From Defluviitaleaceae bacterium (GTDB taxonomy: Bacteria > Bacillota > Clostridia > Lachnospirales > WRAX01): a stretch of 42,028 nt of DNA. Positions 1 to 42,028 of the stretch are shown one piece after another (within the stretch, counting starts at the first letter, position 1; the number at the start of each line of letters is the position of its first letter). The stretch is taken from NCBI GenBank assembly GCA_009780415.1, contig WRAC01000021.1, positions 1 to 42,028 on the forward strand. Direction: 5' to 3'. Position numbers and translations under genes: made by a program. The notes under the pieces are model-generated. The model saw only the letters and a program-made list of their open reading frames with translations, had not been told where the DNA came from and did no database searches.

Positions 1-100
1 AAAATGATAACTGCTCCAAGAATACGCCACTTACAAGCGTTTTTAAGGCTAACCTCTTTGATTTAAAGCGATTTTCCGATTTCCTTGCTTTCTTTAGGTT
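1..100 (-). other. left window edge, possible partial ORF
   Basis: On the minus strand the frame downstream of the immA-like stop codon stays open to the window edge (Lys/Arg-rich, then a short hydrophobic stretch). No convincing start codon or ribosome binding site is visible. I see nothing recognisable; a gene may continue off the left edge. Confidence 0.2.
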
Positions 101-529
101 TCACGGTAAATTAGATTGACGTGAAATATGATGAAATACCTCTTGAATTATAGCTGTCATCCGTGTTATAATATCTGTATTAACAGAGAACTTGGATAAA
201 TCAACATCTTTAGAGATATTCAATCCATGTTCCTGACAAACGAGAAAAGCAGAACCATTAGCGATCATTTCGCTCTCCGCTCTAGTTCCGTCCTGATAAT
301 AATGGGTAAAGTGAATGTAATGGGCGTATTCGTGCAGCAAGACGTGAAGCTTCTGTTTGATGTGAAGGGATTCCTTGATGTAGATTTCCTTTTTACCCTG
401 CTCCGACAAATAAAATCCCTTTGAATGGATATCAGGCGTTTCAATGATGGGTATCTCGCTTGTACGCAACAGCTTGTTGTATAGCCGCCGCATTGATTCG
501 TCTTTAGTTTTTCGGTTTTTGACAGGCAT
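101..529 (-). CDS. ImmA/IrrE-like zinc metallopeptidase
   Basis: The protein has a zinc-protease helix HEYAH about 70 residues in, followed by a Glu/Ala-rich segment ending AESEMIAN. This is the HExxH plus downstream Glu layout of the ImmA/IrrE (DUF955-type) peptidases. ImmA in ICEBs1-type elements cleaves the element's repressor after DNA damage or quorum signals; that role here is inference from the motif and the element-like context. The frame is open from 616, but the first 29 codons of that longer frame lie in a long inverted-repeat structure. I therefore prefer the ATG at 529, which directly follows a GGGGGAG; the ATG at 493 is an alternative. Length would be 142 residues. No partner HTH repressor is visible in the window. 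Confidence 0.6.
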   Translation of the reverse strand: MPVKNRKTKDESMRRLYNKLLRTSEIPIIETPDIHSKGFYLSEQGKKEIYIKESLHIKQKLHVLLHEYAHYIHFTHYYQDGTRAESEMIANGSAFLVCQEHGLNISKDVDLSKFSVNTDIITRMTAIIQEVFHHISRQSNLP

Positions 530-532
530 CTC

Positions 533-621
533 CCCCAATGTTTTTACAAGACAAAAAATCCCCATTAAGCCGGATAGCTTAATGGAGAGGCTTTGTAAAT
601 CAGCTTGAAGCTTCATTGGGG
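533..621 (-). promoter_or_regulatory. nested stem-loop leader with embedded terminator
   Basis: Three nested inverted repeats are visible: 533-540 with 614-621 (8 bp), 543-549 with 593-599 (7 bp), and an inner perfect 9-bp stem 562-570 with 577-585 (6-base loop). On the minus strand the inner hairpin is followed by GGGATTTTTT, the form of an intrinsic terminator, immediately upstream of the ImmA-like coding start. It could be an attenuator, a small RNA, or the terminator of an upstream transcript. Confidence 0.5.
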
Positions 622-859
622 TTATAATATATATTTGAAAATTACATAGATGCAGGTAGCGGGATATTGATTTGAAAAAATATATTACAAGCTCAGACAG
701 CTGTTTTTGTGCAATTTACCCCGTGTATTTCTAGCGAGGCGCTCCTGTACTAATATAACAAAGAAAAACAAGATGGTCTGTGTAAAAAACGAGGACTTAT
801 CGACACGGATATGCTAGTCGCTATATGCTTAACTATTTGATGAAGTGAAGGGATGTTTT

Positions 860-2296
860 ATGACAAGGAGAAAAAGCCCAAACGAAGTAATGATAGTAGA
901 TGAAAAGCAGCTATTAGTCAATAGTTCATTTATCAATGAGCATGAATACCTTATCCCTTCAATAAATAGGTTTGACAAAATATTCAAAGACGATTTAGAA
1001 ATCGAAGAATACAAAGTGTATTTTACAGAGGATGTTGCTAATTTTTTTAGATATAGCTTTGACACTTTGATGGAAGCAGTTGAAGAACAATGGGAACAAA
1101 CTGTTTTTTATGAAGTAATAGAAAGAGGAAAGCAACCTTGCGAATTATGCGGAAATAAGCAAGTGATTAATTTGTATAAAATTCGTAACACTGTGACGAA
1201 TAAAGAATTGTTTGTGGGAAGTGAGTGCATTGGAAAATTCAAAATTAGTAAGTCTGTTGAGGTGAGTCAATCCATAAGAAAAAAGAAGAAGGATGCAGAT
1301 TCTTTGAGGCGGCAGGTTGAGATTAACGTGAAGATTCCATCTATAGGAGAGCAGTTGCGCGAATGGTATAGATTATTAAATGACAATCCAATTGTGTTGC
1401 CCGGAAATCTTGAAACAGACACGAGAATATTGATTAATGATTCAAATGACTTGTATGAAGATTACATTAACGGAAAGCAAATGGGGATTGCTATTATAAA
1501 AATAAAAGAGTTTGTTCCCAAAATCTTAAATTGCTTTGAATCTATAACGTCATTTAATAATAAAAATCAAAATAAGCCTTATATCTGTACCAGAGAATTA
1601 AAACGGTGGATTACACAAATATATGGTGAAAGCCCCGATGTTTTAGATATAATTAAGGGGAATAACGGCTTTATTTGCAATGCCACTATAAAATACATAC
1701 ATAATATGGCTTTTGTACAACTCCAGTTAAATTTGATACATAAACATTTAAGTGAACACAAATTTGAGTTTATTAATAACAATGAAAATCTTTTGTATTT
1801 CAAGTACAAAAGAGATGAACACTATACATTTGCCTTGCAATGCTCACCTAGTATGTTTATGGAAAAATGTGCGGAGTTAAGCGATAGTACCTTTTCAATT
1901 AACATAATTGAGTTTAAGAACCTCTTGAATTTTGCTGATAAATCGAAAGAAATTGATACTCCAATTGGATTTTGCAATGAGTTGATACGCGGAACAGGCT
2001 TTTACATTTTTCAAAATGATGCAAACCATAAATATTATGTTGTGAAAAACCCGAACCTTCAAAGAGATAGGGATGGATATGAAATGCGTTACTCACTTAT
2101 TGATATTTCACACATACTTGATAAAATACGTCTCGGAATTTATACAAAAACTGATGATGAATTAATAGAGACACTTAAAAGCTATTTAAATCAACTGAGA
2201 AATTGGAAATCAAAAAAAGAATATAAAGAATTAAACGAAATAGACAATGAATTCTTACGCGGAGACAATTATATTTATAGAAAACCAAGACGGTAA
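860..2296 (+). CDS. unrecognised 478-residue element protein with Cys cluster
   Basis: I do not recognise this family with certainty. The protein is 478 residues, basic and Asn/Lys/Ile-rich. About residues 90-125 contain CELCG, then about 30 residues later GSECIGKF, a possible zinc-binding CxxC...C arrangement around a KIRNT...KELFVG strand pair. A Lys/Arg-rich stretch (RKKKKDADSLRRQ) follows, which could contact nucleic acid. The rest looks globular with no membrane segment. ATG 860 follows AAGGGA with good spacing; a GTG at 845 in frame is less likely. Base composition is clearly more AT-rich than the genes right of 2,700, supporting acquisition with a mobile element. It is transcribed away from the immA-like gene, with a 240-bp region between them. 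Confidence 0.7.
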   Translation: MTRRKSPNEVMIVDEKQLLVNSSFINEHEYLIPSINRFDKIFKDDLEIEEYKVYFTEDVANFFRYSFDTLMEAVEEQWEQTVFYEVIERGKQPCELCGNKQVINLYKIRNTVTNKELFVGSECIGKFKISKSVEVSQSIRKKKKDADSLRRQVEINVKIPSIGEQLREWYRLLNDNPIVLPGNLETDTRILINDSNDLYEDYINGKQMGIAIIKIKEFVPKILNCFESITSFNNKNQNKPYICTRELKRWITQIYGESPDVLDIIKGNNGFICNATIKYIHNMAFVQLQLNLIHKHLSEHKFEFINNNENLLYFKYKRDEHYTFALQCSPSMFMEKCAELSDSTFSINIIEFKNLLNFADKSKEIDTPIGFCNELIRGTGFYIFQNDANHKYYVVKNPNLQRDRDGYEMRYSLIDISHILDKIRLGIYTKTDDELIETLKSYLNQLRNWKSKKEYKELNEIDNEFLRGDNYIYRKPRR

Positions 2297-2664
2297 TACT
2301 AATATATTGTGATATTAGTGCAGTGTAAATTGCACAGAAATGAAAGTTTCATCCTTCTCTCCGTACGAAAAAGGTTCAACGGATGAAGAGAGTTTTTGAG
2401 TGCAGTGTCAATATGGATATCCGAATTTTGTGGATGTACAAAGACAACAAGCTCATACTGCTTCTTGACATTGGACACCATGATATAATCTAACACACAG
2501 ATCAATCGAAATGGAAATGAAAATATAACAGCGTTTGCAACTATTTTCAGGTAATTCCAACTAATTTCAATTTTACTCAATCAGAGCGCCACCCACTCGC
2601 CACCCAGCGATACAAGGCAGGTCTCAGAAATCCCGATTCTACAGGCTTTTGACCGACGATATGA
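2297..2664. other. noncoding end of the left element
   Basis: This 368-base stretch holds no gene I trust. A hairpin (8-bp arms, 2299-2320) sits just after the stop codon of the upstream gene. A second, bulged GC-richer hairpin around 2350-2395 followed by TTTTTG looks like that gene's terminator. A 93-codon minus-strand frame (2299-2580) lacks a ribosome binding site and any recognisable motif. The stretch leads directly into the tRNA-Trp fragment, as expected for the end of an integrated element. Confidence 0.4.
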
Positions 2665-2710
2665 ATGGTCTCCAAAACCGTTCGTGAGGGTTCAAATCCT
2701 TCTACCCCTG
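2665..2710 (+). other. 3' fragment of tRNA-Trp, probable attachment site
   Basis: The sequence folds as the 3' part of a tRNA. A 5-bp anticodon stem (2665-2669 with 2677-2681) carries a 7-base loop with anticodon CCA. A 4-base variable region follows, then a T arm (2686-2702) with loop TTCAAAT, then the acceptor strand TACCCCT and discriminator G. The matching 5' acceptor strand (AGGGGTA) and D arm are absent upstream, so the gene is not functional here. Tyrosine recombinases commonly integrate in the 3' half of tRNA genes and leave such a fragment at one end. A native-looking terminator follows at once, so I infer that the host side is to the right and the element to the left. Confidence 0.75.
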
Positions 2711-2717
2711 TACAAGT

Positions 2718-2752
2718 AAAAGTCCCGTAAAATCAACGTTTACGGGACTTTT
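2718..2752 (+). terminator. intrinsic terminator after tRNA-Trp fragment
   Basis: A perfect 14-bp stem (2718-2731 with 2739-2752) with a 7-base loop, starting in A residues and ending in TTTT. It is placed as a tRNA gene's own terminator would be, 7 bases after the tRNA 3' end. Confidence 0.8.
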
Positions 2753-2870
2753 GTCGTTGCAGCTGCAAGGAGCTCCTAAAACGGAGCAAATGCCAATTGA
2801 CGTTAATAAGTTCCAAGTAATATCCAACAGGCTCAACTAATTGCAACTTGGTATAAGCGGAAATCGGTTG

Positions 2871-2899
2871 TTGAAATCCCCAAATCCTTATGATACAAT
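2871..2899 (+). promoter_or_regulatory. sigma-A-type promoter of the sia operon
   Basis: TTGAAA at 2871-2876, a 17-base spacer and TACAAT at 2894-2899, about 90 bases upstream of the first sia-like gene. No operator-like repeat stands out next to it. Confidence 0.65.
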
Positions 2900-2987
2900 G
2901 TTGATAATTATGACTTGTAGAATTGGGTTATCGCCGGATTCCATTTTTAACGCGCAATCATCCATTATAACATGGGGGTGTAATATT

Positions 2988-4679
2988 ATGTTTAGCGAGG
3001 ATAATATTGAACAATCCCGCACTGAAGATAGAGAGGCTTTGTTTCAATCGCTTAAAATTTTCTCTAAAATAGTATGCGGAGACATAACATCACTGGACGC
3101 GCTTGCCGATGACGTAATAGGTATTGGCATGGGTGAGCAGGGATATTATAAAAGCAAATCAGAAATAAAGGAATTGCTGGAAAAGGCCGTAAGGGCACCG
3201 GGCGAGGAGCAGCCAAAGATTTCTTTTGAGTACGAAAATATTGATATACGATTTAGCGCGCCGGGTTCTGCCATTCTTACAGTAGAAATATATGTTATAA
3301 CCGAAATAGATGGGCAGATTTCAAAAAACGGTGTCATGCAAATGGCAAGCGCGAAGAAGGAAAACGGGCGGTGGCTGTTTAATTTATTAACGGCCGTTCC
3401 TCTGGAGCTTTCCGAGGAAAGCATCGAATCGTATCCATTGGCGTTCGCCGATGAAACATTGGCAAAGCTTAAAGGCGAATTGCAAACCGAAACGTTTGAC
3501 ATGATGAATGAAAGCTTTTCAGGGGGTATTCTCGGTACATATATTAAAGAAGGCTATCCGCTTTATTTTGCCAATGACGCGTTGATTGAGATGTTTGGAT
3601 ATGAACGTGATGAATTTTATGAAAAGTTTAAGGATAATACCGCTCAGCTTGCATACAAGGATGATAAAGAACATATACGGGAAATAAGCGAAGAAAGCGA
3701 AAGGTCTGACGGGGAAAATGTCGCAGGACGCGCGCGCTTTGTGAAAAAGGACGGCAGCCCGATGTGGGCCGAGAGCCGCATCCGTAAAACAAAAGACGAT
3801 TACGGTAACGATATCTTCCTTTCGGTTCTCATAGACGTAACCGAGGTTGTCAATCTGCACCTCCAAGCGGATGAACAAAATAAAATGATTATGGAAAGCA
3901 TCAATTACGCCAGCAAAATCCAAAAAAACCTTTTGCCGCTTGATAACGTATTTGAAGAAGCATTTTCCGATTATTCAGTTATATGGAAGCCGCGCGATAT
4001 AGTAGGCGGTGACATCTATTGGGCCAAAAATTTCGACGGCGGCACAGTCCTCTGCGTATGCGACTGTACAGGCCACGGAACGCCGGGGGCGTTATTGACC
4101 ATGCTGGTAGTGAGCGCGTTCGAATCCATAATTACTGAAAAAAGATATAAAAATACAGCGGAAATCCTATATATGCTCGACCAAAGACTTGCGTCGGTTT
4201 TAAACGTAAGGAGCGACGTCAGTTTGAATATGGATATCAACGACGGCTGCGACCTTGCCGTGCTGTTTATCGCGAAGGACGGCGGAATAGCAATGTCGTC
4301 CGGGAACATTAATGTGTTTGCCTGTGACGGCAAGGAAGTTACAAGATATAAAGGACAATCGGTTTATATCGGTGAAGGCAGATTGAAGAGTAAAGAAGAA
4401 GTTAAAACGATTGAAATCTCCGCGAATCCAAATAATAAATTTTACATAGCGTCGGACGGGTTATACGACCAAATCGGAGGTAAAGAGAAAAGGCAGTTCG
4501 GATATAGTATATTCAAGGATATAATACTCAACGGCCACAACGGCAAACAGGCCGCCATATCAGGGATGATATGGGACGCTTTTGAGGAGTTCCGCGGCGA
4601 GGAGCCAAGGCGCGACGATTTTGAATTAATAACATTTCAACCAAAAATTTTGGGAGGAGGAATTGTTTATGATTCTTGA
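2988..4679 (+). CDS. SiaA-like PP2C phosphatase with NTF2-like and PAS domains
   Basis: Predicted serine/threonine phosphatase of the SpoIIE/RsbU/SiaA class, 563 residues. The first about 150 residues look like a SnoaL/NTF2-like fold. Residues about 190-305 form a PAS domain (MFGYERDEFYE, WAESRIRKTKDDYG). A short helix (YASKIQKNLLP) leads into the PP2C domain with metal-binding motifs GGD at 340-342, DCTGHG from Asp359, SDGLYDQ with Asp490, and RRDDFEL near the end. Start 2988 is chosen because GGGGGTG lies 8 bases upstream; the frame is open from 2841 without a site. In Pseudomonas, SiaA is a membrane HAMP protein that dephosphorylates SiaC; here the membrane sensor is replaced by cytosolic domains. 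It overlaps siaB by 11 bases. Confidence 0.8.
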   Translation: MFSEDNIEQSRTEDREALFQSLKIFSKIVCGDITSLDALADDVIGIGMGEQGYYKSKSEIKELLEKAVRAPGEEQPKISFEYENIDIRFSAPGSAILTVEIYVITEIDGQISKNGVMQMASAKKENGRWLFNLLTAVPLELSEESIESYPLAFADETLAKLKGELQTETFDMMNESFSGGILGTYIKEGYPLYFANDALIEMFGYERDEFYEKFKDNTAQLAYKDDKEHIREISEESERSDGENVAGRARFVKKDGSPMWAESRIRKTKDDYGNDIFLSVLIDVTEVVNLHLQADEQNKMIMESINYASKIQKNLLPLDNVFEEAFSDYSVIWKPRDIVGGDIYWAKNFDGGTVLCVCDCTGHGTPGALLTMLVVSAFESIITEKRYKNTAEILYMLDQRLASVLNVRSDVSLNMDINDGCDLAVLFIAKDGGIAMSSGNINVFACDGKEVTRYKGQSVYIGEGRLKSKEEVKTIEISANPNNKFYIASDGLYDQIGGKEKRQFGYSIFKDIILNGHNGKQAAISGMIWDAFEEFRGEEPRRDDFELITFQPKILGGGIVYDS

Positions 4680-5250
4680 TATGAACGAATATACCGGAAT
4701 GATGAGCAAGCTGAATATAAACATTATTTACAGCGGCCCCATGTGGGATGACGGGATAAAAGGCATTGCCGAAATGGTGAAGGCGCATTTAGCGCATGAC
4801 GACCTGTCGGTGACTGCGTCGAAATCTATTTTTTCCGTGTTTGTGGAACAAGTAACGAATATGATGATGTACTCGGCGGAAAAGGAAAAATTTGAACAGC
4901 CCGGCAGCAAGCCTGTCGATGTGTCTATCGGTATGCTGGTTCTTGGTCATAAGGAAAATACATTCTTTGTACAAACACGCAATGTTATAAAAAATGAAAA
5001 TATTAATATTATTAAAGGCAGGATTGACCATTTGAATACGCTGGATAAAAAGGGGCTTCGGCAGTATCACAGGGAACGGATGCGCGATGAGAACGATAAC
5101 CCGGAGAGCAAGGGAGCGGGGCTTGGATTGATAGAGATTGCGAGGCGGGCGACGGCGCCTATTGAATATACATTCCAGACAATTAATGAAAAATTATCTT
5201 ATTTCACGATGTATGCCGAAATATCGCAAACAATACAGGAGGCGAACTAA
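4669..5250 (+). CDS. siaB: SiaB-family protein kinase
   Basis: A 193-residue protein resembling the SiaB family (DUF6272), GHKL-fold kinases that phosphorylate SiaC. The N-terminal half carries an Asn-containing helix (FVEQVTNMMMYS) like the N box of the fold. The C-terminal half has GAGLGLIEIARR, matching the G2-type ATP-lid motif. The ATG at 4669 follows GGAGGAGG; an upstream in-frame TTG (4663) is less well placed. It lies between the phosphatase and the SiaC-like substrate, the order found in sia operons. Function is inferred from family and gene order. Confidence 0.8.
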   Translation: MILDMNEYTGMMSKLNINIIYSGPMWDDGIKGIAEMVKAHLAHDDLSVTASKSIFSVFVEQVTNMMMYSAEKEKFEQPGSKPVDVSIGMLVLGHKENTFFVQTRNVIKNENINIIKGRIDHLNTLDKKGLRQYHRERMRDENDNPESKGAGLGLIEIARRATAPIEYTFQTINEKLSYFTMYAEISQTIQEAN

Positions 5251-5253
5251 GGT

Positions 5254-5643
5254 ATGGCATTCAGATTAGAAAGGGAGAAAACCAGGACGGCACCCTATAT
5301 CTTAATTGATGAAGAGAACCGCTATATACGGTTTGAAGGTGAAAGCTACCTTGAAGATATAATCAGCTTTTTCATGGAAATTAACGATTGGCTTAGGAAA
5401 TATCTGTCCTCCGATTTTCAGGAATTAACATTCGACTTTGCTTTGAGATACTTCAACAGCTCAACAACCAAGCAGGTATATAATATGCTGCGGCTTATGG
5501 ATGCGCGCGCCGCCGGTAAAAAAGTCGTTGTAAACTGGATTGTGTTTGATGAGAAGGACGACATGCTCATTGAATGCGGTGAGGATTTCCAAGAGGAAAT
5601 GGAGAATCTGGAGTTTAACATAATTATACAAGTTAACGAATAA
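5254..5643 (+). CDS. siaC: SiaC-family regulatory protein (DUF1987)
   Basis: A 129-residue protein matching the DUF1987/SiaC family: an N-terminal strand pair (RYIRFEGESYLED), an amphipathic helix (FFMEINDWLRKYL), the core FDFALRYFNSSTTKQVYNML, and an acidic C-terminus. In Pseudomonas SiaC, phosphorylation of a Thr in the equivalent loop controls binding to the diguanylate cyclase SiaD; here Ser69-Ser70-Thr71-Thr72 are the candidates. Only 3 bases separate it from siaB, and GGAGG is at 5239-5243. No GGDEF gene follows, so its output partner is unknown. Confidence 0.85.
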   Translation: MAFRLEREKTRTAPYILIDEENRYIRFEGESYLEDIISFFMEINDWLRKYLSSDFQELTFDFALRYFNSSTTKQVYNMLRLMDARAAGKKVVVNWIVFDEKDDMLIECGEDFQEEMENLEFNIIIQVNE

Positions 5644-5676
5644 AACAAATAAAAAATAAAGTAAAATGGGGGGGTT

Positions 5677-6945
5677 ATGTCTATGGAAAGTAAATTTCAA
5701 ATCAAACCGGAGGAACGAAAATCATGGATTAGCCTAATGGCGATATGGGCGGGCGCCGTCATTTGCATACCGGCGCTTATGATTGGCGGGCTGCTCGGAA
5801 TGAGTTTTAACCTTCCAAGCGCACTGCTGTGCATCGTAATCGGTTACGGGATTGTTTCCGTTTACAAGTGCTTTATGGGTATGCAGGGGTGTGACACAGG
5901 GCTTCCCACAGTGAGTATGGCGGCTGGCGCGATGGGTACGAACGGGTCAAAATACATAATTTCGTCGCTGCTTGCCATTGCGTGTATCGGTTGGTTCGGT
6001 ATTCAAGCCGCTGTTTGCGGTGCCGCGTTTTCTATGATGATGGGCGAAATGACAGGCGTGAATATCCCCGTTTGGATTTCGTCAATCGGTTGGGGTACCG
6101 TTATGCTGCTGACCGCCGCATATGGATATAATGCGTTAAAGTTTTTGAATTATATTACGCTTCCTGTCCTAATTGCTTTGATGGCGTACTGTATGTTTGC
6201 GGTTTTCACAAGGTTTGACGCCGCAAATATAATCAGCGGTTTTCAGCCCCCCGCCCCAATGCCTCTCATATCCGGCATAAGCTTCGTAATCGCCACTTTT
6301 GCTTTGGGCGGCGTTATTTCTGGCGATTACACACGCTATGCGAAAAACCGCAGGGAAGTAGTCATATCGTCGGTGCTTGGGCTTTTGCCCGCAGGCATTA
6401 TCGTTATCATGATCGGTGCGATAATGACGGTTGTAACGGGTGAATTTGATATTTCCGTTGTGTTATCCGAACTCGGGCTTCCGGCATTCGGGTTAATCGC
6501 CCTTATATTGGCCGCATGGAGTACCAACGTAACCAACGCTTTCTCCGGCGGCATCGCGGTCAGCGACCTTTTCGGGAAAGGCGAGAAGCAAAGGGCGTTT
6601 ATGACCATAATAGCGGGCGGCATCGGCACTTTGCTTGCGGCGTTCGGGCTTATGAACTACTTTGTGGATTTCCTCAGTATTTTAACTGCCTTAATTCCGC
6701 CCGTTGCGGGTGTTACGATGGCGCATTACTGGGTTGTCGGAAGGGGCAGACCCGATAAATTTACCGCGGATACGAGCGTTAAGGTTATTGGTATTACTGC
6801 GTTCGCCGCCGGTGCTATTGCAGCTTATTTTACAGGATTTAATATCCTTACGGGTGACAGGTTCGTATTCTTTGTTTCGCCTGTTAATGGAATCATCGTA
6901 TCGGGGTTAATTTATGTGATTCTGCATAAGGCGTTAAAAAAATAA
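5677..6945 (+). CDS. codB: NCS1-family cytosine/purine permease
   Basis: A 422-residue integral membrane protein with about 12 hydrophobic segments, similar to CodB-type cytosine permeases of the nucleobase:cation symporter-1 family. Visible features are an N-terminal SWISLMAIWAGA segment, a Gly-rich TM1 (GGLLGMSF), QGCDTGLPTVS after TM2, and AAWSTNVTNAFSGG in the second half, equivalent to the substrate-side helix. ATG 5677 follows a G-rich run. The gene starts 33 bases after siaC, so it may share its transcript. No cytosine deaminase is nearby, so substrate choice between cytosine and another nucleobase or base analogue is open. Confidence 0.8.
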   Translation: MSMESKFQIKPEERKSWISLMAIWAGAVICIPALMIGGLLGMSFNLPSALLCIVIGYGIVSVYKCFMGMQGCDTGLPTVSMAAGAMGTNGSKYIISSLLAIACIGWFGIQAAVCGAAFSMMMGEMTGVNIPVWISSIGWGTVMLLTAAYGYNALKFLNYITLPVLIALMAYCMFAVFTRFDAANIISGFQPPAPMPLISGISFVIATFALGGVISGDYTRYAKNRREVVISSVLGLLPAGIIVIMIGAIMTVVTGEFDISVVLSELGLPAFGLIALILAAWSTNVTNAFSGGIAVSDLFGKGEKQRAFMTIIAGGIGTLLAAFGLMNYFVDFLSILTALIPPVAGVTMAHYWVVGRGRPDKFTADTSVKVIGITAFAAGAIAAYFTGFNILTGDRFVFFVSPVNGIIVSGLIYVILHKALKK

Positions 6946-6999
6946 TTAAGCTTAACCCCTCAACACTGGATACGGTTTGGGGAAAGTACTTTAAGGCTC

Positions 7000-7794
7000 T
7001 TGATTATAAAGGCGGGTGTGTCTCTCCTTTTTGTTAGTAATTTTTTCCTTTGGCACCGCGGGACCAAGGGTTCCCTTCGTATCCATGTCAATCCCCTGAG
7101 GTGCGGCGAGCATCCTTGCCCTCCCAATTACAAGAGCGGCCCGCATGTTTTGGGATATTATCTCTTGCATTATGTGATAAATGGGAAGGGGGTTTACTAT
7201 ACGCCCAATGGAAGCTATATTGTTGAGAAAGGCCAAATATTCGTTATAAAACCCAATGAGATGACCGCTTATCAAGCGGATGGAGACGACCCGTGGCATT
7301 ATTACTGGATCGGCTTTGAATCTTCGCTTGAGCTTTCCAATTCACTTGGAGACGGCATAGATCAGGGACGGGAATTTTTTATATGCGGCAGAATATACGA
7401 TTTGCTTTACATGTTAAGCAACAAAAACCATCCCGGCGAAAAAGGCGAAAGGTATGTCCGCATGGCGCAGGGTTACATTCATAAACACTATCAAATGCCC
7501 GATTTGCGCGTGGATGCGCTGGCAAAAAGCCTGAACCTTGACCGTGCTTATTTCAGTAAGATATTCCGGAAGCATATCGGGAAATCACCGCAGCAGTACA
7601 TTGTGGATTATCGCCTGGAGAAATCCGTAGAGCTGATGACGTGCAGTGATTTGACGCCGGGAGAAGCCGCCCGCGAAGTTGGATACGGCAGTACCTTAGA
7701 TTTTTCGAGAATGTTCAGCCGGCATTTCGGTATGTCACCCAGCGCATTCTGTGATAAATACTATAAGAAATCCCCTAAGCAAAAAAACACATAA
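7000..7794 (+). CDS. AraC-family transcriptional regulator
   Basis: A 264-residue AraC-type regulator. Residues about 35-110 form the N-terminal cupin sugar-sensing domain (CPPNYKSGPHV, LLHYVINGKG, DPWHYYWIGFE). Residues about 155-255 form the double helix-turn-helix domain (LDRAYFSKIFRKHIGKSPQQYI, then AAREVGYGSTLDFSRMFSRHFGMSPSAF). The start is uncertain: no ATG is available before the cupin, and I use TTG 7000 with a weak AAGG upstream. It is followed by the broken solute-binding protein and the GH112 gene, so its likely job was control of a galacto-N-biose or similar disaccharide operon. Confidence 0.8.
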   Translation: MIIKAGVSLLFVSNFFLWHRGTKGSLRIHVNPLRCGEHPCPPNYKSGPHVLGYYLLHYVINGKGVYYTPNGSYIVEKGQIFVIKPNEMTAYQADGDDPWHYYWIGFESSLELSNSLGDGIDQGREFFICGRIYDLLYMLSNKNHPGEKGERYVRMAQGYIHKHYQMPDLRVDALAKSLNLDRAYFSKIFRKHIGKSPQQYIVDYRLEKSVELMTCSDLTPGEAAREVGYGSTLDFSRMFSRHFGMSPSAFCDKYYKKSPKQKNT

Positions 7795-7840
7795 TGCTAT
7801 ATATAAATCATATTAATCAATTCCATTCCCAATAATAGAT

Positions 7841-8431
7841 ATGGTAGGCAGCGCTTTTTATCTGGAATCTTATATAAACTTCAACGTCAGCGACGAAAAG
7901 ATGCATAAAATCCTCGAAATCTATGATTTCTTCTATTCCGAGGAAGGTATTAACCTGCTGATGTTTGGATTTGAAGGCGAAGACTATATAATTGAAGACG
8001 GCTATATCGTTTCGCTTCTGGGTACCGACCCCAATACCGGGCGCTTATTAAACACCTCCGATAAATACGCATTCGTTTCCGGCGCGGATGCAGGATTCAA
8101 GAGCGCTGTCACATGGGCGGCTGATATGGTGCAGTACGACGACCCGACCCTTTCGCAGGCGCTTCGCGATATGGCAAAGGCGGAAAAAGAGTACCGCATC
8201 GCAAACTGGAATCCCCCTCCCACCGACCTTCGTATTTCAGCTGTCACCGTTCCTGAAAGGACGGCCATGGCCGGCATCAGCATCAGAAACAGCTGGGCCC
8301 AAATGATAACCGACACATCGGACATATCGGATGAGGATTTGTTTGACCAGTTCTATGCCGATTGGGAAGCCAACGGTTATAAAGCCGCAAAGGAAGCAAT
8401 GACAAGAAGAGTGGCTGAACTGGGATATTAA
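7841..8431 (+). pseudogene. C-terminal remnant of an LplA-type sugar-binding protein
   Basis: The reading frame matches only the C-terminal third of large (about 500-550 residue) extracellular solute-binding proteins of the LplA type: a YLESYINFNVSDEKMHKILEI-like helix, YDFFYSEEGINLLMFG, and the C-terminal FYADWEANGYKAAKEAM. There is no signal peptide, no lipobox, no ribosome binding site at the nominal ATG, and no room for the missing two thirds, because the AraC gene ends 46 bases upstream. The permease genes that normally accompany such a protein are also missing. I read it as a 5'-deleted pseudogene of the disaccharide importer for the GH112 operon. Confidence 0.75.
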
Positions 8432-8480
8432 GATTATACAAGGATTGCGTTGCCATTGTAAATTAATCGGGAGGTTAGTC

Positions 8481-10646
8481 ATGAATTCGAGCAAAGGCTT
8501 AGTAACAATACCCACAGATGTGGACGTAATTCCGCAAACGCTTGAGATTTTGGAAAAATGGGGAGCCGATGCTTTAAGGGATTGCGACGGAACCGAGTTC
8601 CCGGCTGAGCTGAGGGGTTGCGGAGCCAAGATTTACGCCACATATTATACAACGCGCAAAGACAATGCTTGGGCAAAAGCTAACCCTGATGAAATCCAGC
8701 AATGTTACTTAATGACAGGCTTCCGTACCGCTTTTGGCGAAAGTCTGGAGATAAAATTACTTGAGGGTATCAGCGCGGATTTGATGCGGGTGAACAGCCG
8801 CGACGATATCAAGCGATGGTGGGAGGTCATTGACCGGACAACCGGGGAAACCGTCCCGGCGGGGATGTGGGATTACGATGATGATTCCGGCTCTGTCGCA
8901 ATCAGCGGAACCATACCTTACCATGAGTATACCGTAAGCTTTTTGGCTTACCTCATATGGGATCCCGTACATATGTACAACGCGGTCGTAAATGACTGGC
9001 GGGATTTTGAGCCGCAAATCACTTTCGATGCGCGCCAGCCGAAAACAAAGGAATATTCAATGAAACGCCTGCGCCGTTTTTTGGAAGAAAATAAACATGT
9101 GGACGTAATCCGTTTTACAACCTTCTTTCATCAATTCACTCTAGTGTTCGACGAACTGCGGCGGGAAAAATACGTGGACTGGTATGGTTATTCCGCGTCC
9201 GTAAGCCCGTACATCCTTGAGCGGTTTGAAAAAGAGACGGGCTATCCTTTCCGCGCGGAATTTATTATAGATGAAGGTTATTATAATTCCCAGTATCGTA
9301 TACCATCCAAGGAATATAAGGATTTTATGGCGTTCCAGCGCCGCGAGGTGGCGGCCCTTGCCAAAGAAATGGTTGACATCTGCCATGAATACGGCAAAGA
9401 AGCCATGATGTTTTTAGGTGATCATTTTATAGGCACCGAACCGTTTATGGAAGAGTTTGAAACTATCGGACTGGACGCCGTTGTCGGGAGCGTCGGCAAC
9501 GGAAGCACCCTCCGGCTTATCGGCGACATCAAAGGAACGCGGTACAACGAAGGGCGTTTTTTACCATATTTCTTCCCGGACACCTTCCGCAAAGGCGGAA
9601 ATCCAAAAGCCGAGGCGGTTTCAAACTGGCTTTGCGCACGCCGCGCCATAATGCGCAGCCCCATTGACAGAATCGGATACGGCGGCTACCTTAAACTGGC
9701 GTTGGATTTCCCTGACTTTGTAGATTATATCGGGCATATATGCAATGAATTCCGTACCTTTTACAGCAATGTAAAAGGCGCGGAACCATTCTGCTTTGCC
9801 CGGGTTGCCGTGCTGAACTGCTGGGGGAAGATGCGCTCATGGGGCTGCCATATGGTGCATCATGCCCTATACCAGAAGCAAAACTACAGCTACGCCGGAA
9901 TAATCGAAATCCTTTCCGGCGCGCCGTATGATGTGAGTTTTATAAGTTTTGACGATATAACAGCGGAACCCGCCTTGCTTAATAAATTTGATGCTATATT
10001 GAATATCGGCGATGCGGACACAGCTCACACGGGCGGCGAATATTGGGCCGATGAGCGGGTTGTTACTGCCGTCCGCGCGTTTATCGCCAATGGCGGCGGA
10101 TTTATCGGCGTTGGGGAGCCGTCGGGGCACCGGCGGCAGGGGCGCGTCCTACAGCTTGCGGCTGCTCTTGGGGTGGAGAAGGAAACCGGGTTTACCCTCG
10201 GATATGATAAATATAATTGGGATGAAAGACGGCACTTCATAACGGAGGAAATAAAGGATACATCTAAAATTGATTTTGGCGAAGGTATGAAAGGTATATA
10301 CGCGCTGCCGGGAACGGATGTTCTTATATGCCGCGACAAGGAGGTGCGGCTTGCGGCAAACGGGTATTCACGCGGCAGGACAGTTTATATCGGCGGTTTG
10401 CCTTATTCCGCGGAAAACGCCAGGCTGCTGCACAGGGCAATCCTTTGGGTTTGCGGCAAAGACGGGCAATTATGCGAATGGCACACGGATAACCCGCATA
10501 CGGAAATCCATGTTTATCCCAATGCGGGGCGGTATTGCGTTATCAACAACACTTATGAGCCGCAAGAAACAGTAGTCCGCGCGGCGGGCAGGCAATTTGC
10601 GCTTACGGTAGAAAGCGGGGCTTTGCGGTGGTATGAGTATGTTTAA
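8481..10646 (+). CDS. GH112 galacto-N-biose/lacto-N-biose phosphorylase
   Basis: A 721-residue protein of the family's usual length (about 715-750). It begins with the typical VTIPTDVDV...ILEKWGADALRDCDGTEFP segment and contains GDHFIGTEP with Asp314, which lines up in position with the catalytic Asp313 reported for the Bifidobacterium enzyme. A Rossmann-like C-terminal domain (SFDDITAEPALLNKFDAILNIGD, GGGFIGVGEPSG) follows. The enzyme cleaves Gal-beta-1,3-HexNAc with phosphate to galactose-1-phosphate and the free N-acetylhexosamine in the cytosol. Start 8481 follows GGGAGG. I see no stop or frame break, so this gene seems intact although its neighbours are decayed. A D-galactosyl-beta-1,4-L-rhamnose phosphorylase is the alternative within GH112. 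Confidence 0.85.
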   Translation: MNSSKGLVTIPTDVDVIPQTLEILEKWGADALRDCDGTEFPAELRGCGAKIYATYYTTRKDNAWAKANPDEIQQCYLMTGFRTAFGESLEIKLLEGISADLMRVNSRDDIKRWWEVIDRTTGETVPAGMWDYDDDSGSVAISGTIPYHEYTVSFLAYLIWDPVHMYNAVVNDWRDFEPQITFDARQPKTKEYSMKRLRRFLEENKHVDVIRFTTFFHQFTLVFDELRREKYVDWYGYSASVSPYILERFEKETGYPFRAEFIIDEGYYNSQYRIPSKEYKDFMAFQRREVAALAKEMVDICHEYGKEAMMFLGDHFIGTEPFMEEFETIGLDAVVGSVGNGSTLRLIGDIKGTRYNEGRFLPYFFPDTFRKGGNPKAEAVSNWLCARRAIMRSPIDRIGYGGYLKLALDFPDFVDYIGHICNEFRTFYSNVKGAEPFCFARVAVLNCWGKMRSWGCHMVHHALYQKQNYSYAGIIEILSGAPYDVSFISFDDITAEPALLNKFDAILNIGDADTAHTGGEYWADERVVTAVRAFIANGGGFIGVGEPSGHRRQGRVLQLAAALGVEKETGFTLGYDKYNWDERRHFITEEIKDTSKIDFGEGMKGIYALPGTDVLICRDKEVRLAANGYSRGRTVYIGGLPYSAENARLLHRAILWVCGKDGQLCEWHTDNPHTEIHVYPNAGRYCVINNTYEPQETVVRAAGRQFALTVESGALRWYEYV

Positions 10647-11568
10647 TCCGGGTGACTTTGACACCGTCACAAGCGGCGGTATGACCGTTACGCTTTATAA
10701 AAAATTTCCAAGCGTCATAAAATATAGCGTAAACAGAAAAACAATAGACGGACTTCGCAGCCCGGTTAACTCCGTTTCTATCGGGCTAATCGGCGCGGAC
10801 CCGCCGAACTCCGTCCGTGATTATATTCCGCGTAAAGTGGATTACAAAAAGACGGGCAGCGACAATGCCGCCTACACGCTTTACATAGACGATATTTTTA
10901 TTATAACGGTAAATTTTAAGGCCGTTGAAAAGACACTTATCATCGACACGTTAAAAATCGAGGAGCTTACATCCCTGAAGCTTAAATCCATATTTTATCC
11001 AAACAACGGATTGGTAAGCGTTTCAAGCGCAAATAACGCGCAAATAGCGATGATGTGGGCAGAAAAAGGCGATCACACAGATACGCCGCCGGTAGGGGGC
11101 AGCGTATATTCACCCGATATAAACCCGCGCGAAAGTTGGAACAGGCAATATGACCGCATACTGGATTTAAAGTCGTGCGCAAACGCAACCGCGGTTCTTA
11201 TCCCAAGAGCGGACAAGAATACTTTGGATTATATTGAACCCGCTGCCGAGGGAACGCCTATAACCCATGATGAAGCCGCAGGGCGCAATGTGTCGGTAAT
11301 ATTCTTTAGCAACGGCGGGTTGTCCGCCACCATGATTAACAACCGCTCCAGCGAAGGTGAGCGCATGTGGTACAATCTCACACGCGCCGGCGAAAGCGTC
11401 GTTTCCGGGCAAATCGGCGAGGCGCGGCATTATTACCGGCACGAAGCCTCCGTTGAAACACGGAAAACGCTGAAAACCGTCAATGAAAAGCTATTGCTGG
11501 ACGAACTGCCGCTGACAAAGGTTATCATAACCGAAGATACGCAACGCGGTACCGCTGCATATAAGTGA
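10633..11568 (+). pseudogene. GH101 endo-alpha-N-acetylgalactosaminidase, N-terminal remnant
   Basis: The 311-residue product matches the beta-sandwich domain that precedes the catalytic barrel in GH101 enzymes: it starts with a TVTLYKKFPSVIKY strand pair and ends with LPLTKVIITED, the segment that leads into the barrel (normally followed by a Gly-Asp-Gly/Trp-Gln-Asp-Gly stretch). The barrel is gone: after TEDTQ the frame ends within six residues. The first codons overlap the GH112 stop by 14 bases, so it was translationally coupled to it. There is no signal peptide, which is unusual for an enzyme that normally attacks mucin outside the cell. Confidence 0.7.
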
Positions 11569-12457
11569 GCATCCTTTCGATAATACAAGCGAAACCCCGG
11601 CTGCGGGCGATAAATCCGGAAGCGCCGGCGTACCTTTGTGGATTCACCCTATGAAAGCGCGGTTTACTGCCCCCAAAAACGGCAAAATCCGTTACAGGCT
11701 TGAAACAGCCGCTTCTGCGGATCCGGATGCGGCGGTATACTTTACCTGGGCTTCATGCAAGGAATTTATGTCCGATATTGATTATGCGCTGAATGACCCC
11801 AATGTACCGTTCCGGGAGGATTTTGAAAACGCTGATGAAAGGTGGGGCGGGCTTGCATGCGCGAACGGCGGTCAGAATTCACAGACGCATTTAGCCGAAA
11901 AGGTTGAGGAAAACAAAGAATGGTATGTACCCAAAGGCAGCGCCAATGTAATGGGGCTTGATGTAGATGTGCCCGGCCATGGCTTGCAGCCTTTCAATTA
12001 TGTAATTAACGGAAGGTACACTCTTGTTTCCCATGAAAACGCTGCGGGCGAGATTCTGCGCACTATGCCGCAGACCATGCGCCTTGAAGCGGATAAGCGG
12101 TATAGGCTGACTTTTAATTATAAAGCATACAGCGATACTGAAGCGGAGGCCTCAAAAAGCGCTCCGTTTTATGCGGTTGAGATAAAGGGTAAGATAAACG
12201 GTTCGGATTACATCACATTACATCGCAAGGAACTTGAAAACACGCCTAAGAAATTCGACCGCTACGTAAGGGATTATTTTTATCAGGAAAACGAGCCAAA
12301 ATGTATTCATGCTGACATTACCTTTGAAACAGGCGGGTTTAAAAGCATGGAAGACCCCGAAGACGGCGATATCTATCTTGTGTTTACAAAACTTGCGGCA
12401 GGCGGCGCGATTAATCTGTTCCTGGACGACATAAAGGTTGAGGAGGCCGGAAGGTAA
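11569..12457 (+). pseudogene. GH101 C-terminal remnant (carbohydrate-binding region)
   Basis: The frame from a nominal TTG at 11636 (open upstream through 11569) encodes the C-terminal part of a GH101 enzyme. VPFREDFENADERWG, THLAE, GRYTLVSHEN and ILRTMPQTMRLEADKRYRLTFNYKA resemble the galactose-binding-like domain after the catalytic core. It is in a different frame from the N-terminal piece, so the junction near 11,545-11,570 is out of frame as well as deleting several hundred codons. No ribosome binding site precedes it. Confidence 0.65.
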
Positions 12458-12460
12458 ACT

Positions 12461-12919
12461 ATGTTTGGTTATGGAATTGAGGTAAATATCAAAAATAAAC
12501 CTGAGCTTGATCCTGAGTTCATTCCGCTGCATAAATTCAATGAAATATTTTTGAAAACCGCGTCAATCCCATTCTCGTTCGCGGCGGAGCGCAATGATAA
12601 GCAAATATTTGTAAGGCACACCCACATCCGCGGCGATGAGGCTCACGCAAACGCGGACAGGTATTTTATCGACCGTTTGGTTAAGTTTGAGATATGGCAA
12701 AAAGGCGGATTCCGGATATATGAAACCCTTGCCAACGCTATGCTCAATGTGGCGCAATACGAACGCCCAGCCAACGGCGTGCGCTGTCTTGGAATAAATA
12801 TGGAGGGGCCCTTTTTTTCACGCGGAAAAAGAGGCGCGCATCCGGCTGATCTTGTGCTGCTAGATAACGAGCTTTTTGTACAAAAAGTGTATGTTGGCGG
12901 AAAGGAGATTCTTCGTTAA
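12461..12919 (+). pseudogene. chimeric remnant: ROK kinase N-terminus joined to NagA pieces
   Basis: The 152-residue frame is a mosaic. Residues 1 to about 86 match the N-terminal extension of a clostridial ROK-family sugar kinase subgroup, ending in DRLVKFEIWQKGGFRIY. Residues about 87-127 match N-acetylglucosamine-6-phosphate deacetylase around its metal-site loop (CLGINMEGPFFSRGKRGAHP). The last about 25 residues match the extreme C-terminus of the same enzyme (ADLVLLDNELFVQKVYVGGKEI). Kinase motifs (DxGxT), the NagA catalytic histidines and most of its barrel are missing. Both joins keep the frame open. Neither activity is possible. Both would have processed the hexosamine released by the GH112 enzyme. 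Confidence 0.7.
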
Positions 12920-12921
12920 AG

Positions 12922-12960
12922 CGGGTTAATTATCCAACCCGAAAACACTTTTATAGTGTT
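12922..12960. terminator. double hairpin between convergent genes
   Basis: Two adjacent stems, 12922-12927 with 12936-12941 and 12944-12949 with 12955-12960, fill the gap between the plus-strand remnants and the minus-strand histidine kinase. T tracts are weak on both sides; bidirectional termination is an inference. Confidence 0.45.
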
Positions 12961-12964
12961 ATTA

Positions 12965-14032
12965 TTAATGTTTTACTGCCTGTTGAATGGGCAGCGACAC
13001 AGTGAAACTGCTTCCTTTGCCAAGCTCGCTCTGGACTTTTATTTTCCCGTTTTCAAGCTCTAAAATCCTCTTTACAAGCGAAAGCCCCAAACCATTTCCT
13101 TCGGCAGCCCTTGATTGGTCGCCCTGATAAAACTTGTCAAAAATGCGCCTTTTCGTTTCATCATCCATTCCGGCGCCTTTATCTGAGACGGTTACGCAAG
13201 CATCCCCCTCTGAGCTTTTAAGCGCAACATTAATTTCGCCGCCGTCAGGACTGAACTTTATCGCGTTTCCTAATAGGTTTATCCAAAGATGGCTCAGCAT
13301 TTCTTCATTTGCGTGTATCCGTATATTTTCAAGGGTTATAGATACTTCTAACTGCTTTCTTCGCAATTGCGGTTCCAGCAGCAAAATCGTTCTGCGTATT
13401 TGCTCGTCTAAGGAATACTCGTTTTCTTCGGTAACTTTACCCGTGCTTTCAAGCCTCGATAAAAGGAGCACATTGTTAGAAAGCCGTGTAAGCCGTTCGC
13501 TTTCCGATATTATGATGTCAAGATACTCATTGCGCTGTTCATCTGACAACGTTTCTGATTTCAAATGTTTAGCGAATCCTCGGATAGAAGTAATGGGGGT
13601 TTTGAACTCATGCGAAATATTACTGACAAAATCGCCGCGAAGCGTTTCGATATTTGAAAGCTCCTTAACCATTTCATTAAAGCTTAAAGAAATGAGGTCT
13701 ACCTCCTTTGTCCATCCGGTTTTCATCCTTACCTTAAAGTTGCCTGATGCCACTTCCTTTGTAGCTTCGGCCAAATCATATATTTGGCGTAAAAAACGCT
13801 CGCCGCCAATCCGCGCTAATATTGTGCCGGTAAATAAGCTGACAAGCAGCATATATAAAACTAAAAGGATAAGACGGTGCTCGCCTTGAATGATGTTTAA
13901 GTTAAACAAGATTATGCCGACAACGCCTGAAATAGCCATGCTTATTAATAAAATTACAAATATCATGGCGACAAGCAATAGAAGTAACGGTATTTTTTTG
14001 TTAAATATCATTATCCGTTTTTTAGTCCTCAT
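12965..14032 (-). CDS. HAMP-containing sensor histidine kinase
   Basis: A 355-residue membrane sensor kinase. Two transmembrane helices (about 14-45 and 53-73) enclose only a very short loop, so it is an intramembrane-sensing type rather than one with a large extracellular domain. HAMP follows at about 75-127, then the dimerisation helix with phospho-acceptor His141 (NISHEFKTP), N box with Asn256 (NLLGNAIKF), and ATP-lid motifs DKGAGMD and GNGLGLSLV. The short-loop architecture resembles BceS-like kinases that respond to peptide antibiotics through a partner transporter, although those lack HAMP. It overlaps the response regulator stop by 11 bases. Confidence 0.85.
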   Translation of the reverse strand: MRTKKRIMIFNKKIPLLLLLVAMIFVILLISMAISGVVGIILFNLNIIQGEHRLILLVLYMLLVSLFTGTILARIGGERFLRQIYDLAEATKEVASGNFKVRMKTGWTKEVDLISLSFNEMVKELSNIETLRGDFVSNISHEFKTPITSIRGFAKHLKSETLSDEQRNEYLDIIISESERLTRLSNNVLLLSRLESTGKVTEENEYSLDEQIRRTILLLEPQLRRKQLEVSITLENIRIHANEEMLSHLWINLLGNAIKFSPDGGEINVALKSSEGDACVTVSDKGAGMDDETKRRIFDKFYQGDQSRAAEGNGLGLSLVKRILELENGKIKVQSELGKGSSFTVSLPIQQAVKH

Positions 14033-14708
14033 CGTTTTTCACCGCTTTGTAACCCAATCCCCGTACTGTTTCAACAGTAAATTCCGGCCAGTTATAGAAG
14101 CGTTCGCGTAACCTTCCGATATGGACGCTGACCGTATGCTCGGTTGATTCGGTATCTACGCCCCAGATTTCATCCATTAGCTGTATACGGGTGAAGATTG
14201 TGCCGGAATAACTGAGTAATTTATATAGAAGCATAAACTCCTTCTGCGGCAGGGTGAAACGCTCTGTCTCGCGGGTTATTGTTAATGTGTCATAATTCAA
14301 GGTTACCTTACCGATGTTTATTTTCCGTTCATTAACAATCTTAGCCCGCCGCAGCAGCGCCTTGACGCGGAGGACAAGCTCTTCCTCGTCAACGGGTTTT
14401 ATCATATAATCGTCTGTCCCGACAATAAACCCCCTGCGCTTATCCTTGATTGCTTCCTTTGCCGTTACCATTAAAATAGGCAAATTATATCCCGCGCCGC
14501 GCAGCTGCTCGGTCAGGGTATATCCATCCATGCCTGGCATCATTATATCCGTTATCATTAAATCAATGTGCTGGCGGTCTAAAATATCAAGGGCTTCCTC
14601 CGCGTCTTTCGCCAAAACCGGGGTATACCGTTCGCTGATGAGGATTACCTCCAAAAGCTTCCTTATGTTCGGGTCATCTTCCGCCACAAGTATGCGAATC
14701 ATAATCAT
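14022..14708 (-). CDS. OmpR-family response regulator
   Basis: Receiver domain residues 1-120 with acidic pocket AEDD, phospho-acceptor Asp54 (ITDIMMPGMDG), Thr/Ala at TAKEA and Lys at YMIKPVD. A winged-helix DNA-binding domain follows (LPQKEFMLLYKLLSY, TVSVHIGRLRERF, VRGLGYKAV). It is the partner of the overlapping histidine kinase. I use ATG 14708, 4 bases after GAAAGG; ATG 14702 gives MIRILVAEDD and is equally plausible. The gene lies 50 bases downstream of the ABC transporter pair, in the same direction. Confidence 0.85.
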   Translation of the reverse strand: MIMIRILVAEDDPNIRKLLEVILISERYTPVLAKDAEEALDILDRQHIDLMITDIMMPGMDGYTLTEQLRGAGYNLPILMVTAKEAIKDKRRGFIVGTDDYMIKPVDEEELVLRVKALLRRAKIVNERKINIGKVTLNYDTLTITRETERFTLPQKEFMLLYKLLSYSGTIFTRIQLMDEIWGVDTESTEHTVSVHIGRLRERFYNWPEFTVETVRGLGYKAVKNDED

Positions 14709-14758
14709 CCGACCTTTCGTCCGAACCATAGATGCAGAATTATCTTGAAATTATGTGA

Positions 14759-16606
14759 TTATGCGGCAGGCTCAAATTGGCTGTTATAAAGCTCGGCATA
14801 GAATCCGCCTTTTTCGAGCAGTTCAATATGGCTGCCGTTTTCAACAATATCTCCGTCCTTCATTACCAATATGATGTCGGCGTTTTTAATGGTGGATAAA
14901 CGGTGAGCGATGACAAAGGATGTTCGGCCAACGGTCAGTTTATCCATTGCTTCTTGTATCAGATGTTCGGTGCGGGTATCCACAGAGCTTGTAGCTTCGT
15001 CTAATATCATCATAGGAGCGTTTTGAATCATGGCACGGGCAATGGTAACAAGCTGTTTCTGTCCTTGCGAAAGATTAACCTTGTCATTTAAAACCGTGTC
15101 ATAACCCTGCGGTAAAGCCTTGATAAAATAATGAAGCCCTAATGCCTTGCAAGTCTCCTTCACTTGCTCATCCGTTACCCCCTGCTTGCAATAGACGATA
15201 TTTTCCTTAACTGTTCCCTCAAAAAGCCATGTGTCTTGCAACACCATACCAAACTGCTTTTGCACATTTTCACGCGGAACATGATGGGTTGGAACACCGT
15301 CCAATAGGATTTCGCCGCCGTCCAATTCATAAAAACGCATGATTAAATTTACAATGGTGGTTTTTCCCGCGCCGGTTGGCCCCACGATTGCGATTTTTTG
15401 CCCGGCCTTTATGCTAGCGGAGAAATTATGAATGACGGTTTTTTCGGGAACATACCCAAACTTTACATTACGGAATTCTATGTCGCCCTTAATACCGTTA
15501 AGGTGTTTTGCCTTTTGGCTTTCGCCGGCCAGTTCTTCTTCGTCAAAGAATTCAAACACTCGCTCACCGGCGGCGGCTGTTCTTTGAAGGTTTTGGAAAG
15601 CCTGCGCCAGTTGAGAGAGCGGCTGGGTGAAAAGGCGTATGTAAATCATAAACGCCGCAATCACGCCGAATTGGATTGTTCCGTTCATGGCAAGCGCCGC
15701 GCCCGCGACACAAACGGCAACATAACCTAGGTTGCCGATAAACATCATCAAAGGCATCATCAACCCGGACATGAACTGGCTTTTCCAACCGCTGTCAAAC
15801 AGGCTCTCGTTTACTTCCTCAAAAACGCGCTTTGCTTCTTTGCCGCCATTATAAGCCTTAACTATGCTGTGGCCCGAGTAAATTTCTTCCACATGACCAT
15901 TCACGGCACCCAGGTCTTTTTGCTGCCGAACAAAATGCTTCCGCGATTTACCCATTATTACCGCCATGATTATAAACCCGATAATACTCGTTGCAATCGC
16001 GGTCAGAGCCATATGCCAGTTGTTATAAAACATCATAATAGCCGAACCGAAAAACATGGTTATAGATGTAACCAAAGAACCGATACTTTGGTTCAATGTC
16101 TGCCCGATAGTATCCACATCATTTGTGACACGGCTGAGGATATCGCCGTAGCTTGCCTTATCAAAGTATTTAAGCGGAAGCCTGTTAATTTTTTGCGATA
16201 TGCCTGTACGCATATTCTTAGCGACTTTTTGCGTTACCGTCGCCATGATAAAGCCCTGAACGAAATTCAAAATTGCCGAACCCGCATACAGGATTACGAG
16301 CAACAGACCTATTTGGAAAACCGCGTCAAAGTCTACGCCTATCATTTGCCCGGATTCCATAAGCGCGGCAATTACCTTTTGGATTTCGTTTGTCATCTTT
16401 CCTATTTGGTCGGGTCCGATGATGGTAAATACCGTACCCAAAGCGGCGATAACAAGCGAGATTATGATAGCGGGGATATAATTTCTGCAATATTGTATTA
16501 ACTTAATCCATGTTCCCTTAAAGTCCTTGGCTTTTTCGGTAACAACGCCCATTGGCGCGGGGCCGCCGGGGTTTCTCCGCCTTCTTTCCGTTCTCTGCTC
16601 ATTCAT
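14759..16606 (-). CDS. heterodimeric ABC exporter, catalytic-site subunit
   Basis: A 615-residue half-transporter: about 45 cytosolic N-terminal residues rich in Arg, six transmembrane helices (about 50-340), then the ATPase domain. Walker A is GPTGAGKTT, Walker B MMILDEATSS with the catalytic Glu, but the signature is LSQGQ instead of LSGGQ. Together with its neighbour this gives one complete and one degenerate ATP site, as in TM287/288 and BmrCD-type drug exporters. ATG 16606 follows GAGGAGGAAC and overlaps the stop of the upstream subunit by 4 bases (ATGA), so the two are translationally coupled. Confidence 0.85.
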   Translation of the reverse strand: MNEQRTERRRRNPGGPAPMGVVTEKAKDFKGTWIKLIQYCRNYIPAIIISLVIAALGTVFTIIGPDQIGKMTNEIQKVIAALMESGQMIGVDFDAVFQIGLLLVILYAGSAILNFVQGFIMATVTQKVAKNMRTGISQKINRLPLKYFDKASYGDILSRVTNDVDTIGQTLNQSIGSLVTSITMFFGSAIMMFYNNWHMALTAIATSIIGFIIMAVIMGKSRKHFVRQQKDLGAVNGHVEEIYSGHSIVKAYNGGKEAKRVFEEVNESLFDSGWKSQFMSGLMMPLMMFIGNLGYVAVCVAGAALAMNGTIQFGVIAAFMIYIRLFTQPLSQLAQAFQNLQRTAAAGERVFEFFDEEELAGESQKAKHLNGIKGDIEFRNVKFGYVPEKTVIHNFSASIKAGQKIAIVGPTGAGKTTIVNLIMRFYELDGGEILLDGVPTHHVPRENVQKQFGMVLQDTWLFEGTVKENIVYCKQGVTDEQVKETCKALGLHYFIKALPQGYDTVLNDKVNLSQGQKQLVTIARAMIQNAPMMILDEATSSVDTRTEHLIQEAMDKLTVGRTSFVIAHRLSTIKNADIILVMKDGDIVENGSHIELLEKGGFYAELYNSQFEPAA

Positions 16607-18363
16607 GCCGACAGTTCCTCCTCGCTTAATTGGCTCATAGCAATTTGCCGGTATACCTCGCAATTTTGCAATAAATCTTTATGACGGCCATGCCCTGCAA
16701 TCTTGCCCTCGTCCAGCACAATTATTTGGTCGGCATCCATTATGGTCCCGATGCGTTGTGCCACTATTAAACAGGTTGACCCCCGTGTGTTATCCTTTAA
16801 TGCCTTACGCAAATCACGGTCTGTCTTGTAGTCAAGCGCAGAGAACGTATCGTCAAAAATAAATATTTCCGGTCGCCGGCATACGGCGCGCGCTATGGAA
16901 ATACGCTGTTTCTGACCTCCTGATAAATTCGTGCCGCCTTGCGCCACCGGCGCATTATACTGTCCTTCCATTTCCTCAACGAAATCCGAGCCTTGCGCAA
17001 TGCTCACAGCCCGTTTGACATCATCCTCCGCAATCTTACCTATCCCATTATCGCCGTATCCTACATTGGAATTTATTGTCCCCTTAAATAGAACAGCTTT
17101 TTGCGGAACGTATCCGATCATGCTTAACAAGGGTTCCAGCTTGAAATCCTTTACATTTACGCCGTTTAAAAGCACTTCGCCCTCGGTCGCGTCGAAGAAT
17201 CGCGGTATTAGATGTATGAGGGTCGATTTACCGCTTCCGGTAGAGCCAATGAACGCGACGGTTTCTCCTTTGCTTGCTTTAAAACTGATATTTTCAAGCG
17301 CATAATCCGCAGCGTCGGGATATTTAAAGCTTACCTGATTAAATACAACCTCTCCCTTTACATCCGGCTTGCCTTCGCTTCTACCGCCATCCTTAATATT
17401 AGGGTCAGTGTCCAGCACTTCATTAATACGATTTGCCGAAACACCGGCACGGGGCAGCATAATGAAAATCATCACCAGCATCATAAAGGACATTATTACC
17501 TGCATGGCGTAGATTGAAAATACCATCATGTTAGAGAAAATCGGCAATCTATCCATCGCTTGCGCTGAATTTATCAAGTGCGCGCCAATCCAATAAACGG
17601 CAAGGGATAACCCGCTCATAATCATTGTCATCACCGGCATCATTACAGCCATTGCCCGGCTTGTGAAAAGCTGTGTTCCCGTCAGCTCATTATTGGCGCG
17701 TTCAAATTTCGTTTCTTGATATTCCTCGGCGTTATAAGCCCTGACTACACGAAGCCCCGTAAGGTTCTCACGGGTAACGCGGTTCATATTGTCAATCAAA
17801 GACTGCATTTTTTTGAACTTTGGTATAACGAATATCATCAGGAAGCTTATCATCACGATCAAAACCCCTACCGCCACGCCGGTAGCCATCGTCCATTCCA
17901 TACCTTTGCCGGCGATTTTAGTAATAGCCCAAACCGCTGTTATCGGTGCTTTAACGATAAGCTGCAAGCCCATTGTTATCAGCATCTGAACTTGAGTTAT
18001 GTCATTGGTGGAGCGGGTGATAAGGCTATCGGGTGAAAAATGGTTCATTTCTTTCATAGAAAAGGAATCCACTTTGTTAAAGATCAGGCTTCGTAAACGT
18101 CTCGAAAACCTCGCGCCAATCATTGCGGCAAAATAACCGACTATTACAGCGGCGGCTAAACTGCCAAGCGTACATAAAAGCATCATTCCCCCGGCTGTCC
18201 ATATATCTTTCATGCCGCTGCCGGGAGTCTGGACAAGGGTGGTAATCTCAGACATATAGTCCGGCGCTTTCAAATCCAGCCAAACCTGCGTTATAATGAA
18301 GCCTAAGCTGATAAGCGCCATCATCCATTCTTTAGGTTTAAGGTACTTAAAGATTTTTAACAT
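16603..18363 (-). CDS. heterodimeric ABC exporter, degenerate-site subunit
   Basis: A 586-residue half-transporter with six transmembrane helices in the first about 310 residues and a C-terminal ATPase domain. Walker A is GSTGSGKST and the signature is canonical (LSGGQKQR), but Walker B reads IFIFDDTFSALD with Asp in place of the catalytic Glu. This is complementary to the partner, which has Glu but a weak signature. ATG 18363 is preferred over 18369 because AAGGGG then lies 9 bases upstream. It is the second gene after the MarR regulator. Substrate is unknown; lipophilic drugs or antimicrobial peptides are typical for the family. Confidence 0.85.
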   Translation of the reverse strand: MLKIFKYLKPKEWMMALISLGFIITQVWLDLKAPDYMSEITTLVQTPGSGMKDIWTAGGMMLLCTLGSLAAAVIVGYFAAMIGARFSRRLRSLIFNKVDSFSMKEMNHFSPDSLITRSTNDITQVQMLITMGLQLIVKAPITAVWAITKIAGKGMEWTMATGVAVGVLIVMISFLMIFVIPKFKKMQSLIDNMNRVTRENLTGLRVVRAYNAEEYQETKFERANNELTGTQLFTSRAMAVMMPVMTMIMSGLSLAVYWIGAHLINSAQAMDRLPIFSNMMVFSIYAMQVIMSFMMLVMIFIMLPRAGVSANRINEVLDTDPNIKDGGRSEGKPDVKGEVVFNQVSFKYPDAADYALENISFKASKGETVAFIGSTGSGKSTLIHLIPRFFDATEGEVLLNGVNVKDFKLEPLLSMIGYVPQKAVLFKGTINSNVGYGDNGIGKIAEDDVKRAVSIAQGSDFVEEMEGQYNAPVAQGGTNLSGGQKQRISIARAVCRRPEIFIFDDTFSALDYKTDRDLRKALKDNTRGSTCLIVAQRIGTIMDADQIIVLDEGKIAGHGRHKDLLQNCEVYRQIAMSQLSEEELSA

Positions 18364-18389
18364 GAACATTATCCCCTTCTATTATAGTT

Positions 18390-18410
18390 ATAGGCTTCAA
18401 TTCAGCCTAT
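18390..18410 (-). other. hairpin between marR and ABC genes
   Basis: A perfect 7-bp inverted repeat with a 7-base loop lies just after the MarR stop codon and ahead of the ABC gene. On the minus strand it is followed by CTATAAT and then the ribosome binding site, not by a T tract, so it is more likely a processing or operator element than a terminator. Confidence 0.35.
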
Positions 18411-18412
18411 GT

Positions 18413-18862
18413 TTACGGTGAATTGATTTCCAAGAATTGCTTTAGTAAACGTAAAAACTCCTTCGCATCGGGTTCACCCATTTCAATAAATGCGCGGGCC
18501 AAGTTTTCCTCCATTTTTCCCGTTTCTATTTTTACTCGTTCACGCCCTGATTCGGTGAGCGTTACAAGAATATTCCGGCGGTTGCTTTTGTCTATATCAC
18601 GTTCAATATGCCCTTTTTTTTCTAACGAGCCAAGTAACGCTGATATCCGCGCCGTACTGCTGTTAAGGGCTGTGCTTAACTCTGACGGCAGGACTGCCGT
18701 TTCTTTCATTGATAAAAAATGAAGCACGAACAGTTCACCCTTGTTTACTCGGTTAATATCTTCCAGCATATGTTTTTGCTTGTTTGACATAATTACTCCA
18801 AATGCATTAATCGCATTTTTCACATAGTCCGGAATATCTTTTATTTTGTTTTCCGATGCCAT
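18413..18862 (-). CDS. MarR-family transcriptional regulator
   Basis: A 149-residue winged-helix protein: N-terminal helices, a recognition region (ALNSSTARISALLGSLEKKGHIERDIDKSNRRNI in several parts) and the basic wing DKSNRRN, then the C-terminal dimerisation helices. The start is placed at ATG 18862 because GGAGGTG lies 6 bases upstream; the frame runs further to 18943 but without a site. First gene of a likely five-gene unit (marR, two ABC subunits, response regulator, kinase), so it probably represses the exporter until a drug-like ligand binds. Confidence 0.85.
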   Translation of the reverse strand: MASENKIKDIPDYVKNAINAFGVIMSNKQKHMLEDINRVNKGELFVLHFLSMKETAVLPSELSTALNSSTARISALLGSLEKKGHIERDIDKSNRRNILVTLTESGRERVKIETGKMEENLARAFIEMGEPDAKEFLRLLKQFLEINSP

Positions 18863-18914
18863 GCTTTGCACCTCCATCACATAACTAACATATAAGATAA
18901 TTAACAGTATTAAT

Positions 18915-18943
18915 AATATACAGTATTCTTTATGATGTGTCAA
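18915..18943 (-). promoter_or_regulatory. marR promoter with direct repeats
   Basis: On the minus strand TTGACA (18938-18943), a 17-base spacer and TATATT (18915-18920). The octamer AATACTGT occurs twice at a 16-base interval across the spacer and -10 region, a candidate MarR autoregulatory operator. Confidence 0.65.
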
Positions 18944-19016
18944 GAATTATTTTAAATATCTTGCGGTTTTGAGATAATAAATAATGGGGATAATTAACAT
19001 ATTGGAGGTGCCGCTG

Positions 19017-19163
19017 TTGAATAACGATAAAAAAGCAAAACAGGGTAAATCACAAAAAGAAATGAAGCTCATATGGAAATACAGCCCCGACGGCGTATCT
19101 TTGCAAAAGATTATGGAAAAAAACGTTGTTTCGTATGTTGATGCGCGCATAAAGGACAATTGA
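19017..19163 (+). CDS. 48-residue basic microprotein before the recombinase
   Basis: TTG start at 19017 preceded by TTGGAGGTG with good spacing, 48 residues, Lys/Gln-rich first half and then KLIWKYSPDGVSLQKIMEKN, a small predicted helix. I do not recognise the family. It ends 75 bases before the serine recombinase start and reads in the same direction, so it may be a small accessory factor of the element such as a directionality or regulatory protein; this is inference from position only. Confidence 0.5.
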   Translation: MNNDKKAKQGKSQKEMKLIWKYSPDGVSLQKIMEKNVVSYVDARIKDN

Positions 19164-19166
19164 TTC

Positions 19167-19195
19167 TTGAATAAGCGGTTACCTTGATGTATAAT
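19167..19195 (+). promoter_or_regulatory. recombinase promoter
   Basis: TTGAAT at 19167-19172, a 17-base spacer and a perfect TATAAT at 19190-19195, 44 bases ahead of the recombinase start. This gives the recombinase its own vegetative-type promoter. I saw no sigma-E or sigma-K type sequence in its place. Confidence 0.65.
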
Positions 19196-19238
19196 GGTTA
19201 TTGATGGGTAATTGCTTATTTTCGATTGGAGGTCTTTA

Positions 19239-20861
19239 ATGAATCGAACAATAAGCAGTTATGAAAGAACTTGGAAAGCGGCTTCGTATATCCGTTTGTC
19301 GAAGGAAGATGAAAAGGCAAAAGGGGGTATTAGGGAAAGCGAAAGTATCTTAAACCAAAGGAATTTATTACTCGGCTACATAAATGATAATAACTTTACT
19401 TTGGTAAAAGAGTACGTTGATGACGGCGTTAGCGGCACGACGTTCGACAGGCCTCAGTTCAACGCAATGATAGAGGACATTGAGCGAGGGCTTATTAACA
19501 TGGTCATAACGAAGGACATGTCGCGGCTTGGCAGGGATTATATACAAGCCGGTCATTACATGGAGCAGTATTTTCCGTCTAAAAATGTGCGATACATTTC
19601 CTTGCTGGATAATATCGACACGTATTTGGACAGCAGTAACAACGACATCGCTCCTTTCAAGGCAATTCTTAACGATATGTACTCTAAGGATATTTCTAAG
19701 AAAATACGAAGCGTTCTTAAAAGTAAAAAAGAACAAGGGAAATTCGTGGGCAGAGCTGCCCCGTACGGCTATCAAAAATCGCCGGAAGATAAGCATAAAC
19801 TCGTAGTTGACCCTATTGCCGGCTTGGTTGTTGAAAGAGTGTTTTCCCTATTTCTAAGCGGCAAAGGCGTTTGTCAAATCGCTGATATGCTGTCTCAGGA
19901 CGGCGTTCCGATACCATCCGTTCACAATAAGATAAAGGTTGGAAACGCCGGAATGTCGTATGGGTTGTGGTCGCACACCGGGGTAAGAAGGCTTCTTCAA
20001 AACGAGGTCTACACCGGAACGTTAATTCAGAATAAGTACAAGAAGCTGAATTACAAGTCCAAAAAGCTGGTTCAGACAGACCCCTCCGTATGGATAATGA
20101 CCCCGGAAGCCCATGAGCGGATAATTTCCCATGATGATTTCCAGAAAGCCCAAAGGCTGCTTGAGGTTACATCGCATCTCAAGCCGTCGAAGCACAGATA
20201 CTTATTATCCGGGCTTCTGAAATGCCATGATTGCGGCTCCTATATATCCCTTACGCCTAAGGATAAGAAATACGGGCAGATATACGGGAGATGCGGAAGA
20301 TATATTGAATACCATAAATTCGGGCTATGTACGACTCACTCTTTCAACTATACGAAATTGGAAGACGCGGTGGTAAAAAAAGTAAGAGAGCTGTGTGCCA
20401 GATATGTTGACCCCGAAAGCGTAAATTTAATATATGCAGACGCTAAACGCAATAAAAGCAGCGCTGAAGCTAAAATCAAGCTTCTGGAAAAGGAACTGTC
20501 CAAAGCGGAGAAGCGCATAGATTTACTTTATGACGATAGGGTCAATGGGGTAATTTCCGTAGAGAACTTCAAACGCTTGTCACAGAAAGCCAACGAGGAT
20601 TGTCAGCGAATAAAAAATCAACTGGATGAGCTGAACGAAGCAGCAGGCGATAATCCGAGTAAGGGCAAGCAGGAGCGTATTATCCGGGAATTTCTTTCGC
20701 TGGAAGAACCTACGCAGGCAATCATGGCGCAGTTAATCAACAGGATTGAGATTTACGAAAACCAGAACAATTCACAGTTTATAGAGATTTGCTTCGTGTT
20801 TCCAGAGCTTCAGGTTATGTTAAATCAGGAGAACGGATTACTTGGTAACATCGGACAATAA
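19239..20861 (+). CDS. large serine recombinase (site-specific integrase)
   Basis: A 540-residue large serine recombinase. The resolvase catalytic domain (about 14-165) has nucleophile Ser21 (YIRLSKED), DDGVSGTTFDRP and TKDMSRLGRDY. A Recombinase domain follows (PYGYQKSPEDKH ... GVRRLLQNEVYTGTLIQNK). A zinc ribbon (GLLKCHDCGSY ... GRCGRY ... GLCTTH) precedes a coiled coil (about 400-475). Such enzymes integrate and excise phages, transposons and the skin-type elements of sporulation genes using short att cores. ATG 19239 follows GGAGG. Its last codons coincide with the point where spoIVB on the other strand loses similarity, so this is the terminal gene of an inserted element. Confidence 0.9.
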   Translation: MNRTISSYERTWKAASYIRLSKEDEKAKGGIRESESILNQRNLLLGYINDNNFTLVKEYVDDGVSGTTFDRPQFNAMIEDIERGLINMVITKDMSRLGRDYIQAGHYMEQYFPSKNVRYISLLDNIDTYLDSSNNDIAPFKAILNDMYSKDISKKIRSVLKSKKEQGKFVGRAAPYGYQKSPEDKHKLVVDPIAGLVVERVFSLFLSGKGVCQIADMLSQDGVPIPSVHNKIKVGNAGMSYGLWSHTGVRRLLQNEVYTGTLIQNKYKKLNYKSKKLVQTDPSVWIMTPEAHERIISHDDFQKAQRLLEVTSHLKPSKHRYLLSGLLKCHDCGSYISLTPKDKKYGQIYGRCGRYIEYHKFGLCTTHSFNYTKLEDAVVKKVRELCARYVDPESVNLIYADAKRNKSSAEAKIKLLEKELSKAEKRIDLLYDDRVNGVISVENFKRLSQKANEDCQRIKNQLDELNEAAGDNPSKGKQERIIREFLSLEEPTQAIMAQLINRIEIYENQNNSQFIEICFVFPELQVMLNQENGLLGNIGQ

Positions 20862-22038
20862 CATGCGTTACGGCCCCGATAAGGCGGCCGTTTTGTATTA
20901 TAGGGCAGCCGCTCATACCCTGAACTATGCCGTTTGTGCGCGTTATCAGCTCTTGGTCGGTAATACGTATAACCATGCCTTTGGATTCGTCGGCGGCATA
21001 GCGGTTTACGCGCTCGATGTATATATCAAACTGCTTGATCTCATTGCCGCTTACGTTTGAGAGTATCACAGCCGGGCCCTCGCGCACTTCGCCCTGGAGC
21101 GCTATGCGCATGGTTTGCGCCGGAAGCTGCCGGTAACCGGTGTTTATGGTGCCATACAGGCCCACGGCGGTATTTTCGGTGATAACGCCTATCGCGCTGT
21201 CCCTGTTTACCTCGCCTACCAGTTCTCCGGGATTACCGCTCTTACCCTTTTTAACGGCAACAATGTCCGTATGGTACAATCGCCCATCCTTCACAGGAAT
21301 CAGCTGTTTTGTGTCTACATCCACCACCCCGTGCCCCAATGCGGCAAAACGCGAATTGGCGGGGTTATAATATGTTATTGTGCCGATGCCTTTTGTCGAG
21401 TCGCGTATCCACAGCCCCAGCTTGTTTTTGCCGTCCTCGGCGGATACGGCGCATGTAACCGTGACAGCCATGTTCTGCCCCGCCCGTTTAATTGTAAGCT
21501 CAACGGCGCTGCCCGGCGGAAGCGATTCCAGATAAGCGGAGAACTGCCTGTGGTCTTTTATTTCCACATTATCGGCCTTTAACAATATATCGCCTGATTT
21601 TATCAAACCCTCGCACGGGCGCGAGGCCGTGCCGTCCGCCAGAACCACCGCGCCCGTCCCAAGCACCATCAGCCCGGTTGTGTCAATCCTTATGCCAACG
21701 GTCATCCCGACGGGCACAATCTCTATATCAGGCAAAATATCAACCGCGACGCTTTTAACGGGAACCCCGAACAGGGAGAGGGTCATCTCCGCCGTCTCTA
21801 TATATATGTTCTCTAAAACGGGCGAATCAATTTGGTAAGCCGCCGTTACGGCCGCGGTCTCCTCAACGCGCGCCCTAAACGGCCCCGCCTGTCCGCGCGT
21901 AGTTAAACCGCCGCCGGAAAGGAAAATATGGTCCGGGAATGTACGCACCGAAGCGGCTGTATATGTCATTAATGAACATAAAAAAAGAACAACTGAAAAA
22001 CCAAAAAAAAGCTTGCGGCCAAAGCGGGATTTTAACAT
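20815..22038 (-). pseudogene. spoIVB: spoIVB, stage IV sporulation protease, 3' end cut by recombinase element
   Basis: SpoIVB is the forespore-made S55 serine protease that crosses the intermembrane space and triggers pro-sigma-K processing. The protein has an N-terminal membrane anchor (about 8-30), a PDZ domain (about 135-200: SGDILLKADNVEI, PPGSAVELTI) and the S55 peptidase domain with His236 (ALGHG) and Ser376 (GMSGCP). It is normal through GAVTHV (Thr391), then reads 14 unrelated or uncertain residues and stops at 20815, inside the recombinase gene on the other strand. The family normally continues with a VNDP...GYG segment of some 20-35 residues that is missing. ATG 22038 follows GGGGAGG and lies 33 bases after the phosphoesterase. 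Activity of the shortened product is doubtful; excision might restore it. Confidence 0.85.
20854..20862. other. probable attachment core, element end in spoIVB
   Basis: Read on the minus strand, SpoIVB follows its family through GAVTHV (codon 393 = 20860-20862) and then possibly I-V, after which the sequence is unrelated. The recombinase stop codon is at 20859-20861. The overlap GACAATAAC could belong both to the gene and to the element, as a shared core would. The partner site is outside the window or lost. Confidence 0.5.
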
Positions 22039-22071
22039 GGAAACATACCTCCCCGAAGTATGTTAACCAGT

Positions 22072-23007
22072 TTATAACTCCGCTATACCGGAAGCCTTAT
22101 AAACATCACAGGCCTTATGCCACACATTGTTTGAAAACGGCTGTCCGTATTCGCCCGCCTCAGCCGCGATTTTCTCCGCTGTTTCTATAAGGATTGTGAC
22201 ATGATCCTCAGCCAGCTCCAAATGCTCTGTAATGATGTCGCTCCAGTGCGGAGCGGCTTTGTATAAACCCGATGCGCGCAGTGATTCAACCGCCCGGCTT
22301 ATATCGTACGGCACCCTGCGTTCCTCTGCAAGCCATTTATTATTTTTGCGCTTAATAATACTGTATGCGGCGGTATTATCGAAATCCAGCGCCATGCCGC
22401 AGGAACCGGGATTAAGGAGCAGCTTGCCCTTGCCGTGCCAATGCCATTGTATATGCGTATGCCCGAAGAGATAAGCCCCGTCCGGCAAGCCGTCAAGCAG
22501 CGCCGACAATTTATAATCCCCCGTTAATATATAATCCGCGCGGCCCTGATAATAGCTGCGGTTAAACGGTTGTTCCTTCATATTCCTGTAATAGTTCCGG
22601 CTGCTCATTAACATAACGGACGTGCCTTTAAAAACATGGCCCGGCATGTGAAAGGCACGCACAAACCCGCCATCCGCATGAAATCCGGCCTCTATCGGCA
22701 AATCCGCAAAAAAACGCGCGTTTTCCTCCGTCAGCCGTTCATGGTTCCAGTACAGAGACGCCATTTGCGCGACGGTCCATGTATTTTTATCCGGGTTCAA
22801 GCCGCGCATATAATCCTCTTTATTACCGCGCACAGCTATTGCGTCCGGCCTTCGTATGGCATCCGCAACCTCGTTCGGAAACGGCATATCCAAATAATAA
22901 TCGCCTAAAAAAACAAACCGCTCCGCTCCGGCGCGTTCCGCGTCGGCTAAAACGGCAAGCAGGGCATGAAGGTTTCCATGGATGTCGGAAATAATCGCAA
23001 TTTTCAT
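22072..23007 (-). CDS. calcineurin-like metallophosphoesterase
   Basis: A 311-residue protein with the metallophosphoesterase motif series: DIHGN at residues 8-12, GDYYLD, GNKED, and C-terminal GHTHIQW, with NPGSCG near 200. These bind a di-metal centre that hydrolyses phosphoesters. The family includes YfcE and MJ0936-like phosphodiesterases; the substrate cannot be read from sequence. It is the first gene of a two-gene unit with spoIVB (33 bases apart), an unusual partner, and is divergent from the SIMPL gene. Confidence 0.8.
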   Translation of the reverse strand: MKIAIISDIHGNLHALLAVLADAERAGAERFVFLGDYYLDMPFPNEVADAIRRPDAIAVRGNKEDYMRGLNPDKNTWTVAQMASLYWNHERLTEENARFFADLPIEAGFHADGGFVRAFHMPGHVFKGTSVMLMSSRNYYRNMKEQPFNRSYYQGRADYILTGDYKLSALLDGLPDGAYLFGHTHIQWHWHGKGKLLLNPGSCGMALDFDNTAAYSIIKRKNNKWLAEERRVPYDISRAVESLRASGLYKAAPHWSDIITEHLELAEDHVTILIETAEKIAAEAGEYGQPFSNNVWHKACDVYKASGIAEL

Positions 23008-23030
23008 AGCTGAATTTTAACATAAAAAAA

Positions 23031-23050
23031 TTTTTACATCAATGTAAAAA
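23031..23050. repeat. 20-bp perfect inverted repeat in divergent promoter region
   Basis: Two 9-base arms (TTTTTACAT and its complement) are separated by CA, midway between the divergent phosphoesterase and SIMPL genes. It may be an operator for either; no adjacent regulator gene is present. Confidence 0.5.
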
Positions 23051-23121
23051 ATCACATGGAACAAATCGCGGTACGCTGCGTTATTAATAAATGTAACAAA
23101 ATTTAAACCAGGAGGAACAAA

Positions 23122-23931
23122 ATGAGAAAGAAAATTTTAAAAACCGCCGCGGCACTCACGCTGGTAATGGCGCTGACGGCACCGATGACGCTGAACGTTT
23201 TAGCCGCGCAAGTAGCGATACCGCCCGACGGCACCATAACCGTGCAATTGGTATCGCAGAACGATTCTTGGGATCCTTGGAGAACCGGTAACATCAGCGT
23301 AAACGGCAACGGTGTTGTAAAAGCCGACCCGGATATGGCCGTGGTTCAAGTCGGCGTCAACCTTAGAGGCGCAACGGCGAAGGAAGCCCAAACTGAGGTA
23401 GCCGAGAAAATCAACGCGATCGTAAAAGCGGTGGTTGCTCTCGGAGTGGACGAAAAGGACATTCAGACGACCGGCTTTTGGATGTGGCCCGAGTATGACT
23501 GGAACCAGATGCATATGTTCAGAGACGTACACGAGCCGGTGCTTATCGGTTATACCATTACCCATTCGCTCAACTTAACCGTGCGCGATATTGACGTTGT
23601 CGGCGATGTGATTGAAGCGGCAACGGACGCCGGAGCGAATCAGAATAACGGTGTGTTTTTTGACATAGAGAACCGTGACGAACTGTACATCGAAGCCCTT
23701 GCGCTGGCCATAGCGGACGCTAAGAAAAAAGCCGAGGCCCTTGCCGAAATCCTTGAGGTTGAAGTAGGCGCGCCTGTTTCCGTAAGCGAAAGCTACAGCT
23801 ATTTCGATCCGTGGCGCTCGTTTTCCGGCAGCGGTTACCCGATGGCTATGGCCGATTCCGGCGTAAGGTTGCAAACGGGCCAAATCGAAGTTACCGCCGC
23901 GGTTTTTGTAAATTACATGTACGAGAGGTAA
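23122..23931 (+). CDS. secreted SIMPL-domain protein
   Basis: A 269-residue exported protein. A signal peptide (MRKK, hydrophobic core, cleavage near VLAA at about residue 29) is followed by a SIMPL/DUF541 domain: SVNGNGVVKADPDMAVVQVGV at the start (in two parts), an ALGVDEKDIQTTGF helix-strand, and ALAIADAKKKAEALAEIL near the end. Members bind themselves into rings or act in the envelope; the role in Firmicutes is poorly defined. ATG 23122 follows AGGAGG. A strong terminator follows the gene, so it is monocistronic. Confidence 0.8.
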   Translation: MRKKILKTAAALTLVMALTAPMTLNVLAAQVAIPPDGTITVQLVSQNDSWDPWRTGNISVNGNGVVKADPDMAVVQVGVNLRGATAKEAQTEVAEKINAIVKAVVALGVDEKDIQTTGFWMWPEYDWNQMHMFRDVHEPVLIGYTITHSLNLTVRDIDVVGDVIEAATDAGANQNNGVFFDIENRDELYIEALALAIADAKKKAEALAEILEVEVGAPVSVSESYSYFDPWRSFSGSGYPMAMADSGVRLQTGQIEVTAAVFVNYMYER

Positions 23932-23948
23932 TAATTTATACGCGCAAG

Positions 23949-23979
23949 CCACCGCATACAACATGCGGTGGTTTTTTTT
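23949..23979 (+). terminator. intrinsic terminator
   Basis: A 9-bp GC-rich stem (23949-23957 with 23963-23971), 5-base loop, followed by eight T residues, directly after the SIMPL gene. Confidence 0.9.
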
Positions 23980-24070
23980 GGGAAAAAATCTGTTTTCGGT
24001 TGCATACAACACCTATTATCTGTTAAACTATAGAATTGATACAATAATTATTGCCTAAGGAGTTCTATAA

Positions 24071-26677
24071 ATGAGCATGAAGGGTATTATTGAAAAAATA
24101 TTCGGCACATACAGCGAAAAGGAATTAAAGCGGATTTACCCTATTGTTGATAAAATTGAAGCGCTTGAACCTGAAATGCAAAAATTATCGGACGATGAAT
24201 TGAAAGCCAAAACAGCAGAATTTAAGCGCCGTATGGCAAACGGCGAAACACAGGACGATATAATGCCCGAGGCCTATGCCGCCGTGCGTGAGGCGGGCAT
24301 CCGCGCCATAGGGCAGAGAGCTTTCCGCGCGCAGCTTATCGGCGGCGTTATCCTGTTCCAGGGGCGCGTGGCGGAGATGAAAACCGGTGAGGGAAAGACC
24401 CTTACCTGCGTATTCCCGTCGTACCTTCACGCGCTGGCGGAGAAAGGCGTCCATGTCGTTACGGTCAACGAATACCTGGCAAAATACCAGGGCGAGTGGA
24501 TGGCAAAAATCCACGCTATGCTTGACCTGACCGTCGGCACCATCTTCCACGCCCTTACCCCGGACGAACGCCGCCAGGCATACGGATGCGATATTACCTA
24601 CGCCACAAACAACGAGCTGGGCTTTGACTATCTGCGCGACAACATGGTTGTTTATAAAGAGGACCAAGTTCTGCGCAGCCTGCATTACGCCATTATCGAC
24701 GAGGCGGACTCCATCCTGATAGACGAGGCGCGTACGCCGCTTATTATCTCCGGTTCCGGCAACAAAAGCACGCAGCTGTATAAAGTAGCCGACAGCTTTG
24801 CGAAGGGCCTTAAAAAAGGCCGCATCATAAACGAGGACGAGGCCATGAACCCTCTTATGCGCGTTGAGCTGAAAGAGGAGGGCGATTTTTACGTTGATGA
24901 AAAACAGAAAACCGCGACCCTCACCCAAGACGGCATAAGAAAGGCCGAGCGGTTCTTCGCCGTGGAGAATATTTCGGATCCCGACAACCTTGAAATCATG
25001 CACCATATAAACAATGCCCTGAAAGCCTGCTACACCATGCACCGCGACCAGAACTACGTGGTTGACGAAAAGCGCGAGATCGTTATAGTAGACGAGTTCA
25101 CGGGCCGCCTGATGCCCGGGCGGCGCTATTCCGACGGCCTGCACCAAGCCATTGAAGCCAAGGAAAATGTGACTGTTAACCGCGAATCACGCACCCTTGC
25201 GACCATAACATTCCAGAATTTCTTCAACAAGTATTACAAAAAAGCCGGCATGACGGGTACCGCGCTGACCGAGGAAAACGAGTTCCGCGAGATTTACGGC
25301 ATGGACGTTGTTGTCGTGCCAACGAACAAGCCCATGATACGCAAAGATTTGTCCGACATGGTTTACAAGACCGAGGCGGCAAAGTTCCGCGCCGTTGTAG
25401 AGGACACATACGAGTGCCACCAGCGCAGGCAGCCCGTCCTTATCGGTACCATCACCATTGAAAAATCCGAGGAGCTAAGCAAGCTCCTAAAGAAACGCGG
25501 CATACCCCACCAGGTGCTGAACGCCAAATACCACGAGAAGGAAGCCGAGATCGTAGCGCTGGCGGGCCAGCCGGGCGCGGTAACCATCGCCACAAACATG
25601 GCCGGGCGCGGTACGGACATTATGCTTGGCCCGGGCGTAACGGAGCTGGGCGGCCTTAAAATAGTCGGCACGGAACGCCACGAATCCCGCCGTATAGACA
25701 ACCAGCTGCGCGGGCGCGCGGGCCGTCAGGGCGACCCCGGTCTTTCGCGGTTTTATATCGCGCTGGAGGACGACCTGATGCGGCTGTTCGGTTCCGAGCG
25801 CATAAAGGGTATGCTGGAGACCCTCGGCCTCAAGGAAGATGACCCCATCGAAAACAAAATGCTGTCCGGCGCAATCGAAAACGCCCAGAAAAAGGTTGAG
25901 AGCAACAACTTCGGCATACGTAAGCACCTCCTGGACTACGACCGCGTAATGAACGAGCAGCGCGAGATTATATACGGCGAGCGCAAGCGCGTCCTTTTAG
26001 GCGAAAACCTGCGCGAAACCATCATGAACATGATGAAATCCATTATAGAGGACGCCGTGAAACGCTGCGCCGGTGACGCCCAGTATCCGGAGGATTGGAA
26101 TATTAAATCCCTTAGCGATTCCATCTGCCCAATGCTTGGCATACCGTCTCTGGTCTTTACCTTAGAGGAGCAGCAAAAGCTTACCGTATCGGGTCTGAGC
26201 GACCAATTATTCGAAATAGGAAAGTCACGTTACGAAAAGCGCGAAAAAGAATTTCAGCAGAATGCCCCGGAAGGCGAGGAGGACCCCTTCCGCGAGCTGG
26301 AGCGTATTATAATGCTGAAGGTCGTTGACCAGAAGTGGATGGATCATCTGGACGACATGGATCAAATGCGCCAGGGTATATCCCTCCGCGCCTACGCCCA
26401 GAAAGACCCCCTCACCGAATACCGTTTCCTTAGCTACGACATGTTCAACGAGCTGAGCGAAAACATCAAAAAAGATACCGTTCGCATCCTTTCCAACATG
26501 CGCACGGCTCAGCAGCCCATGAAACGCGAGCAAGTGGCCAAGCCCCACTCCACCAACAAAGACGAGGGCGTCTCCCGCGGCCCCGTCCGCCGCTCCGAGG
26601 CCAAAATCGGGCGGAATGACTCTTGCAATTGCGGGAGCGGGAAGAAGTATAAGCATTGCTGCGGGATGGGGAAGTAA
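24071..26677 (+). CDS. secA: SecA preprotein translocase ATPase
   Basis: An 868-residue SecA, the motor of the Sec export pathway at the cytoplasmic membrane. Visible features: GEGKT Walker A in the first nucleotide-binding domain, [19 protein letters not shown], the substrate cross-linking region (about 225-375), GRGTDIMLG and the [12 protein letters not shown] helicase motif in the second domain, the helical scaffold, and a C-terminal zinc-binding [14 protein letters not shown] that binds SecB or ribosomes. Length and domain order are normal. ATG 24071 follows AAGGAG at 24056-24061. It is followed by prfB after 24 bases, a common clostridial arrangement. Confidence 0.95.
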
Positions 26678-26701
26678 AAATAATTCTTTAGGGGTGAAGA
26701 T

Positions 26702-27812
26702 ATGCTGGAATTAGAACAACTAAAGCAGGAGCTGCTGCCGTACGCGGCGAAAATCAAGGAAATGGGGAACTCTCTTTGACGTTGCCGGAGCGGAAGCAAA
26801 AACGGCGGAGTTAGAGGAAAAGACGGCCCGGACGGATTTTTGGAATGATATGAAGGCGGCGCAGGACGTTTTGCGGCAGATAAAGGGATTGAAGGCCAAG
26901 ATTGCGGAATTTAAGGCGCTTGAAGGGCTTTATGACGATGCGGCTACGCTGGCTGAGCTGGGGCTTAGCGAGGGTGACGGCAGTGTGCTTGCGGAAGCGC
27001 GCGAGGCTTGGGAGGCGTTTAAAGATAATTATGAAAAGCTGAGGGTTTCCGCGCTTTTGGGCGGCGAGTATGACGGGAATAACGCCATTTTATCGCTTCA
27101 TTCCGGCGCGGGCGGCACGGAAGCCTGCGACTGGACGAATATGCTGTACAGAATGTATTTGAGATACGCCGAAAAAAGCGGGTATTCCGTTGAAGTGCTT
27201 GATTTTCTGGACGGCGACGAGGCGGGCGTAAAGTCCGTTACGCTGTTGGTTCAGGGGGAAAACGCTTACGGTTACTTGAAATGCGAGAAAGGCATACACA
27301 GGCTGATACGCTTGTCGCCCTTTGACGCGGCGGGCAAGCGGCATACGAGCTTCGCGTCGTGCGACGTGATGCCTGAACTGGATGATGACATTGTGGTTGA
27401 GATACGCGAGGAAGATCTCCGCGTGGATACATACCGGGCCTCAGGCGCGGGCGGGCAGCATGTAAACCGCACGGATTCGGCCATACGCATAACGCATTTG
27501 CCAACCGGCATTGTCGTTACCTGCCAGAACGAGCGCTCCCAGCATAAGAACAGGGAAAGCGCGATGAAGATGCTCAAGGGCAAGCTGTTCGAGGTGGAAA
27601 TGGCGGAACGGGACAAGCTGCTCACAGGCGTGCGCGGCGATGTGAAAGACATAAATTTCGGCAGCCAAATAAGAACTTATACTTTTCATCCGTATAGTTT
27701 AGTGAAGGATCACCGCACGGGAACGGAGGCCGGTAATATCCAGGCCGTAATGGACGGCAATATCGGGCAGTTTATTAACGCTTATTTATTAAGCAAGGCA
27801 AATTTGTCATGA
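26702..27812 (+). CDS. prfB: peptide chain release factor 2, programmed +1 frameshift
   Basis: RF2 recognises UGA and UAA stop codons and releases the peptide on the ribosome. Frame 1 runs from ATG 26702 (after AGGGGTG) for 25 codons to an in-frame TGA at 26777-26779 within CTTTGAC, the conserved RF2 autoregulatory frameshift site. Skipping T26777 continues as Leu-Asp-Val-Ala into the remaining frame, so the CDS is 26702-26776 joined to 26778-27812. A purine-rich AAGGAAATGGGG upstream of the slip site may serve as the stimulatory internal Shine-Dalgarno sequence. The stop-codon motif SPF and peptidyl-hydrolysis motif GGQ (SGAGGQHVNRT) are present. The stop overlaps the next start by 4 bases. 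Confidence 0.95.
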
Positions 27813-28573
27813 ACATAAAAATGATAGTAACCGATTTGGACGGTACGCTTTTGCGTGATGATAAAACGGTGTCGGAGCGGACGGCCGCGGCGTTGAAGCG
27901 TTGCCGCGAGAGCGGGATAAAGATTGCTTACGCGACCGCCAGAGGGCACAGCGCCGCGGCTGTGGTTCCGCCGGTTTTCGACGGCTGCGCGCGCATGAAC
28001 GGCGCGGCGGCCTATGCCGGCGAGCGGCTTATTTACAGCAGGCGTATGCCCCCCGCGCAATACGGGGCTCTGCTGGCGGCGGCTCATAACGCGGGCATTG
28101 AAATCGCGGCTGAGGCAAGCGGCGGGTATTATGCGAATTTCGATCCCAACGTAAAATGGCCGGGTTATTCGATTGCTTACGCGCAAACCGATTTTAATAC
28201 ATTTGACGTTGAGGCGGAAAAGGTTTACGCGCTGATAGACAGCCCGCAAACTTTGGAATTCATAAAAAAGCATCTGCCGGATGTGTTGAACTTGTATGTA
28301 AGCCGCGACGATTTCGCGTTTTTTTCGCATAGGGAAGCTACGAAAGCCGATGCCGTTGCCGCGCTGGCCGGGTATTGGCGTATAGAACGGGAGGATATAG
28401 CCGCTTTCGGCGATGATTCCAACGATTTAGGCTTGCTTGCGTATTGCGGCTTTGGCGTTGCGATGGGCAACGCGCTGGACGAAGTGAAGGCGGCCGCGGA
28501 TTTTATCTGTGACACCAATGAAAACGATGGGATAGCGAAATGGCTGGAGGAAAAGATAATACGGTTACAATAG
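27809..28573 (+). CDS. Cof-type HAD phosphatase
   Basis: A 254-residue haloacid dehalogenase-superfamily hydrolase of the Cof/YidA type: motif I DLDGTLL at residues 8-14, motif II YATARGHS, Lys at ATKADAV and motif IV FGDDSNDLGLL followed by GVAMGNALDEVKAAAD. The C2 cap lies between about 80 and 185. Such enzymes dephosphorylate sugar phosphates or nucleotides; the substrate is not assignable. Start overlaps prfB by 4 bases and its end overlaps the pseudouridine synthase by 34 bases, so these genes form one operon. Confidence 0.85.
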   Translation: MNIKMIVTDLDGTLLRDDKTVSERTAAALKRCRESGIKIAYATARGHSAAAVVPPVFDGCARMNGAAAYAGERLIYSRRMPPAQYGALLAAAHNAGIEIAAEASGGYYANFDPNVKWPGYSIAYAQTDFNTFDVEAEKVYALIDSPQTLEFIKKHLPDVLNLYVSRDDFAFFSHREATKADAVAALAGYWRIEREDIAAFGDDSNDLGLLAYCGFGVAMGNALDEVKAAADFICDTNENDGIAKWLEEKIIRLQ

Positions 28574-29448
28574 ACGCGGACAGCGCGGGTCAGAGGTTTG
28601 ACAAGTTTTTGATCAGGCTGTTCCCGGCGGGCGGCAAGGGTTTTGTTTACAAGATGCTGCGCAAAAAGCGCGTGAAGCTGAACGGGGAGCGGGCGCAGGG
28701 AAACGAGATTCTTAATGAGGGCGACGCGGTTACGATGTATATATCGCCGGAAACGCGGGCGGAACTGGCCGGGAACAAAGATATTAAGCCGTCGGGAACG
28801 GTTTTGAATATTCTATACGAGGACGGCGATGTCCTGGTTGTTAATAAACCCGCAAACTGCCTTACGCATCCCGATTTGGTGAACGCGGCGCGCGGCAGGT
28901 CTTCGGGCGGCTTTAACCCCGTCGCCGTAAACCGCCTTGACCGCAATACAACAGGTATAGTAATTATCGCCAAAACACTGCCCGCCGCGCAGGAGTTAAG
29001 CCGCGCCATACGTGAGCGTCTGATAGAAAAGACTTATCTGGCGGCTGTGTCGGGGGTCATAACTAAGCCGGCGGTTCTTAAAGGGTTTGCCGTTAAGGAC
29101 AGGGAAACCAATAAAACCGGGTTTGACGCGCGGGGCAAGGAAGCCGTAACGGAAATTGAGCCCATATTTAATAATAATGAAATTACGGTTTTAAAGATAA
29201 ATCTGGTAACAGGACGCAGCCATCAAATCAGGGCGCATTTGCAAAGCATAGGCAAGCCGGTAATCGGCGACCCGAAATACGGCGACGCGGCCGTAAACCG
29301 GAAATACGGCGCGAAGTCGCAATTGCTCCACGCGTGGAAGGTGCGCTTCAGCGGCCTTACCGGACGGCTGGAATATCTAAACGGCAAGGAAATATCCTGC
29401 GAGCCGGAAAACGCGCCGGATGTTATTATGAACATGAACGGAGATTGA
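28540..29448 (+). CDS. RluA-family pseudouridine synthase
   Basis: A 302-residue protein with an N-terminal S4 RNA-binding domain (about 12-70: QRFDKFLIRLF, KMLRKKRVKLNGERA) and a pseudouridine synthase domain with catalytic Asp in NRLDRNTTG. A downstream TGRSHQIRAHL motif and GDPKYG are typical of RluC/RluD-type enzymes that modify 23S rRNA. Its exact target uridines cannot be told. It begins inside the HAD gene in another frame; the next gene starts 1 base after its stop. Confidence 0.85.
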   Translation: MAGGKDNTVTIDADSAGQRFDKFLIRLFPAGGKGFVYKMLRKKRVKLNGERAQGNEILNEGDAVTMYISPETRAELAGNKDIKPSGTVLNILYEDGDVLVVNKPANCLTHPDLVNAARGRSSGGFNPVAVNRLDRNTTGIVIIAKTLPAAQELSRAIRERLIEKTYLAAVSGVITKPAVLKGFAVKDRETNKTGFDARGKEAVTEIEPIFNNNEITVLKINLVTGRSHQIRAHLQSIGKPVIGDPKYGDAAVNRKYGAKSQLLHAWKVRFSGLTGRLEYLNGKEISCEPENAPDVIMNMNGD

Positions 29449-29449
29449 T

Positions 29450-30085
29450 ATGAGAGGCTTTAACCCGGCAGAGCTTGTTTATATACTGCCAAGCGTGATA
29501 CTGGTTCTGACCATACACGAATTTTCACACGGTTTCGCCGCTTACCTGCTGGGCGACAAAACGGCGAAATACGACGGGCGGCTGAGTTTCAACCCGCTGC
29601 GGCATATCGATTGGTTCGGCATTGTGGCGCTGATTTTTTTCGGATTCGGCTGGGCGAAGCCCGTTTCCGTAAACCCGCGTAATTTTAAGAACCCAAAGGT
29701 TGATTTTGCGCTGACCGCGGCGGCGGGGCCTGTATCGAACATCATTTTCGCGTTTTTGCTGCTGCTTATCGCGGTGCCGCTTAGCCTCCGTGTATCTTAC
29801 GGCGGCGCGGGAGGGTATATCGTCACGTTTCTTTTGCGCTGCGCCTCCCTTAGCCTGGCGCTTGGGTTTTTTAACATGCTGCCGATCCCGCCCCTTGACG
29901 GTTCAAAGATTTTCGGCGCCTTTCTGCCCGACCGGATTTATTTCAGGTATATCGGCATGGGCAATATCGGCATGATTTTGCTGCTGGTATGCTTGTACAT
30001 GGGTGTTGTAAGCCAGGTAATCGGTCCTTTGATACAGGTGACGTACAGCGCCATGGTTGAATTCTTACTAAGAGCTTTTCTTTAA
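29450..30085 (+). CDS. site-2 protease family (M50) membrane protein
   Basis: A 211-residue intramembrane metalloprotease of the short S2P group. The zinc motif HEFSHG lies in the first transmembrane helix (about residues 24-29), and the third zinc ligand lies in NMLPIPPLDGSKI (about 143-155). About five hydrophobic segments. It lacks a PDZ domain and is of the type often found next to rRNA-modification or cell-division genes; the substrate is unknown. GGAG lies upstream of ATG 29450. Confidence 0.8.
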   Translation: MRGFNPAELVYILPSVILVLTIHEFSHGFAAYLLGDKTAKYDGRLSFNPLRHIDWFGIVALIFFGFGWAKPVSVNPRNFKNPKVDFALTAAAGPVSNIIFAFLLLLIAVPLSLRVSYGGAGGYIVTFLLRCASLSLALGFFNMLPIPPLDGSKIFGAFLPDRIYFRYIGMGNIGMILLLVCLYMGVVSQVIGPLIQVTYSAMVEFLLRAFL

Positions 30086-30111
30086 ATATTTCATTCAAGG
30101 AGTGACACTGA

Positions 30112-30843
30112 TTGAAAACAATTATACTGGCGGCGGGTTACGCGACAAGGCTTTACCCTCTTACGCTGGACCGCCCGAAAGCCTTGCTGCCCGTCGCGGG
30201 TAAACCCATCATCGACTATCTTGTTGATGAAATCTCAACCATTCCCTCGGTATCCGCAATCTATGTCGTAACAAACGACAAATTTCACGCGCAGCTTGAA
30301 CAGTGGGGCAGGAATGCCGCGACGCATATACCGGTCAGCGTCCTTAACGACCTTACAACGGACGACACGAATAAGAGGGGCGCAATCGGGGATATATCCT
30401 TCACAATTGACTCCTGCGGCATAGACGACGATATACTGGTTATGGCGGGCGATAATTTCTTTACCTTCAAGCTAATTGACTATTACAACTTTTTCCGTTC
30501 GGTTGGGACGGACTGCGTTTGCGCCAAGGAATTTGACGATTTGGCGTTATTGCGGCAGTTTGCCGTGGCTTCGGTTGACGCTTCGGGCAAGCTGACCGAC
30601 CTTGCCGAAAAGCCCGCCGAGCCTAAATCAAATCTGGCGGTCTACGCGTCATATTTTTATAAAAAAGATACGGTGCCTATGTTCAAAGCATACCTTGAAG
30701 AAGGCAACAACCCGGACGCGCCCGGTTATTTTGTGGAATGGCTCTACAAACGCAAGCCCGTGCGCGTATACCCGTTTAACGGCGAATGCATAGATATCGG
30801 AACGCCCGCGCAGTACGAGGAAGTAAACCGCCGATTTAAGTAA
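30112..30843 (+). CDS. sugar nucleotidyltransferase
   Basis: A 243-residue GT-A-type nucleotidyltransferase similar to glucose-1-phosphate thymidylyl/uridylyl transferases. The nucleotide-binding loop is LAAGYATRLYPLT with the conserved LDRPKALLPVAGKPI, and the metal/sugar region is MAGDNFF (about 120). The start is TTG 30112 with AAGGAG at 30098-30103. It could act in envelope polysaccharide precursor synthesis; no other gene of such a pathway is next to it except the WecA-like transferase 3.3 kb downstream. Confidence 0.8.
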   Translation: MKTIILAAGYATRLYPLTLDRPKALLPVAGKPIIDYLVDEISTIPSVSAIYVVTNDKFHAQLEQWGRNAATHIPVSVLNDLTTDDTNKRGAIGDISFTIDSCGIDDDILVMAGDNFFTFKLIDYYNFFRSVGTDCVCAKEFDDLALLRQFAVASVDASGKLTDLAEKPAEPKSNLAVYASYFYKKDTVPMFKAYLEEGNNPDAPGYFVEWLYKRKPVRVYPFNGECIDIGTPAQYEEVNRRFK

Positions 30844-30847
30844 AACA

Positions 30848-30878
30848 TGCATAAAAATTCTCCATATGTCAAATAATA
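30848..30878 (+). promoter_or_regulatory. possible forespore (sigma-G/F) promoter of spoVT
   Basis: TGCATA at 30848-30853 and AATAATA at 30872-30878, 18 bases apart, resemble the sigma-G pattern (TGAATA, then CATACTA). In Bacillus subtilis spoVT is a sigma-G gene. The match is partial. Confidence 0.4.
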
Positions 30879-30930
30879 GAGTTGAAACCAAGCTCAGACA
30901 TATTTGTATTTGACATAAGGAGGATTTACT

Positions 30931-31476
30931 TTGAAAGCAACCGGGATTGTCAGAAGAATAGACGATTTGGGAAGAGTCGTTATTCCAAAGGAAATAAGGC
31001 GGACGCTGCGTATACGCGAAGGCGACCCGCTGGAGATATTCACCGACAGAGAAGGGGAAATAATCCTCAAAAAATATTCGCCTATCGGCGAACTGGGCTC
31101 GTTCGCCCGTGAATACGCGGACAGCCTGTCCCAAACGGCGGGGCATATAACTTGCATCGTTGATAAAGACCAAATTATAGCCGTTTCCGGCGGAGCCAAG
31201 CGTGAGCTGATGGACAAGCATATCAGCGCCGCCATGGAAAAGACCATTAACGGGCGCAGTACGGTCATTTCCTCGCGGAACGACCCCAGCTTCGTCCCTC
31301 TCCTTGAGGACGATGCCGAAGGCGTTTATAACCACGAGCTTATAACACCCATAATATCCGAAGGGGACGTACTGGGCGCTATCGTGTTCCTCTCCCCCGA
31401 TAAGCGCATGGGCGATGTCGAAAGCAAGCTCGCCCAAACGGCGGCGGGGTTTTTGGGGAAGCAGATGGAGCAGTAA
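30931..31476 (+). CDS. spoVT: SpoVT, stage V sporulation transcription factor
   Basis: A 181-residue AbrB-family regulator of late forespore genes. Residues 1-52 are the swapped-hairpin DNA-binding domain (MKATGIVRRIDDLGRVVIPK, RRTLRIREGDPLEIF), almost identical in layout to SpoVT and AbrB. Residues about 60-180 form the GAF-like regulatory domain that SpoVT has and AbrB lacks. TTG start 30931 after AAGGAGG. Together with spoIVB it shows that the host lineage sporulates. Confidence 0.9.
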   Translation: MKATGIVRRIDDLGRVVIPKEIRRTLRIREGDPLEIFTDREGEIILKKYSPIGELGSFAREYADSLSQTAGHITCIVDKDQIIAVSGGAKRELMDKHISAAMEKTINGRSTVISSRNDPSFVPLLEDDAEGVYNHELITPIISEGDVLGAIVFLSPDKRMGDVESKLAQTAAGFLGKQMEQ

Positions 31477-31497
31477 AGATAAAAAAGATAAGACCTT

Positions 31498-31529
31498 GGG
31501 GGGCGCTGTCCCCCCGAGCCCCCGTTTTT
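31498..31529 (+). terminator. G/C-run hairpin terminator with two alternative stems
   Basis: GGGGGG at 31498-31503 can pair with CCCCCC at 31510-31515, or GGGGGC (31499-31504) with GCCCCC at 31518-31523, the latter directly followed by GTTTTT. It lies between spoVT and uxuA and probably ends spoVT transcription. Confidence 0.6.
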
Positions 31530-31555
31530 AGGGACAATTTAAGGAGGCGCTGTAC

Positions 31556-32629
31556 ATGAAGATGACCTTTCGCTGGTTTGGGAGTAAGAGCGATACTGTG
31601 ACGCTGAAGCAGATACGGCAGATTCCGGGAATGACCGGGATAATGGGGTTCTTGGATTACAAGAAGGCCGGGGAGGTTTGGGAGAGGGATGAGATAAAGC
31701 CGTATGTGGCGGAGGTTCACGCCGCCGGGCTTGAGTGCGAGGTTATTGAGAGCGTGAACGTGCATGAAGACATTAAGATGGGGGTTCCCGCGCGGGACGT
31801 ACATATTTCAAATTACATAGAAACGATACGGAACCTGGCTGGGTTTGGCGTTAAGGTTATTGTTTATAACTTTATGCCTGTATTTGATTGGCTGCGCACG
31901 GATCTGGCGCGGGTTATTGAGGAGGATGGTTCGAACAGCCTTTATTTTGATGAAAAAGACTTGGGTACGATGGGGCCGCTTGAGATTGTCGCGAAAACGT
32001 CCCGGGATTCGGGCGGGTTTTCCTTGCCGGGATGGGAGCCAGAAAGGCTTGCCGAGCTTGAAAAGACGCTGGAGCGGTATAAGACCGTAACGGCTGAGGA
32101 TTTGCTGAGGAATTATAAATATTTTATAGACGCGCTTGTTCCGGTGTGCGAAGAGGCGGGCGTGGTTATGGCGTGCCATCCCGACGACCCCGCGTGGCCT
32201 ATTTTCGGTTTGCCGCGCATTGCGCATACGTTGGAGGGGTTTGATAAGATTATCGCGCTGAACGATTCTCCGGCGCATTCGTTATGCTTATGCACGGGCT
32301 CGCTGGCCTCGAACAGGGATAATGATGTTCCCGCGATTGTCCGCCATTTCGGGCGGAAAGGCCGCGTCGCCTGTATGCACATACGCAACGTAAAGCACTT
32401 GGGGCACAGGCATTTCCGCGAATCCAGCCATCTCTCAGCCGACGGCGACCTCGACATGTACGCCGTGGTTAAAGCCATGTCGGACACCTGCCCCAATGTT
32501 TACGTACGCCCCGACCACGGGCGCATGATTTGGGACGAAGCGGGCCGCCCCGGTTACGGGCTTTATGACCGCGCCTTGGGAGCGGCGTATTTAAACGGTT
32601 TATGGGAAGCGGTGAATAAATGCGTTTAA
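31556..32629 (+). CDS. uxuA: mannonate dehydratase
   Basis: A 357-residue UxuA-family enzyme that dehydrates D-mannonate to 2-keto-3-deoxygluconate in hexuronate degradation. Family features seen: start MKMTFRWFG, GFLDYKKAGEVWERDEI, NFMPVFDWLRTDL, metal-binding CHPDDPAW and the CMHIRNVKH and HLSADGDLDMYAV segments. ATG 31556 follows AAGGAGG. It overlaps uxuB by 10 bases. The isomerase uxaC and the kdg genes are not in the window. Confidence 0.95.
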   Translation: MKMTFRWFGSKSDTVTLKQIRQIPGMTGIMGFLDYKKAGEVWERDEIKPYVAEVHAAGLECEVIESVNVHEDIKMGVPARDVHISNYIETIRNLAGFGVKVIVYNFMPVFDWLRTDLARVIEEDGSNSLYFDEKDLGTMGPLEIVAKTSRDSGGFSLPGWEPERLAELEKTLERYKTVTAEDLLRNYKYFIDALVPVCEEAGVVMACHPDDPAWPIFGLPRIAHTLEGFDKIIALNDSPAHSLCLCTGSLASNRDNDVPAIVRHFGRKGRVACMHIRNVKHLGHRHFRESSHLSADGDLDMYAVVKAMSDTCPNVYVRPDHGRMIWDEAGRPGYGLYDRALGAAYLNGLWEAVNKCV

Positions 32630-34134
32630 ATATAGAGGGCGTACATAATAAAGCTTTTTGGGAAAACGCGGGTGTTGTTTTACCGAAATTCAATATTGGG
32701 GCCGTGAGGGAAGCAACCAAAGCGGAGCCCGTCTGGCTGCATTTCGGCGCCGGTAATATTTTCAGGGGATTCATCGCGTCGCTCCAGCAGCAACTGCTGA
32801 ACGAGGGGCATTCGGATAAAGGCATTATCGCCGCGGAAGCCTTTGACGGTGAGATAATAGACAGGATATATAAACCGCATGACAGCTTGGTGATGAATGT
32901 CTTGCTGGGAGCTGACGGTACAATGGATTGCGGGATTACGGCATCCATAACCGAGTCTGTCCGGGCGGATGAGCAGACGGACAGGCTTGCGGCGATATTT
33001 GAATGCCCGTCCTTGCAAATGGTGAGTTTTACCATTACGGAGAAAGGCTATGCACCGCGCGGAATCATGAGCGTCGTCGCCGGGCTGATGTTAAAACGGT
33101 ATAAAGCGGGAAAGCTTCCCCTTGCGCTTGTAAGTATGGATAATTGTTCCAAAAACGGCGAAAAGCTGCGGAGCAGCATTGTTGAAGCAGCGGAAAGCTT
33201 TAAGGATAACGGGTTTCTTGAGTATCTGCGCGATGAAAATACTGTTTCGTTCCCTTGGAGTATGGTTGATAAAATCACGCCGCGCCCGGACGACGTTGTT
33301 TTCAAGTATTTAACGGATAAAGGCATTGAGGGCATGGGGCCGGTTTTAACGGCGAAAAATACCTATATTGCGCCCTTTGTTAACGCGGAGAAGCCGCAGT
33401 ACCTTGTGATAGAGGATAATTTCCCTAACGGGCGCCCGGCGCTGGAACATGCGGGAGTGTATCTTACCGGCCGCGAGACCGTTAATAAAACCGAGCGCAT
33501 GAAAGTTACCACATGCCTGAACCCGCTGCATACGGCGATGGCTGTTTTCGGCTGTTTGCTTGGGTATACAAAAATAAGCGATGAGATGAAAGACGCGGAA
33601 ATAACCGCGCTTATTAAAAAAATGGGTTATATTGAAGGGCTGCCTGTGGTAACGGACCCGGGCATCATTTCGCCCCGCGCGTTTATAGACGAAGTGGTGC
33701 ATGAACGCCTGCCAAACCCCTTCATGCCGGACGCGCCCCAGCGCATAGCCACGGACACATCCCAAAAGGCAGGCATACGTTTTGGGGAAACTATAAAAAG
33801 CTATATAGAGGAAAAACGGGACCTAAATGAGCTTACCGCAATCCCGCTGGCCATTGCGGGCTGGATAAGGTACCTGCTTGGCGTGGATGACATTGGCAGA
33901 CCGATGGAGATATCGCCCGATCCTATGAAAAATGAGCTGCAAGAGAAGCTTGCCGGTGTGGTTTGGGATGAACCCGGCAGTTATGACGGGCATATTATTC
34001 CAATACTTTCAAACAGTGATATTTTCGGGCTGGATTTAACCGGCACGGAGCTTGCCGGGCGCATTGAGAAATACTTTGTTTTAATGCTCGCGGGGCCGGG
34101 TTCGGTGCGCAAAACGCTGACGGACAGGCTTTAG
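32620..34134 (+). CDS. uxuB: fructuronate reductase / mannitol dehydrogenase family
   Basis: A 504-residue member of the long-chain mannitol dehydrogenase family. The N-terminal Rossmann region has LHFGAGNIFRGF, and the second domain contains ERMKVTTCLNPLHTAMAVFG with the catalytic Lys-Asn/His arrangement. Coupling to uxuA (10-base overlap) makes D-fructuronate reduction to D-mannonate the best assignment, giving two consecutive steps of glucuronate catabolism. Confidence 0.9.
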   Translation: MRLNIEGVHNKAFWENAGVVLPKFNIGAVREATKAEPVWLHFGAGNIFRGFIASLQQQLLNEGHSDKGIIAAEAFDGEIIDRIYKPHDSLVMNVLLGADGTMDCGITASITESVRADEQTDRLAAIFECPSLQMVSFTITEKGYAPRGIMSVVAGLMLKRYKAGKLPLALVSMDNCSKNGEKLRSSIVEAAESFKDNGFLEYLRDENTVSFPWSMVDKITPRPDDVVFKYLTDKGIEGMGPVLTAKNTYIAPFVNAEKPQYLVIEDNFPNGRPALEHAGVYLTGRETVNKTERMKVTTCLNPLHTAMAVFGCLLGYTKISDEMKDAEITALIKKMGYIEGLPVVTDPGIISPRAFIDEVVHERLPNPFMPDAPQRIATDTSQKAGIRFGETIKSYIEEKRDLNELTAIPLAIAGWIRYLLGVDDIGRPMEISPDPMKNELQEKLAGVVWDEPGSYDGHIIPILSNSDIFGLDLTGTELAGRIEKYFVLMLAGPGSVRKTLTDRL

Positions 34135-34142
34135 GGCGCTTC

Positions 34143-35093
34143 CTACAGAAGCATTATGATGATAGACGTAAGGTTCAGGCAGGCGCAGATAAGGAAGAGG
34201 AAAATGACTGTCTGAACGGGATTGAGGCCTTTTTTCATCAAACGCTGGTGAAAATGGCTGTGATCCGGTTTATAAATGGGTTTACGCTCAATAAAGCGTT
34301 TGAAAACTACAAAAATACTGTCGGAGATAGGCAGCCCCAAAGCCAGGACGGGGATGACGATTGCGACGACGGTGGCCTGCTTGAACGCGCCGTGCAAAGA
34401 GATAACGGCAAGCATATAACCAAGGAAATTCGCGCCGGAATCCCCCATGAATATTTTTAGCTTAGAGGGGAATAAATTAAAACGTAAAAACGCCGCGACG
34501 CAGGCGATAAGGCTGACAGCCATAAACGCGGAGCTGGTTTCGCCCATTAATACCGCGAAAAAAAACAGCGTAACGGCTGTTATGCCGGAAAAGCCGCCGG
34601 CCAGCCCGTCCAGCCCGTCCGCCCAGTTTATTACCGTAGTTACGCCGAAAATCCAAACAATGGTTATAACGAATTGAAGGGGGAGAGGGAAATCTACCTG
34701 ATTCCCGGTAAACGGTATCGTGAACCCCCAAAAGCGTATACCGGCCCAGAAAACAAGGGCCGCGGCGCTGATATGCGCAATAAGGCGGGGAAATACCGGG
34801 AACTCGCGCTTACGCGTTTTGTAGAAGTCGTCCACAAGCCCAATGGCAAGGATAATGAATGCGCCAATGATTATTGAGATATATTTGCGGTCCTCAAGCC
34901 TTACGAAGATGAAGAAGCTGGGCAAAAACCCTAAGAACATGGCAGCTCCGCCAATCAGCGGGGCGGGGAATTTATGCTTTTTGCGTTCGGTTGGCTTGTC
35001 TACAAACTGCAATTTGGCGGCAAGCTTTGACAGAGGGTAAATCAATAGGATTGTCGAAACCAATGATATGGCAAACGCCAGGAAATTATTCAT
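34143..35093 (-). CDS. WecA/TagO-like undecaprenyl-phosphate sugar-1-P transferase
   Basis: A 316-residue polytopic membrane protein of the MraY/WecA family, which moves a sugar-1-phosphate (usually GlcNAc) from UDP onto undecaprenyl phosphate to begin teichoic acid or polysaccharide synthesis. Visible motifs: KPTERKKHKFPAPLIGG, LVDDFYKTR (catalytic Asp pair), NWADGLDGLAGG, MGDSGANFLG and the PDHSHFHQRL histidine motif that distinguishes WecA/TagO from MraY. ATG 35093 is chosen because GAGGGG lies 6 bases upstream. It is convergent with uxuB, 8 bases apart. Confidence 0.85.
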   Translation of the reverse strand: MNNFLAFAISLVSTILLIYPLSKLAAKLQFVDKPTERKKHKFPAPLIGGAAMFLGFLPSFFIFVRLEDRKYISIIIGAFIILAIGLVDDFYKTRKREFPVFPRLIAHISAAALVFWAGIRFWGFTIPFTGNQVDFPLPLQFVITIVWIFGVTTVINWADGLDGLAGGFSGITAVTLFFFAVLMGETSSAFMAVSLIACVAAFLRFNLFPSKLKIFMGDSGANFLGYMLAVISLHGAFKQATVVAIVIPVLALGLPISDSIFVVFKRFIERKPIYKPDHSHFHQRLMKKGLNPVQTVIFLFLICACLNLTSIIIMLL

Positions 35094-35221
35094 GCGCATC
35101 CCCTCGGTTATATATGTTATCTTTTGTAAATGATAAACTCCACATTCCATTATAGTATACATACGTATATGTTTCAACACTTTCTTGCTTTTTTAACCAT
35201 GGAACATATTTTGAATTATTA

Positions 35222-35611
35222 TTACTTTTTCTTATATATCCCGCTTCTCCATTCCCCAATGTGCTTTTTAATCGCCGTAAAGCTTTGCTCACTTAACGCA
35301 TGTTCTATTTTGCACGCGTCATTTACGGCGACTTTCTTATCGACCCCTAAAAAAATAAGCCAATCGGCAATCAGCACATGCCTTTCGTACATTGACTCGG
35401 CTATTCGCCGGCCGTCGGCGGTTAGAGCTATATAACCGCTGCTGTCTATGTCGATAAAACCTTTTTCGCGCAGGCTCTTCATTGCGATGCTTACGCTCGG
35501 CTTGCTGTAGCCCAGCTCATTTGCAATGTCAATAGAACGTACCCGGCCGCCGTTTTGCCCCAGCATTAAAATTGTTTCCAGATAGTTTTCCGCTGATTCA
35601 TATGTTTTCAA
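35222..35611 (-). CDS. DtxR-family metal-dependent repressor
   Basis: A 129-residue short DtxR/MntR-type regulator: an N-terminal winged helix (SAENYLETILML, VRSIDIANELGYSKPSVSIAM) and a metal-binding dimerisation domain (ERHVLIADWLIFLGV, ACKIEHALSE). It lacks the SH3-like third domain of DtxR. The Cys in ACKIEH is at the position of DtxR Cys102 rather than the MntR acidic residue, which hints at Fe or Zn rather than strictly Mn sensing. TTG start 35611 after GGGGAGG. It is divergent from a ZIP transporter that has a matching operator. Confidence 0.8.
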   Translation of the reverse strand: MKTYESAENYLETILMLGQNGGRVRSIDIANELGYSKPSVSIAMKSLREKGFIDIDSSGYIALTADGRRIAESMYERHVLIADWLIFLGVDKKVAVNDACKIEHALSEQSFTAIKKHIGEWRSGIYKKK

Positions 35612-35643
35612 AACTTTGCCTCCCCGCCGAACAACTATATACC

Positions 35644-35673
35644 AGTATAGCATATACGGCACGGGTAAATCAA
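35644..35673 (-). promoter_or_regulatory. promoter of the DtxR-family gene
   Basis: TTGATT (35668-35673), 18-base spacer, TATACT (35644-35649) on the minus strand, with GTATA-TGC-TATAC palindromy over the -10. Confidence 0.55.
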
Positions 35674-35710
35674 TAATAAAGGGAAAAATGTGAGTTTTTC
35701 ACAAAACCTA

Positions 35711-35762
35711 TTGACAATGGCTGCAGCTTATGCTAATCTATTTGTGGTTAGCTGTGTCTAAC
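35711..35762 (+). promoter_or_regulatory. ZIP transporter promoter and DtxR-type operator
   Basis: TTGACA (35711-35716), 17 bases, TAATCT (35734-35739). An inverted repeat GTTAG-6-CTAAC (35747-35762) covers the expected transcription start, the same TTAG/CTAA arms as DtxR/IdeR boxes. Binding by the adjacent repressor is the obvious inference. Confidence 0.65.
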
Positions 35763-35789
35763 TAAAATTTCCGTTGGGGAGATGAAGTA

Positions 35790-36572
35790 ATGCGGGTAAT
35801 AGCTTTAAGCGCGGTGGCTGGGGTAATGGGCATGGGCCTTGGCGGGGCTTTATCGGCCCTGCTTGGCAAAAGGTCGCCCGAAATGATGTGCTGGATGCTT
35901 AGTTTCGCGGGCGGCGTAATGATCAGCATAGTTGGTTTTGAGCTTATACCCGGGGCCATTGAGCTATCGGGCACAGCTATGACAATAACCGGATTGATTA
36001 TCGGCGTTTGCGTTGTCATGGCGCTTAACCGGGTTGTAGATAAGTTCAGCCTTGCGCGGGGCCATGACGACAGTTTGCGTATCCATCACACCCACGAGGA
36101 ATTATATCACGAAGGGGGTATACTGAACAGCAAAGCCCTGCTGCGTTCCGGCGTGATCATGCTTGTCGCCATAGCGCTGCATAACCTTCCCGAAGGCGTG
36201 GCGATAGGCGCGGCGGGCAGCTTTGACGCGCGCCTTGGATTTACCTTGGCGCTTATGATCGCGCTGCATAATATCCCTGAGGGAATGGCAATCGCCGCGC
36301 CGCTTATCGGCGGCGGTATCGGCAAAGGCAAGGCGGTGACGCTGACCGCGCTGTCCGGAGCCCCGACTTTTATAGGCGCGGCTTTTGGCATTCTAATCGG
36401 CGGCGTTTCCAATACGGCCTTGTGCCTGTCCCTTGCGGCGGCCGGGGGCGCTATGCTGTATGTGGTGTTCGGCGAAATCATACCGCAAAGCGTCGTCATG
36501 ACAAAGAGCCGTTTCACTTCGATAATTACCCTTTTTGGAATTATAGTGGGGCTGCTGATTACGCGGATCTAG
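35790..36572 (+). CDS. ZIP-family metal transporter
   Basis: A 260-residue membrane protein of the ZIP family (ZupT-like), importing divalent metal ions such as Zn, Fe or Mn. Eight hydrophobic segments; the metal-binding helices carry HNLPEGVAIG and HNIPEGMAIA; the loop between TM3 and TM4 is His-rich (DDSLRIHHTHEELYHEGG). ATG 35790 follows GGGGAGA. Predicted to be repressed by the neighbouring DtxR-family protein when metal is plentiful. Its 3' end overlaps the convergent membrane protein gene by 14 bases. Confidence 0.9.
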   Translation: MRVIALSAVAGVMGMGLGGALSALLGKRSPEMMCWMLSFAGGVMISIVGFELIPGAIELSGTAMTITGLIIGVCVVMALNRVVDKFSLARGHDDSLRIHHTHEELYHEGGILNSKALLRSGVIMLVAIALHNLPEGVAIGAAGSFDARLGFTLALMIALHNIPEGMAIAAPLIGGGIGKGKAVTLTALSGAPTFIGAAFGILIGGVSNTALCLSLAAAGGAMLYVVFGEIIPQSVVMTKSRFTSIITLFGIIVGLLITRI

Positions 36573-37326
36573 GTTTCTTAAAATAATAAATGCCGCGTTC
36601 CCTGTCCCTGGCGTAATCATTGGAGCTAAAAGCCAGGAGCGCTTGGGAAGGCGTATAGAACAGCCAGATAATCTTACTGAAAAACGCTATATTAAAGAAG
36701 TCGAAATTACGCAGAACCACCGTTATATCGCCTATGATAAAGATGCCGAGGCTCAGCAGGAGTAAAATAGAGTTGGTTTTCGGATACAGTCCTTCGCGAA
36801 CGCGTTTTATAACGGAAATGATTACGGCGAGCAGCGCCTGTATATAATATGTAACGACGATGATAAGCATCCGCTGCCTGTCCCCGTAAAGGAAGAACCA
36901 CTCGTTGCGCGACAGGAAATACAGCGTTACGGGAATGATTAAGAAAAATGGCAGGATTAAGGCGTTTTTAGGCCTTCCGGGCTGGTAACGCATAAAATAT
37001 ACGCTCATTGTCACCCCGTAGCATACCATGCCGGTTATGTATTTATTATACTGAGTAAGCCTGTCCACGATAAATACATTGCCGAAAAGGCCCAGAAATA
37101 CGTCCGTTACGACAGTCAGGAGCATGGCGGTAAGAAGCATCGTGCCGTCATAACGGTTTATTGAGCTTTTCCATAGGAAAGCGGCGGTTATAAAACTGAG
37201 TACGATTGTCATGAACTTCATGATATCCGATGTTTTCGGCACCCTGTCAATAAACTCAAAGTAAATGAAGCCGGCTACCAAAGCCACGTAAATTGCGATT
37301 ATTACCCATACGGCAATCTTTTTCAT
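36559..37326 (-). CDS. eight-helix membrane protein, possibly YhhN/TMEM86-like
   Basis: A 255-residue protein with about eight transmembrane helices and no soluble domain. The spacing of TVVTDVFLGLFG in the third helix, a Tyr-rich fourth helix, FIIGDITVVL near residue 190 and a final IIWLFYTPSQALLAFSS recall YhhN/TMEM86 lysoplasmalogenase-like proteins, but similarity by eye is weak. I prefer ATG 37326 because it begins a normal membrane-protein N-terminus; the frame is open to 37380. Confidence 0.6.
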   Translation of the reverse strand: MKKIAVWVIIAIYVALVAGFIYFEFIDRVPKTSDIMKFMTIVLSFITAAFLWKSSINRYDGTMLLTAMLLTVVTDVFLGLFGNVFIVDRLTQYNKYITGMVCYGVTMSVYFMRYQPGRPKNALILPFFLIIPVTLYFLSRNEWFFLYGDRQRMLIIVVTYYIQALLAVIISVIKRVREGLYPKTNSILLLLSLGIFIIGDITVVLRNFDFFNIAFFSKIIWLFYTPSQALLAFSSNDYARDRERGIYYFKKPRSA

Positions 37327-37470
37327 AACGCACCCGCCCGGTTTTTCTTTAATTATAATGATATATTGTACAAAAAGCAAATAAAAGTGTATAATATGAA
37401 TATGAGTTCAACGAAGCTGAACCAACGGCGCAAACGGTTGAAACCGCGGAGCGTAATGAAAGGGATAAAA

Positions 37471-38196
37471 ATGCGTATAGATAAATTTCTGGCACACACA
37501 GGATTTGGCAGCAGGAAGGACGTTAAAAAGCTGGCGTGGCGCGGGCATGTGACCGTAAACGGTGTGCCGGCGCGAAGGCCGGAACATCACATAGACCCGG
37601 ACAGGGACGAAGTGCGCGTGGACGGCGAGCTTATCGTTTACACGAAATATGTATATATAATGGTAAATAAACCGGCGGGCATTATTTCCGCCGTAACCGA
37701 CCCGGACGGGGAGCCGACCGTATCCGAGCTTGCTGCGGAGGAAACCGGCGTACAGGGCCTGTTTCCAGTAGGCCGCCTGGACAAAGACGCAACGGGCCTT
37801 ATTATCCTGACAAACGACGGCATCTTTACCCACCGCGCCACATCTCCCAAGAAAAACGTGGAAAAGGTTTACCTTGTCGAGGCGCGGGGCGAGCTGACGG
37901 AAGCCGACGCCGCCGCGTTCAAAGCGCGCGTAACCGTCGAGGGCGGGTATCTCTGCCGCGAGGCAAAGCTGGAGATACTGACCGCCGGCCCGGTGAGCAC
38001 AGCGCTTGTTACCTTAACGGAAGGCCGTTATCATCAGGTTAAACTCATGTTTCAAGCCGTTGGCAAAAGCGTGCTGTCGCTGAAGCGGGTTTCATTCGCC
38101 GGCATACGGCTGCCGGACGACCTCCCCGAAGGGCAGGCGCGCCCTTTGAACGAGGAGGAGCTTGGCATTATCGCGCCGTATCTGTCGGAGGATTAG
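37471..38196 (+). CDS. RsuA/RluB-family pseudouridine synthase
   Basis: A 241-residue enzyme: S4 domain at residues 1-60 (MRIDKFLAHTGFGSRKDVKK, GHVTVNGVPA) and a catalytic domain with Asp in GRLDKDATGLIILTNDG. RYHQVKLMFQAVGKSVLSLKR and the C-terminal RPLNEEEL are typical of the RsuA branch that modifies 16S (U516) or 23S rRNA. ATG 37471 fits the S4 domain start and follows GAAAGGGA; an upstream in-frame Arg/Lys-rich stretch from 37366 is probably not translated. It is followed by two small genes in the same direction. Confidence 0.85.
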   Translation: MRIDKFLAHTGFGSRKDVKKLAWRGHVTVNGVPARRPEHHIDPDRDEVRVDGELIVYTKYVYIMVNKPAGIISAVTDPDGEPTVSELAAEETGVQGLFPVGRLDKDATGLIILTNDGIFTHRATSPKKNVEKVYLVEARGELTEADAAAFKARVTVEGGYLCREAKLEILTAGPVSTALVTLTEGRYHQVKLMFQAVGKSVLSLKRVSFAGIRLPDDLPEGQARPLNEEELGIIAPYLSED

Positions 38197-38205
38197 GAAT
38201 ATTGT

Positions 38206-38541
38206 ATGGCATATGACTTTATCGGAAAAATTAAGGATGTAAAAAATGAAAAGCTGCTGGAACCGGAACAGCTTCAGGAGGTTGTCGCAAAAATAAGCGT
38301 AAGGGCAAAGAAACCTCTGGAAATCAAGGCTGTACGTTCCGAGAAGGAGCCGCGGCGCGATTTGCTGGTAAAGGCAAAGATATACGTATCCTCGATGCCC
38401 GGCGTACATATGGACGATCTGTATGCCGCCATTAGCCTTTTTAAGTTTTATCTGGAGGAAATTGCCAACGCGACAAACGGCATGGTAAGCAGGTCAGAGG
38501 GGTTTTATAACGATGACAAAACATACAACTCACTCTACTAA
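38206..38541 (+). CDS. unrecognised 111-residue protein
   Basis: A small soluble protein, Lys/Glu-rich, with a predicted helix (LLEPEQLQEVVAKI), a strand pair (LEIKAVRSEK, DLLVKAKIYV) and a C-terminal helix (DLYAAISLFKFYLEEIANA). No family recognised. It starts 9 bases after the pseudouridine synthase and overlaps the next gene by 29 bases, so it is co-transcribed; a role with rRNA modification is only a guess from position. Confidence 0.65.
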   Translation: MAYDFIGKIKDVKNEKLLEPEQLQEVVAKISVRAKKPLEIKAVRSEKEPRRDLLVKAKIYVSSMPGVHMDDLYAAISLFKFYLEEIANATNGMVSRSEGFYNDDKTYNSLY

Positions 38542-38779
38542 CGGGGACGGCAGGCCGAATTGCCTGAAATGCAGGCATTACGCCGTTACATGGGAAACAA
38601 AGTACCCGTATTCCTGCAAGCTGCTGGGTTTTAAAACGGCCTCTGTACCGTCGGTTGTGGCGTATAAATCGACGGGCAAGGAATGCGAGGGTTACGAACC
38701 CAAAGATCCGCGGAAAAAATCACCGAACCCCAAAGATAAAGGCGATTCGGTGATTATAACAATCCGTAACAGGCAATAG
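38513..38779 (+). CDS. small Cys-rich (possibly zinc-binding) protein
   Basis: An 88-residue protein with NCLKCRHYAVTWETKYPYSC (CxxC then Cys 16 residues later) and GKECEGYEPK. This is a four-Cys pattern seen in a widespread but uncharacterised bacterial family. The C-terminus is basic (PRKKSPNPKDK). The start overlaps the previous gene and follows GAGGGG with slightly long spacing. Convergent with proS, 2 bases apart. Confidence 0.65.
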   Translation: MTKHTTHSTNGDGRPNCLKCRHYAVTWETKYPYSCKLLGFKTASVPSVVAYKSTGKECEGYEPKDPRKKSPNPKDKGDSVIITIRNRQ

Positions 38780-38781
38780 GG

Positions 38782-40215
38782 TTAATAGCATTTACCCCAG
38801 TAAACCATATATTTCGCTTCCCCTCCGCAGCACACGCATGTTTCGGATATCTTTTCCTGATCGAAGGGTATGACGCGCGATGTCGCGGTTGTGCGCTCCT
38901 TTATCCGCTCCTCACACGCGTTTCCGCCGCACCACATGGTTTTGATAAACCCGGGCTTTTCTTCAATCGTACGCTCGAATTCCTCCATGCCGAAAGCCGT
39001 AAATATTTTAGAATCCCGTGATTTTAAGGCCTTTTCGTACATAGAGCGCTTGATGTCAGCCAACAAGTCTTTTACGGCTTCCGCGATATTATCCAGCGAA
39101 ACCGTAATCTTCTCCCCGGTGTCCCTGCGCGCCAAAACCGCCTTGTTTTCGGCAATGTCGCGCGGGCCAAGCTCCAAACGGACGGGTACTCCGCGCATCT
39201 CGTACTCCGCGCTCTTCCAGCCCATTGATTTATCCGTATCGTCAAGGGAAACCCGAAGCTCCTTTTTCAATAAATCCCTGATTTCGCCGGCTTTTTCAAG
39301 TACGCCGGGTTTTTGCTGCGCCACGGGTATAATTACAACCTGTGTGGGCGCGACATCAGGCGGCAGCACCAGCCCGTTGTTGTCGCCGTGCACCATGATT
39401 ATGCCTCCGATCAAGCGCGTGCTGATCCCCCACGAGGTTTGGCTGACGTATTGAAGCTGGTTGTTCTTATCCGTAAACTGTATCTCGAAAGCGCGGGCGA
39501 AGCCGTCGCCGAAATTGTGGCTGGTTCCGGCCTGCAGCGCCTTGCCGTCGTGCATCATTGCCTCAATGCCGTAGGTGGCCTTCGCTCCGGCAAACTTCTC
39601 CCGCTCCGTCTTCCGCCCCTTTATAACGGGCATACACAGCACGTTTTCGCAAAGCTCGGCGTAGACGTTCAGCATTTTAATCGTTTCTTCCTGCGCCTCC
39701 TCCTCCGTGGCGTGCGCCGTGTGGCCTTCCTGCCACAGGAACTCAACATGCCGCAAAAACGGGCGCGTCGTTTTTTCCCAGCGCATTACCGAACACCACT
39801 GGTTATACAATTTCGGCAAATCACGCCAGCTTTGGATAACCCTGGAATAATGCTCACAGAACAGCGTTTCCGAAGTGGGGCGGATACACAGACGCTCCTG
39901 AAGCTTCTCCGACCCGCCGTGTGTAACCCAAGCCACCTCCGGGGCAAAGCCCTCGACGTGGTCCTTCTCCTTTTGCAAAAGGCTCTCGGGAATTAACAGC
40001 GGCATATAAACGTTGACATGCCCCGTCTCCTTAAAACGCCTGTCCGCCTGAGCCTGTATCAGTTCCCAAATGGCATATCCATAGGGCTGTAAGATAATAC
40101 AGCCTCGCACCCCTGAATAATCCACCATCTCCGCCTTTTTCACGATATCCGTGTACCATTGGGCAAAATCCTTGTCCATATCGGTAATGGCGGACACATT
40201 TTTTTCGTTCGACAT
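38782..40215 (-). CDS. proS: prolyl-tRNA synthetase, type 3 (archaeal/eukaryotic-like)
   Basis: A 477-residue class II aminoacyl-tRNA synthetase charging tRNA-Pro. Motif 2 region [24 protein letters not shown], motif 3 [13 protein letters not shown], and the extra C-terminal zinc domain (CGGNAC ... CVCCGG ... YWGKCY) define the short ProS3 form without an editing insertion. ATG 40215 follows GAGGCG; upstream codons belong to the T-box leader. Expression is controlled by the leader, responding to uncharged tRNA-Pro. Confidence 0.95.
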
Positions 40216-40254
40216 ACAATCGCCTCTTTTTTTTGTGTTTTTTTGTGGTTTCTG

Positions 40255-40535
40255 TGGTTGAAAATAAAAAATGCCTTGACCCAAAAGGGGCCAAAGCGGC
40301 GGTACCACCCTAATTGACGTCTAAATAACGGCGTCATCTCAAGTCTCTTTAACGCGAAGCGCGCCCCGCTTAATCACGGGAATGCCCACGGAATAAACCG
40401 TGTAAAGGCGGGTCAGAGGATCCCGCCGGAAGCTTTCACCAAGGCAATGGCAAATGCCGTGCTTCATGCCATGCTTCCTCTCTGCGGACGGGAGTTGCCC
40501 ATCGTTCCTTTTTAAGCATAAATATAAATTTATCA
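40255..40535 (-). ncRNA. T-box leader of proS
   Basis: The minus strand has the T-box antiterminator sequence AGGGTGGTACCGCC (within 40298-40315), followed by a 10-bp terminator stem (loop CTTT) and a run of T (about 40258-40270). The region upstream to about 40530 is rich in stems, consistent with Stem I to III. A possible specifier is CCU at 40417-40419, flanked by GGCGGG/CCCGCC arms, but I could not fold it with confidence. This RNA lets transcription into proS proceed when tRNA-Pro is uncharged. Confidence 0.85.
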
Positions 40536-40536
40536 T

Positions 40537-40565
40537 ATGTTACACTATTTATACGGTTATGTCAA
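40537..40565 (-). promoter_or_regulatory. promoter of T-box/proS transcript
   Basis: TTGACA (40560-40565), 17 bases, TAACAT (40537-40542) on the minus strand, just upstream of the leader. Confidence 0.6.
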
Positions 40566-40990
40566 GCAATTAATTCAAGGGTGCTCCGCGCGGCGGTAAT
40601 GATGCCGTTGATGCCCGTAATGGCTTCGTACTGCCGCTTGGATATGTTCATCAGCCAAGTATAAAGCCTGTTAAAATCCGCGTCTTCCGTCATAATCCTG
40701 TTTTCCAGCCCGCCCGTCCCTATCTCGCCGGACAAACGTGACAGCTCCAGGCTAAGCTCCGCCGCCTCATCGGCATAGAATTCGCGGAACTCTGAAAACG
40801 CCTTTATTTGCGCGTCGGTCATGGCCTCCCGTTTAATGTGTTTTATCCGCATGGCGGACTGGAGGCTTCCCATCACCGTATTTAAATCTTTTAATAAGTC
40901 GGATATGCCTTTCGTGTATTTGTCAAGCCGGGCAAAAGCATTGTCAATATCCCGCGGCTTGATGGCATGTTCGGCAGTAAGTATATTCAT
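40562..40990 (-). CDS. unrecognised 142-residue helical protein
   Basis: A small, mostly alpha-helical soluble protein (MNILTAEHAIKPRDIDNAF start; helices LDKYTKGISDLLKDLN, IKAFSEFREFYADEAAELS). No family recognised and no cysteines. ATG 40990 is preferred because GGGGTA lies 7 bases upstream. It ends right at the proS promoter, so it is probably transcribed separately from it. Confidence 0.65.
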   Translation of the reverse strand: MNILTAEHAIKPRDIDNAFARLDKYTKGISDLLKDLNTVMGSLQSAMRIKHIKREAMTDAQIKAFSEFREFYADEAAELSLELSRLSGEIGTGGLENRIMTEDADFNRLYTWLMNISKRQYEAITGINGIITAARSTLELIA

Positions 40991-41050
40991 AGGCATGTAC
41001 CCCGTTTTTTATAATGCGTCTATTTAAGTATAGGCCGTATTTATGAAATG

Positions 41051-41089
41051 TAAAACCCCGGAAGCCTTATTAAGCTTTGGATTCCGGGG
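41051..41089 (-). terminator. intrinsic terminator of the Met-rich gene
   Basis: On the minus strand CCCCGGAA pairs with TTCCGGGG (41082-41089 with 41056-41063) with an inner CC/GG pair, followed by TTTTA, 14 bases downstream of the microprotein stop. Confidence 0.75.
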
Positions 41090-41102
41090 GCGCTCGCTTG
41101 GA

Positions 41103-41267
41103 TTAAAACATTTTGCCGCCGCTCATCATCATGAACATCAGAATGAGCATCATCGGGTTCTGGCCCATGCCGCCAAACATACCGGGGCACAGGATCATGA
41201 GCATAAGGAACATCATAAGGGGATTTTCGCCGTCCATATGATGCATAGCGTTCACCGCAGGGTTCAT
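41103..41267 (-). CDS. methionine-rich membrane microprotein
   Basis: A 54-residue protein with 16 methionines (30%). It opens with MNPAVNAMHHMDGE and then has two tandem, similar units, NPLMMFLMLMILCPGMFGGM and NPMMLILMFMMMSGGKMF, each a short hydrophobic segment ending in Gly-Gly-x-Met. It could form a hairpin in the membrane or bind soft metals such as Cu(I) through Met and His; both are inference. ATG 41267 follows a perfect AGGAGGTAAC and the gene has its own terminator, so translation is credible. Family not recognised. Confidence 0.65.
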   Translation of the reverse strand: MNPAVNAMHHMDGENPLMMFLMLMILCPGMFGGMGQNPMMLILMFMMMSGGKMF

Positions 41268-41399
41268 ATAGTTACCTCCTATATTAATATAAAAGATAAA
41301 GGGCACGCGCGCCGTTTATTACATTCTATGAATAGACGCATAAATATTGCGTGTCTCTCCAAAATAGTACAAATACCATCTTTCTAAGGAGGCAAAGAT

Positions 41400-41558
41400 A
41401 TGGATATCAACTGTGTAAGCGACTGTGCGTACCAGCAGGAGGGCAAATGCGCGCTGACCGAGCTGCCTGCGGCATCCAGGCTCAGCATGGGGGTTTATTC
41501 GGGCGGCTGCTTATATTATATTGGAAAAGATAAACAAAATCCTCCGTTCAGCGTATAA
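41400..41558 (+). CDS. Cys-rich microprotein
   Basis: A 52-residue protein: NCVSDCAYQQEGKCAL near the N-terminus, then SGGCLYYIGK. The C-x3-C-x7-C-...-C spacing is that of a small clostridial family of unknown function, usually annotated as hypothetical, probably a metal-binding knuckle. Start ATG 41400 after AAGGAGG. Divergent from the Met-rich microprotein; the lipoprotein gene starts 33 bases downstream, and the end of this gene carries sequence complementary to the lipoprotein ribosome binding site. Confidence 0.65.
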   Translation: MDINCVSDCAYQQEGKCALTELPAASRLSMGVYSGGCLYYIGKDKQNPPFSV

Positions 41559-41584
41559 TTTCAGGAACATAATTAAAACGGAGG
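41541..41584 (+). promoter_or_regulatory. hairpin that can mask the lipoprotein ribosome binding site
   Basis: CCTCCGTT (41541-41548), inside the last codons of the Cys-rich microprotein, is complementary to AACGGAGG (41577-41584), the Shine-Dalgarno sequence of the lipoprotein gene, with a 28-base loop. Translation through the upstream gene's 3' end would open it, giving translational coupling. Confidence 0.5.
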
Positions 41585-41591
41585 GATTTCC

Positions 41592-41885
41592 ATGAAGAAA
41601 AGAATTATTATTGCGGCTGTGCTGGCTTTGGGTTTGATGATGGTGTTTACCGGGTGCATTCCCGGCGATGGGGCTAATGATATGCTCAACCAAGCCGGGT
41701 TTTTCAAAGGGGTATGGCATGGCTGGATCGCGCCGATTTCCTTGATTGCGTCACTGTTTAACTCCGGCTATTCGATTTACGAGGCGCATAATGTAGGTTT
41801 TTGGTACAATTTCGGCTTTTACATTGCGATTATCAGCGAATTCGGCGGCATTTCCCTTGTACGAAGCAAATCTTGCAAACGGTAA
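41592..41885 (+). CDS. small lipoprotein
   Basis: A 97-residue protein with a lipoprotein signal (MKKR, hydrophobic core, lipobox VFTGC with Cys22), then IPGDGAND and a conserved core (GFFKGVWHGWIAPISLIASLFN, in parts; IYEAHNVGFWYNFGFYIAII) holding two hydrophobic segments. This GVWHGWIAPISLI family is widespread among Firmicutes but I know of no assigned function. GGAGGG precedes ATG 41592. Confidence 0.75.
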   Translation: MKKRIIIAAVLALGLMMVFTGCIPGDGANDMLNQAGFFKGVWHGWIAPISLIASLFNSGYSIYEAHNVGFWYNFGFYIAIISEFGGISLVRSKSCKR

Positions 41886-41901
41886 TTTTTGTGAAAAGTT
41901 G

Positions 41902-41930
41902 TTGCGTTTGCGTTCTGCTTGATTTATAAT
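41902..41930 (+). promoter_or_regulatory. promoter ahead of the last gene
   Basis: TTGCGT (41902-41907), 17 bases, perfect TATAAT (41925-41930), 31 bases before the ATG at 41962. Confidence 0.6.
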
Positions 41931-41961
41931 TGTATGGCGATACTCTCGGGAGGATTATGAT

Positions 41962-42028
41962 ATGAGCCGTAACACTGTGATAAGGGAAATATTCAGTTGG
42001 GTAATAGTGGTTCTAAGCGGCGTCGGCG
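41962..42028 (+). CDS. start of probable signal peptidase I, cut by window end
   Basis: ATG 41962 follows GGGAGG. The 22 visible codons (MSRNTVIREIFSWVIVVLSG and two more) look like the N-terminal membrane anchor of a type I signal peptidase, whose typical start is a short basic stretch, then EI..W and a hydrophobic helix. The catalytic region lies outside the window, so the assignment is tentative. Confidence 0.4.
   Translation, partial: MSRNTVIREIFSWVIVVLSGVG

Follow-up and report, generated by a model that had tools for sequence, protein, structure and literature searches.

A large serine recombinase element interrupts the sporulation gene spoIVB in a Defluviitaleaceae bacterium

Introduction

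The described elements that interrupt sporulation genes lie in genes expressed by the mother cell; the accepted explanation is that this cell is destined to die and the spore genome therefore retains the element. The elements skin, SP-beta, vfbin and vrin all split mother-cell genes, and their excision in that compartment leaves a spore genome that still carries the element (PMC4191935). Integrated and excised forms of another element, yin, were present together in one culture of C. botulinum (PMC10747680), and mixed integrated and excised states therefore do occur. The attP site of such elements may take the form of a dyad, as described for gin (PMC5595907). The sporulation peptidase SpoIVB is controlled by sigma-G in B. 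subtilis, and in C. difficile SpoIVB is controlled by sigma-G and SpoIVB2 by sigma-F (PMC11392383). His236, Ser378 and Thr393 are residues named for the B. subtilis protein (PMC12502668). Our literature search yielded no paper joining spoIVB with a serine recombinase or an integration site.

Here we describe a large serine recombinase (LSR) element that lies within spoIVB. The stretch of DNA analysed (the window) is an entire contig, C21, of 42,028 bp, belonging to an uncultured member of the Clostridia whose genome bin has 85 contigs (2.53 Mb, 1.05% contamination).

Results

SpoIVB departs from its relatives at the end of a recombinase gene

The spoIVB ORF of the window (20815-22038, minus strand) encodes an S55 peptidase domain (E 4.6e-73) and a PDZ domain (E 4.7e-08), as detected by Pfam. 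The protein follows its family as far as GAVTHV, its native part ending at His392-Val393, and its final 14 residues, IVRCYQVIRSPDLT, are encoded antisense to a recombinase gene. In all relatives examined, SpoIVB goes on past this point with VFV(Q/N/H/R).P..GY. The 5' part of the gene, as delimited by Pfam, by the rejoining described below and by coordinates, consists of 391 intact codons from the ATG to the crossover core (20866-22038, minus strand) and retains the PDZ domain and nearly the entire S55 peptidase; beyond the core the ORF reads into the element as far as 20815. The recombinase gene (19239-20861, plus strand) is uninterrupted and encodes 540 aa with the Resolvase, Recombinase and Zn-ribbon domains (Pfam) that characterise an LSR element, and its stop codon (20859-20861) sits in an att arm, touching the breakpoint. 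The first-pass annotation had proposed that a serine recombinase element interrupts spoIVB, that the gene is normal up to GAVTHV and then continues in recombinase-strand sequence, and that the recombinase ends at the break; the ORF, its domains, the antisense position of the last 14 residues and the relatives continuing past GAVTHV bear out all of this.

The missing 3' end lies on another contig and rejoins in frame

A search of the genome with a degenerate pattern of the SpoIVB C-terminus gave a single match with 0 mismatches, on contig C50 (16129-16203, minus strand), where the sequence from 16203 to 16129 encodes HVFVQNPLKGYGIFIENMMKQERR followed by a stop codon. When the C21 and C50 halves were merged at CATGT, a single open, in-frame SpoIVB of 415 aa was obtained, as expected of an element intervening in a sporulation gene. 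The rejoined protein showed 64% identity, over residues 9-415, with SpoIVB of a member of the same family (G006), to which it aligned to the end, and its C-terminus also aligned with the solved structure of B. subtilis SpoIVB (PDB 9lnf). Removal of the element would thus restore spoIVB exactly, since both halves and the ends of the element are intact. The 3' segment that the first-pass annotation had looked for therefore exists, and uninterrupted SpoIVB of relatives matches the rejoined protein through the C-terminus, but GACAATAAC does not precede the segment; instead of lying next to spo0A, as had been expected, the segment adjoins a glutaredoxin-like gene and pfkA. In family members for which the downstream flank was available, spo0A is not adjacent to spoIVB, which explains its absence beside the window gene.

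The crossover core, CATGT (ACATG on the plus strand), lies at 20861-20865 on the minus strand, in spoIVB codons 392-393, and is common to C50 16199-16203, with the dinucleotide CA as the centre of the dyad. About this core the right att arm of the element, GGTAACATCGGACAATAACATG (20844-20865, plus strand), and the arm on the C50 side, GGTAACATGGGACAGTCACACATG, are imperfect inverted repeats, forming a palindrome in which 18 of 25 positions are paired, a value equalled in none of 3000 shuffles (0/3000). The reconstructed empty host site had no comparable symmetry. A short shared core and an imperfect dyad about a central dinucleotide are thus present, and palindromic arms are, by analogy, the form expected of an LSR attP. 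The palindrome links the C21 and C50 contig ends to one element. After excision, the circular att site would read GGTAACATGGGACAGTCACACATGTTATTGTCCGATGTTACC. The nonamer GACAATAAC (20854-20862), suggested earlier as the shared core, was rejected as it is present in the attP arm of the element only; its second copy in the window (35981-35989) falls within an unrelated region.

An artefact of assembly or binning, with C21 and C50 derived from different strains or forming a chimera, was also considered, given the 85 contigs, the 1.05% contamination and a probable contaminant contig (C76, see below). The matching att arms, the common core and the in-frame joint would then all have to be due to chance, and we find this explanation hardly credible.

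While the element is integrated, SpoIVB is predicted to lack the conserved C-terminal FVQNPLKGYGIFIENMMKQERR and to carry 14 foreign residues, and is probably inactive; loss of function is suggested because the lost end is conserved in relatives. The equivalents of His236, Ser378 and Thr393 are located upstream of the break in the alignment with 9lnf, which would favour a shortened SpoIVB that still works and an insertion that is neutral. Every relative listed, however, conserves the lost end, which aligns to the terminus of the solved peptidase domain in 9lnf, and a working short protein is very improbable.

The split gene is probably the only native spoIVB of the genome

The bin does hold a second, complete spoIVB, which the first-pass annotation would have counted against an interrupted gene. 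It lies beside spo0A on the 4.2-kb contig C76 (pair at 827-2945, L003) and shares about 40% identity with the window spoIVB. In the spoIVB tree, the window gene grouped with that of G006 (100/100) inside its order (100/100), and the C76 gene fell with another family of the class, on a long branch; that family had been put in the tree because the best matches came from it. The native Spo0A is a further copy, encoded on C11; its identity is 72% with the G006 protein and 54-63% with the proteins of most other members of the family. For the C76 Spo0A the value is 44%. SpoIVA is single in the genome. The C76 spoIVB was rejected as the native gene by its tree position and its spo0A; being foreign by both, it leaves the window spoIVB as probably the only native copy. 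C76 is most likely a contaminant contig of another lineage, though it could represent a functional second spoIVB acquired by gene transfer.

In an order-wide screen of 392 genomes, 275 gave a spoIVB match and, among the matches listed, only this genome stops at the break; a class-wide screen of 391 genomes likewise gave no other spoIVB cut at the break point among the matches listed. Some related genomes had no detected spoIVB. Genes for SpoIVA, SpoIIGA-like and SigE-like proteins are present in the genome under study. No sigK match exceeded the family cut-off in it, the best being a sigE-like gene beside a spoIIGA-like gene (C45, L118); sigK may be missing from the lineage or may have been left unassembled, and its absence, if true, would alter the role of SpoIVB in this lineage.

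The element is probably a mobile island with a decayed arm

The element spans at least about 22.4 kb (window 1-20865 plus C50 16199-17804), the join of C21 and C50 resting on the att arms and an intervening part possibly being missing. Upstream of the recombinase region, window 1-18943 is assigned to it because it lies between the two att arms. The cargo on this side is metabolic and regulatory, with an ImmA-like metalloprotease (101-616, minus strand), SiaA/DUF6272/SiaC-type regulators (2841-5643, plus), a purine/cytosine permease (5677-6945, plus), an AraC regulator (7000-7794, plus), a lacto-N-biose phosphorylase (8445-10646, plus), a two-component system (12965-14729, minus), two ABC exporters (14759-18369, minus) and MarR (18413-18943, minus). 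The SiaA-like phosphatase, DUF6272 protein and SiaC at 2841-5643 are consecutive and make up a SiaABC-like regulatory module. G+C content on the window side is mostly below that of the flanking host DNA. No phage structural genes were found on the approximately 22.4 kb seen (all main ORFs searched with Pfam, selected ones with PHROGs), and no conjugation genes (relaxase, type IV secretion) were found on the same stretch; the element may include further sequence that falls between the contigs. An integrative-element-type mobile island, not a phage, is the best reading of this content.

Decay marks the C50 arm, which carries an open ParA-like remnant (by eye), a transposase gene and IS copies. 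It also contains a MITE-like inverted repeat, GTTAAATTTTAG..GTGTTCAGCGC and complement (C50, L041, 16455-16535; by eye). The element-side ends of C21 and C50 are both located within or close to repeats or IS-like sequence. Window 1-146 and C40 1-146, each at a contig end, are copies of one repeat with 95% identity, and the window contig was probably broken there; a search for other contigs linked to the right end of C50 or the left end of C21 found only this 146-bp repeat common with C40.

The decayed state of the C50 arm and its IS insertions, together with the lack of a sigK match over the cut-off and the related genomes without a detected spoIVB, are what would be seen if the element were stuck and SpoIVB lost, the lineage being blocked late in sporulation or sporulating without SpoIVB. 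Such a plain, fixed insertion is quite unlikely in our judgement, as the recombinase, the att arms, the promoter and both gene halves are without visible damage.

A small ORF and a vegetative-type promoter accompany the recombinase

Immediately 5' of the recombinase lies a small basic ORF (18984-19163, plus strand; 59 aa, pI 9.5), whose product is a candidate recombination directionality factor. Relatives of this ORF were found just 5' of the recombinase in 21 of 56 LSR loci (among them L043 and L074-L102), as against 1-3 matches in each of five random-ORF sets; the members themselves went into the iterated profile, and its E-values err on the optimistic side. This recombinase-linked family of small proteins may supply directionality factors for serine recombinases. 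The recombinase is preceded by a near-consensus sigma-A-like promoter, TTGAAT-17-TATAAT (19167-19195, plus strand; consensus match only).

Related recombinases are widespread in Clostridia, and searches of viral, plasmid and phage collections returned distant recombinases only. The closest relative (65%; L043 971-2583) is from Defluviitaleaceae MAG isolate Emb289P1bin53 and is frameshifted. A similar att-like sequence, AACATATGACATTAACATG, is present at the end of that recombinase. The locus was rejected as a second insertion in spoIVB, its recombinase being frameshifted and its neighbour a phage-like ORF, not spoIVB.

A forespore-type promoter motif is retained upstream of the split gene

A motif resembling the sigma-F/G type, GTATA-15-GGTTAACATA (22059-22088, minus strand), is located 50 nt upstream of the split spoIVB. 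The same forespore-type motif precedes 12 of 27 spoIVB loci, where 0.002 would be expected, and a looser form precedes 15 of 27 (expected 0.05). Judged by this promoter, the locus does not have the mother-cell target of the described intervening elements, nor would it share their retention in the spore. Because the forespore-type promoter is retained, excision in the compartment that produces SpoIVB would be heritable. Insertion into a gene under such a promoter is an exception to the mother-cell rule, and the consequence is that either excision is inherited or carriers make no normal spores.

A developmental switch like skin, in which excision during sporulation rebuilds spoIVB in or before the forespore and the element is lost, re-inserted or carried as a circle in the spore, would agree with the precise in-frame restoration of a conserved sporulation gene that probably has no other native copy, with the retained forespore promoter and with the open recombinase ORF. 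A decayed C50 arm stands beside an intact recombinase, intact att sites and intact gene halves, a pattern also seen in old domesticated elements; moreover, the recombinases of SP-beta and of C. difficile skin are likewise constitutive, the directionality factor being the control point (PMC5595907, PMC5025042). On the other hand, a promoter-motif search upstream of the recombinase and the small ORF gave only chance-level matches to sporulation-type promoters, the described cases concern mother-cell genes, with excision confined to that cell and spores that keep the element (PMC4191935), and the insertion was seen in one genome only among the matches listed. Taken together, we give such a switch a minor though real chance. 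That it is a developmental element of a forespore gene, with sporulation curing the germ line or the spore carrying a circle that re-inserts after germination, we consider unlikely.

Discussion

We favour, as rather probable, the reversible insertion of a mobile element by which SpoIVB is turned off, with excision probably outside the control of sporulation. Both halves of the gene, the core and the att palindrome are seen directly, as are the uninterrupted recombinase ORF and the conservation of the promoter; we infer the loss of SpoIVB function, the ability to excise and the role of the small protein. In the proposed course of events, the element's own LSR would integrate the island at the CATGT core of the only native spoIVB, and the cell would be left with a SpoIVB that lacks its C-terminal end. 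Excision by the recombinase, probably with the 59-aa protein as directionality factor, would remake the gene for the 415-aa product under the conserved forespore-type promoter. Excision would most likely follow the element's own vegetative-type control, so that SpoIVB would be made only in cells where excision has taken place, and spores would then derive mostly from cells in which the element has been lost or freed.

Integrative (conjugative or mobilizable) elements of Clostridia with serine recombinases differ from the spoIVB element in that no conjugation genes were found on the approximately 22.4 kb seen of the latter; they share with it an LSR at the end of the element by the att site and a small ORF upstream. 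Like skin in sigK of B. subtilis and C. difficile, the present element is a serine recombinase element splitting a sporulation gene, here with predicted in-frame rejoining, and its recombinase resembles that of C. difficile skin in having a sigma-A-type promoter (PMC5025042), in our case by consensus match. It differs from skin in the forespore-type promoter of its target, in the lack of phage genes on the part seen, in having no sporulation-type promoter above chance for the recombinase or small ORF, and in orientation, the recombinase being convergent with the 5' part of the gene and that of skin running in the same direction. The yin element in yabG of C. botulinum is likewise a serine recombinase element in a sporulation gene and occurs in one strain only, but it is prophage-like, sits in another gene, and its integrated and excised forms were demonstrated to coexist (PMC10747680). 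The gin island in gerE of B. cereus ATCC10987 differs in its mother-cell target, its other cargo, its three recombinases and the demonstrated excision in sporulation; it shares with the spoIVB element the nature of a non-phage island, a serine recombinase with a small partner protein, an ImmA-like protease, and an inverted-repeat att site with an attB that is not symmetric (PMC5595907).
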